Positions 1-64,000 of a DNA stretch of 64,000 nt are shown here, piece by piece. The notes under the pieces were generated by a model. That model was not told the origin of the DNA. It did not search any database and saw only the letters and a list, made by a program, of their open reading frames with translations. The first letter of the stretch is position 1. Every line of letters starts with the position of its first letter. Where the stretch lies: IMG/VR virus record IMGVR_UViG_3300025316_000590, positions 1 to 64,000 of that record. The stretch is one strand, 5' to 3'. A program made the translations under genes and the position numbers. The stretch comes from a virus.

Positions 1-24
1 ACGATGACCTGTCAGGAAAGACAA

Positions 25-726
25 ATGAACTCACAGTGGGACGATGACGGATTATCCCTGACTATCTACAGTGAAGACCGCGTCGGGCCGGTCAGGTACA
101 AGTTCTCTGGAATTCTCGAAGAGCGCAAGTCGCCTTTTCAGATCATTAGGGTCATGGATCATGAGGCTCATGGCAAGACCCTCATCGTGGGCGACGATGT
201 TATGTCGGCCAACAGTGATACTGAGTATGATCGGGCTATGCTCGACCTGCTGCCCGACATGGATCACATGCGGGTCTTGATCATGGGCGGAGGCGACGGC
301 AGCCTGGCAGCCGAGCTATGCGACCTGCCCAACGTGGCACGAGTCACATGCTGTGAGATTGATAGCGAGGTTCTCGACGTTTGCCGGCGGCACTTTCCCA
401 TAAGCCTTAACGGCGAGGCCCACAAGCTGCACGTGAACGTAGGTGACGCGTTCCGATACTTGTACGAGAACGCCGACAAGTACGACGTTGTTTTTGATGA
501 TATGACTGTCGAGCCGACTCATGCATCCGAGGATTACAGGCTCAATCTAGCGCGGGCCTTCCGCGGCAAGTGGGTCATATCACAAACCGGCGAGCACAAG
601 TCGAAGTCTGAAACCAGAATCATCAGGCTTCTCCAGGACGAGGCTACGGCGGAGTTTCACAGGTTCTGCCGCTACTGCCCATTGTTCGAGACCTTCTGGA
701 CGTTCACGAAGTACAGGCTGGCGTAA
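25..726 (+). CDS. Spermidine synthase-like aminopropyltransferase/methyltransferase fold protein
   Basis: A 233-residue class I AdoMet-fold protein resembling polyamine aminopropyltransferases. Visible marks are the pre-motif segment GDDVMSANSDTEYDRAML (the family usually has an LDG..Q.t..DE..YHE segment here), the nucleotide-binding loop GGGDGS near residue 88, the acidic CEID strand end near residue 110 and FDDMT near residue 156. The family transfers aminopropyl groups from decarboxylated AdoMet to putrescine. The canonical YHEM is changed to YDRAM, so the acceptor may differ. I chose the ATG at 25, which follows AGGAAAG; an in-frame ATG at 4 is also possible. No AdoMet decarboxylase gene is seen nearby. 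The fold is well supported, the substrate is not. Confidence 0.7.
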   Translation: MNSQWDDDGLSLTIYSEDRVGPVRYKFSGILEERKSPFQIIRVMDHEAHGKTLIVGDDVMSANSDTEYDRAMLDLLPDMDHMRVLIMGGGDGSLAAELCDLPNVARVTCCEIDSEVLDVCRRHFPISLNGEAHKLHVNVGDAFRYLYENADKYDVVFDDMTVEPTHASEDYRLNLARAFRGKWVISQTGEHKSKSETRIIRLLQDEATAEFHRFCRYCPLFETFWTFTKYRLA

Positions 727-730
727 TATC

Positions 731-979
731 ATGGATCGTAAACTGACCATAGCCAGCTTGCCCGAAAATCCCGTAAAACCCGAGCCGGATCCACAAGCCA
801 ATTTGAGGGCCGCTCATCTGGCCGCGAATATCGAGGCCGACACAAGGGCCTTAAAAATGATGGATATTAAAGCCGCATCCAGCGAGGCCCAGACCAAGTT
901 GAGAAAGGCAGTGCGAGAATTTCAACGAACCGCTTTCCTGTTGTACGATAGTATGACGAGCTTGAAGGGGCCAAAATGA
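731..979 (+). CDS. Small helical protein of unknown function
   Basis: An 82-residue protein with a Pro-rich N-terminus (residues 10-22) followed by Ala/Lys/Glu-rich sequence predicted to be helical. It starts 4 bases after the upstream stop without a clear ribosome site, so it is probably translationally coupled, and it ends in an ATGA overlap with the next gene. I do not recognise a family. Confidence 0.6.
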   Translation: MDRKLTIASLPENPVKPEPDPQANLRAAHLAANIEADTRALKMMDIKAASSEAQTKLRKAVREFQRTAFLLYDSMTSLKGPK

Positions 980-1539
980 ACAAACAATGGATCGAGGCCC
1001 AGAGCCATGAGAAGCATCACGGCCAGAACGCTGATGTTAGTCGCCGAAACTATGAGGTTTTCCAGTATCTCGCCATCACAGCCGAGGACGTAGCAGACAG
1101 AACGATCCTGGAGATCGGCGGTGGAAACTTTCCGGTATGCGGCAACTTGCCGATGTTTCGCAGAGCCGTGAACGTTGATCCGCTGTGGGTCGCGTATCAT
1201 GACAAGCTGCAACGAGACGACGTCGAGATCATCCCCCTGCCGTTCGAGCAGTACGAGGCACCCTCGATTTTCGATGAAGCGTGGATCTTCAACGTGCTGC
1301 AGCATGTAGTCGATCCCAGAATGATACTAAGGAAGGCGAAGTCATGTGCAAAAGTGCTGCGAGTCTTCGAGCCGATTAACTGGCCCACAGACAAGTTGCA
1401 TTTGCACGTATTAACTGAGGCCATGTTCCACGAGGAATTCCCACAGGCCGAAATCAAGATTTACAAGGGCGGAACAACAAGGCATTTTCACGAGAGCGAT
1501 TGTATTTACTTTTCAACATCACAGGAGCCGAAATCATGA
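976..1539 (+). CDS. Class I SAM-dependent methyltransferase-like protein
   Basis: A 187-residue protein. The glycine loop ILEIGGGNFPV near residue 45, the following acidic strand end NVDPLW, and a later EAWIFNVLQHVVDP segment match motifs I, II and IV of Rossmann-type methyltransferases. The C-terminal substrate half is short compared with the usual 220-260 residues, so it may be trimmed or act on a small target. The ATG overlaps the previous stop as ATGA. It lies next to the spermidine-synthase-like gene, giving two AdoMet-fold proteins within 1.5 kb. The substrate is unknown. Confidence 0.6.
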   Translation: MNKQWIEAQSHEKHHGQNADVSRRNYEVFQYLAITAEDVADRTILEIGGGNFPVCGNLPMFRRAVNVDPLWVAYHDKLQRDDVEIIPLPFEQYEAPSIFDEAWIFNVLQHVVDPRMILRKAKSCAKVLRVFEPINWPTDKLHLHVLTEAMFHEEFPQAEIKIYKGGTTRHFHESDCIYFSTSQEPKS

Positions 1540-1727
1540 CCATGACCTACAACGTTGTCGCCAAGGACAAGGACAACATGATCATCACACAGGCCAGTTA
1601 CACAGAGGCCCAATTTCACGGCCTAAGTGCCATCGGCCTGTTACGCCAATTGGTCGCCAACGATAAGCCGGTCGTTGACGCGGGCGGCAGTATCACTATT
1701 ACGGCACATGAGGTAGCCAAGCCATGA
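1536..1727 (+). CDS. Hypothetical 63-aa protein
   Basis: The start chosen is the ATG at 1536, which has AGGAG upstream and forms an ATGA overlap with the preceding stop. An upstream in-frame ATG at 1500 would lie inside the previous gene. The protein is a short mixed alpha/beta sequence beginning MTMTYNVVAKDKDN. The family is not recognised. Confidence 0.6.
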   Translation: MTMTYNVVAKDKDNMIITQASYTEAQFHGLSAIGLLRQLVANDKPVVDAGGSITITAHEVAKP

Positions 1728-1918
1728 ACGAAGGATGGACGTGCCCGAAGTGTGGAAGGGCCAACGCCCCGTGGGTGCGGTCGTGTGCATGCGGGCCTAC
1801 AGTGCAGCCTGGGCTAGGGACGTTTCCTGTTGGCCCGCCTATCCAGGACCCACGTGTGCCCAATAGGGTAACGACTGGAGACCCGCTGCCTGACCAACAA
1901 CCCAAGATCATCTGTTAG
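1724..1918 (+). CDS. Zinc-ribbon miniprotein
   Basis: A 64-residue protein with CPKCG at residues 7-11 and a second pair CACG near residue 22, which together look like a four-cysteine zinc ribbon. The remainder is Pro/Gly-rich and probably unstructured. It starts as an ATGA overlap with the preceding gene. Zinc binding is inferred from cysteine spacing only. Confidence 0.6.
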   Translation: MNEGWTCPKCGRANAPWVRSCACGPTVQPGLGTFPVGPPIQDPRVPNRVTTGDPLPDQQPKIIC

Positions 1919-1938
1919 CCACGAGATCACACACGCAC

Positions 1939-2100
1939 ATGGGCACACGACGTAAGACCAACGGTAAGCGTAGACGCAGCGTGCGTTGCACGATGTGTAC
2001 GTCATACAGATGGCTGGGCAACTCTAAGGGAAGATTTAAACCCAAGGACGAGCGTGAGACGCGTGACAGGACGCGTCTTCATGAAACGAACGATGAATGA
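1939..2100 (+). CDS. Basic CxxC miniprotein (53 aa)
   Basis: The translation is a highly basic protein with a CTMC pair at residues 17-20, followed by an aromatic/Gly segment SYRWLGNSKGRFKPK and a charged tail. This combination is coherent and protein-like, and it fills an otherwise empty stretch. It starts 20 bases after the preceding gene, with only a weak purine tract upstream. Nucleic-acid or zinc binding is plausible from composition but not shown. Confidence 0.45.
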   Translation: MGTRRKTNGKRRRSVRCTMCTSYRWLGNSKGRFKPKDERETRDRTRLHETNDE

Positions 2101-2221
2101 AGATCATACACACGCGAACAGTAACTGTAATCTAATGGACGTGTGCAACGCAAGACATCCAGTGATCGCAGGAGATCACGGTTGCGTCGCGTGATCGAAG
2201 ACGGTGTACAGGAGTAGCGTA

Positions 2222-2626
2222 ATGAACGCACAGCGACGTAACAAGATCTGTATAGACATGTTGCGTGGTTGTGCGTCGCGTCACACGTTGATTCAACAAC
2301 AATATGATAAGGATATCATACCGAAGCAAACGGAAGTCATGGGGGCGGATGTAGACAGTATCTATGTAGACAGTATCTATGTAGACAGTATCTATGTAGA
2401 CAGTATCTATGTAGACAGGAGACGTGATGCTTCTCATGGACGGGGGGTCACGGGGACTACAGCTTTGAAAATCGGGTCGGACGCGCCAAACACAGCCGCC
2501 ACTCGCTTTTCCGACCCGGCAACAGATTCAGGCCCCCGCCCCACATTTAAATCTAGAAGCACCCGAGGCGAGCAACGTTTAAGCCCAATGACTGGGCGGG
2601 CTGCATTTCCAGGGGGCTCAATATGA
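2222..2626 (+). CDS. Possible repeat-bearing protein of unknown function
   Basis: The ATG at 2222 follows CAGGAG with 7-base spacing, and the frame ends in an ATGA overlap with the next gene, both arguing for real translation. The middle contains four in-frame copies of the pentapeptide VDSIY encoded by a 15-bp tandem repeat. The rest is Arg/Thr/Ser-rich with no recognised domain, and the composition is less protein-like than its neighbours, so this may be a non-coding region with a chance open frame. Confidence 0.4.
   Translation: MNAQRRNKICIDMLRGCASRHTLIQQQYDKDIIPKQTEVMGADVDSIYVDSIYVDSIYVDSIYVDRRRDASHGRGVTGTTALKIGSDAPNTAATRFSDPATDSGPRPTFKSRSTRGEQRLSPMTGRAAFPGGSI
2351..2418 (+). repeat. 15-bp tandem repeat, 4.5 copies
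   Basis: The unit GTAGACAGTATCTAT is repeated four times without a mismatch, followed by a partial GTAGACAG. The 15-base period keeps the reading frame. Perfect identity suggests recent expansion. Confidence 0.95.
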
Positions 2627-2868
2627 TACACAGCCTGAAGCAGCGTTTGCTTCGCATGGAAAATACCCTGGGGCGGATACGTGAGACCAACACTCGCACG
2701 CACGTCGATACGAAGGTCTCCGCCGTAGACGAATCGTGGTTGCAGACCGATGAAGTAGGCAGCCGGGCCGGGCCAGATGCAACCTGCAACGAGTCAACAC
2801 GTCGTATCTACGACATGATCATTCGTATGGAGGAAGCGACCTGTCGAACCAACACGGAGGAAATATGA
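2623..2868 (+). CDS. Small coiled-coil-like protein
   Basis: An 81-residue charged helical protein (LKQRLLRMENTLGRIRE near the N-terminus). It overlaps the genes on both sides by ATGA, placing it in a translationally coupled string with the membrane peptide that follows. In phages this pattern of a small helical protein plus a one-span membrane protein often belongs to lysis or accessory modules, but nothing here proves that. Confidence 0.55.
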   Translation: MIHSLKQRLLRMENTLGRIRETNTRTHVDTKVSAVDESWLQTDEVGSRAGPDATCNESTRRIYDMIIRMEEATCRTNTEEI

Positions 2869-3041
2869 TCGCCGTATTACTCACAGCCCTAATTATTTCT
2901 GTCTGCCTGAATATCATCTTGCTGGCCGCCGCGAATCATTGGTGCGGCGAGGCGTGCAGCAGCGGGGCACAAAACAAGCGGCTCCAGATCGAACTGGATA
3001 TCGCAAAGCGTTACGCTCAAATCTCAGATTGGTCTGAGTAA
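2865..3041 (+). CDS. Single-span membrane miniprotein (58 aa)
   Basis: The ATG overlaps the previous stop (ATGA) and is preceded by GGAGG. Residues 2-23 form a hydrophobic span beginning IAVLLTALIISVCLNIILLA. The remainder has two cysteines and a charged helix. This resembles short phage spanin or lysis-accessory membrane proteins in size only; the function is unassigned. Confidence 0.6.
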   Translation: MIAVLLTALIISVCLNIILLAAANHWCGEACSSGAQNKRLQIELDIAKRYAQISDWSE

Positions 3042-3062
3042 CTAACCTCTAGGAGACAGATC

Positions 3063-3503
3063 ATGTTAACCGCAGCGTTACTACTGGCAGCATCTTTCAT
3101 TGGGGCCGACTTCGAGATTGAATGTCCCGACGTCACGCACCCCGGCCTGGTCATCATCTCGGCTCCCGTGCCTGCCGAGTGCCCGCATAAGAATGGGCCG
3201 TGCAAAGCCACGGTCTACGACTACATGACCAAGCCGCCGGCGTTCAAAGACGGCAAGCCCAATCCCGAGCAGCCCAAGACGTTGCACATGATCAAGAGCG
3301 TCAGTCCCTGCGGCTGCGTGGTCAAACACGAGCTATGTGCCTGCGTGCCCAACGGCGAGTATCCGGGAACATGTGAAGCCAGCTACTCCAATGATAAGGC
3401 TAAGCAGTTGGGCAAGTTCGATCAGTCGGTCTGCACTTACGCCATCAAGGTGCCGCTAGAGAAAGCGTGCTGCCCCGCGGGCGGGCCGTGCCCCAAGCCA
3501 TAA
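3063..3503 (+). CDS. Exported cysteine-rich protein
   Basis: A 146-residue protein whose first 15 residues (MLTAALLLAASFIGA) form a short signal peptide with a likely cleavage after GA. The mature part has 12 cysteines in closely spaced pairs (CGC, CAC, CC), suggesting disulfides or metal binding outside the cytoplasm. AGGAG lies 8 bases before the ATG. No family is recognised. An exported cysteine-rich protein in a phage could act at the cell envelope. Confidence 0.65.
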   Translation: MLTAALLLAASFIGADFEIECPDVTHPGLVIISAPVPAECPHKNGPCKATVYDYMTKPPAFKDGKPNPEQPKTLHMIKSVSPCGCVVKHELCACVPNGEYPGTCEASYSNDKAKQLGKFDQSVCTYAIKVPLEKACCPAGGPCPKP

Positions 3504-3559
3504 CGTCGCCTGAACGGCCTTCATCCGTTATGCTATGTGATACGGAGGCCCGAGATGCG

Positions 3560-3772
3560 ATGCGTAATCACGACGAGTTTGCTCGCCGCCTGGCTGAGAA
3601 CCTGTATGAGAAGTTCCGCCGCTATGAGAAGGACGAAGCGTCTCGTCGTGAGAAGTTCATCACTGAAGCCACAAATTTCATCGCAGCATCATTATGCCTG
3701 CGATGTTTGGCATGCCATGAACCGCATGAAGCATGCCCGCCGCTAACCAAGGATGTATCATGTCAGCCCTAG
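3560..3772 (+). CDS. Small helical CxxC protein
   Basis: A 70-residue protein from the ATG at 3560, with CGGAGG upstream. It has a charged amphipathic helix (residues 5-40) and a C-terminal cluster CLRCLACHEPHEAC that could bind zinc. It overlaps the following large gene by 13 bases in another frame. An alternative frame from the ATG at 3555 gives an Arg-rich product and looks less protein-like. Confidence 0.5.
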   Translation: MRNHDEFARRLAENLYEKFRRYEKDEASRREKFITEATNFIAASLCLRCLACHEPHEACPPLTKDVSCQP

Positions 3773-6700
3773 ATATCCCCGTTGAGATGCCCGCCCTGAT
3801 TCTGTCCGTGCAGCGGGACTGCGTGGTCTTTGAACCCGAGAAGGGCAAATGGTACTGCGCCGTCGCACCTTATCCCGATGAAGATAAAGCCGACCGCATG
3901 CGGTCGGAGATGGGCAGCGACTTCCACAGCGACTACATCGAGCAGCCCGGAATATCAGAAGGTAACCTGTACGGCCCGGCCAAGTCTGCCGACCATGCAT
4001 ACGATATGATGCATGACCAGGAGGCCAACCCCGGCGGGCATCACGAGATCTCCCATGATATGATGTCCGCAGCCGACAAGAAGCACTGGCAGAAGTTCGT
4101 CAAGGACCGAACCGACGCGGGCCGCAACCGCGGACGGGGCGGGGCCTGGAACACGAACGTGTTTGGCGACCGTGCTATTGGACGCGTTCTTAACGTGGGC
4201 CGCAGAAATCTCGCCCAGACTCCACAGGAGGGCTTCGTGGCCCGCAGCCAACGACTGGCCAGGGAGAAGGCCGCCGCCGATAAAAAGGTTGCAGATGATA
4301 AGGCGAAGGCCGAAGCTGCCAAGAAGGCCGAAAAGGAAAAGGCTGGCAACCTGAAGAAGCACGCCACGGCATCTGCACGGGCCGACCGTCGTGCGTCCCA
4401 GGTCAAATCCGCCGAGGACGCCCACCGTGCGGATCCGTCCCACGGCAATCTGGTCAACCTGCGGCGGGCGCACAGGAACGCTTATCTAGACCGGAATGAC
4501 GCAGCCCGCAAGGCCGAGAAGGCGGGCCTGTCCGATGCAGCATCCCAGCACCGCGTGAAGGCCCGCACGCACAACGCCGGATCCAAACTTCCGGACGATG
4601 CTCATTGGGTCACGATCAACGGACACCCGGTTCTCATCGGTGGCGGTAAGGACGCCGCATTGAGCCAGGATGCCACCTGCCCGGCCTGCAAGGGTGCGTG
4701 TCAGGATGGTAAGTGCCCGACCTGCGGCCAGACGTGCCAGCCCAAGGACGACGCTGTTGGCGACGGAGCTACCGCCCTGCGGGGAGATCTGCGGGCCAGC
4801 CACGGCGAGGGCCAGGAACGGGACGCCCGTGGGAGGTTCGCCGCGACCGCACAGGAGGCCGTAGACTACGCCGCCAAGGCCAGCAAGGAAGCCATTGGCT
4901 CACCGCCCGGTCGCCGCGGAGCAGCCGCACGCGACGCACACGGTGCGGCCAACACGGCAGCCGTGGTCGCCCTGAAGGAGTCAGCCTCGGGCCGGTCGAA
5001 CGACGCTGCTTTCAAAGCCTGTGCGAGGGCTGCGAACGAGTATCATCACACAGCCGACCTGCACAACGATGCTGACCTGAACAGTTCCGATGGTCACGAT
5101 TCATATCATGAAGACGCCGCCGACGCCTGTCGCTCTGCCGGCGAGGCCCTACAGGAACTGGCGAACCATCATCTCCAGTCTTGGACTGGAAGTACCAAAC
5201 CAGAGGATATGGCCATGAGCCAAACTGACACCGCGTTAGCCGATGACCTAAATTTAGGTCATGGCCTAAATATTGATCTTGAGCTTGGTGACGTTGCAGG
5301 TCACGAGTTCCACGGGAATCAGTACACGCACCAGGGAGCCGTTGATGCTGTGAAGAAGGCTAGTGACGCCACCAACAGTACGAAGGGCGCACGGGCTGGC
5401 AAACGTCATGTGGACGCTTCAGATGATGCGAAGCGTCTCGTCAAGGACGGCCTGTATTCTGCCGCAGCATCACGTTGTCGCGACGCCGCCGAAGGTCATG
5501 CGAATGCCTCTGAGGCACCAAGGCTGACCCAGCTTGAACGCGGCCAGCACAGAATGGCGGCACGAGAGCATATTGAGACGGCTAAGTATCTGGAGGGAGC
5601 CGCCGAGCAGCACGGCCAGTACCTGGCAGGCCAGCGGGTAGCCATCAAACCGGAGTGGCAGGATCCCGGAGATGATGCTCGTGACTTCCGGGTCGTCGAA
5701 GACCGCGGCAATGCTGTTGTGATCACGCACGATGCGGGACTGCCCATAAACCCGCAGCAAAGCGTGGGTAAGAATATGATCGAGCCGTATCATGACCGTC
5801 CCCAGACAGATTTGACTGCATTGCCGGCGGTAGCGCAAAGCAATGCAGTCACGGCAGCTCAGCAACTTCATGATGATACGCACGCGGCGGCAAATGATGT
5901 AAGTATGTCAGCCTACGTTGAGCACAAGTACCATACAACGCAGGCTGGACAAGCAGCATCACGGGCTCTGGCTGCCGGGGATACACCCGAGGCCATACAG
6001 CATCATCTCGATGCTGCGGGTCATCTGAGGGAGGCTGCGGCTGTCGGCAGAACCGTGCGGGGCGTGTATGAGAACCGTGGTTTGCCCGTGGCGAAGAGTG
6101 CTGCCAATGATCCTGAGAAGCTGGAAGACCTGGCAACACGTCATACTTCGATGGCTCAGGGAAAACGCATGAGTCTCCAGGCAGATGAGATGCGTAGGCA
6201 GGCCATTGCCGCCGGCTGGAACCCGGAAGATGATGACGAGCATGGTCGCAAGTACGGGGATGCTCACAATGCCAACGTGCAGGGCCGTCAGAATGATTTC
6301 CAGATCAAGGGCCTGAGTCATGATCTACCTATCGAGCTTGGTGACGTCGCAGGGCACGCGTTTCATGGCAACCAGTTCACGGCAACAGAATCATCTGCCA
6401 AGGCTAACGCCGCCATCCGGAACTATAAGTTGTTCCCCCTAGCCGGTACGGTGCAGAAGGGCGCACTAGCCAAGAGCATCGCGTCGACCAGCGATAACAA
6501 CGTGGCCCTGGTGACGGCGAAGAAAGCCATTGCCTCCGGTGCGGCGGCAGATCATGATAAGGCCGCCGAGCAGTTCCAGAAGGCTGCTAAAGGTCATGTT
6601 CTCGCCGCCCAGCATCATGAAGAAGACGGCAGTGACGTCAGCCTGGAGTTCGCCAGCATGCACCACGCCGCCCAGAAGGCAGCAATCTCTGCGGCTCGCG

Positions 6701-7512
6701 AACACGAGGAGGAATCGCGACGCATACGCGGAGCAGGCGAGCACGTGGTCAGACTGCCATCCGCCGGCAGGATGCAGGCCCTGCGAGATAACGCGGCCAA
6801 GGCCCAGGCTGAAGCCCATCCTCCCCGCCGCCCCCGCGACGCTCGGTTGAGTCTGGATGTGCCGCTGGAGCTTGGTGACGTTGCGGGGCATGAATTCCGC
6901 GGCAATCAGTACAGTGCTGGCCAGCCCAAGGAGCCCGACGCGAAGAAGGCTATCCAGTACGAGCAGGCCGACTACGCCGCCCGCATAGCTGCGGGCGAGG
7001 CCATGAACGCCCACCACCACGGTGGACCGCCGCAGGCCCTGACGCCCGACATCGAGGATTCCATGCACCACTGGATCGGCAACCGCCTGGGCGATGCCGC
7101 GGTGAAGCACATGAAGGCCGCCAAGCTGGCCGAGGCGGTCGGAGACCAGCCCGGAACCGAAGACCATGACGAGCAGGCCCGAGCCCTGATGGCCTTCATG
7201 CACCTGCACGAGCACGGGGCCAGCGACCACGAGTTTGAAGACCGCAAGGGCAAGCTCAAGGATCATCCAGCTTACGCGGCCATGCAGGAGCGTGCTGACG
7301 CGGCCATGAAGACGGCCCAGCAGGCGGGCAAGGCGTACCGAGCATCCACGGCATCACCGGGCGAGAAAGCCTCGTTGGCAGTCAGGGCATCTGAGGCGTT
7401 TGCCGATTCTGCCGTGAAGCACCGAGCTGCCGGCAGCACGAACCGAGCGAGTAATCACTTCGGTCGGGCACGATTCTATCGTCGCCAAGCTGAGCAGCAT
7501 GCCAAGGGTTGA
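3760..7512 (+). CDS. Large modular head/cargo protein with three GHxFxGNQ signatures
   Basis: A 1250-residue Ala/Lys/His-rich protein; the start at the ATG of 3760 follows AAGGATG. In order: a folded-looking N-terminus (EKGKWYCAVAPYPDEDKADR), a long Lys/Ala coiled coil (about 170-220), the peptide HWVTINGHPVLI (about 283), a CPACKGACQDGKC zinc ribbon (307-326), a RDARGRFA peptide (about 355), and three blocks each opened by xLGDVAGHxFxGNQ (about 509, 860, 1038) and continuing as Ala/His-rich helices. The short peptides resemble ones I associate with phage head-morphogenesis proteins. An internal Shine-Dalgarno and ATG at 5202-5217 precede the first block, as if separate genes were fused. Enzymatic function is not recognised. 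Confidence 0.65.
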   Translation: MSALDIPVEMPALILSVQRDCVVFEPEKGKWYCAVAPYPDEDKADRMRSEMGSDFHSDYIEQPGISEGNLYGPAKSADHAYDMMHDQEANPGGHHEISHDMMSAADKKHWQKFVKDRTDAGRNRGRGGAWNTNVFGDRAIGRVLNVGRRNLAQTPQEGFVARSQRLAREKAAADKKVADDKAKAEAAKKAEKEKAGNLKKHATASARADRRASQVKSAEDAHRADPSHGNLVNLRRAHRNAYLDRNDAARKAEKAGLSDAASQHRVKARTHNAGSKLPDDAHWVTINGHPVLIGGGKDAALSQDATCPACKGACQDGKCPTCGQTCQPKDDAVGDGATALRGDLRASHGEGQERDARGRFAATAQEAVDYAAKASKEAIGSPPGRRGAAARDAHGAANTAAVVALKESASGRSNDAAFKACARAANEYHHTADLHNDADLNSSDGHDSYHEDAADACRSAGEALQELANHHLQSWTGSTKPEDMAMSQTDTALADDLNLGHGLNIDLELGDVAGHEFHGNQYTHQGAVDAVKKASDATNSTKGARAGKRHVDASDDAKRLVKDGLYSAAASRCRDAAEGHANASEAPRLTQLERGQHRMAAREHIETAKYLEGAAEQHGQYLAGQRVAIKPEWQDPGDDARDFRVVEDRGNAVVITHDAGLPINPQQSVGKNMIEPYHDRPQTDLTALPAVAQSNAVTAAQQLHDDTHAAANDVSMSAYVEHKYHTTQAGQAASRALAAGDTPEAIQHHLDAAGHLREAAAVGRTVRGVYENRGLPVAKSAANDPEKLEDLATRHTSMAQGKRMSLQADEMRRQAIAAGWNPEDDDEHGRKYGDAHNANVQGRQNDFQIKGLSHDLPIELGDVAGHAFHGNQFTATESSAKANAAIRNYKLFPLAGTVQKGALAKSIASTSDNNVALVTAKKAIASGAAADHDKAAEQFQKAAKGHVLAAQHHEEDGSDVSLEFASMHHAAQKAAISAAREHEEESRRIRGAGEHVVRLPSAGRMQALRDNAAKAQAEAHPPRRPRDARLSLDVPLELGDVAGHEFRGNQYSAGQPKEPDAKKAIQYEQADYAARIAAGEAMNAHHHGGPPQALTPDIEDSMHHWIGNRLGDAAVKHMKAAKLAEAVGDQPGTEDHDEQARALMAFMHLHEHGASDHEFEDRKGKLKDHPAYAAMQERADAAMKTAQQAGKAYRASTASPGEKASLAVRASEAFADSAVKHRAAGSTNRASNHFGRARFYRRQAEQHAKG
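5202..5217 (+). promoter_or_regulatory. Internal ribosome site and start codon
   Basis: AGAGGA, a 7-base spacer and an in-frame ATG (Met 486 of the surrounding protein), 23 codons before a GHxFxGNQ signature. It may be a relic of a once separate gene or a working internal start. Confidence 0.45.
5284..5322 (+). repeat. GHxFxGNQ signature copy 1
   Basis: Encodes LGDVAGHEFHGNQ, preceded by NIDLE and followed by YT. Confidence 0.9.
6337..6375 (+). repeat. GHxFxGNQ signature copy 2
   Basis: Encodes LGDVAGHAFHGNQ, preceded by SHDLPIE and followed by FT. Confidence 0.9.
6871..6909 (+). repeat. GHxFxGNQ signature copy 3
   Basis: Encodes LGDVAGHEFRGNQ, preceded by SLDVPLE and followed by YS. Confidence 0.9.
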
Positions 7513-7642
7513 TCATACTTAGATCATTGTAAAATGAGAAAAGTAATGGTATCGCTAAGATTGCCCCAACCGTGTATTATGGAAGTCAATGCAGTTAAGC
7601 CCTTGCAGTGCTGCTGCGTCATATCGTATCATAGGTAACATC

Positions 7643-8338
7643 ATGTCGAGCCTGAACAAGACCATTGACACCTTTTTGGGAATCAAGCCGGGCCACGCTT
7701 CCGACATGACCTTGAGTCATGATAACCTTCGTGGCGGTGACCTGGTTCTGGGTGATGTTGCCGGCCACAAGTTTCGCGGCAATCAGTACACGGACGGCGG
7801 CGATCCCGATAAGGCTTCCGATAAGGCCATCGACGCCACGAACGATGCTTACGATAAGAACACGCCCGAGGCCCATAAGACCGCAGCCGACTTGAACCGG
7901 CGTGCGGCCAGTGTCATCAACGAGGCCCTCGACGATTTCCCAGCCGCCCCCAAGGTTCCATACCCCGCGTCACGGTACGAGGATGAAGGTTACGAGCCAT
8001 TAGAAAAGTGGCAGGAGAACAAGCGGGAGTATCAGAACAAGGTCAAGGGTCATCTCGAAGAGGCGGCCAATCACGACGCCGAAGCAACAAAGCTCGCGTC
8101 AGCCGTCACCGTTCCCGCCGGCAAAATCCCGTCGCACGGATATCAGGCCGGTGTGCCCTACGCGGGTCATCTTCCCGCAGGCGATTACGTCGAGCACAAT
8201 CCCGCCGGTGGCAGCGCGACGCGATCCCAAAACAATCAGGTGCTGGTCACGCCCAAGGGGCAGTCGCCAAGCGTGCATGAGCACAGCCAGTACTACGTCA
8301 ACAAAGCTGCATGGGAGCAGCACAAGGCGGGCAAATAA
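7643..8338 (+). CDS. Signature-bearing head/cargo protein
   Basis: A 231-residue protein. The chosen start is the ATG at 7643; an upstream in-frame ATG at 7589 has no ribosome site. The N-terminus is a short hydrophobic leader, then the signature at residues 36-48, then an Ala/His/Asp-rich helical region and a C-terminal beta-like region with HLPAGDYVEHNPAGG. It is a stand-alone version of the block seen three times in the preceding large protein, which supports the idea that the large protein is a chain of such genes. Confidence 0.65.
   Translation: MSSLNKTIDTFLGIKPGHASDMTLSHDNLRGGDLVLGDVAGHKFRGNQYTDGGDPDKASDKAIDATNDAYDKNTPEAHKTAADLNRRAASVINEALDDFPAAPKVPYPASRYEDEGYEPLEKWQENKREYQNKVKGHLEEAANHDAEATKLASAVTVPAGKIPSHGYQAGVPYAGHLPAGDYVEHNPAGGSATRSQNNQVLVTPKGQSPSVHEHSQYYVNKAAWEQHKAGK
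7748..7786 (+). repeat. GHxFxGNQ signature copy 4
   Basis: Encodes LGDVAGHKFRGNQ, followed by YT. Confidence 0.9.
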
Positions 8339-8377
8339 GCCCGCGATCATCCGAAGCCGAATTAGGAGATTTCCGAA

Positions 8378-8881
8378 ATGCCAGAAGTAGCCGAATCAAC
8401 AACGAACACCAGCAGCCGCCGTCGCATCATCCGCGAGCAGCCGCAATACACTCCGCCGCCCCGCACGCCATATCCCGACGAGGCTGTCCTTGACGTCCTC
8501 CTCGCCGATATCGAGGACATCGCCACAGGTGATGGCCTGGCAAGCCGCACGGCGGAATTGGCCCGAGCCATCTGGGAAATGCAGGGCATCCTCCTGCGAC
8601 GCCGCTTCGGCGATCCCACGGTGGTGGGCAGCGTGCCCGAACCGGATCCGACCATTGTGAACAGGCTGCACGCGTTGGAACGCACCCTGGCCACTCTGCG
8701 TCGCCGGTCAACGGACACCTACGCAATTCAACAAACCGTCTCGCGAAATGGCGCACAGGCCCGCATTGAGACGGACGCTATGATCGTGATCATCGACTGC
8801 GGGGCACGCGTGGTGCGTGCCATGCGGGAAGCGGGCCTGCAAGCGCGTGTCACCGGCACGGCGGACGCCGAAGTTCAGTAA
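8378..8881 (+). CDS. Hypothetical head-region protein
   Basis: A 167-residue protein with a good ribosome site (TAGGAG). Residues 1-35 are Ser/Arg/Pro-rich and disordered-looking; the rest is helical, with a repeated-helix look (ELARAIWEMQGILLRRRFG, RLHALERTLATLRRR). Size and position between structural genes would suit a small terminase subunit, a head completion protein or a scaffold, but no diagnostic motif is seen. Confidence 0.55.
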   Translation: MPEVAESTTNTSSRRRIIREQPQYTPPPRTPYPDEAVLDVLLADIEDIATGDGLASRTAELARAIWEMQGILLRRRFGDPTVVGSVPEPDPTIVNRLHALERTLATLRRRSTDTYAIQQTVSRNGAQARIETDAMIVIIDCGARVVRAMREAGLQARVTGTADAEVQ

Positions 8882-8902
8882 ACCATACGGAGCACCATTA
8901 CA

Positions 8903-9970
8903 ATGGCCACATTGAAGACCTACCAGTCCAGCGAAATGCCGCCGCGGCGGAAGATTCGCTACTTCCAGTTCGCCCTGCTGCGAATGGCCCGCCTCATGTA
9001 CACTGGGCCGGGCACGACAGCGGGCTACATCTCGGCCACGCAGTACGCGGCCATCGACGCCTTCTACAAGAAGCCGTTTCGACGGGCGGTGCTGACGTCA
9101 GGCTCGGACCTTCTACCCTGGGCCAAGGCTGCCACACAGCCGGGCGGTGCGGGGCAGAACTACCGCATCGGCGACATCCTGACCCTGGTGCAGACCGGGG
9201 CGTCGGGCGGCAAGGTGGTGGTGGCCAGAATCAGCGCGACGGGCGGTGTGACCGCCGTCTTGCCCTTGGTTCCCGGTACGGGATACAAGGCGGGCTTCGC
9301 CACGACCACGGCTGTCAACTCCTCCGGTGCGGCCAGCAGCGGCACGGGTGCGGTCATCGGACTGCGGGCGGTCTACGGTACGGTGGTGGACGTCCTCGAT
9401 CAGGTGCGGGTTGACGTGCAGAACATCGCCGCAGGTCAGACCTCCCAGCTTTTCGGACCCAACGTTTCGCAGGGTGTCAGCGACGGCTACGGAGTGTCCG
9501 GTAACGCTCGCCAGCCTGGAACCTTGCTGACGACGGGCGGAAGTCTGGCTCAGTACAGCGAGGCTTACAACATCAAGGACTGGGGCAACCCCAACACCAC
9601 GATGCGGTGGTTGACCAGCATCACGGCCACGACCAGTATCGGTTCGCCCGGAGCCTACGCGGGCGGTACGTCCTACGTTCCTGGGATGCTTGCGACAAAC
9701 GGCAGCACCTACATGTGCTACCGGGCGATTACCGGCACAGCACCGACCGCCGCCGGCATCCCGAACGGTCTGGGTCTTACGGGTCTCATCGGTCCCTACA
9801 ACTTCTGTAAGATTCTTGGCATAGCCGCACCAGCAGCGGGCACCGATCCGTATTGGGTCATCCTGCCCAACGGCGGAACCAAGAACGCGGGCCAGCTACT
9901 GAACCCGATTGGAGTCACCATCGCGTCTATGGTTGGACGCACAGCAGCCGTGCTGCAGGGTATTGTCTAA
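8903..9970 (+). CDS. Probable virion structural protein
   Basis: A 355-residue Gly/Thr/Ala-rich protein, mostly beta-strand, with few charged residues after about residue 75. Residues 85-155 contain NYRIGDILTL, then a Gly-rich turn, then PGTGYKAGFATTTAV, a pattern I associate with beta-rich phage tail, fibre or decoration domains ('GTGY' type). It lacks the GHxFxGNQ signature that marks its neighbours. Its length and position would also suit a capsid protein, but I see no capsid-specific motif. It is expressed from a CGGAG site 12 bases before the ATG. Confidence 0.55.
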   Translation: MATLKTYQSSEMPPRRKIRYFQFALLRMARLMYTGPGTTAGYISATQYAAIDAFYKKPFRRAVLTSGSDLLPWAKAATQPGGAGQNYRIGDILTLVQTGASGGKVVVARISATGGVTAVLPLVPGTGYKAGFATTTAVNSSGAASSGTGAVIGLRAVYGTVVDVLDQVRVDVQNIAAGQTSQLFGPNVSQGVSDGYGVSGNARQPGTLLTTGGSLAQYSEAYNIKDWGNPNTTMRWLTSITATTSIGSPGAYAGGTSYVPGMLATNGSTYMCYRAITGTAPTAAGIPNGLGLTGLIGPYNFCKILGIAAPAAGTDPYWVILPNGGTKNAGQLLNPIGVTIASMVGRTAAVLQGIV

Positions 9971-9998
9971 TCAAATGATCTTACAAAGGAGAATCGTC

Positions 9999-11537
9999 AT
10001 GACGAGGATGTTCGATAACCGTCCGGTGGGTGACTGGGCCATGAGCCTGAGTAACCAGCTTTTCGGTACGAAGGAAATCAAGCTGGGCACGAGCAGCAAG
10101 CCGACGACGGATGTTCTCCTTCTGTCCCTTGGCTGCGGCGAGTTTGAAGTTCTTCGATTGGGCGATGTGACGGGACACGAGTTCCACGGGAACCAGTACG
10201 GGCCGGGCAGCATCCACGGTGCGAAGACCCGCGAGTTCCTGAACAACGACCTCAAGAAGGGCAACAACATCATCAGCGTCGCCCACCGTAAGGTCTTCTC
10301 CGCAGCCAACGGTGAACTGGTCAAGAAGCACCGTGGCATCGCAGCGGACGGCGGCGAGCATCCGAACAAGGGCAAGAAGACCGAGGAGCTGTACCCGCAG
10401 GGCGTCACCCGCGAAGCGGTCGGTCGTTTCCACGTCGGGTTCAATTACGAGAAGAACGTGCAGGCCCAGCAGGGCCGTGAGGGTCTCGATCAGGACTTCG
10501 AGAAGCAGCCCATGTGGGTCTCGAAGGCCCATCCCGAAGGTGCCGGCCAGCACGATGCCGACAACCCCCAGATCATCAAGCACGTCGATACCGGACGTGA
10601 ATACCTCCAGCTTCGTCCGCACACCGACGCCAAGGGCAACGTGCGACGCGAGCACGAGCAGTGGCGTGACAATGCCACGGGCCGCGTCCTGCCGGCGGAA
10701 GAGGTGAAGGAACTCAAGAAGAATCTCCTGCAAGGCGGCAACAGCAAGCCCAAGGCAGCGGAGCAGGGCGGCATCGAGAAGAAGATTCCCGTGCGGGCCA
10801 TCCCGCTAGAGGATATCTATTCCCTGCGGGCCAGCCGCGACAAGGGATGGAAGAAAATCAACCAGGCGTCCCACGATGAAGCCGCAGCCGCACCGGCAGC
10901 CCTGAGTCGCGGTGATCTGAAACTGGCCTTCGGCAAGAAGGGTGCCCCGAGCCGTGCGTCCATGAACGCCCTGATGGCCAAGCACGATGCCGACTGCGAC
11001 AAGTGGGACGCGAAGGGCGGTGGTCAGGACACCTCCCTGAGCCACGGCGACCTCGTTCTCGAACAGGCCGGGCACGCGTTCCACGGCAACCAGTACGCCG
11101 GTGGCGAGGCTGGTGCTGCGGTGGGAGCCCGTGCGGCGGCCAAGCGGATTGTCGAGCGTGCCCCAGGTGAAGGCAAGCCCGTTCTCCGCAGCGACGTCAA
11201 GCCGGCTGCCCGTCAGACCAAGAGTTACGGGCGGGCCGAGAAGAAGGTGGTGGCCGCCACATCGAATGAAGAGCATGAGCAGATGCGAATTCTGACCATG
11301 AACGACCGCGACTTGGCCACTCGCATCAACAAGATCAAGAACAAGGACAAACTGGAACGCTTCGTCGGTGCCCTTAAGCGGGCGGGAAAACACGACCTCG
11401 CCAAGGCCGCGGGTGAACGTTTGGTGTCCCTGAGCCGTGGCGAGAACCTGCCTCTGGTGTTCAGCCAGGGTGCATGGGTTCTGGAACGTCCCGCGACAGT
11501 GGTGATGGCCGAGCGTATGGCTGCTCTGGCGAAGTAA
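9999..11537 (+). CDS. Signature-bearing head/cargo protein, two copies
   Basis: A 512-residue protein from the ATG at 9999, which has AAAGGAG at good spacing; the longer in-frame start at 9909 lies inside the upstream gene. Signature copies are at residues 54-66 and, in a variant form missing one residue (LEQAGHAFHGNQ), at 354-365. Between them is a basic, folded-looking domain (about 70-290) that I cannot place. After residue 429 comes a roughly 47-residue helical module (MRILTMNDRDLATRINKIK) that recurs twice in the gene at 12087, so these proteins share parts. Confidence 0.65.
   Translation: MTRMFDNRPVGDWAMSLSNQLFGTKEIKLGTSSKPTTDVLLLSLGCGEFEVLRLGDVTGHEFHGNQYGPGSIHGAKTREFLNNDLKKGNNIISVAHRKVFSAANGELVKKHRGIAADGGEHPNKGKKTEELYPQGVTREAVGRFHVGFNYEKNVQAQQGREGLDQDFEKQPMWVSKAHPEGAGQHDADNPQIIKHVDTGREYLQLRPHTDAKGNVRREHEQWRDNATGRVLPAEEVKELKKNLLQGGNSKPKAAEQGGIEKKIPVRAIPLEDIYSLRASRDKGWKKINQASHDEAAAAPAALSRGDLKLAFGKKGAPSRASMNALMAKHDADCDKWDAKGGGQDTSLSHGDLVLEQAGHAFHGNQYAGGEAGAAVGARAAAKRIVERAPGEGKPVLRSDVKPAARQTKSYGRAEKKVVAATSNEEHEQMRILTMNDRDLATRINKIKNKDKLERFVGALKRAGKHDLAKAAGERLVSLSRGENLPLVFSQGAWVLERPATVVMAERMAALAK
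10158..10196 (+). repeat. GHxFxGNQ signature copy 5
   Basis: Encodes LGDVTGHEFHGNQ, followed by YG. Confidence 0.9.
11058..11093 (+). repeat. GHxFxGNQ signature copy 6 (variant)
   Basis: Encodes LEQAGHAFHGNQ. The LGDV part is replaced by LEQ and one residue is missing, while AGHxFHGNQY is intact. This suggests the GHxFxGNQ half is the constrained part. Confidence 0.8.
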
Positions 11538-11555
11538 ATATCAAAGGAGACCGCC

Positions 11556-12077
11556 GTGCAGAATTACATCGTCGATCTATTCTTGAGCCAGCCGTCGCTC
11601 GTTCTGGGCGACGTGGCGGGTCACGCGTTTCACGGCAATCAGTATACTGCATCAGCCGAGACCGCGTCGTCCGAGGCCAACGCTAAGACCAGAGCACTGA
11701 ACGGTGCTATGGGTGCCAAGAATCATGCGGACATGGCCCAGGCCAAGGCAGACGAGGCTAAGGGTCATCTCGCCAAAGGCAAGTTCGGCAAGGCCGTTGT
11801 GGCTTACCGTTCCGCAGCAAAATATCATAAGAAGGCGTGGCTGGAGCACGAGGATACTTACAATCACGTCGACTACCGCGACGTAACTCGTGACGGTGAA
11901 GCCGCCAGTGCCCAGATGAAGGCCAAGGCAGCCAACGAGGCTGCCGCCAAATCCATCGAGGCCGATCATCCTGAAGCCAAGTCCAAGCCGCGACGCGTTA
12001 GTGCTCGGGAGCAAGCCAACTTGGATGCCGGCCTGAAGAAGGTGCGGGGAGACCTGGGCGGCGTATATTACGAATAA
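11556..12077 (+). CDS. Signature-bearing small head/cargo protein
   Basis: A 173-residue protein starting with GTG, preceded by AAAGGAG at 6-base spacing. The leader MQNYIVDLFLSQPS runs straight into the signature (residues 17-29); an Ala/Lys/His-rich helical domain follows. The leader is nearly identical to that of the next gene (MQNFIVDMFLSLPV) and close to that of the gene at 15046, so leader and signature look like one exchangeable N-terminal cassette. Confidence 0.65.
   Translation: MQNYIVDLFLSQPSLVLGDVAGHAFHGNQYTASAETASSEANAKTRALNGAMGAKNHADMAQAKADEAKGHLAKGKFGKAVVAYRSAAKYHKKAWLEHEDTYNHVDYRDVTRDGEAASAQMKAKAANEAAAKSIEADHPEAKSKPRRVSAREQANLDAGLKKVRGDLGGVYYE
11604..11642 (+). repeat. GHxFxGNQ signature copy 7
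   Basis: Encodes LGDVAGHAFHGNQ, followed by YT, close behind the natural N-terminus. Confidence 0.9.
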
Positions 12078-12086
12078 GGTGGTATC

Positions 12087-14549
12087 ATGCAGAACTTCAT
12101 CGTCGATATGTTTCTCAGCCTTCCGGTTAGCGGCAAGGCTATTTCTCTGGGCGGCGACCAGGCCCGCGACGAGAACGGTCGCTGGGCCGCTGTAGGTAAG
12201 GCTCGCGACACCGTCGAACGCCTGAAGCGTGTAGCGGACAAACGGGGCGTCGATACCCATGACGATGACGAGGTAACGGCGTCCTCAGATGATGCCCAGA
12301 AGGCCAGCAGCAAGTGCGGCCCGAAGTGCAACAGCAGCGATCACGACACCGCCTCCAACGCACACGGTGCGGCCCAGGACTACGCTGAGAAGATGGCGGC
12401 CAAATACAGTCAGTCAGCCGAGGACGGCCCCACGGACGGCCCGCTACGCGGCAGGGAGTATAACCGTGCCGATAGTCGCGAGGCATCCGAGCACGGCGCG
12501 AACCACCAGGACATGCACGAGAAGCTTTCTGCGGCCTACAGTGCGTTAGCCCGTGCCCACGAAGACGCCGCCGTTGATCACGACGACAAGTCGTCCACGG
12601 GCAAGCTTTCCCGCGGCCTTGACCTTGAGCTTGGTGATCTTGCGGGTCATCCTTTCCACGGTAACCAGTGGTCGGGCGGTGCGGGCGGAGCAAAGTTGGC
12701 TCCGGATAACGGCGGTGGATCCGGCGGTGCCGCCCCACGAGCCAAGTACCGAATGCCGGATCATGACGATCTACGCAACCGCATGGGCGAGCGTGCCTAT
12801 GAGAAGGCGATGGACCATGAGTACAAGCGTCTCAGGACGATGGACGACGCCGCCCTGGAACGTCGCATCGGCAAGATCAAAGATCCCGACAAGATGGCCA
12901 TGTTCGCCCTGGCCCTGGAAAACGAGAATCACCACCGCATGGCGGCGAAGGCTTACGACGCTCACAAGGCCATGTGGCAGGCTGCCAACCCAGCACCAGT
13001 GGCACCGCCTGCCCCGGTTGCTCCGCCACCGGCTGCCAAACCGCAACTGAGCACGACCGACGAGGCGATGTCGCGGCGGGTGCAGGCCGCCGATAAGGCA
13101 GCCGCCGACGCGAACCGTGCTCGCATTGGTGTGCGGCAGGCTGCTGATCGCCCCACACCCGCAGGCAAAATGCCCGCCAAGATCGCCCGTGACTTTGGTG
13201 GTGTACCCAATCCCCGTATTCGTGAACGGCAGCAGCGTATCGAACGTGAGAACCGCCGCGACCGTGAGCTTCAGGGTCGGCGACGTGACGCCAAGGATCA
13301 GAAAGCATGGGATCATGAAAAGATGCGAATTCGCTCGATGGACGAGAAAGCCCTCATCCGCCGCGTCAACAAGATCGGCCACAAGGACAAGCTGAAGATG
13401 TTCGGCGACGCCCTTGAGGATGAGAACTATCATGCCCTCGCGGCTTTGGCTCGTCAGCGTGCTTTGACCCTGAGCAGCGGGCGGAACTTCGAGGTGATGC
13501 TGTCGGGGCGAGTGTTGGTGCTGGGCGAAGTGGGTGCTTTGGTTCTGGGCGATACCCCAGGCCATCCATTCCGCGGCAACCAGTTCTCGCCGGGCGGTGA
13601 GGAGCACGCCGATAAGGTCGGCAAGCTGCATCCGTCGCTCGCGGGCGATAAGAATCATGCCCAGAAGCAGGCAGAGTCACTCGGCATCCAGAAGCCAAAC
13701 TTCGCCGGTCAGGGCGTTCACCTGGGGCACGTCAACAACCCGCATTACAACACCATCGTGGACAACGGGTTCCATTACAGCCACTCGACCGGCATCGGAA
13801 CCGGCAATGCTGGAAACGATCCATACGTTCATCATACTTACACCAGCGACAAGAACCCTGACCTGCACGTTGGTGTTGACGCCCGCAACAACAAATGGGA
13901 CGTGAGCACAAGTGGATCCGGTCGCCAGACGACCGGCAGCAGTTCGGGCGATCTGGCCCGCGTTCTGAGGCGTCGTAACGCGGCCATCGACACCGGCATT
14001 GCCGGCCCGAAGCCTGGGCCGCTGACGAGTGCCATCGATACGGGCATTGCCCCGCAGCGGCCCGGTCCCCTGACGAGTGCCATCGATCCTGGTGGAATCG
14101 CGGGTCGTACTCCGAAGCATACGGATCCGATTTATCGCGACCAGCAGAAGATGCCGAAGTACAACGGCACGGTGAGCCCTCTGACCGCAGGCTATAACGA
14201 TGCCGGCAAGATTCTGCGACAGCGGATGCCTGGAGCGTCGAAGGCAGACCACGTGGCCCACGGCGACGTTCACTTCTCCAACGCCAAGGCGATGGAAGCC
14301 AAGCATACGGCCCTGGTCGACAAAACGGTCAAGAAGATGGGTGGTGACCCGAAGCTTCCCACGGCCCTCCAGCAGGACAAGTTCGGCCCGCCGATCAGCG
14401 GTGTGGTCAGCGAAAAGTTTCCAGACAAGGTCAAGAGCAAGCTGCGAGACCTCGCTCAGGGTGCTTCGGCATCGAAATCTGCAGCGATGGCCCACTACGC
14501 GGCAGCGGGCAAGAAGCTCGATACAGCCCGAGCCAAACTTCACGAGTAA
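12087..14549 (+). CDS. Large modular head/cargo protein, two signatures
   Basis: An 820-residue protein preceded by AAGGTGG. In order: leader (1-15), a DQARDENGRWA peptide (about 24-34), an Ala/His-rich helical block, signature copy 8 (182-194) followed by the linker GGAKLAPDNGGGSGG, a helical module HEYKRLRTMDDAALERRIGK (about 245), a Pro/Ala linker, a second copy of that module (about 410), signature copy 9 (487-499), and a C-terminal domain (about 510-810) with His/Gly-rich sequence and two near-repeats of the form AIDTGIA.PGPLTS (about 630-665). No catalytic signature is recognised. Confidence 0.65.
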   Translation: MQNFIVDMFLSLPVSGKAISLGGDQARDENGRWAAVGKARDTVERLKRVADKRGVDTHDDDEVTASSDDAQKASSKCGPKCNSSDHDTASNAHGAAQDYAEKMAAKYSQSAEDGPTDGPLRGREYNRADSREASEHGANHQDMHEKLSAAYSALARAHEDAAVDHDDKSSTGKLSRGLDLELGDLAGHPFHGNQWSGGAGGAKLAPDNGGGSGGAAPRAKYRMPDHDDLRNRMGERAYEKAMDHEYKRLRTMDDAALERRIGKIKDPDKMAMFALALENENHHRMAAKAYDAHKAMWQAANPAPVAPPAPVAPPPAAKPQLSTTDEAMSRRVQAADKAAADANRARIGVRQAADRPTPAGKMPAKIARDFGGVPNPRIRERQQRIERENRRDRELQGRRRDAKDQKAWDHEKMRIRSMDEKALIRRVNKIGHKDKLKMFGDALEDENYHALAALARQRALTLSSGRNFEVMLSGRVLVLGEVGALVLGDTPGHPFRGNQFSPGGEEHADKVGKLHPSLAGDKNHAQKQAESLGIQKPNFAGQGVHLGHVNNPHYNTIVDNGFHYSHSTGIGTGNAGNDPYVHHTYTSDKNPDLHVGVDARNNKWDVSTSGSGRQTTGSSSGDLARVLRRRNAAIDTGIAGPKPGPLTSAIDTGIAPQRPGPLTSAIDPGGIAGRTPKHTDPIYRDQQKMPKYNGTVSPLTAGYNDAGKILRQRMPGASKADHVAHGDVHFSNAKAMEAKHTALVDKTVKKMGGDPKLPTALQQDKFGPPISGVVSEKFPDKVKSKLRDLAQGASASKSAAMAHYAAAGKKLDTARAKLHE
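12630..12668 (+). repeat. GHxFxGNQ signature copy 8
   Basis: Encodes LGDLAGHPFHGNQ, followed by WSGG and the KLAPDNGGG linker. Confidence 0.9.
13545..13583 (+). repeat. GHxFxGNQ signature copy 9
   Basis: Encodes LGDTPGHPFRGNQ, followed by FSPGG. Confidence 0.9.
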
Positions 14550-14561
14550 GGAGATCATACG

Positions 14562-15044
14562 ATGCCCGGAATTACGCAACCAGCTACTCAGGTAGCTCAG
14601 AATCTACAATCGGGTGTGTTTCAGCCGAACGCTGACGGTCGGTTCGTTCCGCCTCCCGGCTATATCTTCACGCGTGAGCACGAGAATCACACCATGCGGA
14701 ATGCCGCGACAGGCGTGCCACTTTCCGCCACGGTGAACGCCATGTCGGTTCGTGGCATGGCCGCCGTTGTGCCGCCTGCGGCAAGCACGCTTATTACGGC
14801 ATGCACTGGATGGTCTGCGCCAGCGGCGTCGTTACAGGCCACGCTACAAGCAGTCTTGATTGCAGCATCAGGTTCGGGCGTGTTCATGGCCTACAATGCT
14901 ACCGCAAGTGCATCTTCAGTGCCTGTGCCGACAAACGGCATAATGATTCCGATCAATTACGGCGATCTCATCTTGATGAAGTTTTACGGTAACGCATCTG
15001 CGACTGTGAGTATTATCATGCTCGGCTTCGTGCCGCCTATTTAA
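14562..15044 (+). CDS. Probable small virion protein
   Basis: A 160-residue protein preceded by AAGGAG. It is low in charge and rich in Ala, Ser, Val and Thr, with a beta-like C-terminal half ending MLGFVPPI. The N-terminal part contains ADGRFVPPPGYIFTREHENH. Composition suits a head decoration or tail-associated protein; no family is recognised. Confidence 0.5.
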   Translation: MPGITQPATQVAQNLQSGVFQPNADGRFVPPPGYIFTREHENHTMRNAATGVPLSATVNAMSVRGMAAVVPPAASTLITACTGWSAPAASLQATLQAVLIAASGSGVFMAYNATASASSVPVPTNGIMIPINYGDLILMKFYGNASATVSIIMLGFVPPI

Positions 15045-15045
15045 T

Positions 15046-16032
15046 ATGTCCATTATTGTCGATCTATTCCTGAGCCTCGATATCCGTCGCACCGAACGCC
15101 ACATGCGGGCGTTGTGTTTGGCTGGTGATCCCGACCAGGCTCGCGACGATCATGGCCGTTGGGCTCGCATCGAGGCGGCCATATCCACGGCCCGCGAAGG
15201 AATGACCGCAGCTCTAGCCAACGGCAAGCCCAAGGGCAGTTTCCTCAAGGAACCTGAGAAGATTCACGATACGGTGCGTCATGCATCAGCGGTTGCGTCA
15301 GCTTCTGGATCGGTTAAGGATCATAAGGCGGCAGCCAAAGCCGCCAAGTCGGCGGCCAATAAGGTCGAAGTGCTGGCTGGGGATCACGCTCGTGCTGGCA
15401 ACAAGGTCGAGGCCCAAGCATCCCTAGCGGCAGTGAAAGCCTACAAAGACTTGGCTCGGCATCACGCAGCCACAGCCGTGGCCGGTGGGGAAAGCAGCCC
15501 CCACGGTGCGTTGATGACCAACAGCCCCGTGCGTCGTCGCATCGATAATCAGCCACTGGCGGAGGCTGCTCCCGCTGCTCCACCTGAGCCGCAGCCCGAT
15601 ATCGAATACGAGAAACGACCGGACTATGGTGTGATGTCCGAAGACCAGATGATGGATTTGCCTCTAACTGATCTGGATAAGTACGGTAAGGGCTATCAGG
15701 GATCCATGCCATTCCGAGGCGACGAGGTGAAAGAAGCCCTGGACAAGTTGGGTAGCAAGTCGGACAATGCTCGTGCGTTGCAGAAGGATTTCGACGCCGG
15801 CAAAACGACCGACATTGAAAACCTCATGAACATGCACGCGGATGCCTTGGCGGGCATCAAAGAAGTGACTACACTGCTAAAGCCTTACTCAGGTGGCGTG
15901 CGGTGGAATCGTATGTCGGACGACGCCGACTACCACGAGACGCAGCTACGCAAACTTGAGGAAAAAGCGGGTCCGAAATCACCCCGCAGCACCTGCCCGT
16001 CAGGCAATCCGAATATGTGGTGCAGCCGATAA
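15046..16032 (+). CDS. Leader-bearing cargo-type protein lacking the GNQ signature
   Basis: A 328-residue protein starting one base after the upstream stop, so probably translated by re-initiation. The leader MSIIVDLFLSLDI matches the leaders of the genes at 11556 and 12087, and a DQARDDHGRWARI peptide near residue 30 replaces the GNQ signature. An Ala/Lys-rich helical region follows (about 45-155), then an acidic region (YEKRPDYGVMSEDQMMDLP) and a C-terminal helical part ending in two cysteines. Function unknown. Confidence 0.6.
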   Translation: MSIIVDLFLSLDIRRTERHMRALCLAGDPDQARDDHGRWARIEAAISTAREGMTAALANGKPKGSFLKEPEKIHDTVRHASAVASASGSVKDHKAAAKAAKSAANKVEVLAGDHARAGNKVEAQASLAAVKAYKDLARHHAATAVAGGESSPHGALMTNSPVRRRIDNQPLAEAAPAAPPEPQPDIEYEKRPDYGVMSEDQMMDLPLTDLDKYGKGYQGSMPFRGDEVKEALDKLGSKSDNARALQKDFDAGKTTDIENLMNMHADALAGIKEVTTLLKPYSGGVRWNRMSDDADYHETQLRKLEEKAGPKSPRSTCPSGNPNMWCSR

Positions 16033-16050
16033 TCCTATTTGAAGGTCATC

Positions 16051-16551
16051 ATGAATCGCCGAAGTTTTCTACAGCGAGCCTCCGCATTCTTTGCGGCGGT
16101 CGTAGCAGGGCCGAAGGCCCTGTTTTCGTCAGCTACCAAACCGAAGCTGGAACTAACCAAGGACGCAGAGTTTGAGGTCTACCTGGACCTCGACTATGTT
16201 CCTTCGAGTCTGTTGTATACCTACGGCAGCGTGAATGCCGTCCAGTTCAAGGACTGGTCAGCGGGAACCCTGTGGGCCAAGGCTTATAAGGTGGACAGAA
16301 TCCTGACGCCTGAGCAGGAGCCGTCATTTAGTATCAGCATACTGATGGCCTACCGCAAGGATGGCTGGAACCGAGTCTTTGCGTGCGACACTCCGGAGTT
16401 CTGGGACGCATTCGACCGCGGTGACGATCTTCCGCCGGCTCAGGGACGGTGGATTAACGCACCGCTGTACGCCAAGGCGTCGTTCGCCTGGCTGGAGAAC
16501 GCGTCGATCAGCCCGTACATCGATGCTCCGAAGTCACGCAGCCGCGGCTAG
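16051..16551 (+). CDS. Protein with Tat-like N-terminal signal
   Basis: A 166-residue protein; the ATG at 16051 follows GAAGGT, and an in-frame TTG at 16039 is the alternative. The N-terminus MNRRSFLQRASAFFAAVV has a twin-arginine motif (RRSFLQ) followed by a moderately hydrophobic stretch and a likely cleavage region near residues 20-30, as in Tat export signals. The mature part is beta-rich and Trp/Tyr-rich. An exported folded protein immediately upstream of the terminase is unusual. It could instead be a structural protein with a fortuitous RR motif. Confidence 0.5.
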   Translation: MNRRSFLQRASAFFAAVVAGPKALFSSATKPKLELTKDAEFEVYLDLDYVPSSLLYTYGSVNAVQFKDWSAGTLWAKAYKVDRILTPEQEPSFSISILMAYRKDGWNRVFACDTPEFWDAFDRGDDLPPAQGRWINAPLYAKASFAWLENASISPYIDAPKSRSRG

Positions 16552-16569
16552 AACCGCAGGAGGTTCACC

Positions 16570-19335
16570 ATGCCGTTAGCTGTACCGCAGTTCGTCGATG
16601 TCGGTGGGGCTCAATGGAAGATTCTTGATCGCCACGCCGAGCAGGAGGCGATGTGGAACACCGCCCGCTACTGCAAAATGATCTACGCCTGTGCTTCCCG
16701 TGGTGCAGGCAAGTGCATCGTCGAGGGCGGTCTCGTGACGATGGCCGACGGCACCGTGCGAGCCATTGAGGATGTGAAAGCTGACGATCATGTTGTGAAC
16801 GTCAGCCGTCACCTGCGGCGGCAAACGACGAAGGTGGTGGGTCTCATGAACAACGGCATGCGGCCCACTCTGAACATCCGCCTGTCGGGACGTGTGTTGC
16901 CATGCACAGATAATCACCCTCTGCTGGTCAACGGCAATCATTGGGTGAACGCGGGCGATGTGCGGGTAAATGATCTTGTGGCGGTGCTCAGATCGGATCC
17001 GCAGTTCGGCACAGAACGCATGGCTGATGATGACCTCGATTTCCTCGCTATGTGGCTGGCTGAAGGTGCGGCGTACACCATCAGCAACCAGACGCCCGCT
17101 ATCGTGAACCGTCTGCACGAGGTTGCGGCGGGTTGGGATTTGACGCCCACCAGTGATGATGGGTGTGCATGGTACTTGAAGATGAATGCTCCACGGCACG
17201 ATGCGAATCTTGGCGTGCGGCATCAGGCGAGGTTGCTGCTGGAACGCCTCGGTTTATGGGGGCGGGACAGTAAAACGAAGTTCATCCCCGACTGCGTATT
17301 TAAGCTGCCCCGCGATCAGCTTGCCCGATTCCTGAGCGTGTTCTACGGCTGTGACGGTTACTGCTGCCCGAAAACAGAAAGGGGCGGGCGGGTCGCTTAC
17401 ACTATCGGTACGGGCTTGGCGAATCGTCTTATGGTACGGCAGATGTCGGCCCTGCTCCTCAAATTCGGCATCCGTGGTAGTTTCACTCATAGACATCACG
17501 CGGCACGCAGCCGTCGCACTGGACAGCGGTTTCATTCATGGCGGCTGGAGACGGTATGCTCGGACGGCATTGTGCGGTTTGCTGAGGAGATCGGCATGCT
17601 GGGGAAAGAGACTGCTGTGCAGCGGGCACTCATCGCGGCCAAGGCACTGACCCGACCGAACTGTAATGATCTTTTGCCCATCACCGAACAGGAATTTAGC
17701 GACCACGTTGTAATTCGGCGATACCACATCACACCGCACAATGCCAGAATTCGCGGGGCTGCACCCGATCTGCTTCAGAATATGAGCCTGTGGCGAAACA
17801 GGAATTCTCGGCGGGTGTCGCGGGCCATGTTCGAGAAGATCAGGAAGCACTCGGACGGATCATTCGACAACCTCGCTGATGGTGATGTGGTTTGGGAACG
17901 CGTCGTGGCCATCGAGGATGGTGGCGTGCGACAGACGTATGATCTGGAGGTGGAAGGCGAGCATAACTTCATTGTGGAGGGGGCAGTTGTTCATAACAGT
18001 GAGATGGCCAAGCGTAAGCTGGCTATGAGTCTGGGTATCCGCAAGCCGTGGTATGACCCACGCTATTTCTACGCTGCCCCAACGTACCGGCAGGTTAAAT
18101 CAGTGGTGTGGCAGGATATGCTGCACTTCGTGCCGCCGTCGTGGATCGCACCACATGGCATATCACACAGCGAACTCACGATCAGGACGATCTTCGGCAG
18201 TGAACTTAAGCTATTCGGTCTGGACAGCGCACAGCGCATGGAAGGCGTGCAGTACGATGGTGGCGTTGTAGACGAAGCCTCCGACGTCGACCACGGCATG
18301 GTTGACCGAGCTATTCTCCCCGCCCTGACGCACCGCGACGGCTGGCTGTGGAAGATCGGTGTGCCTAAGCGGTTCGGCATCGGGGCGTATGAGTTCAAGA
18401 AGCAGTTCCTGCGTGCGATGCGGAAACGCCGCGAGTCCGAGGCCAACGGTACAGTTCCAGAAGAAGCTGCGTTCATTTGGCCCGCAGACGGCATCGTGCC
18501 CCAGGCCCGCCTGGACTTCTACCGTCGCACGTGGGATCCGCAGGACTTTGAGGAGCAGTTCGGTGCCCAGTGGCTGGAGGTGGGCGGCGGCATTTACCAC
18601 AGTTTCTCAGCGGCGGAGGACGGCACGGGCAACGTGCGGCCATGTCCGTACCGACCTGATCTGCCCATCCGCGTAGGCATGGACTTCAACGTGAACCCAG
18701 GTGCGATCACCCTGGGACACAAGGTCGACAATCACTTTGAGGTGTTCGACGAGTTCCATCTGCTCAATACGAACACCCAGAGGATGCTCGACTCCCTGTG
18801 GAACCGCTACGGCACGCCAGGGCGGAATCATCGCAGTGGCTTCTGGTTCTACGGTGACGCCACGGGCCGAGCACGCAAGACGTCGGCAGCATCATCTGAC
18901 TACACCCAGATCTTCAACGACGCCAGATTCCGCGAGGTGGGTCGAACTATTCATTGGCAGAAGAGCAACCCGCCCCGCACCGACAGGTTTGCCTGCACGA
19001 ACGCCCTAATCAAGAATGGTGAAAATGAACGTCGATTACTCATCGACCCACGATGCACGCACCTGATCGACGACTACATGCACCGTGCGTGGCGTGAGCA
19101 CACCCGCGAACTGCCGACCGAAGAAGGTATGGTAGGGCATCATGCAGATTCATGTGACTATATCATCTGGCGTGTGTTCCCGCTGCGTTTGAACGTCATG
19201 GAGCTTCCCGACGTCAGCATTTCCCTGCCAACGCAGGCAACGTTGCCTAACCCCGGCCTGACGTCGCAAGTGCCCGGATACATGGATCCGCGGGCCAGCC
19301 GCAGTCTGAGAATCAATCCATTGGCTGGCGAGTAG
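16570..19335 (+). CDS. terL: Terminase large subunit interrupted by an intein
   Basis: A 921-codon precursor that should splice to a TerL of about 493 residues, the normal size. It is the DNA-packaging motor: an ATPase that pumps DNA into proheads and a nuclease that cuts the concatemer. The N-extein (48 residues) ends in the Walker A segment SRGAGK, and the C-extein resumes with SEMAKRK, so splicing rebuilds GAGKS. The Walker B-like GGVVDEASD follows. The nuclease domain shows VGMDFNVNPGAI, FYGDATGRARKTSAAS and HHADSCDYIIW, the spaced acidic residues of the RNase H-like fold. Ribosome site GGAGG, 6 bases before the ATG. Splicing is required for ATPase function, so packaging depends on the intein. 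Confidence 0.93.
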   Translation: MPLAVPQFVDVGGAQWKILDRHAEQEAMWNTARYCKMIYACASRGAGKCIVEGGLVTMADGTVRAIEDVKADDHVVNVSRHLRRQTTKVVGLMNNGMRPTLNIRLSGRVLPCTDNHPLLVNGNHWVNAGDVRVNDLVAVLRSDPQFGTERMADDDLDFLAMWLAEGAAYTISNQTPAIVNRLHEVAAGWDLTPTSDDGCAWYLKMNAPRHDANLGVRHQARLLLERLGLWGRDSKTKFIPDCVFKLPRDQLARFLSVFYGCDGYCCPKTERGGRVAYTIGTGLANRLMVRQMSALLLKFGIRGSFTHRHHAARSRRTGQRFHSWRLETVCSDGIVRFAEEIGMLGKETAVQRALIAAKALTRPNCNDLLPITEQEFSDHVVIRRYHITPHNARIRGAAPDLLQNMSLWRNRNSRRVSRAMFEKIRKHSDGSFDNLADGDVVWERVVAIEDGGVRQTYDLEVEGEHNFIVEGAVVHNSEMAKRKLAMSLGIRKPWYDPRYFYAAPTYRQVKSVVWQDMLHFVPPSWIAPHGISHSELTIRTIFGSELKLFGLDSAQRMEGVQYDGGVVDEASDVDHGMVDRAILPALTHRDGWLWKIGVPKRFGIGAYEFKKQFLRAMRKRRESEANGTVPEEAAFIWPADGIVPQARLDFYRRTWDPQDFEEQFGAQWLEVGGGIYHSFSAAEDGTGNVRPCPYRPDLPIRVGMDFNVNPGAITLGHKVDNHFEVFDEFHLLNTNTQRMLDSLWNRYGTPGRNHRSGFWFYGDATGRARKTSAASSDYTQIFNDARFREVGRTIHWQKSNPPRTDRFACTNALIKNGENERRLLIDPRCTHLIDDYMHRAWREHTRELPTEEGMVGHHADSCDYIIWRVFPLRLNVMELPDVSISLPTQATLPNPGLTSQVPGYMDPRASRSLRINPLAGE
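16714..17997 (+). mobile_element. Intein with LAGLIDADG homing endonuclease in terL
   Basis: A 428-residue in-frame insertion. Splicing marks: Cys1 (CIVEGGLVTMADGTVRAIED, block A), the TDNHPLLV block B with the TxxH pattern, a C-terminal block ending VEGEHNFIVEGAVVHN (His-Asn) and a +1 Ser. Between them are two LAGLIDADG-like helices, FLAMWLAEGAA (about residue 111) and FLSVFYGCDGYCC (about residue 207), so the endonuclease looks intact. Insertion inside the ATPase P-loop is a known preferred intein site because the DNA is conserved and loss by imprecise deletion is lethal. Confidence 0.93.
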
Positions 19336-19365
19336 TTGCTATGATAAACGCATTGGAGGTGTGAT

Positions 19366-19593
19366 ATGAACGCTCATGATGAGATGGCAATTGAGGTGCG
19401 GGTTTTACTCGTGAAGACCGGAGACACGACCCTGGGTACGATCTCCCACAGGACGCACATATCATGCCCCGTGCTGATCCAGATGCTGGAGGCAAACAAG
19501 GAATCATTCTGGTTTCTGAGAAAGGCCCCAGCACGTGAATCCGACGTCGGGCTGACGTCGGTGGGTATGGCGAAAGCCTCGGAGGAACAATGA
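19366..19593 (+). CDS. Hypothetical 75-aa protein
   Basis: A short mixed alpha/beta protein (MNAHDEMAIEVRVLLVKTGD) with TGGAGG upstream and an ATGA overlap with the next large gene, so it is co-translated with it. No recognised domain. Confidence 0.6.
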   Translation: MNAHDEMAIEVRVLLVKTGDTTLGTISHRTHISCPVLIQMLEANKESFWFLRKAPARESDVGLTSVGMAKASEEQ

Positions 19594-22500
19594 TTATAGA
19601 CGTACCGATCATTCTTGGTGATACAGCCGGTCATGAGTTCCGCGGGAACCAGTACACAGGTCGGTCTAAACAATCTGACGTTCGTGATACGAATGCCGCC
19701 TGGCAGAAGATCATGGACATGCCGACGACCGATGATTCCAGCAAGGCTGGGTTTGTGCGGCCAGACGGCAAATACGTGAACATGAACAAGGGCCGACCTG
19801 GTTGCATGAACCATGCTGATCTGTTTCCCAGAAACCCAGGCCGTTTACAGGAGATCATTGCTAATGGTATGTTGCGGGTGGACGCGGACTTCGGCATCGT
19901 CGAGGTTGGTAGCAAACCCACATCAGAACAGCGGGCATCATTGCGGGAATTCATACTGGATACGATGGTCAGCGGGAAGACCATAGACCTCGATTTGCAC
20001 AGCGGTCTGGGTAAGCCTTTTAAAGATGATCCAGTGACGACAACGTACCGACGACCAGACGGTGGCGTGGTGAAGCAGTTCAGGAGCAACCCGGATGATG
20101 TGATGAGCAGCATTGATCAGTTCTTCAGTCAGCCTGAAAATCATGTTAGGTATCAGTCGCCGCACAAATCATTCCTCAGCACCGATATACCTTCGTGGGC
20201 AGCTTCCCTTGGCCTACAGGCAGAAACCTGTCATAATGGTCAGCAGCCCCAAGGAGCAATCATAATGCCCGTTCTGGAAGTACCCATCATTCTCGGAGAC
20301 GTCGCAGGTCACCCGTTCCGTGGTAACCAGCACGCTCCCGATCCGCACGGCGACGTGTTCGACGTGGGTGAGAACCCCAAATTTGCGGGATCAATGGTGA
20401 ATGCAAAACGCATGGAGAGGGAAGCCCGCCGTCTGCACGAGGCGTTTCAACTCCACAGCGATCCATCAGAAAGTGACCATCATCGCATCGGTGATGCCCT
20501 AATCGAGGCCGCCGATGCTCATCGCAAGGCTGCCGATGCTGCCACATATCGTGTGAACTATGACAAACATCATGCCCTCGCTGATGATCTTATTGGTCTT
20601 GCAAAAGATCATGCAGAGTCCGCAGGAGATCACGAGTGGCCGACCAAGCCGGGCAAGCTCAAGGATGATTCCGCCCTGGTGAAGCCGCTAACCGTATCGC
20701 TCAACGTGGATATCACGTTGGGTGGTCCTGGCAGCGGAAATCATGGACACTCGGGACGGCCCGGTCATCGCGGCGGATCTGCACCTCGTGATAGCGGTGC
20801 TGGTTCCAGTGCTGATATCATGACGGCTAGTGACGGCAAGAGCGAAAAGGCGATGGACGCGACACGTGCCCTGTCCGGTCACCTCAACAATGACGACAAG
20901 ATCGACGTTGATGATATGGACTACTTCCGCGAGCAGGCCCGTGGTCGCACGGGAGGTCGCGAGCGAGTCAACCTGCCCGAGTCTCTGGACAACATCAGTG
21001 TCATTCATGATTCCCTGGCCGAAGGACATCATACTAAGGAGGACGCGTTCCGCAAGGACGGCAAGTATGATGAGGCCAACGCCCACGGTACTGCCGCCGG
21101 CCTGCACGAGGACGCCGCTCTGGAGGCCGATAAACTGGCTGCGGACCTGCGGGGCAAGACCGGCCTGGGTGACAGCAAACCAACGCCCAAGGTGAAAGAA
21201 GTTCAGCCGCCCGTGCAGTCCAAACGAGGTCACTGGAGTAACGAACCGTTGGATCGTGATACGCATCCCAGCGTACCGTATGACGAAGCTCGCGCTCCTG
21301 GGGCGAAGAAGCCCGATGGTGTTAGCGACGCACGCTGGGCGGCCATCCAGCAGCAAATCAAGAACCGTGGCGGTAAGCGGGACAAGACGTTCCGCGAGCA
21401 TCATCAGTTCGAGAACTATGAGGATCGACCACCCAATACATATCCCGTTCCGCCCAGGTTTCCTGACCACGTCCTGAGCATGGACGTAGACATCATCCTG
21501 CCCGGCGAGGCTACGATTCATGATGCTGTCGATATCAAGCTCAGTGGCACGGATGATGAAGACGGCAGGTGGGTCACCATGCACGGCAGTCCGGTTTTCA
21601 TCAAGACCGGTCAGAGCTTCGACGACGCCATTAAGGAGCACTTCAAGAAGAACAATGTCAAGACGCATGCCAAGAAGTTCAAGGCAGAGGATTATCAGCA
21701 GCCGAACATTGGCGAACGCGTCTCGGCCTGGAAGGGCAAGTCAGTCACCGAGCGTGACCGCATGGCCAACGCTTCGGTCTCCATCCCCAAGCGGATTCAC
21801 GAGTATGTCGGCGATCTGCCCAAGGCTCCCAACACCGGCAAGCTCGAATCTGATCTTCATGCCCGTGTCGACCAGATGAAGGATCGCTTGACGCCGGAAG
21901 CGTCGGTTATGATCAAGAAGACTCTGTCTGATTATTCAGGTAACCTGACCAAGGCCGGCGTGGATGACGAGACGGCCCGCGACTTGTCGATGCAGGCTGC
22001 TGAACACCTGGCTGCTCAGGAGATGGAGGCGTGTACCCGCCAGCTTGGCGACCACGGCATTCATCATATCGAGGGCAATATTCGTGTGGGATCGCAAATC
22101 CTCGACCAGATACCGGGTCAGGGGACAGCCGAGCAGAAGGCCATGCTGGCGACTGCCATGATCTTCCACGATGCTGGTTACCTGACCGAGCCGTCCCGAA
22201 ACTTCCTCGACGAGGGTCACCCGCGGTGGTCGGCCCAGCACTTCCGGGCCAACATTGGCAACCTGACCGACAAGGCATTTGGTACGGCAGCCACGGGCCA
22301 GATCGAACACGTCATCGCCACCCACGACGCCACGGACATGAACTGGGAAAGCGACCCGCTTGGATCCGCCAGCCGCGTAGCCGACAACCTTGCATTGTTC
22401 AGTAAGGAGAAGCTGCCGCCGATGTACCGCTACGTCCCGGCCAACGAGAAGACTCTGGAGGCGTTCGCCGAGAAGAAGCTCAGCCTGGAGGATGCCCGAG

Positions 22501-24623
22501 CCCAGATCAAGGAGCAGACAGCAAAGTCAGACCTGCCCGACAAGGTGAAGGCCGCCCTGACAAAGGCCGCCGATGAGATGGGGCCGCTGACGCCCAAGTT
22601 CACACTGGGTATGCTGGGCGGCGAGATCAGCGACATCAAGTGGGACAGTGGGCACGTGCGAGTCGACCTGAAGGAAAGTGCCGAGGTGACCCGCCTGAAC
22701 AAGATGGGCGACTTCGGCCAGCGGCAGTTTGGCAAGTTTGCCGAGACCTATGGCGGCGACCCGAAGCAGTTCTCGTCTGATCTCAACTTCAAGTTCCGCA
22801 AGCCGCCGCCGGATGGACAGGTGATGCTGGAGACCCGCATCACGAAGTCCAGCGGCGAGGTGAAGGCCAATCTGGACGTCCCATTGGAACTGGGCGATCT
22901 GGCCGGGCATCCGTTCCACGGAAATCAGTGGACCGGGGGCGGTGGCAACGCAAAATTAGCACCGGACAACGGCGGAGGTGCGGGCGGGGCCGGCGGCGGT
23001 CGCCACCCCGCCTTCGCCAGTGTCAACGCACGCCAGATCATACGGTGGTGCGGCAAGGAAGGCATGAACGCAGCCGCAACAAAAGCGGCCCTGAACCGGG
23101 CCGGTATGGATGCTCCGCTGCCGACGATTCGAGCTGAACTACCCATTGGGGCGAGAGGCATTGGTCGCAAGGGCGAGCAGGCCCCTATCCACCCGTTTAC
23201 CGCTGATCAAAAGGCCGTTCTACGCGGCGGTGTGTACCGCACCGCACCGGGCCTCACGGACGCACAGGTAGCCCGTGCTGCCGAGTTCCAGGCCAAGGTC
23301 GGACAGCGAGCCCAACAGGCCCCAGCCGCCGCACCAAGCCCCAACGCTGCGGGCGTGGCAGCCGTGAACCGCATTATGGCTACACCGGCCCATGTGACGG
23401 CCACGGGGCAGGTAGGCTACAGCACCCGCAAGGACATCGCCGACCAGGCCGATGGGGAAATACGTGGTCTGCGGGCCAGGATCAACGCGGGTGATCGTAG
23501 TCAGGCGACTTACCGCGAGCGTGCCCTGGCCGGGCTGGCTGCCGCGAACGCTCACCGGGCTGCGGCGATGGCTGCGAACGACGCGGGCAACAACGCGGCG
23601 ATGATACAGCACATGGAACGGGCCAATCATCACGACACTCGTGCTCAATACTACAACTCGAAGCTGCCCGCTAACATGCGGGCTCAGGGTGGTGATGATG
23701 ACGTGCGGAACCGCGGCAACGCAATCGCTGCTAGGGCCGGGCACGCCAGTGCAGTTCCGCCGGCCCAGGCTGCGGCACCAGCACCCGCTGCACCTCCGCC
23801 GAAGACGCCGGCGGCGATTGCCGACGTTGAAAAGAAGCTCCAGTCCGATCCCATCACCGAATTAAAGAAGGTGGGTGGGACGCACATCAGTGACTGCTAC
23901 GCGGCAAAGAACGGTAAGAACATAGTTGGCTTCTACAAGCCGCAGAACGGCGAGTGCGGCTACCTGCGACCGGGTCAGACTGTGAATGATCTTCCTTACG
24001 ACCGCAAGGGGCAAGCCGCCCGCGCGTTCATTGCCCACGGGTTCACCGCAGGCCAGTGCTACAAGCGCGAGCTTGCTGCCTGGGAGGTGGCCAAGGCGGT
24101 CGGCATGACCGATATGGTTCCCGCCAGCCAGGAACGACACCACCCCGATCATGGCGTCGGTGTAATCATGGATAACGTGCCGGGCAAGGACGCGGGTGAT
24201 ATACTGATAGCAGCACAACGTAAGGGACTGGTGGCCCACATGCAGGCCCACGAGCAGGCTTACGACGGTATGCAAGATCAGCAGCGGGCTTTGATCTTTG
24301 ACTACATCATCCAGAACGTGGATCGACATCCGGGCAACTGGCGGTTGAAGCCGGACGGACGCATCGGTCTGATTGATCACGGCTTCAGTCTTCCGACGCA
24401 GGACTGCCATAGTCATTTCGCCCAGAACGACGCCTTCGCCCAGAACGTTGATCAGCACAAGAACATTCCAGCCGACGTCAAATCCGCCTGGAACGGCAAG
24501 TGGCCACAGATCGAAGCTGGCCTTAAAAAGTGCGGAATCGAGGATACGGCTATACATCTGGCTAAAAAACGCTACGATAAGTTGATGGCCGCGACGACCT
24601 TCAGGGACTTCATGCGAAGCTAG
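19590..24623 (+). CDS. Polyvalent cargo protein: HD phosphohydrolase and PI3/4-kinase-like domains
   Basis: A 1677-residue modular protein. Leader MIIDVPIILGD with signature copy 10 (9-21), a GFVRPDG module (about 50-130), an internal ribosome site and Met at residue 226 that begins again with MPVLEVPIILGD (copy 11), a GGPGSGNHGHSGRPGHRGG peptide (378-397), RWVTMHGSPVFI (about 661), an HD domain (about 800-930: HHIEGN, FHDAGY, IEHVIATHDA, RVADNLAL), copy 12 (1101-1113) with the KLAPDNGGG linker, an IRWCGKEGM module (about 1151), a Pro/Ala linker, and a C-terminal kinase-like domain (about 1420-1677) with NVDRHPGNW and GLIDHGFSLP, the catalytic and metal loops of PI3/4-kinase/HipA-like folds. 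Such domain strings fit the polyvalent proteins of phages; delivery into the host is inferred. Confidence 0.72.
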   Translation: MIIDVPIILGDTAGHEFRGNQYTGRSKQSDVRDTNAAWQKIMDMPTTDDSSKAGFVRPDGKYVNMNKGRPGCMNHADLFPRNPGRLQEIIANGMLRVDADFGIVEVGSKPTSEQRASLREFILDTMVSGKTIDLDLHSGLGKPFKDDPVTTTYRRPDGGVVKQFRSNPDDVMSSIDQFFSQPENHVRYQSPHKSFLSTDIPSWAASLGLQAETCHNGQQPQGAIIMPVLEVPIILGDVAGHPFRGNQHAPDPHGDVFDVGENPKFAGSMVNAKRMEREARRLHEAFQLHSDPSESDHHRIGDALIEAADAHRKAADAATYRVNYDKHHALADDLIGLAKDHAESAGDHEWPTKPGKLKDDSALVKPLTVSLNVDITLGGPGSGNHGHSGRPGHRGGSAPRDSGAGSSADIMTASDGKSEKAMDATRALSGHLNNDDKIDVDDMDYFREQARGRTGGRERVNLPESLDNISVIHDSLAEGHHTKEDAFRKDGKYDEANAHGTAAGLHEDAALEADKLAADLRGKTGLGDSKPTPKVKEVQPPVQSKRGHWSNEPLDRDTHPSVPYDEARAPGAKKPDGVSDARWAAIQQQIKNRGGKRDKTFREHHQFENYEDRPPNTYPVPPRFPDHVLSMDVDIILPGEATIHDAVDIKLSGTDDEDGRWVTMHGSPVFIKTGQSFDDAIKEHFKKNNVKTHAKKFKAEDYQQPNIGERVSAWKGKSVTERDRMANASVSIPKRIHEYVGDLPKAPNTGKLESDLHARVDQMKDRLTPEASVMIKKTLSDYSGNLTKAGVDDETARDLSMQAAEHLAAQEMEACTRQLGDHGIHHIEGNIRVGSQILDQIPGQGTAEQKAMLATAMIFHDAGYLTEPSRNFLDEGHPRWSAQHFRANIGNLTDKAFGTAATGQIEHVIATHDATDMNWESDPLGSASRVADNLALFSKEKLPPMYRYVPANEKTLEAFAEKKLSLEDARAQIKEQTAKSDLPDKVKAALTKAADEMGPLTPKFTLGMLGGEISDIKWDSGHVRVDLKESAEVTRLNKMGDFGQRQFGKFAETYGGDPKQFSSDLNFKFRKPPPDGQVMLETRITKSSGEVKANLDVPLELGDLAGHPFHGNQWTGGGGNAKLAPDNGGGAGGAGGGRHPAFASVNARQIIRWCGKEGMNAAATKAALNRAGMDAPLPTIRAELPIGARGIGRKGEQAPIHPFTADQKAVLRGGVYRTAPGLTDAQVARAAEFQAKVGQRAQQAPAAAPSPNAAGVAAVNRIMATPAHVTATGQVGYSTRKDIADQADGEIRGLRARINAGDRSQATYRERALAGLAAANAHRAAAMAANDAGNNAAMIQHMERANHHDTRAQYYNSKLPANMRAQGGDDDVRNRGNAIAARAGHASAVPPAQAAAPAPAAPPPKTPAAIADVEKKLQSDPITELKKVGGTHISDCYAAKNGKNIVGFYKPQNGECGYLRPGQTVNDLPYDRKGQAARAFIAHGFTAGQCYKRELAAWEVAKAVGMTDMVPASQERHHPDHGVGVIMDNVPGKDAGDILIAAQRKGLVAHMQAHEQAYDGMQDQQRALIFDYIIQNVDRHPGNWRLKPDGRIGLIDHGFSLPTQDCHSHFAQNDAFAQNVDQHKNIPADVKSAWNGKWPQIEAGLKKCGIEDTAIHLAKKRYDKLMAATTFRDFMRS
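19614..19652 (+). repeat. GHxFxGNQ signature copy 10
   Basis: Encodes LGDTAGHEFRGNQ, eight residues after the initiator Met, followed by YTG. Confidence 0.9.
20251..20267 (+). promoter_or_regulatory. Internal ribosome site and start codon
   Basis: AAGGAG, an 8-base spacer and in-frame ATG (Met 226). The sequence from this Met (MPVLEVPIILGD) copies the true N-terminus of the same gene, so this looks like the start of a formerly separate gene. Confidence 0.6.
20292..20330 (+). repeat. GHxFxGNQ signature copy 11
   Basis: Encodes LGDVAGHPFRGNQ, followed by HA. Confidence 0.9.
20721..20780 (+). repeat. GGPGSGNxGHxGRPG peptide signature
   Basis: A Gly-rich peptide preceded by NVDITL, sitting where a GHxFxGNQ copy would be expected. 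It is probably an alternative form of the same boundary element; I recall similar peptides in phage head-morphogenesis proteins. Confidence 0.75.
22890..22928 (+). repeat. GHxFxGNQ signature copy 12
   Basis: Encodes LGDLAGHPFHGNQ, preceded by NLDVPLE and followed by WTGGG and KLAPDNGGG. Confidence 0.9.
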
Positions 24624-24632
24624 GAGACAGCA

Positions 24633-24890
24633 ATGTTCATATTCTGGTCTAGGAACGATGACGGTGAGGCTACCGAGGTCGGTCGCATTTGGATTCAGGA
24701 TGGCGTTATTCAGGCCAGCGGTTCGGAACGCGTGCTGGCTATTGCCAAGGAGCCGATTGAGACGACGTTCGGCGACGAGGTTGACCCGGTCGGCGACCCA
24801 GAGGCATTCCTCGACGCGATTCTCATGCGGTATCATGGGACATACTTCTTCGCCACCGAGGTTCCGGACGAGACACCAACGCAGGTATAA
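24633..24890 (+). CDS. Small partner protein of the kinase-like gene, copy A
   Basis: An 85-residue protein starting 9 bases after the kinase-bearing gene, with TAGGAG upstream. It is a paralogue of the 94-residue protein at 43763, which likewise follows the other kinase-like domain. Shared features in order: VGxxxxxxGVIxAS, an AxEPIE/INEPLQ segment, an acidic DP..DPE.F segment and a GxYxxA segment. A conserved kinase-partner pair suggests a dedicated regulator or binding partner. No enzymatic motif. Confidence 0.6.
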   Translation: MFIFWSRNDDGEATEVGRIWIQDGVIQASGSERVLAIAKEPIETTFGDEVDPVGDPEAFLDAILMRYHGTYFFATEVPDETPTQV

Positions 24891-24893
24891 CAC

Positions 24894-27095
24894 ATGCCTA
24901 TTCAGTCATCCAACGGACCGCCCGTGCGGCGACGAATCAGCACACCCACGCCGGTAACCCGTCGCAGGATTCTCTCCCTGTCGCAGGGATTCGGCGATCC
25001 CAACATGAACATGCCTGACGGTCAGGTGCATGCTGCGGGCGTCGATATGTCGGGTAACCAGTACCCAGCAGGTGCCGGGCCTGGAACGCAGGGCAGTGCT
25101 TACTACTCGGGCAGCACAGGGCGTCGCTCCGATCAGCAGGCCCGCAGCCCGCAGGTCATTCAGGTGCAGGGGCAGGCCATGCCCCAGACGAACATGGTGC
25201 TGCAACCTGGCAGCCCGGAAGTTCTTACCCATGAACTGACCACCGGCCAGACCGGCATTATCTACGGCGTGCCCCAGGCCCCGATAGTGATGATCTCCGA
25301 CCCATCGGTGATCAACCTCTATCGCAAGTATTACACCACATACGAGGAGTATCGGAAGATCCGCAAGGATCCGACGATAGCCCTGTGCCGGGCAGTAATC
25401 GCCGCCCCGATTCTCAGTAGCACATGGCAGGTGAAGTCGAAGGAGGGTGTCGAGACCGAACGCGTGGCGTTCATCACGGACATGCTTGTGAAGCATCGCT
25501 TCCACATCATGGAGAAGGCCATTTATGGCATGATCGACTTCGGCTGGCAGGGATACGAGAAAGTGTTCGGTGTCGATATGTGGACGCCGCCTCCTGACCG
25601 GCCAGCATCGAAGGATGCGGATCAGCCGCAGATGCCAGCACCCGTGCCGCCGTCAGTTCCTGATGGCACGAGCAAGACCAATCTCCAGCTTGCGTTCGGC
25701 CAGCCTGACAGCAATGGTGCTGTCCCGACCAAGGTCGAACCACCCAAGGATCCGCCCAAGCCGAAGCCCAAGAAGATGGTCGTGCTGCGGAAAGTCAAAC
25801 CGCTGCTTCAGGACATGACCAGTATCATGGTCTACCTGTACACCGGCGACTTCGCCGGCTTCCGGCAGGGTATCGTGTTCGTCGAGGCTCCAGCCAAGGC
25901 GATGTTGATCAGCTACCGCGTGGAAGGCACGATGTGGCATGGCTATCCACTTCTGGAGCAGGCCCGCGAGACGGTCGAGAAGTGGGACAACGTCGAGATC
26001 GGTGCCCAGCGTTACGACATGAAGATTGCGGGCAGCCACTTCGTGGTTTACTATCCGATGGGCAGCAGCAACGTCAACGGTGCTCAGGTGAGCAACGCAT
26101 CCATCGCTAACGACATCATCAGGGGCTTGGAAGCGGGCGGCAGCATGTCGGTGCCGAATATTCTGGCCCAATACGTCGAAGGCATGGAAGCCGGCGGTGA
26201 AAACGCGAGTAGTGCCTGGAAGATTGACTTCTTAGAGGACCGCGGAGCCCGCCAGTCGAGCTTCGTTGATCGCTTGAAGTACCTCGACTCCCTGAAGTGC
26301 CGGGCGATGAACATTCCAGAGCGGGCCATCACCGAGGGTCAGTTCGGCACGAAGGCGGAGGCTCAAGGGCACGCCGATATCATGACGGTCATCCTGCAAA
26401 ACATGGATTTGCAGGTAACGCAAAGCGTCAATACTCAGGTTGTCGATCACCTTCTGGCCATGAACTACGGCAAGGATGCTGTGGGATCCGTGTGGTTGGA
26501 AAGCTCTCCGATCTCGGACGACCGCATCAGCTACGCCCGCAGTCTGTTCACGGCGATGCTTACAAACCAGCAGATGGGACCGGCCATCTTCCCGCACATC
26601 GATTTCTCGGCCCTCATGTCCGAGGTTGAGGTCCCCCTGAACAAGGGTGTGGTGCGGCAGGCCGGGCAGGCAGAAATCGGCCAGCTTGCTCCGGGTGGCC
26701 CGATGATAGCACCGCCGCCTGGATCGGGATCACCAGGGGCTGGCGGGGCCGCAGCCGGGGCGATTGCCCACACCGGCGTGTCGCCGCAGCAGCCCAACGG
26801 AAAGGCCGCACCAGGCCCCGCCACGAGCAATCCCCAGGCGGAAGCCGCGGCGAAGGAAGCAGCCGCACAGGCAGCGGATACGGCCCGCCAGAAGGCTTTG
26901 GCAAACCAGATGGGCCTACAGCCCGGTCAGCAGAAGACCATTCTCGACGTCATCCGACACATGCGGGCGTCGGGTGGCCTGCCACCGAAAGGCGTCACAG
27001 GCGAGAAGACGGGGGCACAGGCACTAGGCGTGCCCCAGGCCAGCCAAGCCCCGCCGCCTCGCGGGCGAAGCCTCACGAAGGGCAGCGGTGGCTAG
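24894..27095 (+). CDS. Portal protein (Mu gp29/DUF935-like)
   Basis: A 733-residue protein downstream of TerL. Its central part (about 130-570) has the portal features of Mu-type phages: ALCRAVIAAPILSSTWQVKS, YGMIDFGWQGYEKVF and a later AMNIPERAITEGQFGTKAEAQGH segment. Portal rings form the DNA entry vertex, bind terminase and join head to tail. The N-terminal tail contains DMSGNQYPAG, ending like the GHxFxGNQ signature. The C-terminus (about 580-733) is a long Ala/Pro/Gly-rich extension beyond usual portals. No signature-type enzyme domain. Family assignment rests on sequence pattern and context. Confidence 0.78.
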   Translation: MPIQSSNGPPVRRRISTPTPVTRRRILSLSQGFGDPNMNMPDGQVHAAGVDMSGNQYPAGAGPGTQGSAYYSGSTGRRSDQQARSPQVIQVQGQAMPQTNMVLQPGSPEVLTHELTTGQTGIIYGVPQAPIVMISDPSVINLYRKYYTTYEEYRKIRKDPTIALCRAVIAAPILSSTWQVKSKEGVETERVAFITDMLVKHRFHIMEKAIYGMIDFGWQGYEKVFGVDMWTPPPDRPASKDADQPQMPAPVPPSVPDGTSKTNLQLAFGQPDSNGAVPTKVEPPKDPPKPKPKKMVVLRKVKPLLQDMTSIMVYLYTGDFAGFRQGIVFVEAPAKAMLISYRVEGTMWHGYPLLEQARETVEKWDNVEIGAQRYDMKIAGSHFVVYYPMGSSNVNGAQVSNASIANDIIRGLEAGGSMSVPNILAQYVEGMEAGGENASSAWKIDFLEDRGARQSSFVDRLKYLDSLKCRAMNIPERAITEGQFGTKAEAQGHADIMTVILQNMDLQVTQSVNTQVVDHLLAMNYGKDAVGSVWLESSPISDDRISYARSLFTAMLTNQQMGPAIFPHIDFSALMSEVEVPLNKGVVRQAGQAEIGQLAPGGPMIAPPPGSGSPGAGGAAAGAIAHTGVSPQQPNGKAAPGPATSNPQAEAAAKEAAAQAADTARQKALANQMGLQPGQQKTILDVIRHMRASGGLPPKGVTGEKTGAQALGVPQASQAPPPRGRSLTKGSGG

Positions 27096-27358
27096 GTCTC
27101 GTCCACAAGAACGTCGCGGCAGCCGTCGCATAGCACGAACGGTGTATCATCACCGTTGATGTCTTGTTCGTAAGGATCGGGTACGGGGACGGCGTCGATG
27201 GCGTACAGCACTTTGCCGCAGTCTCGGCAACGCCCGATCAGGTCAGCGACTCGGTATTCCGTATCGGTGAAGTCGGACGGATCCAGAACCTTCCCGTTGA
27301 AGAACAGGAAGCCCCGTTTCATGATTGGCTGTCGAGCAATCGTTCGACGTGCGGGCAT
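27092..27358 (-). CDS. Small zinc-ribbon protein
   Basis: An 88-residue protein with two CxxC pairs (CRDCGK and CDGC) separated by about 30 residues, which suggests a zinc ribbon. AGGAAA precedes the ATG. It is the last of a run of small minus-strand genes and overlaps the portal stop by a few bases, so the two operons converge here with no room for a terminator. Confidence 0.6.
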   Translation of the reverse strand: MPARRTIARQPIMKRGFLFFNGKVLDPSDFTDTEYRVADLIGRCRDCGKVLYAIDAVPVPDPYEQDINGDDTPFVLCDGCRDVLVDET

Positions 27359-27370
27359 GGTGATTTCCTA

Positions 27371-27820
27371 TCAGTCTAACGCCGCTTGGACGGTTCTCAG
27401 GAACGACACCCGAGCTTCGGCTTTGGGTAGGGCGACGCTGAGGTACTTTTGGATGCACGGCTTAACCTCGTCCACCGTGGCGTGGTTCCAGTTCTCACAC
27501 CATACCTCGCGGGACGTGGTGGAGATCCATTCGATAGCGTGATCATAGCAGTTGCCTACTTCCAGTGGTCGCCACTTCAGTCGCAACGCTCCGTGAAACC
27601 GGACACCATGATTCCAACCGGGAACGAACAACCCTTCGGGCTGAAGCATAGCCGATACGGTCGGCCAGTCGAACTGTACGCGGTTGATATGATCCGCTCT
27701 CCATACCAGTCCAGCATGGCTGATGAAGATATCCAGCCACACAAAGTCATCTTTGCTCTGGATGAGGATATCAGCGTAGCCGCGATGAACGACGTCGATG
27801 AGGTATTCTTCGTGCGTCAT
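27371..27820 (-). CDS. Hypothetical protein (149 aa)
   Basis: The start chosen is the ATG at 27820, which overlaps the stop of the upstream gene (ATGA); a longer in-frame start would run back into that gene. The sequence starts MTHEEYLIDVVHRGYADILIQ and is rich in Trp and His (VPGWNHGVRFHGALRLKW), suggesting a compact globular fold. No family recognised. Confidence 0.6.
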   Translation of the reverse strand: MTHEEYLIDVVHRGYADILIQSKDDFVWLDIFISHAGLVWRADHINRVQFDWPTVSAMLQPEGLFVPGWNHGVRFHGALRLKWRPLEVGNCYDHAIEWISTTSREVWCENWNHATVDEVKPCIQKYLSVALPKAEARVSFLRTVQAALD

Positions 27821-28479
27821 ACCAGCACTTCCTCCCTGGCCCGTTCGCCCGCCCAAATGATCGGCGAACCATCGAAGGAACGGCTCTTTCGGTTCTCGCG
27901 GTTGGACGAGTAAATCCAGCACGGCATGGTCGGGTACTGTTCCCAATGCGACGGGTTGATATGCACGTGTTGGCATATACTGCCGGGGGTGTCGAAGGTG
28001 TCGGGCAAGACTCGCAGGTTGACGAGGGTGCGGTAGTACCAGGAATGGTCGGCGTCCTGTGGGCGGAACGCCTCCAGACGGTCGATTTTGGTGATCGCCT
28101 TCGCCCAGTTCTCGGCATCGTACACGAACACTTCAAAGTACACGGCGTGCTCGGGGCAAGCCAGAACCTGAATGCCCTGCACCGTGAAGTTCGGCAGGAA
28201 TGCCTTGATCACGCGGCTGTAACGGGCGTCGGTCCACGGGCGACGCTCGTACCAGCCCATGCCGTCGTCGTCACCGTTGTCGGGAGCCTTGGATCCGACC
28301 GGCAAGCCCATCAAAGGATGGTTGCCGCCCGCGAAACGTAGGGTTCCGAACACGGCAACCGGAAACGGGATGCTCCACTTGTGGATGGGATCGGGAACGG
28401 CCTGGAACGCTCGCATGAGGGAGGCGAACTCGTCGTGCTTGCGGGCAAAAAGGTTGCGGATGAACTGGGGAATGAACAT
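27817..28479 (-). CDS. Gamma-glutamylcyclotransferase-like (AIG2/GGCT fold) protein
   Basis: A 220-residue protein with the family's entry motif in the form VAVFGTLRFAGGNHPLMG (usual pattern: VFVYGTLRxGxxNH) and the later segment EVFVYDAENWAKAITKIDRLEAF, matching the V.G.vy.v....l..LD.lEg region. Members act on gamma-glutamyl amines or glutathione-derived peptides or serve as non-catalytic domains. A Tyr-to-Phe change in the first motif and a long C-terminal tail are noted. AGGAG precedes the ATG. The phage role is unknown. Confidence 0.6.
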   Translation of the reverse strand: MFIPQFIRNLFARKHDEFASLMRAFQAVPDPIHKWSIPFPVAVFGTLRFAGGNHPLMGLPVGSKAPDNGDDDGMGWYERRPWTDARYSRVIKAFLPNFTVQGIQVLACPEHAVYFEVFVYDAENWAKAITKIDRLEAFRPQDADHSWYYRTLVNLRVLPDTFDTPGSICQHVHINPSHWEQYPTMPCWIYSSNRENRKSRSFDGSPIIWAGERAREEVLV

Positions 28480-28524
28480 GAGGCTTCTCCTGATCTTGAA
28501 ATAGCGGTTTTGTTACTGGACACG

Positions 28525-28743
28525 TCATCTTCCGAACAAGGCTGCGATGATATAGCAGGCTACCAGAGCCGACACCAGAATGACCGCGATGCCTCGTACC
28601 ATTACGGTGAGACCAGACTCGGTCGGTTCGTGGTCGTTCTTCGTGCAGCGTTTGCGGTGATGGTCGAACAGCGGGCACTTCTGGCACTGGGGGTCGTCGG
28701 CTACAGGTATGAGGTTCATATCAGCACCAGTCCCTTGCTTCAA
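28525..28743 (-). CDS. Small membrane protein with cysteine motif
   Basis: A 72-residue protein with an N-terminal cluster CQKCPLFDHHRKRC, potentially metal-binding, and a C-terminal membrane span (residues about 47-69, VMVRGIAVILVSALVACYII). The likely start is TTG at 28743 with AGGAG 6 bases upstream; an ATG at 28719 is the alternative. Confidence 0.5.
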   Translation of the reverse strand: MKQGTGADMNLIPVADDPQCQKCPLFDHHRKRCTKNDHEPTESGLTVMVRGIAVILVSALVACYIIAALFGR

Positions 28744-28768
28744 TTTCGTCTCCTGTTGGTTTCATGGT

Positions 28769-29032
28769 TTACAGTCCAGGGTCGGCGTCGGAGGTGACGG
28801 TGAAGCCGTCGAATGCTCCGCCGTAGTCGGGGTCTTGAGCCCACGGTGGGGCAACGTCGGCGAGGGTGTCCAGAGCTTCGCGTCCCCAGCGGGCGATGTA
28901 TTCTTCCTCAGTCCAGACCGCAAGCAGGTGATCGTGGTCTTCCCGCAGTTCCTCGACCTCCTTCTCGGATGCCCAGTGGTGATGGGTCTCGCCCTCGTTA
29001 TCGCGGACACAGACTATTCGGAAATTGGACAT
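28769..29032 (-). CDS. Small acidic hypothetical protein
   Basis: An 87-residue protein from the ATG at 29032, which follows AAAGGAA. It is acidic with His/Trp-rich segments (EGETHHHWASEKEVEELRED). Not recognised. One of a run of separately ribosome-site-equipped minus-strand genes. Confidence 0.55.
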   Translation of the reverse strand: MSNFRIVCVRDNEGETHHHWASEKEVEELREDHDHLLAVWTEEEYIARWGREALDTLADVAPPWAQDPDYGGAFDGFTVTSDADPGL

Positions 29033-29063
29033 GGCTTGGTTCCTTTGGGTTGTACGGTTCAAT

Positions 29064-29327
29064 TTATTCGCATCCCGACTCGTCGCTCGGCTGGTCGCAG
29101 TGCGGGCAGATAGTCACGGATGTCATGTCGATGCCTGTGGCTACGCCGCGAGCAAACTCGCCCTCGGCGGAATACTCGACGCAGCAGATCTCGTGGCCGA
29201 CCTGACGCATGTCGATAAACTTTGGGCTACCGACGTCGCGGTCCATGACGTTGTCCCGCAGCCACTTGGAGAACTTCTCGGCGTTCTCGTGGGTGCTGAA
29301 GGTGAAGGTGGTTTGTTCGCGTTTCAT
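29064..29327 (-). CDS. Small hypothetical protein with C-terminal CxxC
   Basis: An 87-residue protein from the ATG at 29327 (AAGGAG upstream). The start MKREQTTFTFSTHENAEKFSKWL suggests a small alpha/beta fold. The C-terminus has ICPHCDQPSDESGCE, a possible metal site. Function unknown. Confidence 0.55.
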   Translation of the reverse strand: MKREQTTFTFSTHENAEKFSKWLRDNVMDRDVGSPKFIDMRQVGHEICCVEYSAEGEFARGVATGIDMTSVTICPHCDQPSDESGCE

Positions 29328-29349
29328 GGCTGTTCTCCTTGGTAGTACA

Positions 29350-29562
29350 TCATGCAACTGGCGTGCCGGGCATGGATTCATACTTGCTGCGGGCGGTCAG
29401 GCCGTTGACGCCGTCCCACAGGCGGTGATAGTTGTTGGGGTCGGTGGTGTGCGAAAGCACCCAATAGATCGACCGGGATTCACCGGATGGGCCAGCGGGG
29501 CGAATTTCCTCGCGGAGGGTGTAGGTTGTCTTGCCGTCGATCTTGGTGGCTAGGATATTCAC
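29350..29562 (-). CDS. Small hypothetical protein
   Basis: A 70-residue protein starting with GTG at 29562, preceded by GAGGA with 8-base spacing. Beta-rich start (MNILATKIDGKTTYTLREE). Not recognised. Confidence 0.5.
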   Translation of the reverse strand: MNILATKIDGKTTYTLREEIRPAGPSGESRSIYWVLSHTTDPNNYHRLWDGVNGLTARSKYESMPGTPVA

Positions 29563-29565
29563 GGC

Positions 29566-29982
29566 TTAGTCCTCGTGGATGGGTTTGTATTGTAGCTCTT
29601 CGGCCTCGACTCGGTAGTTCTCCTCGACGCGAAACGGCTGCGTGGGGCACTGAGCCTCATGGTAGGCAGCCTCGACTTCTGCTCCCTTGCGGGTGGTGTG
29701 GAAGCTGACCGCGAACCACTCGGGCCAGTTCTCGAACACCTCGACGCCGTTGTCGTCCGTCCAAGTGCCCTTGTCGTAGGCCAGCACCGCGAAGGGGACG
29801 GTGACCATTTCCCAGCGGGCTTCTTGTTCGGCCCGGTAAGCCTCGTAGTCACGCTCGGCTTCAGCGGCCTCGGTGGCCAGACGCTCGGCCTCGCACTGGC
29901 AGACCTCGCTGTTGCAGGCGTGGCAGGGAACCGTCGCAAAGGCGGCGGCAAGCTGAAGGCGGTAAGGAAGGTAGCGGGCCAT
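29566..29982 (-). CDS. Small hypothetical protein
   Basis: A 138-residue protein (AAGGA upstream). Residues 18-30 hold CHACNSEVCQC, a tight cysteine cluster. Next come a charged Ala/Glu helix and a C-terminal Trp/Tyr-rich part. No family recognised. Confidence 0.55.
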   Translation of the reverse strand: MARYLPYRLQLAAAFATVPCHACNSEVCQCEAERLATEAAEAERDYEAYRAEQEARWEMVTVPFAVLAYDKGTWTDDNGVEVFENWPEWFAVSFHTTRKGAEVEAAYHEAQCPTQPFRVEENYRVEAEELQYKPIHED

Positions 29983-30038
29983 GTTTGTAGTCCTTGGGGT
30001 TTGCCTCTAGTATCATGCAACCGCCGTGCCAGCCGGAT

Positions 30039-30371
30039 TCAATAACCGTATGCATCGTTGTAGGCTTCGCAGCCGCCCATCATGCCCGCCTGCATGGCGA
30101 TCTCGTGCTGCCAGTCGTTGCTGGCGTGGGGGCGACCGGGCATGAAGCCTGGGTTCTTGCGGACGGCAAGCTGGTGAACCTCGTTGCCGTTTTCGACGCG
30201 GGTAAGCTGGATATAGGCTACGCTGCCGGTCGGGCTATACAGGGGGAACACCGGGTTGTTGAACTGCTCGCGGGCGGCTGCCTCGGTCGAGAAGTCATCG
30301 CCAGTCCAGCAGTCGTCGTTGCCGGCGTTTGGGTGCGAGCCCCAGAACTCAACGCAGAATTTCGTAAGCAT
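30039..30371 (-). CDS. Small hypothetical protein
   Basis: A 110-residue protein from the ATG at 30371 (TAGGA upstream); longer in-frame starts have no ribosome site. It begins MLTKFCVEFWGSHPNAGNDD and ends EAYNDAYGY, a Tyr-rich tail also seen in the adjacent gene (HANHGYRSDY). Function unknown. Confidence 0.5.
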   Translation of the reverse strand: MLTKFCVEFWGSHPNAGNDDCWTGDDFSTEAAAREQFNNPVFPLYSPTGSVAYIQLTRVENGNEVHQLAVRKNPGFMPGRPHASNDWQHEIAMQAGMMGGCEAYNDAYGY

Positions 30372-30441
30372 GGTTGGGTATCCTAGCTGGTTTTGGGTAG
30401 TTTCTGGAAGGCATATCATGCGAATGCCGTGCCAGTTGAAT

Positions 30442-30723
30442 CTAGTAGTCGGATCGATAACCGTGGTTAGCGTGGGCGTCGCACCAGTCTTGGATCTGCT
30501 TATTCCAGCCATCGGGCAAGGTAGTGGTCGGGACGTCGGAGGCGTTAAGGAGATCGCCATCTTCCACGACTTGGCAGATCATAGTAAAGATGCCGTTGTC
30601 GTTCATAATGATTTCATCGCCGAACTCGCAGTTTTCGTTCCAGCAGCGGAAGTGCTGATCGATGTTGTAACGAAGGTCATCAGAAAAGCACGCCAACGGG
30701 TGGGTGGTTTGCTCAGTAGTCAT
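30442..30723 (-). CDS. Small hypothetical protein, first gene of the minus-strand block
   Basis: A 93-residue acidic protein (MTTEQTTHPLACFSDDLRYN) with a poor ribosome site. It is the most upstream gene of the ten-gene minus-strand set, so the set's promoter should lie in the non-coding region to its right. Confidence 0.5.
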   Translation of the reverse strand: MTTEQTTHPLACFSDDLRYNIDQHFRCWNENCEFGDEIIMNDNGIFTMICQVVEDGDLLNASDVPTTTLPDGWNKQIQDWCDAHANHGYRSDY

Positions 30724-30800
30724 AATAGTGGTTTCTATGGGTTAGAGGGTTCTGGAAGGAATATCACGCAATTCGTGTGCCAGTATGATACGACTTTAGT

Positions 30801-30840
30801 CGGTTAGGGACGGTTAGGGACGGTTAGGGTCGGTTAGGGT
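30801..30840 (+). repeat. 10-bp TTAGGG-type tandem repeat
   Basis: Four head-to-tail units CGGTTAGGGA/T. The four GGG runs are evenly spaced by 7 bases, the pattern of a G-quadruplex-forming sequence on the plus strand. Confidence 0.9.
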
Positions 30841-31382
30841 CGGTGTTTTCAGGTATAGCGGGTCGGGAGACTGATAGATAAAGCGAGTCACTTTGGCGGA
30901 CGGTTCAACCGCACTACGGCAGTCAGGACGTTTGGCACGCGGCTAACCCGCCACTACGGAAGCGAAGCAACCGGCGAAAAGACGGAAGTCCCATAACGTA
31001 CTACGGTGTGGCCTTAACCGCCTGAACGGGAATTCCGAGCAGATCGCCCCTTATACGATACGCTTTTTTGGCAGAGCCCTTACACGTAGCGGCAATTATT
31101 TGATAAGCGAACAGCTATTCCGCAGGAAGTTTTAGGTTTAGGCTGGTATTAGGGCAAAATTAGGGCAGAATTCCGTCCAGAATTATTTCAGTTGCCAGTT
31201 TACAAGCAGTTTGGAACCCTGCCAACACAGTCGTTTGCGGGTCGATTGTGAACGACAAGCAGTACGACGAGGCCATTTATCTTAGGTAGGCTGCTGACGG
31301 TCTACTGCTCCCCACGATTTGCCGACCTGCATGTCGGAGATCACCGACGCCACCGCCGGCGACTCAGTGCAAAGTGCATAAT

Positions 31383-31403
31383 ACCCTAGCAACTGCATAG
31401 GGT
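31383..31403. repeat. Inverted repeat around TAGGGT
   Basis: ACCCTAGCA and TGCATAGGGT are complementary apart from one bulged base, with a two-base centre. It carries the same TAGGGT core as the nearby direct repeats, so it could be an operator for the same DNA-binding protein. Confidence 0.5.
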
Positions 31404-31461
31404 TTTCCATTATGTCGGTTTCCGACGAAATGGGAGAGCATATTGAAATGATATGGCACAA

Positions 31462-31472
31462 CGCGGTAAGAT
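31462..31472 (+). promoter_or_regulatory. CGCGGTAAGAT motif, copy 1
   Basis: An 11-base match to the reverse strand of 45349-45359 in the other main non-coding region, here 68 bases upstream of the HNH nuclease start. Candidate protein-binding site. Confidence 0.35.
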
Positions 31473-31539
31473 ACTAGATACGGCGAAGGAACAGTATCGC
31501 CATAAACCCCTGTTTCTAGCGGCTTTATAGGAGGTCAGT

Positions 31540-32124
31540 ATGATGAGGTGTATGATATGGTGTATGATGTTTGTTTTGGGATGCACACACGGTCCTGATT
31601 TGACTGTGTTAAAAACCGAGCAAAAGCCATGCAGTCAGCCCGTAACGGCAACGCAAAATCATCCAGCCTACTTGCCCAACATGATCCTGACGCCTGGCAA
31701 AGTTTCAGCAGGCTGGACTTTGGATGATACCAAGCAGGCTGGCGGCACGCAGAGCCACCGCAACGTTCCGGAATCATTGAAGAAGGCTGTCTGGGAAAGG
31801 TACGGGTATGATAAGACCATCGGGCCGTACCATGATCACAGCGGTGAATTTGAGATTGATCACCGACTTATGAATGCGTTAGGTGGATCATCTACAATAG
31901 AGAACCTGTGGCCCGAGCCTTATAATGTGCAGTGGGGAGCGCACATCAAAGATCGGCTTGAGGATCGTATTCTGGCAAAAGTGAAGTCTGGGAAGATGAC
32001 ACTCAAACAGGGTCAGGATGTATTCCTTGAGCCCGATTGGACGAAGGTCTACATCCGAGAGGGTTTGTCTACGCCCCCGAATATTAGTGCTGTACGTTCA
32101 TGTCCTGACGATGATCATGAATAG
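31540..32124 (+). CDS. Lipoprotein/secreted HNH nuclease
   Basis: A 194-residue protein with GGAGG before the ATG. The N-terminus MMRCMIWCMMFVLGC has a lipobox-like VLGC near residue 15, suggesting export and lipidation. The nuclease core shows RNVPESLKKAVWERYG, EFEIDHRLMNALGGSS and ENLWPEP, the His-Asn metal motif of HNH nucleases, followed by the family's IKDRLED and MTLKQGQDVFLEPDW segments. Its C-terminal third is paralogous to the gene fragment at 33158-33358. It may degrade DNA at the envelope or exclude competitors; this is inference. Confidence 0.75.
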   Translation: MMRCMIWCMMFVLGCTHGPDLTVLKTEQKPCSQPVTATQNHPAYLPNMILTPGKVSAGWTLDDTKQAGGTQSHRNVPESLKKAVWERYGYDKTIGPYHDHSGEFEIDHRLMNALGGSSTIENLWPEPYNVQWGAHIKDRLEDRILAKVKSGKMTLKQGQDVFLEPDWTKVYIREGLSTPPNISAVRSCPDDDHE

Positions 32125-32173
32125 ATCGATCTTCTACTTCCTAAATGGTCGTACATGAGTTATATTGAATGTT

Positions 32174-33157
32174 ATGAAACGAAGACGTATAGCACCAGTT
32201 GGTGGTTGGAAGACCGGCGTTTACTGTATCCGAAATACGGTAAACGGTAAAGTTTATGTTGGTAGTGCTGCTCGTGATTTTGAACATCGTTTTGGGCAAC
32301 ATAAAGGGGCACTACGATACGGAAATCATCACACGTCGCATTTACAATCGGCCTGGAACAAGTACGGTGAGGTGGCATTTGAGTTCGTCGTGTTAGAACG
32401 TTGCCAACCAGACCTATGCCTTGATCGAGAACAGTACTGGATTGATCGTCTACATGCTACTGATTCACAGTTCGGCTACAACAGTGTGCCTGCTACGGGA
32501 CGCCAAATCGGATCTGTCAATTCTCCTGAGACTCGTGAAAAGATACGGACATTTTGGCGAAATGCTAAAGAGAACCCGATTCAGGTATCAATCAGATTCG
32601 CCGAGCGATTTCATCTCAAGTCGTCTGAGCCTGTTTATATAGCTTGGAATGCCACAATAAAAAGACGACGTAGTCTGTTTTGTATCCGTTGGTTAAAATT
32701 TGAAAATTTCTATGCTGATATGGGACCTCGCCCTGTAGATCGACCGATCATAGGTCGCATTGATGCTGACGGGTTATACGAGCTAAGCAACTGCCGTTGG
32801 ATGACGCGAATGGAATCAGCACACACGTCGCTGCGGTCGAAACTGATTGCGTACAATGGAAAAACCCAGCATATAGCAGCGTGGGCTCGTGAACTTAGCA
32901 AAAACCGCATACAACTGGCAACGCGGCTGCGGGAAGGCTGGTCATTTGAACGTGCTATATCAGAGCCATATCATAAAATGGATAAGATGACATTCAACGG
33001 CGAAACACACAGTGTAGCCGAATGGGCTAGGCTGAAAGGTTTAAGTCACGGATGTATTTGTGGCAGACAACGCATGGGGTGGAGCATTGATCGAATTCTA
33101 ACAACGCCAACACGTGGGAAATATCACCCACGTCGTCGCCGTATACAGTCAATATGA
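32174..33157 (+). CDS. GIY-YIG homing endonuclease with HNH-like and DNA-binding C-terminus
   Basis: A 327-residue protein from the ATG at 32174 (an in-frame TTG at 32165 is possible; no clear ribosome site). The GIY-YIG domain spans about 13-100 (GVYCIRNTVNGKVYVGSA, RFGQHKGAL, REQYWIDRL). A second region has IGRIDADGLYELSNCRW, as in phage HNH/AP2-type endonucleases, and two NUMOD-like helix-turn-helix units (GKTQHIAAWAREL and GETHSVAEWARLKG). The DNA is visibly more AT-rich than its surroundings, a sign of recent arrival. Its stop codon directly abuts, in the same frame, the severed end of an HNH gene. Confidence 0.85.
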   Translation: MKRRRIAPVGGWKTGVYCIRNTVNGKVYVGSAARDFEHRFGQHKGALRYGNHHTSHLQSAWNKYGEVAFEFVVLERCQPDLCLDREQYWIDRLHATDSQFGYNSVPATGRQIGSVNSPETREKIRTFWRNAKENPIQVSIRFAERFHLKSSEPVYIAWNATIKRRRSLFCIRWLKFENFYADMGPRPVDRPIIGRIDADGLYELSNCRWMTRMESAHTSLRSKLIAYNGKTQHIAAWARELSKNRIQLATRLREGWSFERAISEPYHKMDKMTFNGETHSVAEWARLKGLSHGCICGRQRMGWSIDRILTTPTRGKYHPRRRRIQSI

Positions 33158-33358
33158 TGCTGGCCGCAGCCCTATACCGGAGATTGGAATGCTCATATCA
33201 AAGATCGTCTGGAGGCCCACGTGCGTGCTGAGGTAATAGCTGGTAGAATGAGCTTGAAGGAAGCCCAGCAGATCTTCGTTCCAGATTGGACGTCGACCTT
33301 CAAAAAGATGGGCTTAGATAAATGCTCCGCAATCCAGGTTGACGAAGACATCCAGTAG
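33158..33358 (+). pseudogene. Severed 3' end of an HNH nuclease gene
   Basis: Sixty-six codons beginning CWPQPYTGDWNAHIKDRLEA and continuing RMSLKEAQQIFVPDW, clearly homologous to the C-terminal part of the HNH protein encoded at 31540 (LWPEPYNVQWGAHIKDRLED, KMTLKQGQDVFLEPDW). There is no start codon; it begins straight after the GIY-YIG stop, in the same frame. The break falls exactly in the conserved NLWP of the HNH motif, so it marks the insertion site of the GIY-YIG element. Confidence 0.85.
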
Positions 33359-33365
33359 GTTAAAT

Positions 33366-36300
33366 ATGATCATTGATATCCCGATCTTTCTCGGAGATGT
33401 GGAAGGCCATGCGTTCCACGGCAATCAGTGGACGGGCAATGCTAAACTGGCTCCCGATACGGGAGGTGGTGATGGCGGAATGACCGAAGTGGAAGAAGGC
33501 CACGATCAGACCATGCGGGGTGAGTTCTGGCTACAGGGATCCACGGCGATGTCGGCTGATGGTGATATCGATGATATGAACCACGAGGCGTACGCCATCC
33601 AGCAGGCACGAAGTGATCTTGCCGATTCCCTCGGTGTGGACTCCGACGATGATGATGCAGATACCATCATCGAAAAATATGCCGAGGATCATCCCGATGA
33701 AGCTGATATTCTGAGGGGTAGCGATTACAGTACGCCAGAGGCTAAAAAGCTATTCGAGGAAATCGGCTTGAGCCCTGATACCCTGTCGGTGGCACAGGGG
33801 TTCGGCGATTCCAGGTTGTGGGCGGCAGCAGAGCACGGATGGGTGCGGGTGGCTGGCAACAGCGTACAGACCGTGGGCATCGATAGCTCCAAGATGTCCG
33901 AGATCGCGGATGGGCTACATGATGCGTACGGTGAGGATGTGGAGACGCAGTCGTTCGATGTGGAGGTCGTTACTCATGACTCGGCTCGCCCCGGTATGGT
34001 GGTGAACTCGCACACGTACCGCGATGTGCCGTTTCAGGTGCTGGGCGAAGGAAATATGAGACGATTCTCTGAATACCGCGATGCCGCATTTTCTTTGTCT
34101 GGTGATACGCCGAAGCCTACTGGCGACAAAAACAATCGGGGCGAGTCTGGATACTGGATCACGACACATGGCGGCCACCACGTCTTTATCCTTGAAGGTG
34201 GATCTGGTATCGATGAGGATAAGCTAAAGGCCGCGGCAGCGACACTGCCGTCTACGCCTGGGTTTGGGACGGCACAGAGCCGTGCCGCGAGCCGGGCGGC
34301 AGGAAACGTCATCAGCGGGAACACGTACCGAGTCAAAGACCTCATTAGTCATTACGGCGGGCAGTGGGATGGTAAAACTAAAGACTGGGTCATGCCCAAC
34401 GCCGAAAGCACGAAGATGATGCGAGACGTGATGGCGGGCAAGTACAACGCCAGTACAGCATCACCCGCACCGCGTGTATCATCTCCAGCGGCAGCACCAC
34501 TTGTGATTCATGGTGCTACCTTCGGCATCAAGGACGTGATCAAGAGTGCCGGCGGTCGCTGGAATCCCAACGGGAAGAATTGGTTGATGCCAAACCAGGA
34601 AGCTGTCGAAAAGGTGCGTGATCATGTAACGAAGAACAGCATCAAGGGCGTGAATATGCCCGACGCCGCCAAGGAACCGGCACCGGCAGCGAAGCCGGAA
34701 GCAGACGCCGTGGAGGCAAGACAAGCGGTACGCGTGGCACGGGCGAATCGGGATGGGAAGGGTACGCTGTCGCGTGATGCTGAAAACGCAACAGATCATT
34801 CATCCCGACTGGACAACGTGGCCATGCAGAAGAAGACGCCGGAATCCCTGACCGCGGCCTTGGCTGCCACAGCAGACGCGGCGACGAAGCGGCGGGCGGC
34901 TGCCGATGCCATGATCGATCACAACAACCAGATATATCGGGATCATATTAACTGGGCCGAGACTCATGAACAGCGTAAGGCATCCCTGGAGCAGGAACTG
35001 CATCATCCAGAGGTAGCACAAGCTGCTGCTGCCGAAGCGGCACTCATTGCTAAACCCGTGGCGTGGAAATCGCATCGTGCGGGTGGCGACGTAACTGCAA
35101 GATCAGAAACGCAGCAAGGTTTCACGGTGCAAAGCCAGCGTGGTGAATATAGTGCTAGCCCGGATGAAGGTTATGTCGGCCAACTGCGTGGCTACCGCGT
35201 GTACTTCAAGGGTAGCGACGGGTCGCAGGAAAGTCTCGGTACTGTTTCAGACATGATCGGGGCATCGGGGATGGTCAACAAACATTTATCGAAGAACAAG
35301 GATCATACCCTGTCCTTGGAGGTTCCAATTGATATCGGTCGCGATGCGAGCTTCTTCGCTCCGGGCGTGCCAGTATCGTACAACGGTTTGGTTCAGCACG
35401 TCAGGGACCCGCAGGTTCAGAAGAATGCCGACAGAATCATTTCGGGCACGACCAACAAGCCACTGATACAGCGTAGGATCGAGAGCGACTCTGATCTAGC
35501 CCATATCTTTGGCGGCAAGATAGACTTGCCTACCGCACAGCACGCAGCCGACATTACGTGCGACGAGCTTAATCTGTTACGCCTGACTGTGAAATTTATG
35601 GTGGGCGACAGCGGCCTGACCAACGATGGATTCCAGCGGGTTGGTCATTACAAGAATGATACAGCACAGTTATGGGGAGCTGGGCAGACCATACCAGTTC
35701 TCCTGCATGAGATTGTGCATCATGTGATGACCCACAGCCCAGATTGTGAACCAGAGGATAGGCACAGTCCGCTATTTAACAGTACCTATTACAGGGTAGT
35801 CAATGCCTATCTACAGGCGATTGGTTCGACGGTTTGTCTGTCTCTCGATGTGCCTATTGAACTGGGGGACGTAGCGGGTCACGAGTTTCGTGGCAATCAG
35901 TACACTGTTGGAATAGCCAAAGACTATTTTCCCAAGGAGATGCATCCCAAGGGAATAGGTGAATCGTTTGTTCACACGACTACGGTTAAGGCGGGCAGTC
36001 GTGCAGAGGCGGCAAGTAAGTACTGGGCCGAACACGGTCCAAGTCATTTACCACGCATGATTCCCGAGGGTAGGCTGCCCAGGAAGGTCAGCGTTCACGT
36101 TAGCTCATCTGGATTTAAGCCTGGAATGGGCAGCGAGACCGGATCGGGACCGTCGCGTCTAATGCCGATTTTGGTACACGGACCTGGGGCTCCGCAACCG
36201 CTGGAACGTACGTTCAAGACCATGAAGCATGCGGCCAATGAACTGCAAGCGATCAGGAACGACTTTGCATCGGCGGCACACGATCCCATCGATCAGCTCA

Positions 36301-39300
36301 AGGCTCGTGTGGATGCAGTGGGCAAGTGGGCGGCTGGGCAGAAGAATACCAAGTTCATCGCCAAGCTGCTAGAGGAGGCCCACATGCTGCACGACAGGCT
36401 AAGTGGAGGCAGCGGCAAGGCTGGCATGCGTATCCAGATGAACCTCGACGATTCGCTTGAATTGGGTGACACTGTTGGGCACGAGTTCCGTGGGAACCAG
36501 TGGACAAAGCATCTTCTTGCCAAACTTCCAACGACGGACGATAAGTCTCAGTCTGGATTCATTCGCCCCGACGCCCAATTGGTAGATGTCGGGCACAGCG
36601 ATGCATTTGACGATGTCAAAACACACGCGGCGGCGGCTCTCGGGGAAGATGGTGTTTACGAGGACGAGCCTCGTGCCATGAACGCTCTGGCCAAGGCGAT
36701 GCATGTTGGGTTCATTCGTCATACGGGGAACGGAAGTTTTGAGATACACAAAGAGCCGACGGATAGCCAGTATCAGACTATTCAGGATATGGCAGAGGAT
36801 GCCGTGCAGCGAGGCTACCGAGCACGGGTTCAAATGTACGGAGCCAAAAATATACCATCGGGTGCCGCGGATAACGCATACGTCAGTGCGAACAGTGATG
36901 CTGAGGTCAGGGGTATATCAGATCGAGTTCGGATGTACTATCAAACTGGCAAGCAGCCGTACGTGTCGCCACTACGCCTTGGTGACGTTGCTGGTCACGA
37001 GTTTCACGGCAATCAGTGGACAAATCACGGACTGTCAAAGTTACCCACCACAGAAAATCAGGATGACGCCGGTTTCATTCGGCCAGATGCGAAGCTGATT
37101 GATATGGGTAGAAGCATCGGCTTCAAGTTCGACAAGAACGGTAGGGAATTAAAGGGTGGCCCTTTAACGCATCTAAAGGCGGCTGGTAGCCACAGTCAGC
37201 TAGATGTGGCATTCGCACATGGTTTCATTCGGTACTACCCAGAGCATCAATCTTTTGATATCCACAAGGAACCGAATGATGCACAGTACGAACGCATCGC
37301 GGCGATGGTGCATAAGCATGCTGCTGAAGATAAGGTATCCAACCTGGAACTATTTGATAGCAAGGGCGAGAGCACGTACATTGAGATAGAACCAGAAACC
37401 CCTGATTTGGCCGTGAGCAAGATAAGGTCGTTTTACTCAGGTGTTAAACCGTATGCGTCTCCGCTACGCCTCGGTGACGTAGCGGGCCATGAGTTTCATG
37501 GTAATCAGTGGACGGAGGGTGCGGCTCGCCTAGAGGTCGCTGCCATCAAGGCGAGTAAGGCCCGCGAGGCACTGGACGCCTTGATCACCGCGAAGGCCAG
37601 CCCGGAGGCCAAGGAACCGCTGGCCGCGGCGTGGCGGAAGGCACAGGACGAATACGCGGATATCCATCGCGAGGTGTCGAACATGCCACCGCAGCCGCCA
37701 CCGCCGTTGGGTAGCCTCACAGGCCCCGACGATGGCAGCCGGTTCGACGAACTGCGGAAGAACGGCCTGCTGGTGAAGAACGGTCGCCCGACTGGCACGC
37801 GAGACGTAGGGCCGGTCGATATCAAGGGATGGCGAGTCGGCAGCCGAGATGACAAGTACGGTCGTGGTGTGTTCTATGCATCGGACGATCAGGGGGCGAA
37901 AGCTTACGCATCCCTGCATCCAGGCGAGGAGGTCAAGGCTGATGATCTTCACCTCACCAATGTCCTCCTGGCCGGTCATCAGGACGACGTGAGCATGAAG
38001 CTCTTCGGCAAACACTACGGCGATATGATGGATGGCCTGGCTGCTCGCAACAAGAGCGAAGTTGTGGGTGGCCAGAAGTTCGATGTGAAACTTGCCAAAG
38101 AAGCGAAGAAGCGTGGTTACGACGCCATCATCTACACCGCACCTGCCCCGCCGGCTAGTGGTGAAATCGCCGTGTTGGGCAGCAAGAAGCGTGCAGCGAA
38201 GCTAAGCCTGGACGTACCGCTGGAACTGGCCCTAGTGACTTTCGACGATATCAAGGACGGGGGCCGGAACCGTGTGCAGCGGGACTTGGCACAGGCGGCT
38301 GCTGACACCGATACCGAAGCCTCCGAGGCTGCGAAGAAGGCCGGGACACTACTGATGTCGGTGCGTGTAGAGGGCATCGACCAACCTGTAGAATTCGGAT
38401 ATGGGCAGGGCATGCTTCATGATGTTGATTGCACCAGCACACAAAACGATGTTGCCCTTGACGTAGCCCTTAGCGGAGTCGATGCGGTCAACGGAAACAA
38501 TCATAGGGTTGATGCGTCGGTGTCCATGACGCCGTCTGGTTCCAACCTTACGGGCGTAAATCATGGGCAACCCTGTGTAGAAGCATGTGCCGTTTTGACT
38601 GTTCCAAAGGTCACGGATGTAATCGAAGTCGATATTGCACTTCCTATGCGTTTGGCGACATCGCAGGCGAACGTTGTCCATGACGGTACGAAGGGCGAAA
38701 TCGAGCGATTTGAACTTCCTGGTTTTGTAAGCAGCCTTAGCTCGCTTTCTGCATCCGTGACAGACACCCTCAAAACTCGTTCTGCCAGTCTTCAGCAGAA
38801 CTTTATTAAAACTTCCCACGGGAAAGTCGTCGCCACACCGCTTGCAGCGTTTTTGACCAGTACGGATGGCCTCGGCGGTGCGGTTTCTGGCACGAATCGA
38901 GCGTTGGTTGAACAGCGTCGAGTCGTCAATGAACCGACGAACATCGGAGGCAAACTTATCCGTGAAAAACATAATCTTCTGGTCGCATCGACCAGAAGTA
39001 CCGATAGGAAAATGAATAGTGTAGTCGATGCCAACGGTAGGCGACAGGGCTCGAACCACTGTACGCCGCCATCCATCGTAGCGGGTTGTGACCCTGCGTC
39101 CCGTGGCAGTCTTGATTTGCCGATAGAGATCGAACAGCGGTCGGGAATCGACGGGAAATCCAGAGTGGACAGTAGCAATTCGTCGTCGTATGATGACCAT
39201 ACTAAAACCTCCTTAGTAGGTTGCGGTCATGCCCCTGGTGTTTCCAGCACGCAGGGGCAACTTCTATGTTCTAGCATAAACACTGATGCTGATCAAGATG

Positions 39301-42300
39301 TTAGGCATCAACTAGCGAAAGCTGCATTGGAAACCGACCTTCATTCTAGTCCAGCACAGCAGCAGTCTGGATCATACAAGAAGGGCCGTGTCACCATAGC
39401 TGGACTGGGTATCGCCATCGAGAACCCGCACATGAGCACCCGCTGCGGTATCGGAGCGAATGGCCCGTGGTCTACCGTGATGAAGGGCGGGCACTACGGT
39501 TACATCTACAAGATCGACGGCAACTGGGCTCCGCGGAGCGAGGCTGATGGTGATCACATGGATATCTTCGTGGCCCCCGACATCGGGAATGGCCCGGAGA
39601 CCGATACAGTCTACGTCATCGACCAGACCAAGGTGGGTTCCCCCGGCGAGTTCGACGAGGCCAAGGCCATGTTCGGCTATCCCAACGCCGACGCCGCAGT
39701 GAAGGCGTACTTCGACAGCTACAGCCCCGGCTGGGCGAACGTAGCCGACATGGTACAGATACCTCTGGGTCAATTTAAAGCGTGGGTGGAGTCGGGGAAG
39801 ACTGCCGAGCCCGCGGGCCTGCTGAAAAATGGAACTGCGGTTACGTTATCCCACGACGAGGACGAAGAGGATGATGATGACGATACGATTGTGGAGCCCA
39901 ACGTTCTGGGCGGGCATAACTACCGCAAGCAAGATGGCCGCACCGCCTCGACTCGCAGAAACGTGTTCGGCGGCGAGTCCCAGGTGGGCGACGGTGACTT
40001 CGAGACCCGGCCCGGTGTGGGCGGCACGAAGCACGTCAGTGGCCATCTGAAGTTCAGCACGGACGTACCGCTGGAGCTTGGCGATGTCGAGGGCCATGCC
40101 TTCCACGGCAACCAGTGGACGCAGTCGCCCTTGGCGAAGCTGCCCACGACCACGGATACTAAATCAGCCGGCTTCATCCGACCTGACGGGAAGCTCGTCG
40201 ACCTGAACCGCAACAAGCGTGAGGGTTACTTGAGCCACAGCAACGCCGCCGAGGGAAACCTGCACCAAGAGCTTGCCCGCAACGGGTTCATTCGCTGGTC
40301 GCCTGACGGATACAAACTGGACATCCGGTCCGAGCCTACCGACGAGCAGTACGCGGCCATCTCCGATATTATTGCGAAACACCACAAACCCGTAGACCTG
40401 GAGATGGGCGACCAGACCGGCAAGGCCGATGTGGGATCGTGGGAGAACGGTGTGGCCGCGGTCAAGAAGCTGAAGGACTGGTCGTCGAATGGTGCCCTGT
40501 CTACGGCAATTGCCGCCAGCCTTGAGTCAATCTACGCTGCCCGTGATGAACTGGCACTGAGCGACGTATCATTCAAAACATTCAGCCCAACGCAGGAGAA
40601 GCTGCCAATGGGTAACTACGATTACGAATATAACCATCCGCTGTGCAAGAAGCACAACTATCGTCACAGCCGCAGGGGCATGGGGTGCCCGTATTGCCGA
40701 GATGATGGCAGCCAGCCTTGGTGTAGTGCGTGTGGTGAAGGTATCCCGCTAGGCGAGGTAAAGCAGGACGAGCCGCATACACATGACGTGCATAAGACGT
40801 GTGCGGGTAAGCACCTGACCGCTCTGGAAAAACTACGGCCATTGATGGATTACGAAACGCAGTGGGAGAAAGCCAAAATGCCAGAAACCAAACCACAGCA
40901 GGGCGGGATGCTCGCCATGTTCTCACGCGATGATCGGCAGGCTATCCGTTTGTCCCGTCGCAAGAAGAAAAAGGAATTGGTCAAGTTCACCGAGGAGACT
41001 GCACCACTACAGGCCCGTGCCTTGCTCCACTCCCTGGCCATGCGATTGATTGCCTGCCGCGACGCCGGTTGGAACCGCCAGCAAATCTACACCGAGCTTG
41101 GCCGGTACTATAACTCGCAGGTCGCCGATATCTGGGACGCCGCCGAAAACCAGGAGGTGAAGCGGATGGTCGTTCAGGGCGAGATTGCAGCCTCGCTGGA
41201 GAAGACCGTGAAGTGCCTGGACTGTGATCAGGACTGCGACGAGAACGGCAAGTGCCCGAAGTGCGGTGGGGCAGTGAATGTGTTCACGGGTAACGCGTTC
41301 GGTCTATCAGCGGACGTCATCACGGCGTTCCGAGACCTGTTCGATGCCTACCTGAAAGGTGATGTTGTCCTCGGCGACCTGCCTGGGCATACGTTCCACG
41401 GTAACCAGTACGGTGGCCTGCCGGTGTACGATAAGCAGCCTTGGGGCGACGCCTGGCAGAAGCGTATGGCCCGCAGCGGTCTTGATCCTACCAAGGTGAA
41501 AACCGTTCTGGTCAAATCTTCATCGGGAGGCCGACCGCACTACTCCAAGATGCTGGCTCATCCTACCGAGCCGAGGAAGGCGTGGGTGGGTGAAGCGGGC
41601 AACGTCCACGAGGAGGTAGTTCCGCACCATAACGTGTATCATGCGAATTCGCAGGGGAACGTGGTTCTCCTTGGGCCAAAGCCAGATCATGAACTCAAGT
41701 TTGTGGAGGATGGTAACGTGACCGCATCATTAGATATTCCGCTGGAACTGCACATGGCAACCGGCAAACGTGATGAAACCATCGGCATCGACTTCGATGG
41801 TACGCTGGTCAAACGGCTGGATGGCCCGTACAACCCCGCCGCCCACGGCGACCCCATCGACGAACGCTGGGACGAGGTGCGTGCCGCCCTCGACGCGGGT
41901 AAGCAGGTGGTGATTTTTACGGCCCGCGTGGCAAACGATCCGAACAGCATCGCCCGCGGAGCCATCGAAGACCTGTGCATGGAGGAACTGGGGCAGGTAC
42001 TTCCGATCACCAACGAGAAGACCCCGAACATGATCAGAATCATCGACGACCGAGCCACGGGCGTGACTCCGGACGGTACGGACATGCCCAGCTTGGCTGC
42101 GTCCCTCGATATTCCTCTGGTGCTTGGCGATACCCCAGGCCACGAATTCCACGGAAATCAATGGACAGGAGGAGGCGGTGCAGCTCAGGGTGCAGCCAAC
42201 GCAGTCGCGTCAGGCGATGCGGCGATGCTTGTGCGGATGGGTCAGCCCCACCCAGCCTTCACCAACTTCAAGCAGCCCATGCGGAAGCTCCTGCGGTGGT

Positions 42301-43751
42301 GTGGCCGGGAGGGCATGAACCTCCAGCAGGCCAAGAACGCCCTGAACCGTGCTGGGCTTAAAGTGCCGCCGGATCCAACTATTCGGGCAGAACTGCCCAT
42401 CGGAGCCCGCGGCCTCACACGCGGCGGGCGTGGGGCCGACATGCCCAACCTGACCGACGAGCAGAAGGCTATTCTGCGTGGCCGCATTGGGGGCACCGAC
42501 CCCGGCGTGGCTGGCCGCCAAGCCGCCGCAGCCGCTGAGTGGCAGAAGCAGCAGGCTGCCAAACCCGCCCCAGCAGCCAAAGCACCCGCCGCAGCCCCAG
42601 CCGCTCCGCCGGCCCAGAAGTATGCTGATCATAAGGATCGAGCCGACCGGGCCGATGCTGCCGAACGTGTTGTTCGAGATCGTATCATCAGAGGGGAACG
42701 TGGGGCGGGTGTGTATCGTGATCGTGCTGTGGCCTGCCTGGCAGCGGCAAAGATTCATGACGACGCGGCGGCAGCCGCCCGTGCGGAAGGGAAGAACACC
42801 GAAGAGTCGCAGCACGGCCATAGGGCCGATGAGCACGAGGTCAAGGCCGCGAAATACAACGACAAACTCGACGCGGCGAACAAGGTCACCGACCAGCACC
42901 CAGACGTCAAGAACGCTGTGAAGTCCATCGACGACGCGATGGCCGCGACGCGGAACCAGCCCGCTCAACCGGCACAGGTATCGATCACCCCCGCCGACAA
43001 GGTCAAGCGGGAAGGTGAACTAGCCAGCACCCCGGCCAAGAAGATCGGGGATATCCCCGGCGTGGATAAGTGGAACCACGTCAGCCAGACATTCCTAATC
43101 ACGGATCAGGACGGCAAGAAGCACGTGTTCAAGCCCGTCAACGGCGAGGCTGACTACTCGGGCGTGTGGTACGAAAGCTCGGGTTCAGGGCCTGGAGCCC
43201 GCCGCGAAGCCGCCGCGTACAGCATGGCCAAGTGCGTAGGCATGACCGACATCGTGCCGGTGACGGTTATGCGTAACCAGCCGAAAATTAAATCAGAAGG
43301 CGGGGAGACCGTGTCTGGTACTGGTAGTGCCCAGGACTTCTGCGACGGCTGTAAGACGGCACGCAAGTCGGCCAATGCCTGGGACGGGGAGAAGGATGCA
43401 GCCCGCTGTGCGGCGTTCGATTACGTCATGGGCCTGACCGACCGGCATCAGAACAACTGGCTGATTGACAAGGACGGAGCGGACGACGGCAAAATACACC
43501 TCATCGACCACGGCTACTCCCTGCCAGACGTCGATAAGTCCCTCGACGACCGCGGGTTCCTCGGACACGCCAGCCAAAACCGTACTCCGATCTCTGATGA
43601 GATCAAGTCGGCGTGGCGAGGCAAGTGGGGTGACATTGAGGTGGCCCTGAAGAAGCTGGACATCGGGCCGAAAGCCATCGAGAAGTGCAAGGCCCGCTAT
43701 GATAACCTCCTGCGTGCTAAAAACTTCCGAGAAATCAGCCTGCGGGCTTGA
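33366..43751 (+). CDS. Giant polyvalent cargo protein (about 3461 aa)
   Basis: The start chosen is the ATG at 33366, giving leader MIIDIPIFLGD plus signature; an in-frame TTG at 33339 is unlikely. Domains in order: signature 13, YWITTHGGHHVFI (about 262), two VKDxIxxxGGxW repeats (318-345, 382-408), a zinc metallopeptidase-like domain with HEIVHH (about 781), signatures 14-17 with two GFIRPDA modules, an ADP-ribosyltransferase-like domain (about 1475-1610: GWRVGSRDDKYGRGVFYAS, GYDAIIY), a segment opposite an antisense HNH gene (1662-1945), an inorganic-pyrophosphatase-like domain (about 1987-2142: GHYGYIYKIDG, DGDHMDIFVAPD), signature 18 and a third GFIRPDG module, cysteine-rich zinc modules (2419-2488, 2617-2634), signature 19, a HAD-like domain (IGIDFDGTLV about 2805), signature 20, an RWCGREGM module (about 2974) and a PI3/4-kinase-like domain (GLTDRHQNNW about 3359). 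This matches the polyvalent proteins described for phages. Whether it is one chain, cleaved, or started internally is open. Confidence 0.72.
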   Translation: MIIDIPIFLGDVEGHAFHGNQWTGNAKLAPDTGGGDGGMTEVEEGHDQTMRGEFWLQGSTAMSADGDIDDMNHEAYAIQQARSDLADSLGVDSDDDDADTIIEKYAEDHPDEADILRGSDYSTPEAKKLFEEIGLSPDTLSVAQGFGDSRLWAAAEHGWVRVAGNSVQTVGIDSSKMSEIADGLHDAYGEDVETQSFDVEVVTHDSARPGMVVNSHTYRDVPFQVLGEGNMRRFSEYRDAAFSLSGDTPKPTGDKNNRGESGYWITTHGGHHVFILEGGSGIDEDKLKAAAATLPSTPGFGTAQSRAASRAAGNVISGNTYRVKDLISHYGGQWDGKTKDWVMPNAESTKMMRDVMAGKYNASTASPAPRVSSPAAAPLVIHGATFGIKDVIKSAGGRWNPNGKNWLMPNQEAVEKVRDHVTKNSIKGVNMPDAAKEPAPAAKPEADAVEARQAVRVARANRDGKGTLSRDAENATDHSSRLDNVAMQKKTPESLTAALAATADAATKRRAAADAMIDHNNQIYRDHINWAETHEQRKASLEQELHHPEVAQAAAAEAALIAKPVAWKSHRAGGDVTARSETQQGFTVQSQRGEYSASPDEGYVGQLRGYRVYFKGSDGSQESLGTVSDMIGASGMVNKHLSKNKDHTLSLEVPIDIGRDASFFAPGVPVSYNGLVQHVRDPQVQKNADRIISGTTNKPLIQRRIESDSDLAHIFGGKIDLPTAQHAADITCDELNLLRLTVKFMVGDSGLTNDGFQRVGHYKNDTAQLWGAGQTIPVLLHEIVHHVMTHSPDCEPEDRHSPLFNSTYYRVVNAYLQAIGSTVCLSLDVPIELGDVAGHEFRGNQYTVGIAKDYFPKEMHPKGIGESFVHTTTVKAGSRAEAASKYWAEHGPSHLPRMIPEGRLPRKVSVHVSSSGFKPGMGSETGSGPSRLMPILVHGPGAPQPLERTFKTMKHAANELQAIRNDFASAAHDPIDQLKARVDAVGKWAAGQKNTKFIAKLLEEAHMLHDRLSGGSGKAGMRIQMNLDDSLELGDTVGHEFRGNQWTKHLLAKLPTTDDKSQSGFIRPDAQLVDVGHSDAFDDVKTHAAAALGEDGVYEDEPRAMNALAKAMHVGFIRHTGNGSFEIHKEPTDSQYQTIQDMAEDAVQRGYRARVQMYGAKNIPSGAADNAYVSANSDAEVRGISDRVRMYYQTGKQPYVSPLRLGDVAGHEFHGNQWTNHGLSKLPTTENQDDAGFIRPDAKLIDMGRSIGFKFDKNGRELKGGPLTHLKAAGSHSQLDVAFAHGFIRYYPEHQSFDIHKEPNDAQYERIAAMVHKHAAEDKVSNLELFDSKGESTYIEIEPETPDLAVSKIRSFYSGVKPYASPLRLGDVAGHEFHGNQWTEGAARLEVAAIKASKAREALDALITAKASPEAKEPLAAAWRKAQDEYADIHREVSNMPPQPPPPLGSLTGPDDGSRFDELRKNGLLVKNGRPTGTRDVGPVDIKGWRVGSRDDKYGRGVFYASDDQGAKAYASLHPGEEVKADDLHLTNVLLAGHQDDVSMKLFGKHYGDMMDGLAARNKSEVVGGQKFDVKLAKEAKKRGYDAIIYTAPAPPASGEIAVLGSKKRAAKLSLDVPLELALVTFDDIKDGGRNRVQRDLAQAAADTDTEASEAAKKAGTLLMSVRVEGIDQPVEFGYGQGMLHDVDCTSTQNDVALDVALSGVDAVNGNNHRVDASVSMTPSGSNLTGVNHGQPCVEACAVLTVPKVTDVIEVDIALPMRLATSQANVVHDGTKGEIERFELPGFVSSLSSLSASVTDTLKTRSASLQQNFIKTSHGKVVATPLAAFLTSTDGLGGAVSGTNRALVEQRRVVNEPTNIGGKLIREKHNLLVASTRSTDRKMNSVVDANGRRQGSNHCTPPSIVAGCDPASRGSLDLPIEIEQRSGIDGKSRVDSSNSSSYDDHTKTSLVGCGHAPGVSSTQGQLLCSSINTDADQDVRHQLAKAALETDLHSSPAQQQSGSYKKGRVTIAGLGIAIENPHMSTRCGIGANGPWSTVMKGGHYGYIYKIDGNWAPRSEADGDHMDIFVAPDIGNGPETDTVYVIDQTKVGSPGEFDEAKAMFGYPNADAAVKAYFDSYSPGWANVADMVQIPLGQFKAWVESGKTAEPAGLLKNGTAVTLSHDEDEEDDDDDTIVEPNVLGGHNYRKQDGRTASTRRNVFGGESQVGDGDFETRPGVGGTKHVSGHLKFSTDVPLELGDVEGHAFHGNQWTQSPLAKLPTTTDTKSAGFIRPDGKLVDLNRNKREGYLSHSNAAEGNLHQELARNGFIRWSPDGYKLDIRSEPTDEQYAAISDIIAKHHKPVDLEMGDQTGKADVGSWENGVAAVKKLKDWSSNGALSTAIAASLESIYAARDELALSDVSFKTFSPTQEKLPMGNYDYEYNHPLCKKHNYRHSRRGMGCPYCRDDGSQPWCSACGEGIPLGEVKQDEPHTHDVHKTCAGKHLTALEKLRPLMDYETQWEKAKMPETKPQQGGMLAMFSRDDRQAIRLSRRKKKKELVKFTEETAPLQARALLHSLAMRLIACRDAGWNRQQIYTELGRYYNSQVADIWDAAENQEVKRMVVQGEIAASLEKTVKCLDCDQDCDENGKCPKCGGAVNVFTGNAFGLSADVITAFRDLFDAYLKGDVVLGDLPGHTFHGNQYGGLPVYDKQPWGDAWQKRMARSGLDPTKVKTVLVKSSSGGRPHYSKMLAHPTEPRKAWVGEAGNVHEEVVPHHNVYHANSQGNVVLLGPKPDHELKFVEDGNVTASLDIPLELHMATGKRDETIGIDFDGTLVKRLDGPYNPAAHGDPIDERWDEVRAALDAGKQVVIFTARVANDPNSIARGAIEDLCMEELGQVLPITNEKTPNMIRIIDDRATGVTPDGTDMPSLAASLDIPLVLGDTPGHEFHGNQWTGGGGAAQGAANAVASGDAAMLVRMGQPHPAFTNFKQPMRKLLRWCGREGMNLQQAKNALNRAGLKVPPDPTIRAELPIGARGLTRGGRGADMPNLTDEQKAILRGRIGGTDPGVAGRQAAAAAEWQKQQAAKPAPAAKAPAAAPAAPPAQKYADHKDRADRADAAERVVRDRIIRGERGAGVYRDRAVACLAAAKIHDDAAAAARAEGKNTEESQHGHRADEHEVKAAKYNDKLDAANKVTDQHPDVKNAVKSIDDAMAATRNQPAQPAQVSITPADKVKREGELASTPAKKIGDIPGVDKWNHVSQTFLITDQDGKKHVFKPVNGEADYSGVWYESSGSGPGARREAAAYSMAKCVGMTDIVPVTVMRNQPKIKSEGGETVSGTGSAQDFCDGCKTARKSANAWDGEKDAARCAAFDYVMGLTDRHQNNWLIDKDGADDGKIHLIDHGYSLPDVDKSLDDRGFLGHASQNRTPISDEIKSAWRGKWGDIEVALKKLDIGPKAIEKCKARYDNLLRAKNFREISLRA
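33390..33428 (+). repeat. GHxFxGNQ signature copy 13
   Basis: Encodes LGDVEGHAFHGNQ near the N-terminus, followed by WTGN and KLAPDTGGG. Confidence 0.9.
35862..35900 (+). repeat. GHxFxGNQ signature copy 14
   Basis: Encodes LGDVAGHEFRGNQ, preceded by SLDVPIE, just after the metallopeptidase-like domain. Confidence 0.9.
36462..36500 (+). repeat. GHxFxGNQ signature copy 15
   Basis: Encodes LGDTVGHEFRGNQ, followed by WT and a GFIRPDA module. Confidence 0.9.
36978..37016 (+). repeat. GHxFxGNQ signature copy 16
   Basis: Encodes LGDVAGHEFHGNQ, followed by WT and a GFIRPDA module. Confidence 0.9.
37470..37508 (+). repeat. GHxFxGNQ signature copy 17
   Basis: Encodes LGDVAGHEFHGNQ, preceded by ASPLR exactly as in copy 16 (VSPLR), and leads into the ADP-ribosyltransferase-like domain. 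Confidence 0.9.
38349..39200 (-). CDS. HNH homing endonuclease, antisense inside the giant gene
   Basis: A 283-residue protein with its own ribosome site: on the minus strand AAGGAGG stands 7 bases before the ATG. It has zinc-finger-like CKRCGDDFPVGSF and CHGC (about 119-150), then LWNSQNGTCFYTGLPM and SVDRIDSAKGYVKGNIVLC, the HNH metal-binding pattern of phage homing endonucleases, ending in helices. Its codons are exactly in register with the codons of the giant plus-strand frame, and it uses no TTA, CTA or TCA codon, which leaves that frame open across the whole gene. It is inserted at the start of the pyrophosphatase-like domain. Confidence 0.85.
   Translation of the reverse strand: MVIIRRRIATVHSGFPVDSRPLFDLYRQIKTATGRRVTTRYDGWRRTVVRALSPTVGIDYTIHFPIGTSGRCDQKIMFFTDKFASDVRRFIDDSTLFNQRSIRARNRTAEAIRTGQKRCKRCGDDFPVGSFNKVLLKTGRTSFEGVCHGCRKRAKAAYKTRKFKSLDFALRTVMDNVRLRCRQTHRKCNIDFDYIRDLWNSQNGTCFYTGLPMIYARKVGTRRRHGHRRINPMIVSVDRIDSAKGYVKGNIVLCAGAINIMKHALPISEFYRLVDALYTHRHQ
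39230..39259. repeat. Perfect 8-bp hairpin upstream of the HNH gene
   Basis: TGCCCCTG and CAGGGGCA with a 14-base loop, 30 bases from the HNH start. It lies in the leader of the minus-strand HNH message and inside the plus-strand giant frame; it may insulate or regulate the HNH gene. Confidence 0.5.
40077..40115 (+). repeat. GHxFxGNQ signature copy 18
   Basis: Encodes LGDVEGHAFHGNQ, preceded by STDVPLE, followed by WT and a GFIRPDG module. Confidence 0.9.
40594..40610 (+). promoter_or_regulatory. Internal ribosome site and start codon
   Basis: AGGAG, a 9-base spacer and an in-frame ATG (Met 2415) at the beginning of a cysteine-rich zinc module. Relic or working internal start. Confidence 0.45.
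41370..41408 (+). repeat. GHxFxGNQ signature copy 19
   Basis: Encodes LGDLPGHTFHGNQ, followed by YGG. Confidence 0.9.
42123..42161 (+). repeat. GHxFxGNQ signature copy 20
   Basis: Encodes LGDTPGHEFHGNQ, preceded by SLDIPLV, followed by WTGGGG, leading into the RWCG-kinase unit. Confidence 0.9.
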
Positions 43752-43762
43752 AAGGACAAATC

Positions 43763-44047
43763 ATGATCATTGTTGAAATTTACGAGGCAGCCAGCGGCGA
43801 GTGGAGTAAGGTCGGCGACGTGACATTCGATGGTGGAGTTCTGTCCGCTACGGATGATGGTGTACGCCTAATCAATGAGCCTCTGCAATGCCTCGACGAC
43901 AGCGGCAGGTACGATATCGATCCCAAGGCTGATCCCGAGAAGTTCATCCGAACCCTACCGAAGGTGATCACGGGATCGTACTACCGGGCCGTCATGACTC
44001 GGAATGACAGCCCGGCGACGCTGGAAGTTCCCGTGCGTATTGGCTAG
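43763..44047 (+). CDS. Small partner protein of the kinase-like gene, copy B
   Basis: A 94-residue protein from the ATG at 43763 (AAAGGA upstream; an in-frame TTG at 43748 is less likely), 11 bases after the giant gene. Paralogue of the protein at 24633: shared VGD/VGR strand, GGVLSAT/DGVIQAS, INEPLQ/AKEPIE, DPKADPEKF/DPVGDPEAF and GSYYRA/GTYFFA. Since both follow a kinase-like domain, the pair has been duplicated as a unit. Confidence 0.62.
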   Translation: MIIVEIYEAASGEWSKVGDVTFDGGVLSATDDGVRLINEPLQCLDDSGRYDIDPKADPEKFIRTLPKVITGSYYRAVMTRNDSPATLEVPVRIG

Positions 44048-44186
44048 GATGTGTCTGGTGACGGTTGAACCTTCACCTGTTTCCCATCAAGGTCAATATC
44101 ATGTTGTAGATGCAGATCTCCTCCCGTTCTCCGCGTTTCGACGTGTCTGAATCAACGTAACGCATCAAATACCAAGGAGAACGAAC

Positions 44187-44672
44187 ATGTTATCGAGATA
44201 CACCCGCGCGAAGTACCGCGTGAAAATCAAATCCCTGGCCGAGGAAGCCAGAATCATCCGTGCTGAAGAGGCTCGTGCCCTTCGGCCCTTCCGTCTGAGC
44301 CGCCTTCAACGCCGCGTTATGAGAACCGGCATTGTCGATTTCGCCCTTCCCAAGGCGAAGGTCGAGGCTCTCACCGCCGAGATTGCCAAGACCGGCGACA
44401 ACCGCATCATGACCGCCACGGGCCTGCGGCTGCACCGCATCGGCATCCTCCGCGACGAGGCCCGAGCCACTCAGCTTGCCTATGCTTTCGCCCGCGGCGT
44501 GCCCTACGGGGTTTGCGAGAAGACCAGTAAGCGGTTGGACGTCAAACGCGTGTTTGAGATCGTGCGGTCGATGGTCGGCTACGGCGATCACCTCAAGGTC
44601 GAGATCACGCCGGCCAGCATCACGGACTGGGCCGTAACCACGGATCCCGTCCTGCATGAACAGACGGCATGA
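44187..44672 (+). CDS. Hypothetical basic protein
   Basis: A 161-residue protein with AAGGAG before the ATG. Rich in Arg and Ala and mainly helical (KSLAEEARIIRAEEARALRPF), with a C-terminal alpha/beta part. It stands alone after a 139-base gap in which I see nothing. No family recognised; basic charge is compatible with nucleic-acid binding. Confidence 0.6.
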   Translation: MLSRYTRAKYRVKIKSLAEEARIIRAEEARALRPFRLSRLQRRVMRTGIVDFALPKAKVEALTAEIAKTGDNRIMTATGLRLHRIGILRDEARATQLAYAFARGVPYGVCEKTSKRLDVKRVFEIVRSMVGYGDHLKVEITPASITDWAVTTDPVLHEQTA

Positions 44673-44688
44673 TCCGTCGCCAGATAAC

Positions 44689-44763
44689 GGGGGCGTGGGC
44701 TAATTGGTAAGTCACCAGCATTCTAAAGCTGTCGAGATGATGGTTCGATTCCGTCCGTCCTTA
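44689..44763 (+). tRNA. tRNA-like sequence with an 8-base anticodon loop
   Basis: Folds as a cloverleaf: acceptor GGGGGCG with CGTCCTT (three G-T pairs), D arm GGC-TAATTGGTAA-GTC with the GG of the D loop, and T arm GATGG-TTCGATT-CCGTC. The anticodon stem is CAGC/GCTG (only four good pairs) and leaves an 8-base loop ATTCTAAA, so the anticodon could be TCT (Arg) or CTA (an amber suppressor). No CCA is encoded. It may be a functional but unusual tRNA or a decayed one. Confidence 0.6.
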
Positions 44764-44795
44764 TGTTATACTGTGTCTAGTGAATCGGAGACGAT

Positions 44796-44972
44796 ATGCT
44801 ATCCCCAATTTACCTAGCGTTGGTGATTTCGATACTGAAGGCCCGTGCATGCCGGGTCGAGCTAGGTTGCACGCTCTATGACGAATGCCGCGTCTGCGGG
44901 GTCGGCACCCGCGTAGCCCACATGAGGCCGCGACAGCGGCCCGGAGGTTACGGCCATACCACGCCCGCGTGA
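44796..44972 (+). CDS. Small CxxC protein (58 aa)
   Basis: Starts at an ATG with CGGAG upstream, shortly after the tRNA-like sequence. A hydrophobic N-terminus (LSPIYLALVISILKA) is followed by CTLYDECRVCG, a likely metal or disulfide cluster, and an Arg/Gly/Pro tail. The stop lies inside a strong terminator stem, a typical end-of-operon arrangement. Confidence 0.5.
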   Translation: MLSPIYLALVISILKARACRVELGCTLYDECRVCGVGTRVAHMRPRQRPGGYGHTTPA

Positions 44973-44984
44973 GGCGGGCGTTTT
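44962..44984 (+). terminator. Rho-independent terminator
   Basis: Perfect 7-bp GC stem CGCCCGC/GCGGGCG with a 5-base loop, followed by TTTT. It ends the small-gene run after the giant gene. Confidence 0.85.
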
Positions 44985-45023
44985 GTTCGATACCTAAAGC
45001 TCACGTACTGAGCGCACACTTAT

Positions 45024-45059
45024 AGCCCGCTGATCGCCGAACGCCACGGCCAGCGGGCT
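45024..45059. repeat. 9-bp inverted repeat
   Basis: AGCCCGCTG and CAGCGGGCT separated by 18 bases. There is no T-run after it, so it is probably not a simple terminator. Confidence 0.5.
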
Positions 45060-45334
45060 TGAATTGTTTCTGGGCCTGGCAGATAGCATTGCTGGCTGAA
45101 ACAGGAAGCGAACAGTCAGCGAACGGGCAGCGACGCAAACAATCGTAGAATATCGAAGAATTGTTCAAATCGGCGCAAAACTCGGGTTATTTACGAGCAA
45201 ATTGCGTCGTCATAAATCCTAACGGTGTATAGACTTACAACAGCGGCATTAGAGGGGTAAACGCGGTAAGGCAGGGCTTTCTGACTGCGTAAGGAAATGG
45301 TGCCCGCATGGTGCCGGGATTGTGCGAACGGGTC

Positions 45335-45367
45335 GAGATCTTACCGAGATCTTACCGCGGTCTTACC
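45335..45367 (+). repeat. 11-bp tandem repeats
   Basis: Two exact copies of GAGATCTTACC and a third GCGGTCTTACC, followed by a partial AAGATC. The iteron-like layout suggests a protein-binding array. Confidence 0.8.
45349..45359 (-). promoter_or_regulatory. CGCGGTAAGAT motif, copy 2
   Basis: Reverse-strand match of 11 bases to 31462-31472, embedded in the tandem repeats. Confidence 0.35.
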
Positions 45368-45498
45368 AAGATCGGATACGGCAGTGTCTGGTGACGTGTC
45401 GGGCGACCTCCGCCCGGCTTCTTTACGGGTTACAATATCATACGGTCGGTAACCGAGCTTGCACTCGAAGCCGCCGATCTCTACGATGAACATCTAAT

Positions 45499-45587
45499 TG
45501 GTTGGAAGGCGACGCATATAACCCGCCGCTGTGGTTTCAGGAGGATCCCCTTCCAACCATAGGCTACCTCAAGCACCCAGCGGCGGG
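45499..45587 (+). repeat. Interleaved inverted repeats (potential pseudoknot)
   Basis: TGGTTGGAAGG (45499-45509) is the perfect reverse complement of 45549-45559, and CCCGCCGCTG (45522-45531) is the perfect reverse complement of 45578-45587. The order A-B-A'-B' allows both helices together only as an H-type pseudoknot. It lies 67 bases before the next gene. Confidence 0.75.
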
Positions 45588-45653
45588 CCTTAACTTTGCG
45601 TATGATACTAAATCCACCTTGCTCGTTCAATCAGCACCTGTTAGGATGTTAGT

Positions 45654-46052
45654 ATGTTTGGTTTTACCACTGATCTCAGTGACGCGAGCATCAAGAAGAT
45701 CGCCCAGGCGACCGCTCAGGCGGTAGCCGCGGCCATCTTGCCCGTGTTGCGTACCATCTATCAACAGGAGAAATACGAAATGGCATCCCTTGCCGACCTC
45801 AAGACCGAAACCGATGCCCTGACCGCCAAGGTTACCGGCCTCACTGCGGTCACACAGTCCGTCGAGACGTTGCTCACCGGCGTTGTGGCCCAGAACAAGG
45901 CCCTGGCCGATCAGCTCGCTGCAGCAATTGCCGCCAATGATCCTGTCGCTATCCAGGCCGCATCCGACGCCCTTACGGCGGCGAACGCGAACCTCGATGC
46001 GAACATCGCCAGCCTGACCGCTGCGGTGACGGCGAACACTCCCGCCGCCTGA
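45654..46052 (+). CDS. Coiled-coil protein with possible second start
   Basis: A 132-residue protein from the ATG at 45654 (TAGGA upstream). From residue 43 a second in-frame ATG (45780) has AGGAG at good distance and begins MASLADLKTETDALTAKV, a regular Ala/Leu/Thr heptad coiled coil to the C-terminus. The short form may be the main product. Such coiled coils occur in phage tail-fibre or scaffold parts; a precise role is not evident. Confidence 0.6.
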   Translation: MFGFTTDLSDASIKKIAQATAQAVAAAILPVLRTIYQQEKYEMASLADLKTETDALTAKVTGLTAVTQSVETLLTGVVAQNKALADQLAAAIAANDPVAIQAASDALTAANANLDANIASLTAAVTANTPAA

Positions 46053-46161
46053 TCACTTTTCGCGGCCTGGAATGATAGGCTGACGGCATTATCCATTGAG
46101 CTTTTTGCTACAGGCCGTTAGACTAGGAGCATCACCATACTCCAACTAATGGTCTGTACCA

Positions 46162-50841
<4,680 letters not shown>

Positions 50842-50881
50842 GTATCGAGAACCGCCCGTAAACAAGGAGATTTAACCCACT

Positions 50882-51232
<351 letters not shown>

Positions 51233-51262
51233 TTAGCCCGTGCGAAAGGGTTGAAACTTCGC

Positions 51263-51868
51263 ATGGACGCCGACTACACAATCGTAATCCCTACGTTCCG
51301 CAGCCGTGAAGACCTCCGAGACCTTCTCGATGAAATCACGGCTGCGGAACCATCTATTGGTGATCGCCTGATCGTGACGGGACGGCAGGGATCGCCCGCG
51401 TTCAACCGGAACGTTGGTCTGGACGCCGCCGCCACACCCGTGGTCGTCATGGTTGATGACGACATTCATCGTTTCCCGCAGTTCTTCGCCCGCGACTTAG
51501 TTTCTACACTACGCTCGGATTCACAGCACGTTGTGGTAACTGCTAAGTTGCTGAATGCCAACGGCAAAATGTTCATGGGTGGATGCTTCCCCAATCGCGA
51601 GACGGGCATCGACCAATCGGCTGTTCGATGGGCTCCGTCAGCATGCATAGCCATTTACCGGGCTGCGGCACGATTCGACGAGACGTTCCCATGTTACGAG
51701 GACGTTGATTACTGCATGCAGTTGATCGGACTTAAACGCGACGCTAAGTTCGTGGTGAATAACGCGGTTCAGGTCTTGCATCTCAACGAGGAGAAGTGGC
51801 GGCATGATCTCAACTCGGTAATAGGTAAATGTCGATTCAAAGATAAGTGGGGACATGATATACCATGA
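51263..51868 (+). CDS. Family 2-like glycosyltransferase
   Basis: A 201-residue GT-A fold protein; the ATG at 51263 was chosen over an in-frame TTG at 51251. It has DYTIVIPTFRSREDLRDLL at the N-terminus and the metal-binding VVVMVDDDIHRFP near residue 70. A later YEDVDYCMQLI resembles the acceptor-side ED motif of GT2 enzymes. Shorter than the usual 250-300 residues. It opens the gap-free operon, so it probably adds a sugar from that pathway. Confidence 0.7.
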   Translation: MDADYTIVIPTFRSREDLRDLLDEITAAEPSIGDRLIVTGRQGSPAFNRNVGLDAAATPVVVMVDDDIHRFPQFFARDLVSTLRSDSQHVVVTAKLLNANGKMFMGGCFPNRETGIDQSAVRWAPSACIAIYRAAARFDETFPCYEDVDYCMQLIGLKRDAKFVVNNAVQVLHLNEEKWRHDLNSVIGKCRFKDKWGHDIP

Positions 51869-52497
51869 TAAATCACAACGTCGAAATTACTGTCATGGAG
51901 GTAAGGACATTTCTCAGCGGTATCGCCGCACCTCGTATTCTTGAGGTGGGTGCTCACGACGGCGAGTCGACTGAGAAGTTCTTTACTGAGATTGCGAACT
52001 GCTCCGTGGTGGCTTACGAGCCGGATCCGCGACCCGCGGCCCGGTTTATTCAACGCGTAGGAAGCCATCCGCGGCTGGTGTTTCGGCAGGTAGCCGTGGG
52101 AGCGGAGGTTGGTTCGGTGAACTGGTACGCCAGCCACGGGAAAGTGCCTGGTCACGGGGATGACTGGGATTACTCCAGCTCAATCCGCCGGCCAACCGAG
52201 CACCTGAATCGTTCGCGGGAAATATCGTTTTCCGTTGATCAGTCTGTGCCGTGCGTGAGACTCGACGATGAGGGATTTGATGGTTTTGACTTTGCGTGGA
52301 TAGACGCTCAGGGTGCTCAGCGTGACGTCATCATGGGAGGTCGACGAACGTTGGACGCTACAACGTACATCTACATTGAACTTCACGATACGCCGCTTTA
52401 CGATGGTGAACCGACGTTCGATGAGCTTCACGCATTACTACACAATCACATGGCTGTTCATAAGTACGGAGAGAACGTACTGTTCAAAAAGGCGTAG
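51865..52497 (+). CDS. FkbM-family methyltransferase
   Basis: A 210-residue protein overlapping the preceding gene by ATGA. ILEVGAHDGESTEKFF is the glycine loop with the HDG signature of FkbM-type sugar O-methyltransferases; VVAYEPDPRPAARF is the AdoMet-binding acidic strand, and DFAWIDAQGAQRDVIMGG matches the conserved late motif (usually DVEGxE). Likely methylates a hydroxyl of the glycan built by this operon. Confidence 0.75.
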   Translation: MINHNVEITVMEVRTFLSGIAAPRILEVGAHDGESTEKFFTEIANCSVVAYEPDPRPAARFIQRVGSHPRLVFRQVAVGAEVGSVNWYASHGKVPGHGDDWDYSSSIRRPTEHLNRSREISFSVDQSVPCVRLDDEGFDGFDFAWIDAQGAQRDVIMGGRRTLDATTYIYIELHDTPLYDGEPTFDELHALLHNHMAVHKYGENVLFKKA

Positions 52498-52499
52498 TT

Positions 52500-53261
52500 G
52501 TGGACGTTGCAATCACAGGATCACGAGGGTTTATTGGTGGACACCTGATGCGGTGTTTCCCATCGGCAACGCCTATTTATCACGACACACCGCTGAGCAC
52601 GATCAATGCCGACGTCATAATCAACTGCGGGTGGCCGACGTCTTCGCAACTGTATCATGATGAACAGTATCAGGAGCAGGGCGTGCTGTTCTTACGTAAC
52701 CTGCTGGCCTCGGTCAACTGTCGCAAGTTCATAGGTGTCGGCAGCCAGTCCGAGGTTTACCGCAGCGATACGGTTCATGCAAAGATACGGGAAAAGGCCC
52801 GCAGTGAGGCGAGTACCGAGTGTCGACGTCGCGGCATCGACTTCGCCTGGATGAGGGTGTTCAGCGTCTACGGGACGGGTGATACATCGGTTCGATTCAT
52901 ACCGTACATCATTGACGAGCTTCTTCACGGTCGCGTACCCGTACTATCGAACTGCGAATTGATGTGGGACTTTTTGCACGTAAGCGATGCCGCCTCGGCT
53001 TTCGTTAAAGTGGCGACGTGCGGAGCGACTGGTGTTTTTGACGTAGGAAGTGGCACGCCGGTTAGAATGCGGGATGTGGCCATTATGATTCGGGATATGA
53101 TTGATCCCACATTACGTCTTGAATTTGGGCGGCGTCCCGTTAAGTCTTACGATTTGAAATCAACGCAAGCGGATACTCAGCGTCTGCGTGACCTGGGATG
53201 GAAACCCGAGATTGATATTCATTACGGGCTACGGATGTTGATTGAGGAGACGCGTAAATGA
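52500..53261 (+). CDS. NDP-sugar SDR (epimerase/reductase-like) with changed active site
   Basis: A 253-residue extended short-chain dehydrogenase starting with GTG. GSRGFIGGHL is the NAD(P)-binding loop, VGSQSEVY the serine strand and MWDFLHVSDAASAF the usual C-terminal segment. The catalytic YxxxK reads KIREK, so the tyrosine is replaced by lysine while the lysine and following glutamate are kept. It would be expected to reduce or epimerise the CDP-keto-sugar, but the missing tyrosine raises doubt. ATGA overlap with the next gene. Confidence 0.7.
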   Translation: MDVAITGSRGFIGGHLMRCFPSATPIYHDTPLSTINADVIINCGWPTSSQLYHDEQYQEQGVLFLRNLLASVNCRKFIGVGSQSEVYRSDTVHAKIREKARSEASTECRRRGIDFAWMRVFSVYGTGDTSVRFIPYIIDELLHGRVPVLSNCELMWDFLHVSDAASAFVKVATCGATGVFDVGSGTPVRMRDVAIMIRDMIDPTLRLEFGRRPVKSYDLKSTQADTQRLRDLGWKPEIDIHYGLRMLIEETRK

Positions 53262-54037
53262 AGGTTGTAATTTTGTGTGGTGGTCGCGGCACGCGATTAC
53301 AGGAAGAAACCGAGTTTCGTCCGAAGCCTATGGTGCCGATAGGCGATCATCCTATCCTATGGCACATCATGCGGTACTATGCTCACTACGGGCATACGGA
53401 ATTCATCCTGTGCCTGGGATATAAGGGTGACTGCATCAAGGATTACTTCCGGAACTACCTCTGGAACACGTGCGACGTAACTATAAATCTGGAGACCAAT
53501 ACGCCCGTATTCCACAACCGCAGTAACGGGGCGAAGTGGACGGTTACCCTTGCTGAAACGGGCAAGGATTCCATGACAGGATATCGGGTAGTGCAGGCTC
53601 TGCCCTACGTCGCCCCCGACGAAACGTTCCTGATGACCTACGGTGACGGGTTATCCAATATCGACATACCGAGCCTGATTGCGGATCATCATAAACACAG
53701 TCGTATCCTTACCCTGAGCGGTGTGCATTCTCAGGGACGATTTGGACTGCTGCACATCGACCCCAGCACGGGCCACGTCGATGGGTTCGCCGAGAAGGTT
53801 CAGGAGCCAGGATACATCAACGGTGGGTTCATGGTGTGCCATAACAAGATCGGCGACTATATACCGAACGATCCATCATCAGTTCTGGAGGTGGATACGA
53901 TTAGCCGATTGGTCAGTGGCGGTCAGGTTCACGCATACACGCATGAGGGATGGTGGCATCCAATGGATACCGTACCCGATATGCAGCATTTGAACCGTCT
54001 ATGGATGGAAGGACGTGCCCCGTGGAAGGTTTGGTAG
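53258..54037 (+). CDS. rfbF: Glucose-1-phosphate cytidylyltransferase
   Basis: A 259-residue protein of normal family length, making CDP-glucose from CTP and glucose 1-phosphate, the entry step to CDP-3,6-dideoxyhexoses. It has the nucleotidyltransferase signature VVILCGGRGTRLQEET, the basic FRPKPMVPIGDHPILWH, and YGDGLSNID for metal binding, plus the family's EVDTISRL and GWWHPMDTVPD ending. It overlaps its neighbours on both sides, so it is translated together with them. Confidence 0.93.
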   Translation: MKVVILCGGRGTRLQEETEFRPKPMVPIGDHPILWHIMRYYAHYGHTEFILCLGYKGDCIKDYFRNYLWNTCDVTINLETNTPVFHNRSNGAKWTVTLAETGKDSMTGYRVVQALPYVAPDETFLMTYGDGLSNIDIPSLIADHHKHSRILTLSGVHSQGRFGLLHIDPSTGHVDGFAEKVQEPGYINGGFMVCHNKIGDYIPNDPSSVLEVDTISRLVSGGQVHAYTHEGWWHPMDTVPDMQHLNRLWMEGRAPWKVW

Positions 54038-55098
54038 ATACTAATTCAGGCTACGCGGGCAAGTCCGTTCTGGTTACAGGCAACACTGGATTTAAGGGAT
54101 CGTGGTTGAGCGAGTGGCTCATGCACTTGCGGGCCGACGTGCATGGCTATGCACTCACACCGCCGACGAATCCATCGCTATTTGTCAGTCTTCGGCATGG
54201 TGATCGTCTTGTGTCACATCAGTTCGCTGATATACGCAACTGTGACAGCGTCCGAGACGCCGTGGTGCAAACGCAGCCTGACTTTATATTTCATCTGGCG
54301 GCTCAGCCTATTGTTCGCACCGGGTATCTGACGCCCGTCGAGACCTACGCAACCAACGTCATGGGTACGATTCATGTGCTGGAAGCTGCCCGCAGCCTGG
54401 AAAAGCCGTGTGTCGTTATCGTCGTCACTTCCGATAAGTGCTACGAGAATCAGCACTGGCGTTATCCGTACAAGGAGGTCGACAGGCTGGGTGGCCGCGA
54501 TCCGTACAGTTCCAGCAAGGCGATGTCCGAACTGGCGGTTAGTGCGTACCGCAGTTCTTTCCTTCACGGTAACGTGCGTGTTGCCAGCGTCAGGGCTGGT
54601 AACGTAATTGGCGGCGGCGATTGGGCCAAGGACCGCATCGTACCCGACTGCGTGCGTGCCCTCGGTGAAGGAAAGCCGATCTTTGTCCGCAACCCCGAAT
54701 TCACCAGGCCTTGGCAGCACGTTATGGACGCATTATCCGGCTACATGATTCTGGCTATGCGTATTTATCAAGGCAGTACCGATCTCGCCGACGCCTTTAA
54801 CTTTGGGCCAGACGATTCCAATCATACGGTGCGGGAATTGGTCGAGGAGATACTAAAGCATTGGCCTGGGAGGTGGGAACATCCTGCGGAAGTGTCAACG
54901 ATGCATGAGGCTAAACTACTGAAACTGAGTATCGATAAGGCATGCACCATGCTTGGTTGGTGTCCTGTGTGGCGATTTGCCGACGCGGTCAGGAACACGG
55001 CCATCTGGTATCGTGAAGCTATTGCAGCACCGGACAACATCCGCAGCTTGACGTTGCGGCAGATCGAGTCTTATGAAAGAAGCACCGTACTATCATGA
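54022..55098 (+). CDS. rfbG: CDP-glucose 4,6-dehydratase
   Basis: A 358-residue protein from GTG 54022, which has GGAAGGA 8 bases upstream and overlaps rfbF by 16 bases. It converts CDP-glucose to CDP-4-keto-6-deoxyglucose with bound [21 protein letters not shown] is the cofactor loop with the family-typical [19 protein letters not shown] the catalytic strand and YSSSK the catalytic Tyr-Lys pair; [20 protein letters not shown] is also typical. Confidence 0.93.
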
Positions 55099-56399
55099 CC
55101 CGCGAAGCCATCCGCCGACAAATATTAGACCTCGTGCGGCAGTACCACGAAGCAGCCCCCGCACGTAAGTTCACGCCGGGTGTAGATGTGGTTCACTACT
55201 CCGGGCGAAATTTCGATGATCAGGAGCTGATGTACCTTGTTGGATCATCTCTGGATTTCTGGCTCACCGCCGGAAGATACGCGAAGGAGTTTGAGAATAA
55301 TCTCGCACAGTGGCTTGGTGCTGGTCACGTACTTCTTACCAACTCTGGATCATCGGCGAATCTTCTGGCGGTCTCAGCGTTGACGTCGCCGAAGTTGAAG
55401 GATCGCCGCATCCAGCCTGGTGATGAGGTGATCACAGTGGCCACCGGTTTCCCAACGACGGTCAATCCCATCATCCAGAACCGGGCGGTTCCGGTTTTTG
55501 TAGATGTGGACTTGGGCACTTACGTTCCATCGGTTGATAGCATCGAAGCTGCGATAAGCCCGAGAACGCGTGCGGTTATGATGGCTCACACGATGGGCGT
55601 CCCGTTCGCCGCGGCGGAGATACGCGACTTGTGCGATAGCCGCGGGCTATGGCTCATCGAGGATAACTGCGATGCCCTTGGTAGCGTTTACGACTATCGG
55701 CAGACCGGCACATTCGGCGACTTGGCAACCATCAGCTTCTACCCAGCACATCATATTACTATGGGCGAGGGCGGAGCCGTGGTGACCGGCAACGAAGACC
55801 TTGCACGCATAGTGGCGAGCTTCCGCGACTGGGGGCGGGACTGTTTCTGCGTTGGAGGTCGAAGCGATACGTGCCGCCAGCGTTTCTCCCAGCAGTTTGG
55901 CAACCTGCCGTTCGGATACGATCATAAGTATGTCTACAGCCATATTGGCTACAATCTTAAGCTCACAGACTTACAGGCAGCAATTGGTGTCGCCCAACTG
56001 GGAAAACTCGACGCGTTTATTGCCGCCCGCAGGCGTAACCATAATATCATTCACCAATCGATACAGGAACTAGATCACCTGATACCGCACTCCGCCCCGC
56101 CGAAGTCGGATCCGTCGTGGTTCGGTTACGTCATCACTGTGCGTCCTGATGCTCCGTTCACTAGGCGGGATATCGTTGCCGCCCTGGAGCAGGCCCGCAT
56201 CGAAACACGCAGCCTGTTTTGTGGGAACCTGATCCGACATCCGGCCTATGCGGACATTGACTACCGTGTCAGTGGTACGCTGGATAACTCGGATATCATT
56301 ACCGAGAATACATTTTTTGTGGGAGTTCATCCAGGACTGACGGCGGAGATGATTTCACATGTTCTGTCGGTCATACACCAATTTGTGGCGGGGCGATAA
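55095..56399 (+). CDS. rfbH: CDP-4-keto-6-deoxyglucose 3-dehydratase (E1)
   Basis: A 434-residue PMP and [2Fe-2S] enzyme that removes the 3-hydroxyl, on the way to 3,6-dideoxyhexoses. [13 protein letters not shown] has the diagnostic His-His where aminotransferases have lysine. The iron-sulfur cysteines follow the known C-X57-C-X1-C-X7-C spacing exactly (IEDNCDALG, then [12 protein letters not shown]). The ferredoxin-type reductase partner (E3, RfbI-like) is not in the window, so electrons must come from a host protein or a gene outside. ATGA overlaps at the start. Confidence 0.95.
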
Positions 56400-57313
56400 T
56401 GCGTATCCATACAGTACCCGACGAACTGCGGAGTCCCGGGCATAGGTATCCGTCGCACAATACCAGCAACGGGCTGGAGGGGCATTTCGATGAGTTTACT
56501 CATCAGCACGCCTCCGACCTGGATACCGACTGGATATACCTGCCTGTGCGGTGGACTAATAACTACGTGAGGAGCCGTCAGGCCCGCAACGACTGCGACC
56601 TGGAGGCATGTCCACAGCACCAGTCCGTGCTGGATAGTCTGTCACCGGGCGAACGATACTTCACCGTGGTGCAGTGCGACGACGGCATCTACGAGGATAC
56701 CCCGAAAAACCTACTTGTGTTCGGGGCAGGCGGGGTTGGGGACATACCCGTACCTTTGATCTGCAGCCCGCACACGCGGGCACGTGGGGGCACACGACCC
56801 TGGTTTGCGTCGTTCATCGGTGAGGTGAACGCCTGTGGTCCGAAGAAGACCGATGGCAAAATGCGGAGGTCGGGGTCCGACCCGGACTCATCGGCCCGTC
56901 GTATACGTCAGGGCATAGCCTCGCGGTTCCTGCGAGAGCCGCAATGTTTGGTAGATTCCGTGTACAAGGGATCAGACTACTTTTGCCAAGAGATGATCAA
57001 GACCGTCTTCGCTCTATCACCACGTGGTTATGGTCGAACCAGCTTCCGGATGTATGAGGCGATAGAGCTTGGGTGTATTCCGGTCTACATCTACGATGAA
57101 CCGTGGCTACCGTACACCGACGTGATCGACTGGCGTGAGTTCAGCGTTCTTTGTTCACAGGGTGATATCGATTCGTTACCGGAAAGGCTCAAGAGCATTT
57201 CAGATAGTTGGCGTCAGTCCGCTTTGTCTTTGGCGGATAGATTGTATGATGACTACTTCACGCTGGATGGAATGAGCCGACAAATCTTTCGTATGATTAT
57301 GGAAAGGACTTAG
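56399..57313 (+). CDS. Exostosin-like (GT47) glycosyltransferase
   Basis: A 304-residue protein. The C-terminal half carries the exostosin signature FALSPRGYGRTSFRMYEAIELGC in spaced form, followed by IPVYIYDEPWLPYTDVIDW, as in GT47 enzymes. The N-terminal half is short and Cys/His-containing. It starts on the last base of rfbH. Likely transfers a sugar to the glycan; donor and acceptor are unknown. Confidence 0.75.
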   Translation: MRIHTVPDELRSPGHRYPSHNTSNGLEGHFDEFTHQHASDLDTDWIYLPVRWTNNYVRSRQARNDCDLEACPQHQSVLDSLSPGERYFTVVQCDDGIYEDTPKNLLVFGAGGVGDIPVPLICSPHTRARGGTRPWFASFIGEVNACGPKKTDGKMRRSGSDPDSSARRIRQGIASRFLREPQCLVDSVYKGSDYFCQEMIKTVFALSPRGYGRTSFRMYEAIELGCIPVYIYDEPWLPYTDVIDWREFSVLCSQGDIDSLPERLKSISDSWRQSALSLADRLYDDYFTLDGMSRQIFRMIMERT

Positions 57314-57315
57314 TT

Positions 57316-57990
57316 ATGAACTTAAATCCCGAACAGCTTGGACAGATCGGCGACCTTCTCCGCGGCCTGGGCAATCATATACAGCGGACGTATCCGCGAG
57401 TGGGCCGTGACGGTTCTCAGACCGAGGAGGACGAGATACTAGCCAAGCTGCTGCCCGAGCCGAATGGCTGTTACGTGGACATCGGAGCTGCTGATCCCGT
57501 GGATAACTCCAACACGTGGCAGTTTTACAAACGGGGATGGCGTGGTCTACTTGTCGAGCCCGTGCCGTCGTTTCACATCCGCATCCTTCGGCAGCGATGG
57601 CAGGATAAGCTCTGGCCTACAGCCGCCGGCGACTATGCCGGTTATGCAAAAATGCGTATTTGCGGGCAGGTTAGCTCGCTGCGTAATGATTGGAACATGG
57701 AGGAGCGAACGGACGGGCTAGTTGAGGTGATGCCGACTCGCGAGATTCTGGCCACGTTTCCTGAGATTCGTGACAAGTGTGACTTATGTTCCGTCGACGT
57801 GGAAGGTTTCGAGAAGGCCGTACTGGATGGCATTGACTGGAACCTGTTTCGCCCCAGGGTGCTGTGTGTTGAATACGTCGTTCACGGCGTATCTGGAGCC
57901 GACTCCTCGTCGGAATGGGAACCCATCCTGACTCGTAACGGCTACAACCGTGTGGCTCAAACGTGCTGTAACTACATTTACCGGAGATAG
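57316..57990 (+). CDS. FkbM-family methyltransferase
   Basis: A 224-residue protein, second of its kind in the operon. CYVDIGAADPVDNSNTWQF is the glycine loop and substrate region of FkbM proteins, LLVEPVPSFH the acidic strand and DLCSVDVEGFEKAVLDGIDW the hallmark DVEGxE motif. Likely O-methylates the pathway sugar. Two bases separate it from the preceding gene. Confidence 0.82.
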   Translation: MNLNPEQLGQIGDLLRGLGNHIQRTYPRVGRDGSQTEEDEILAKLLPEPNGCYVDIGAADPVDNSNTWQFYKRGWRGLLVEPVPSFHIRILRQRWQDKLWPTAAGDYAGYAKMRICGQVSSLRNDWNMEERTDGLVEVMPTREILATFPEIRDKCDLCSVDVEGFEKAVLDGIDWNLFRPRVLCVEYVVHGVSGADSSSEWEPILTRNGYNRVAQTCCNYIYRR

Positions 57991-57992
57991 CC

Positions 57993-58826
57993 GTGAAGGT
58001 TAAATTCATTTGCGGTCGGATAGAGAACCCCTGGGCTCAGGAATGGTTCGATATGCACCATCCAAACATGGAGGAGTACTGCTCGCGGCACGGCTATACC
58101 TATGCCAAAGATCTGGACTGGCAGGCGAGTGCCGACCGGCTGGGTTATGTGGGAGCCCGTGCTGAAAATCGAGACTCACTACGTCCTGTGATCGGAAATC
58201 CTCCGCGGTGGGAAGTGCAGAATGTGGTGTGCCAGTTTAATAGTGCAGGTTGCGAGTTCTCAGGCAGAATTTCCGGATGCAAGCACCTGCTTCTAGAGCA
58301 GCTTACAGACTGTGACCTGTTGGTATGGCTTGGCGTGGATACCGTAGTCACGAACATGACAATCAAACTGGAAAACGTCATGCCGCCGCATGCCCACGTG
58401 GCCCTGCCCCTCGATGACTTTGGTTACGAGTGTGATTCCGTTATCGTCAGGAATTCGCCCGAGGGCATAGGCATCATCACGGACTGGATATCGTGGATGC
58501 TGAATGAATCCCATCCGGTGTGGATGAACTACGGATCGACGTGCATCCCATCCTGTGCCCCCGATAGGTGGATCGCACCGGACGCGGATCCGGGCGAGCA
58601 CGGCGAATGGATGCGTTCACATCTATACCACGACGACGCTGTACTGACTGCTGTTTGCGAACGATATCCCGAACAGGCAGCCCGCTTCCACGGGTTTGGC
58701 AAGAAGGAATTTTGTATTAAGCACATTCGTTGGGAGGCCGGCGACTACATTATGCACGTCCCAGGATCGCCCAATGATCACCGCACTTCGTATATGAAGA
58801 TGGGGTTAGAAAATGTCGTGAGGTAA
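57993..58826 (+). CDS. GT34-like glycosyltransferase
   Basis: A 277-residue protein starting with GTG two bases after the previous stop. KHLLLEQLTDCDLLVWLGVD is a helix-strand segment like that before the metal-binding Asp of galactomannosyl-type GT34 enzymes, and the later HDDAVLTAVCERYP and HVPGSPNDHRT segments fit the C-terminal part. The DxD motif reads VDTVV, so only one Asp is clear. The family call is moderate. Confidence 0.6.
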   Translation: MKVKFICGRIENPWAQEWFDMHHPNMEEYCSRHGYTYAKDLDWQASADRLGYVGARAENRDSLRPVIGNPPRWEVQNVVCQFNSAGCEFSGRISGCKHLLLEQLTDCDLLVWLGVDTVVTNMTIKLENVMPPHAHVALPLDDFGYECDSVIVRNSPEGIGIITDWISWMLNESHPVWMNYGSTCIPSCAPDRWIAPDADPGEHGEWMRSHLYHDDAVLTAVCERYPEQAARFHGFGKKEFCIKHIRWEAGDYIMHVPGSPNDHRTSYMKMGLENVVR

Positions 58827-58828
58827 GC

Positions 58829-60607
58829 ATGAGGCTTCGCGTTGCAGACTACATAACCGATCAGCTATACCGGGCCGGCGGCAGGAATGTGTTCATGGTC
58901 TCGGGCGGTATGATCATGCACCTTACCGATGCCCTGTTGCAGCACAAGCACCAGACATACACGTGCTGTCACCACGAGCAGGCCGCCGCGATGGCCGCCG
59001 AGGCTTACGGGCGGTTCACCGGCGAGTTGGGCGTAGCTTACGTCACTGCTGGCCCAGCCGCCCTGAACACGCTGACCGGCGTTGTGGGGGCTCTTGTTGA
59101 TACATCGCCGTGCATTGTAGTGGCTGGCCAGTCCAAGGTATCGCAGGCCAAGCAGACCGGCCCGAGACAGTTCGCCCTGCAAGGATTTAACACGCTGCCG
59201 ATCTTCCAGCAGGTGACCAAGTACGCGGTTATGCTTGATGATATCACCAGCGTTCGGTACAAGGTCGAGAAGGCCATATACATGGCTAAGTCGCCGAGGG
59301 TGGGGCCAGTTTGGATTGAAGTGCCTATTGATATTCAGGCTGCGACGTTTGATCCAGATGAGCACGCGGGTTACACCCCTCGCATAAATACGGCGTCGCA
59401 GAGCTTTCCGGAAATGCTTCATCGTGCGGCGAAGAGCATCTGTCTGAGTAGCCGCCCGTGCATTTTGGCGGGAGCTGGTGTGCGGCTTTCAGGAGCTGTG
59501 GATCGGCTTCGGCAGTGCGCTGAGTCATGGGGCATACCAGTTCTAACATCCCGTCTGGGCATGGATTTGATCGAACACGATCATCCGTTGTTTGTGGGCA
59601 GGCCGGGGACATACGGTGATCGGGCCGCGAACTTCACCATTCAAAACTGCGATCTGTTGCTGGTCATTGGCTGCCGTCTTGGAATAGGTCTGGTCGGCTA
59701 CGACTTCAAGAACTTCGCCAGCGGTGCACAGAAAATTATGGTGGACGTGGATGCTCAGGAACTTATTAAGCCGTCCGTGATTCCTGATATCGCGGTACTG
59801 TCAGACGCTACTGAGTTCTTGATTAAGATGCGGGAAGAACTAGGTGATTACAAGCTGGATAACGATAACTGGTTGCGGCGAACCCAGCACTGGAAGCGAA
59901 CCTATCCGGTGAACCTTCCAGAGTACGAACACGAGACTGACGGCGTTAATTCCTATCGATTCATATCAGAGCTTTCCCGAAGGTTGCCCGCCGATGCTGT
60001 GGGTGTGCTCGATACGGGGTCATGCTTCCACGTGTATTCTCAGGCATTTGAGGTGAAACGTGGCCAGCGACACATCATTACAGGCGGGCTATCAACGATG
60101 GGCTACTGGCCCGGATCGGTCGGCGTTGCCGCTGCGACCGGAAAGGAGGTTTACTGCATTACAGGCGACGGGTCGTTGCAGTTCAACTTGCAGGAATTGC
60201 AGACAATGGTTCACAACGGCTATCCCATCAAAACCGTGGTGCTGAATAATGACGGCTACCTGCTCATACGCTTGACACAGCAGAACTTTCAGGACGGCAG
60301 ACTGATCGGATCCAGTCGAGAGTCTGGCGTGAGTTGCCCCGATCTGAAGAAGATCGCGGCGGCCTACGGCATCAAGTTCATACGGATATCCAGCCTGGAC
60401 GAGATGAACAACGGACTGAACGAATTGATATCGCACCAGGGTGCTATGATATGTGAGGTCATGACGCCGAAGAATCAGCTACTGATGCCTCGCGTTGCTT
60501 CACGCAAGCTCGAAGATGGTAGCATGGCGTCAGCACCCTACGACGATATGTTCCCGTTCCTGCCGCGAGATGAGTATCAACGGAACCTTAAGGATGCACG
60601 GCAATGA
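58829..60607 (+). CDS. Thiamine-diphosphate enzyme of the acetolactate synthase type (YerE-like role)
   Basis: A 592-residue protein, full length for the family. CHHEQAAAMAAEAYGR carries the cofactor-activating Glu, and GDGSLQFNLQELQTMV with VVLNNDGYLL is the ThDP/Mg motif (GDG with NN about 27 residues later). Central FAD/Rossmann-like domain. In sugar clusters such enzymes (YerE in yersiniose synthesis) add a two-carbon acyl unit from pyruvate to the C4 keto group of CDP-4-keto-3,6-dideoxyhexose, which fits RfbF/G/H upstream. Here two donor-supply genes follow, so the donor may be a longer 2-keto acid. Confidence 0.85.
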   Translation: MRLRVADYITDQLYRAGGRNVFMVSGGMIMHLTDALLQHKHQTYTCCHHEQAAAMAAEAYGRFTGELGVAYVTAGPAALNTLTGVVGALVDTSPCIVVAGQSKVSQAKQTGPRQFALQGFNTLPIFQQVTKYAVMLDDITSVRYKVEKAIYMAKSPRVGPVWIEVPIDIQAATFDPDEHAGYTPRINTASQSFPEMLHRAAKSICLSSRPCILAGAGVRLSGAVDRLRQCAESWGIPVLTSRLGMDLIEHDHPLFVGRPGTYGDRAANFTIQNCDLLLVIGCRLGIGLVGYDFKNFASGAQKIMVDVDAQELIKPSVIPDIAVLSDATEFLIKMREELGDYKLDNDNWLRRTQHWKRTYPVNLPEYEHETDGVNSYRFISELSRRLPADAVGVLDTGSCFHVYSQAFEVKRGQRHIITGGLSTMGYWPGSVGVAAATGKEVYCITGDGSLQFNLQELQTMVHNGYPIKTVVLNNDGYLLIRLTQQNFQDGRLIGSSRESGVSCPDLKKIAAAYGIKFIRISSLDEMNNGLNELISHQGAMICEVMTPKNQLLMPRVASRKLEDGSMASAPYDDMFPFLPRDEYQRNLKDARQ

Positions 60608-61509
60608 CTACTTCAGGGAAAATGAAGATCGCGATTCTTGGCAGTGGTAACATCGGAACCGACCTGCTGATGAAGGTGCTGCGATCTCCGGTTCTGGAGT
60701 GCTCATTGTTCATTGGGCGAAGCCTATCGTCTCAGGGTATGGCGAAGGCTAACCGGGTTGGTGTGCCTATCAGCGATCAAAGCATTGAGGCCATCGTACA
60801 GAATCCGGATTGCTGCGATCTGGTGTTCGATGCCACGTCAGCTATGGATCATAAACGGCACTGGCCCGTTTTACAGAAGCTGGGCAAGCGGGTCATTGAT
60901 ATGACCCCGTCGAACCTGGGCATGAAGTGCGTACCAACTGTTAATTTAGACGCGTGCCTAAACCAAAATCACATCAGCATGATTAGCTGTGGTGGCCAGA
61001 CATCGATACCGCTGGCTTACGTGATCGGACAGACCCAGCAGGACGTGTCGTATATCGAGGTTACATCAAGCATAGCCTCTCGTAGTGCTGGCCCGGCCAC
61101 GCGTGTGAACCTCGATGAATACATCGAGACAACCGAGGCCGCGGTCAGCGAGTTCTCGGGATGTGCTCGAACCAAGGTGATACTGAACCTTAACCCGGCC
61201 CAGCCGTGCATCGATGCCCAGACAACGATATCAGCAATGGTTAGGGAACCGGACTTACAGAAGTTACTACCCGCCGTCAACGCAATGATACAGCAAGTCC
61301 AGCAGTACGTTCCAAACTACAATCTGGTCGTATCGCCGCGAGTTGAATCTAATCGCATTGTGATGATGGTGAAGGTTCTAGGTCTGGGTGACTATCTGCC
61401 TAAGTACGCGGGCAATCTTGATATAATCAACTGCGCCGCAGTCGCCGCGTGCGAGGCGTTCGCTCGACACTCTATGCTACGGAAGGGCTCGACCAATGGT
61501 CACAGTTAA
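60604..61509 (+). CDS. mhpF: Acetaldehyde dehydrogenase (acylating), MhpF-like
   Basis: A 301-residue enzyme interconverting acetaldehyde and acetyl-CoA with NAD and CoA. IAILGSGNIGTDLLMKVL is the NAD loop, SMISCGGQTSIP contains the catalytic Cys, and NLNPAQPCIDAQTTI is a conserved late segment. Family members channel acetaldehyde to a partner aldolase, which is the next gene. ATGA overlap at the start. In this operon the direction may be reversed to make acetaldehyde from acetyl-CoA. Confidence 0.9.
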   Translation: MTTSGKMKIAILGSGNIGTDLLMKVLRSPVLECSLFIGRSLSSQGMAKANRVGVPISDQSIEAIVQNPDCCDLVFDATSAMDHKRHWPVLQKLGKRVIDMTPSNLGMKCVPTVNLDACLNQNHISMISCGGQTSIPLAYVIGQTQQDVSYIEVTSSIASRSAGPATRVNLDEYIETTEAAVSEFSGCARTKVILNLNPAQPCIDAQTTISAMVREPDLQKLLPAVNAMIQQVQQYVPNYNLVVSPRVESNRIVMMVKVLGLGDYLPKYAGNLDIINCAAVAACEAFARHSMLRKGSTNGHS

Positions 61510-62512
61510 AATCAGCGATCCAACATTACGCGACGGCAGCCACGCGGTTGGCCATCAACTGACCTGTGCCCAGATCGCCCGCTACGCAGAAGCCGCTGAA
61601 ATTGCTGGTGTTCCCATTGTCGAGGTCGGGCACGGTAACGGCATTGGTGCATCTTCCCTACAGGTTGGGTTAAGCCGAGAAGATGACGCCACCATGATTA
61701 GAACGGCCCGCGAGAAGCTCTGGCGTTCGCGGTTGGGTATTCACTGTATTCCGGGGTTCGCCACGATCAACAAAGATCTGCGGCAGGCGGTTGATCTGGG
61801 AGTGGACGTGGTTCGTGTGGCCAGCCACTGTACCGAAGCCGATATCACGCAGCGGCACATCGAATTTGTCCGAGATCAGGGCAAGGAGGCTATCGGTGTG
61901 TTGATGATGAGCCACATGGCTCCCATCGACGAGCTTCTGGAGCAGGCGGCCAAGATGGAATCATACGGAGCTGAAGCCATAATTCTTATGGACTCAGCCG
62001 GGGCGATGCTTCCGCCAGACGTCACCAATCGGGTAGGAACCCTGGTGCGAGGTCTCAGTATTCCCGTGGGTTTTCACGCCCACAATAATCTAGGCATGGC
62101 TATCGCTAACTCGATCACCGCCGTGCAGGCCGGGGCTACAATCATCGACGGTACGGCCCGTGGATTTGGGCCTGGTGCTGGTAATGCTCAACTAGAGGTG
62201 CTGGTTGCGGTAATGGAGAAGATGGGCGTATCGACGGGCATCAGTTTGTACGGTATTCTTGACCTGAGCGACTTGGCGGAAAGAGAGATCATCCCATCGG
62301 TTCCGATCATTAATTCGATCAGCATCGTTAGTGGTATGGCCGGTGTGTTCTCGGCATTTGGCAAGCACGTCGACCGCATTTCCAAGCAGTACCATGTTGA
62401 TCCACGCGACGTATTTTTTGAACTTGGTCGCCGCCGTATTGTGGCGGGCCAGGAAGATATAATCCTAGAGGCCGCACAGCAACTAGCACAAATGAAGGGC
62501 ACACCAGCATGA
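61496..62512 (+). CDS. mhpE: 4-hydroxy-2-oxovalerate aldolase, MhpE-like
   Basis: A 338-residue class II aldolase joining or splitting pyruvate and acetaldehyde. DPTLRDGSHAVGH contains the metal and catalytic Arg-Asp, and VGFHAHNNLGMAIANS the metal-binding His-x-His; the C-terminal DmpG-type communication domain is present. It overlaps mhpF by 14 bases, as expected for a channelling pair. In a sugar operon it may supply 4-hydroxy-2-oxopentanoate to the ThDP enzyme rather than degrade aromatics, since no aromatic-degradation gene is near. Confidence 0.92.
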   Translation: MVTVKISDPTLRDGSHAVGHQLTCAQIARYAEAAEIAGVPIVEVGHGNGIGASSLQVGLSREDDATMIRTAREKLWRSRLGIHCIPGFATINKDLRQAVDLGVDVVRVASHCTEADITQRHIEFVRDQGKEAIGVLMMSHMAPIDELLEQAAKMESYGAEAIILMDSAGAMLPPDVTNRVGTLVRGLSIPVGFHAHNNLGMAIANSITAVQAGATIIDGTARGFGPGAGNAQLEVLVAVMEKMGVSTGISLYGILDLSDLAEREIIPSVPIINSISIVSGMAGVFSAFGKHVDRISKQYHVDPRDVFFELGRRRIVAGQEDIILEAAQQLAQMKGTPA

Positions 62513-63300
62513 GCTTCACGTTCGCCGTCACTGCGTTTCAGGAGAGCAGTACCCGTCGCCGTTGCGGCGAGCGTATTCGGGCATGCCTGCGGGCTGCACA
62601 GGATCATCCCGACATCAATGAAATCACGGTCGTTGACGACTGTAGCGAGGACTACGACGCCCTCGTGCAAATCCTCGCTCCATTTTCCAAGGTTGTTCTT
62701 CACCGTAATGACCGCCGCTTGAAATGCTTCGGCAACAAGATCGAGGCGATTGTTCGCAGCACGTCCGAATGGGTCATCACGTGTGACAGCGACAATGTGA
62801 TGAGCCGTGAATATTTGGACCTGGTGATCAGCAGGGCGAAGCGGCCCACGTCGTGGTACTGCCCCACGTTTGCTAGGCCGCTGTTCAACTACCGCAGCGT
62901 CGTCGGCACGTGGAACGGACGCAATATCAAAGACGCCGCAGCCCAATCCTGCTTCTGCTGCTTTATCAACACGGGCAACCAGACTGTTAGACGGGACGAG
63001 TTCACGACCGTGTTCAGCCCGTACCGTGGCAGATCGCTCAGTTCGTTCATGCCCGATATTATAGGATTAGGTCACGGGTATCCGGACGGCGTGTGGGACG
63101 GCAACGATTCCAGAACTTTTAACCTCATCTGGCTGCGGGCAGGTGGGCAACTGGATGCTGTGGCTGGAATGGAATACGAGCATACGGCCAATGATTCTGA
63201 ACAAGGCAACTACGTGATTTGTGCTCAGGATCCACGATGTGGTGAGATTGGGCAGGTCATCGACAAATTATTTGAGGAGGAAATATGTCCGGTGTCATAA
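62509..63300 (+). CDS. Family 2 glycosyltransferase
   Basis: A 263-residue GT-A protein overlapping mhpE by ATGA. EITVVDDCSEDYDALV and WVITCDSDNVMSREYLDL (DSD metal site near residue 102) are typical of GT2. The middle has an unusual Cys-rich SCFCCFINTGNQ. Likely part of the glycan assembly line. Confidence 0.8.
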   Translation: MSFTFAVTAFQESSTRRRCGERIRACLRAAQDHPDINEITVVDDCSEDYDALVQILAPFSKVVLHRNDRRLKCFGNKIEAIVRSTSEWVITCDSDNVMSREYLDLVISRAKRPTSWYCPTFARPLFNYRSVVGTWNGRNIKDAAAQSCFCCFINTGNQTVRRDEFTTVFSPYRGRSLSSFMPDIIGLGHGYPDGVWDGNDSRTFNLIWLRAGGQLDAVAGMEYEHTANDSEQGNYVICAQDPRCGEIGQVIDKLFEEEICPVS

Positions 63301-64000
63301 CAATGTCGAATCTTGGTCGCTACGGTCGACTGGCGAACCAAGTTTTTCAGGCTTCGTTTCTCCACTGCTACGCCAAAATGTACGGTCTCACTGTGCAGGC
63401 CCCGCGTCCCGAGGGATGGCCATTCGATTTCTGGTTCGAGCCTGTGACGACGGCCACCGTGCCGCTTGAGGAAACGTATAACTCTCAGGGTAAGCCTGAT
63501 TTCGGAACAAGACCGCCTGCCGGGCCGGAGTTCGTTAACCGCGAATTCCTCGGCTATGCCCAGTGGAACACGTCATGGTACAAGCCCTGGAAGGACGAGC
63601 TACAGAAGTGGTTCACCATTGACCGACCAGCTCTCGGTGACGGGACGAATACCGTTGTTGGTATCCATCATCGGGCAGGTGATTACGATAACAAGACCAT
63701 CAAGTGGCGAGCACCCTGGGCATGGTACGAAAACTGGCTGGCCGCGAACTGGAGCCGCCTGAAGAACCCGATATTAGTCATCGCTTCCGAAGGTCCGGTT
63801 CCGGAAGACCTCCGCACGCCGGCACCGCCGCGAATACTTTCTGGATCGCCAGAGGAGGACTGGGCCGATCTTGCCCACTGCGACATCGTGCTGTGCCCGA
63901 ACAGTACTTACAGCTATGCAGCAGCTATGATGAATCCAAACCTTAAGGAGGCGTGGCGAGCCTGTTTGCCCGCTGGCGGGTTTGTTCGGTTCGATCCGTG
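63285..64000 (+). CDS. Fucosyltransferase-like (GT11) protein, runs off the window
   Basis: The frame opens at the ATG of 63285 behind GAGGAGG and stays open to the window edge, so it is partial (239 codons seen). LGRYGRLANQVFQAS resembles the GT11 opening (LGNQMFQYA), GIHHRAGDY resembles the HxRxGDY donor motif, and CPNSTYSYAAAMM the late SNSSFSWW motif. GT11 enzymes are alpha-1,2-fucosyltransferases or relatives using GDP-sugars. It overlaps the previous gene by 16 bases. Confidence 0.75.
   Translation, partial: MSGVITMSNLGRYGRLANQVFQASFLHCYAKMYGLTVQAPRPEGWPFDFWFEPVTTATVPLEETYNSQGKPDFGTRPPAGPEFVNREFLGYAQWNTSWYKPWKDELQKWFTIDRPALGDGTNTVVGIHHRAGDYDNKTIKWRAPWAWYENWLAANWSRLKNPILVIASEGPVPEDLRTPAPPRILSGSPEEDWADLAHCDIVLCPNSTYSYAAAMMNPNLKEAWRACLPAGGFVRFDP

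Follow-up and report, generated by a model that had tools for sequence, protein, structure and literature searches.

A recurring GHxFxGNQ label ahead of most modules of a 3461-residue phage polyprotein, a candidate signal for capsid loading

The window analysed here, 64,000 nucleotides in all, is part of a linear viral record of 192,133 bases (IMG/VR record IMGVR_UViG_3300025316_000590) in which assembly errors are possible. On its + strand, positions 33366-43751 form an uninterrupted frame of 3461 codons with a product of 3461 aa; random sequence of the same composition would stay open over 3461 codons with a probability of about 1e-59. The original prediction had described a single frame of this length, and the frame is indeed open throughout, with every quoted motif in place: HEIVHH (residue 781), GWRVGS (1488), GVFYAS (1501), GYDAIIY (1584), GHYGYIYKIDG (2042), DGDHMDIFVAP (2061), IGIDFDGTLV (2806), and GLTDRHQNNW (3356). 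The terminase gene and a Mu-type portal gene (24894-27095) both lie upstream of it. A short peptide, GHxFxGNQ, called the label below, recurs in the frame and in several of its neighbours.

3733-7512, + strand: labelled ORF, 1259 aa, with three labels and one RDxxGRF-type signature at 4819
7589-8338, + strand: stand-alone labelled ORF, 249 aa
9909-11537, + strand: labelled ORF, 542 aa, with two labels
11556-12077, + strand: stand-alone labelled ORF, 173 aa, with the label close to the N-terminus
12087-14549, + strand: labelled ORF, 820 aa, with two labels and an RDxxGRW-type signature at 12165 near the N-terminus
16570-19335, + strand: large terminase subunit, interrupted by an intein
19590-24623, + strand: second labelled polyprotein, 1677 aa, with three labels, one GGPGSGN-type signature at 20721, and FIRPD and kinase modules
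33366-43751, + strand: putative polyvalent cargo polyprotein, 3461 aa (open frame and profile matches)

The intein of the terminase carries a LAGLIDADG domain (Pfam intein splicing, E=7e-17). Downstream of the polyprotein gene, at 44689-44763 (+ strand), is a tRNA-like gene to which ARAGORN gave a two-base anticodon and no identity; Rfam scores it as a tRNA. From 52500 to 63998, a run of genes on the + strand matches nucleotide-sugar epimerase, aminotransferase, and methyltransferase families, which suggests a phage-borne sugar or glycan pathway. When the 3461-aa ORF and its halves were compared with 50,697 phage records as DNA and as protein, matches were confined to the InPase region, and queries with the portal or the kinase found no close relative of this phage.

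Within the polyprotein, the labels, leaders, and modules are arranged as follows.

33405-33428, + strand: label 1, GHAFHGNQ, 13 residues from the N-terminus, after the leader MIIDIPIFLGD
34083-34763, + strand: DUF5710-like repeats
35313-35873, + strand: metallopeptidase-like module with HEIVHH at 35706-35723 (sequence only)
35877-35900, + strand: label 2, GHEFRGNQ
36477-36500, + strand: label 3, followed by FIRPD module 1
36993-37016, + strand: label 4, followed by FIRPD module 2
37485-37508, + strand: label 5, ahead of the ADP-ribosyltransferase-like (ART-like) module
37668-38201, + strand: ART-like module, with 32% identity to a module that another phage has directly after the same label in a MuF-type protein
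38205-38237, + strand: leader SLDVPLEL without GHxFxGNQ, ahead of the first copy of the InPase N-terminus
38259-38348, + strand: first copy of the InPase N-terminus, interrupted
38349-39200, - strand: HNH/endonuclease VII-like gene of 283 codons, antisense within the polyprotein frame (PHROG 3322, E=8e-23; PHROG 1035, E=1e-21)
39108-39134, + strand: leader-like SLDLPIEIE in the polyprotein frame, ahead of the second InPase copy
39297-39791, + strand: InPase module with complete N-terminus, Pfam match to PF18823 at 39354-39791 (residues 1997-2142, E=1.3e-34)
40092-40115, + strand: label 6, followed by FIRPD module 3 (FIRPDGK at 40173-40193)
41385-41408, + strand: label 7, GHTFHGNQ
41727-41951, + strand: leader SLDIPLEL without GHxFxGNQ, followed by the HAD phosphatase module (residues 2796-2862; PHROG 1238, E=2e-6; TIGR01662, E=0.008)
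42138-42161, + strand: label 8, GHEFHGNQ
42963-43748, + strand: PI3K/HipA-like kinase module with a PI3/PI4-kinase-like catalytic motif at residues 3344-3389 (PF00454, E=1.3e-8, and 2e-9 for the module alone); a copy lies in the ORF at 19590

Five enzymatic domains had been named for this chain, on the understanding that at least three should find profile support. Three did, InPase, the kinase, and the HAD phosphatase, so that the proposal passed narrowly; the ADP-ribosyltransferase and the metallopeptidase had no profile support. For the ART-like module, no ART profile or fold match of significance was obtained, the predicted structure had a pLDDT of 49 with no significant Foldseek match, a PDB sequence search was of no help, and the profile-profile comparison with the ART-PolyVal-like modules of the loci was too weak to count. 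The metallopeptidase-like module has HEIVHH and a plausible third ligand; profile, PDB, and fold searches gave no support, and its predicted structure had a pLDDT of 34 with no significant Foldseek match. The proposed structure prediction per segment, run on these two modules, thus supported neither, and their identities, read from motifs, are suggestive. The DUF5710-like region and the N-terminal part of SNF2-helicase proteins from other label-bearing phages are related. The FIRPD-type module is present in three copies in the 3461-aa ORF and in one in the 1677-aa ORF, and the kinase modules of the two ORFs are 36% identical, which indicates that the two polyproteins share parts. The placement among phage polyvalent proteins was borne out: with InPase, kinase, and HAD the chain holds at least three unrelated enzymatic domains, where two or more disparate activities per chain characterise the family, and the gene is located among virion structural genes, with terminase and portal upstream.

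Codon preference in the polyprotein frame falls to about zero over codons 1650-1990 (about 340 codons). A further domain was considered for this stretch and rejected, as it has no coding signal and lies antisense to the HNH gene, which has its own Shine-Dalgarno site (AAGGAGG, 39208-39214) upstream of the ATG. The original prediction had overlooked this gene. No known RNA element was found in the insert; within the window, Rfam gives only the tRNA at 44689. Copies of the InPase N-terminus, diverged and differently coded, flank the insert at codons 1634 and 1978. The presence of a copy on each side indicates that the insertion struck the InPase region and that an intact InPase remains.

The HNH codons are in exact register with those of the polyprotein, so the big frame can be open only if the HNH gene is free of TTA, CTA, and TCA. 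It contains none of them, despite 15 Leu and 14 Ser, and together they make up 44 of 1195 codons across six further endonuclease-like genes of this phage. Under the usage of those six, an HNH gene free of antisense stops has a chance of 2.5e-5, and under the general codon usage of the phage one of 0.014; both values are somewhat flattering because the frame was picked for its length. This codon usage suggests that selection may keep the big frame open across the HNH gene. The two halves of the polyprotein could instead be separate genes by now, the frame over the HNH gene being open by chance; the missing coding signal over codons 1650-1990 and the chance of 0.014 speak for such a split, which we nevertheless regard as rather unlikely given the value of 2.5e-5 and the lack, on the + strand between 38349 and 39400, of any in-frame start with a Shine-Dalgarno site.

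The HNH protein has an N-terminal RRRI motif that is common to about a dozen genes of this phage. About a dozen genes with no relation to one another start with M(P)ERRR[IM]xT or xxxRRRI, among them the portal and several homing endonucleases (for example at 32174 (+), 39200 (-), and 24924 (+)); this N-terminal peptide may serve as another type of label or as a translation signal.

GHxFxGNQ occurs eight times in the 3461-aa ORF and 20 times in the window, always on the + strand and in seven ORFs. All 20 copies lie within 5.3-42.2 kb, around the terminase and portal, and the rest of the 192,133-base record is free of it. Scans of IMG/VR, pooled and deduplicated, gave at least 433 copies in at least 281 ORFs, almost all of uncultured phages, from contigs that are partly redundant, with the first Met taken as the start codon, and from loci retrieved through the label itself, so that the sample is not independent of it. 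The label recurs across many phages, on stand-alone proteins as well as in chains. Its consensus in a subset of 245 copies is [KL]GD[VL][PA]GH[EPA]F[HR]GNQ[WY]TxGG, with GHxFxGNQ as the core; H, F, N, Q, and W/Y are strongly conserved, the flanks are variable, and the downstream side is Gly-rich. The invariant residues are encoded by varying synonymous codons, so it is the peptide that is under selection, and conservation at the DNA level was rejected for the same reason. Ahead of the label stands a hydrophobic leader, SLD[VI]P[LI]EL in this phage, and leaders are more similar within a phage than between phages (none of 500 shuffles reached the observed similarity). In stand-alone labelled proteins the N-terminus before GHxFxGNQ reads, for example, MDFRNILRLVTKGD, MPIDDEIVNWILLAKGD, or MIIDIPIFLGD.

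The strict pattern had no match in a 257-gigabase set of bacterial and archaeal sequence, where a looser pattern found 11 stretches; labelled genes are present in Hydromonas duriensis, Ideonella livida, and Akkermansia-related contigs. In cultured phages, tblastn with the bare label (queries of 26-28 residues) gave no useful match and some that look like chance, and such short Gly-rich queries may be beyond the reach of the method. No label was present in the inspected sequences of five cultured phages that encode relatives of the MuF or InPase domains, so the label is apparently not needed for head proteins generally. On this evidence it would be mainly a feature of uncultured phages. Three Akkermansia-related contigs (L133, L135, and L136) encode portal-like proteins with the label about 160 residues before the C-terminus, which indicates that it is present in prophages too.

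Among the matches listed, 139 of 256 ORFs have their first label no more than 45 residues from the first Met, when 51 would be expected from uniform placement and the maximum in 1000 trials was 71. Labels are rare at the other end: among the matches listed, 8 of 249 ORFs have the last one within 70 residues of the C-terminus, against 55.5 expected. The N-terminal bias and the avoidance of the C-terminus together indicate that the label stands ahead of something. Capsid-targeting sequences occupy the first 10-30 residues of their cargo, and we count the excess of 139 ORFs over 51 as agreeing with that position. Where an ORF has several labels, they are mostly 130-430 residues apart, the length of one or two domains.

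Modules were compared in 605 homologous pairs from different ORFs with less than 70% identity. Of the pairs that could be tested, 24 of 249 were also homologous in the preceding module and 4 of 111 in the following one, and stand-alone labelled proteins have homologues within fusions (81 and 106 pairs). The shuffled neighbours and these homologues indicate that the unit that moves is the labelled module. The idea that GHxFxGNQ divides the chain is thereby strongly supported and can be sharpened to an N-terminal label of the module. It does not hold for every boundary: the metallopeptidase-like, InPase, and HAD modules are preceded by a leader only (SLEVPIDIG for the first) without GHxFxGNQ.

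Shuffling of the modules on either side would also be seen if the label were a neutral linker or recombination joint, spread by module recombination at that place. We judge this very unlikely, in view of invariant residues that are kept while their codons vary freely, of stand-alone proteins that begin with the label though they have nothing to join, and of the avoidance of C-termini. It is unlikely, too, that the label is a processing site only, cut by the head maturation protease or by the metallopeptidase-like module of the polyprotein, the cut releasing modules and trimming the N-termini of single proteins while targeting resides elsewhere. The N-terminal position and the Gly-rich stretch after the label would suit a cleavage site, the T4 propeptides double as targeting sequence and cleavage site (PMC9026906), and DdrB and DarA of P1 are processed (PMC5512222). 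However, the 32 label-bearing records searched, with a method of low sensitivity, have no protease in common (S78 in 2, DUF2213 in 3, Mu_I in 3, S49 in none), and the same not very sensitive search found none of these four head-protease families in this phage. Phage-specific leaders with a shared core also fit a binding site at least as well.

The domain census compared 71 labelled ORFs with 110 unlabelled ORFs from the same loci. Among the labelled ones were matches to Phage_Mu_F (9), Phage_portal_3 (5), Portal_Mu (1), and Phage_portal (1), and to ADPrib_exo_Tox (5), ART-PolyVal (4), InPase (3), Acb1 (3), kinase (3), and topoisomerase IB (2). Common among the unlabelled ones were methyltransferases, terminase, portal, helicase, primase, head protease, and major head protein. 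Portals thus occur in both groups; in the labelled portals inspected, the label is C-terminal, ahead of an extra 100-300 residues, and the portal and terminase of this phage have no label. One labelled protein of 1456 aa (L060:4099-8466) joins GNAT, topoisomerase IB, the anti-CBASS Acb1, and a MuF-like head domain, a fusion that suggests delivery of Acb1 from the head. The strongly conserved H, F, N, Q, and W/Y could also point to a small folded element, such as one binding DNA or metal, to which the label belongs and which aids its module in the host cell rather than in entering the head. The variable flanks and the Gly-rich downstream side argue against a fold, and the label is also found on portals and MuF proteins, whose place of action is the particle; we find this reading highly doubtful.

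Other short signatures stand at places equivalent to those of GHxFxGNQ. LGG[PA]GSGNFGHAGRPG was found nine times at such places, and [DN]P[DN]QxRDExGR[FW] likewise occupies them; the looser RDxxGRF pattern gave 21 matches, a few of them probably by chance. Several of these alternative signatures share ORFs with GHxFxGNQ, and in this phage they are confined to 4819, 12165, 15142, and 20721, all in the same region. They may be interchangeable with GHxFxGNQ.

On balance we favour, with some reserve, the view that the 3461-aa ORF is a phage-head cargo polyprotein and that the label is a modular capsid-loading signal repeated before its modules. The layout of the T4 and P1 targeting sequences, the pattern of the leaders, and the homology between InPase and a portal domain (both comparisons are given below) speak for a capsid-loading label, and leaders specific to each phage are expected if each phage has its own reader. 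The ORF, three of its domains, the statistics of the label, its association with head proteins, and the shuffling of modules are shown; what we infer is packaging, a label reader, injection, and cleavage, which would work together as follows. The polyprotein would be a string of separately evolved modules, including pyrophosphatase, HAD phosphatase, PI3K/HipA-like kinase, and, probably, ADP-ribosyltransferase and metallopeptidase modules. A hydrophobic leader, followed by [L/K]GDxxGHxFxGNQ[WY]TxGG, stands before most of them. During head assembly the label would be read, most likely by a component of the head interior such as the scaffold, the shell lining, or the portal complex, and the reading would load the attached module into the capsid. 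The loaded module would then be ejected with the DNA, as happens to the internal proteins of T4 and probably to DarB of P1. A label shared by stand-alone proteins, portals, and MuF proteins would let modules swap carriers by recombination, and cleavage at or near the label, which would free the modules, is plausible. More tentatively, GHxFxGNQ and the interchangeable GGPGSGNFGHAGRPG and NPDQxRDExGRF could form a transferable packaging code of unrelated phages, read during capsid assembly, that makes any enzyme module head cargo, alone or chained.

How polyvalent proteins enter heads and how their mismatched domains are parcelled out have been standing questions since these proteins were described. 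A label that precedes the modules would put such questions within reach of a single reporter construct and a single proteomics run. If the proposal is true, a scan for the label lists candidate injected early effectors from sequence alone, including the anti-defence Acb1, and provides short peptides with which proteins of choice could be brought into phage particles.

Polyvalent proteins, capsid-targeting sequences, and MuF fusions are known. The polyvalent proteins described by Iyer et al. 2017 (PMC5512222) likewise combine many unrelated enzymatic domains in a chain, InPase and kinase included, are likewise coded near head genes, and are thought to be packaged and injected; that paper proposes processing by their metallopeptidase domains. 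A zincin-like metallopeptidase domain is common in them and not required; the 3461-aa ORF has the HEIVHH motif, for which profile, PDB, and fold searches gave no support. Unlike the published cases, the 3461-aa ORF has an antisense endonuclease gene within it, and only part of the known polyvalent repertoire. It also differs in the recurring label between modules, on which PMC5512222 is silent and of which we found no published account (subscription journals and preprints lay outside the scope). The MuF polymorphic toxins (Jamet et al. 2017, PMC5576092) likewise consist of a head protein domain with exchangeable effector modules. In contrast, a profile search found no Phage_Mu_F match in the 3461-aa ORF; in the label-bearing relatives, where such matches were found, MuF is one module among several and the fusion partners are labelled.

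The InPase module is homologous to the C-terminal domain of the portal of Pseudomonas phage Pa193 (gp19, PDB 9b41, E=6.5e-18). There InPase is on the head-facing, C-terminal side of the portal itself, whereas here it is in a separate polyprotein; in the Pa193 virion, portal residues 529-765, after the C-terminal barrel, have no density (PMC11042391). The closest parallel in layout is with the capsid-targeting sequences of T4 and P1, which load proteins including anti-restriction proteins: the T4 internal proteins are packaged through N-terminal propeptides of 10-19 residues (PMC9026906) and DarB of P1 through its first 30 residues (PMC9024508), and the stand-alone labelled proteins share this arrangement. 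The T4 and P1 sequences are single N-terminal copies specific to one phage group, whereas the label, whose role in targeting is putative, is repeated inside chains and has a 14-residue core common to many phages.
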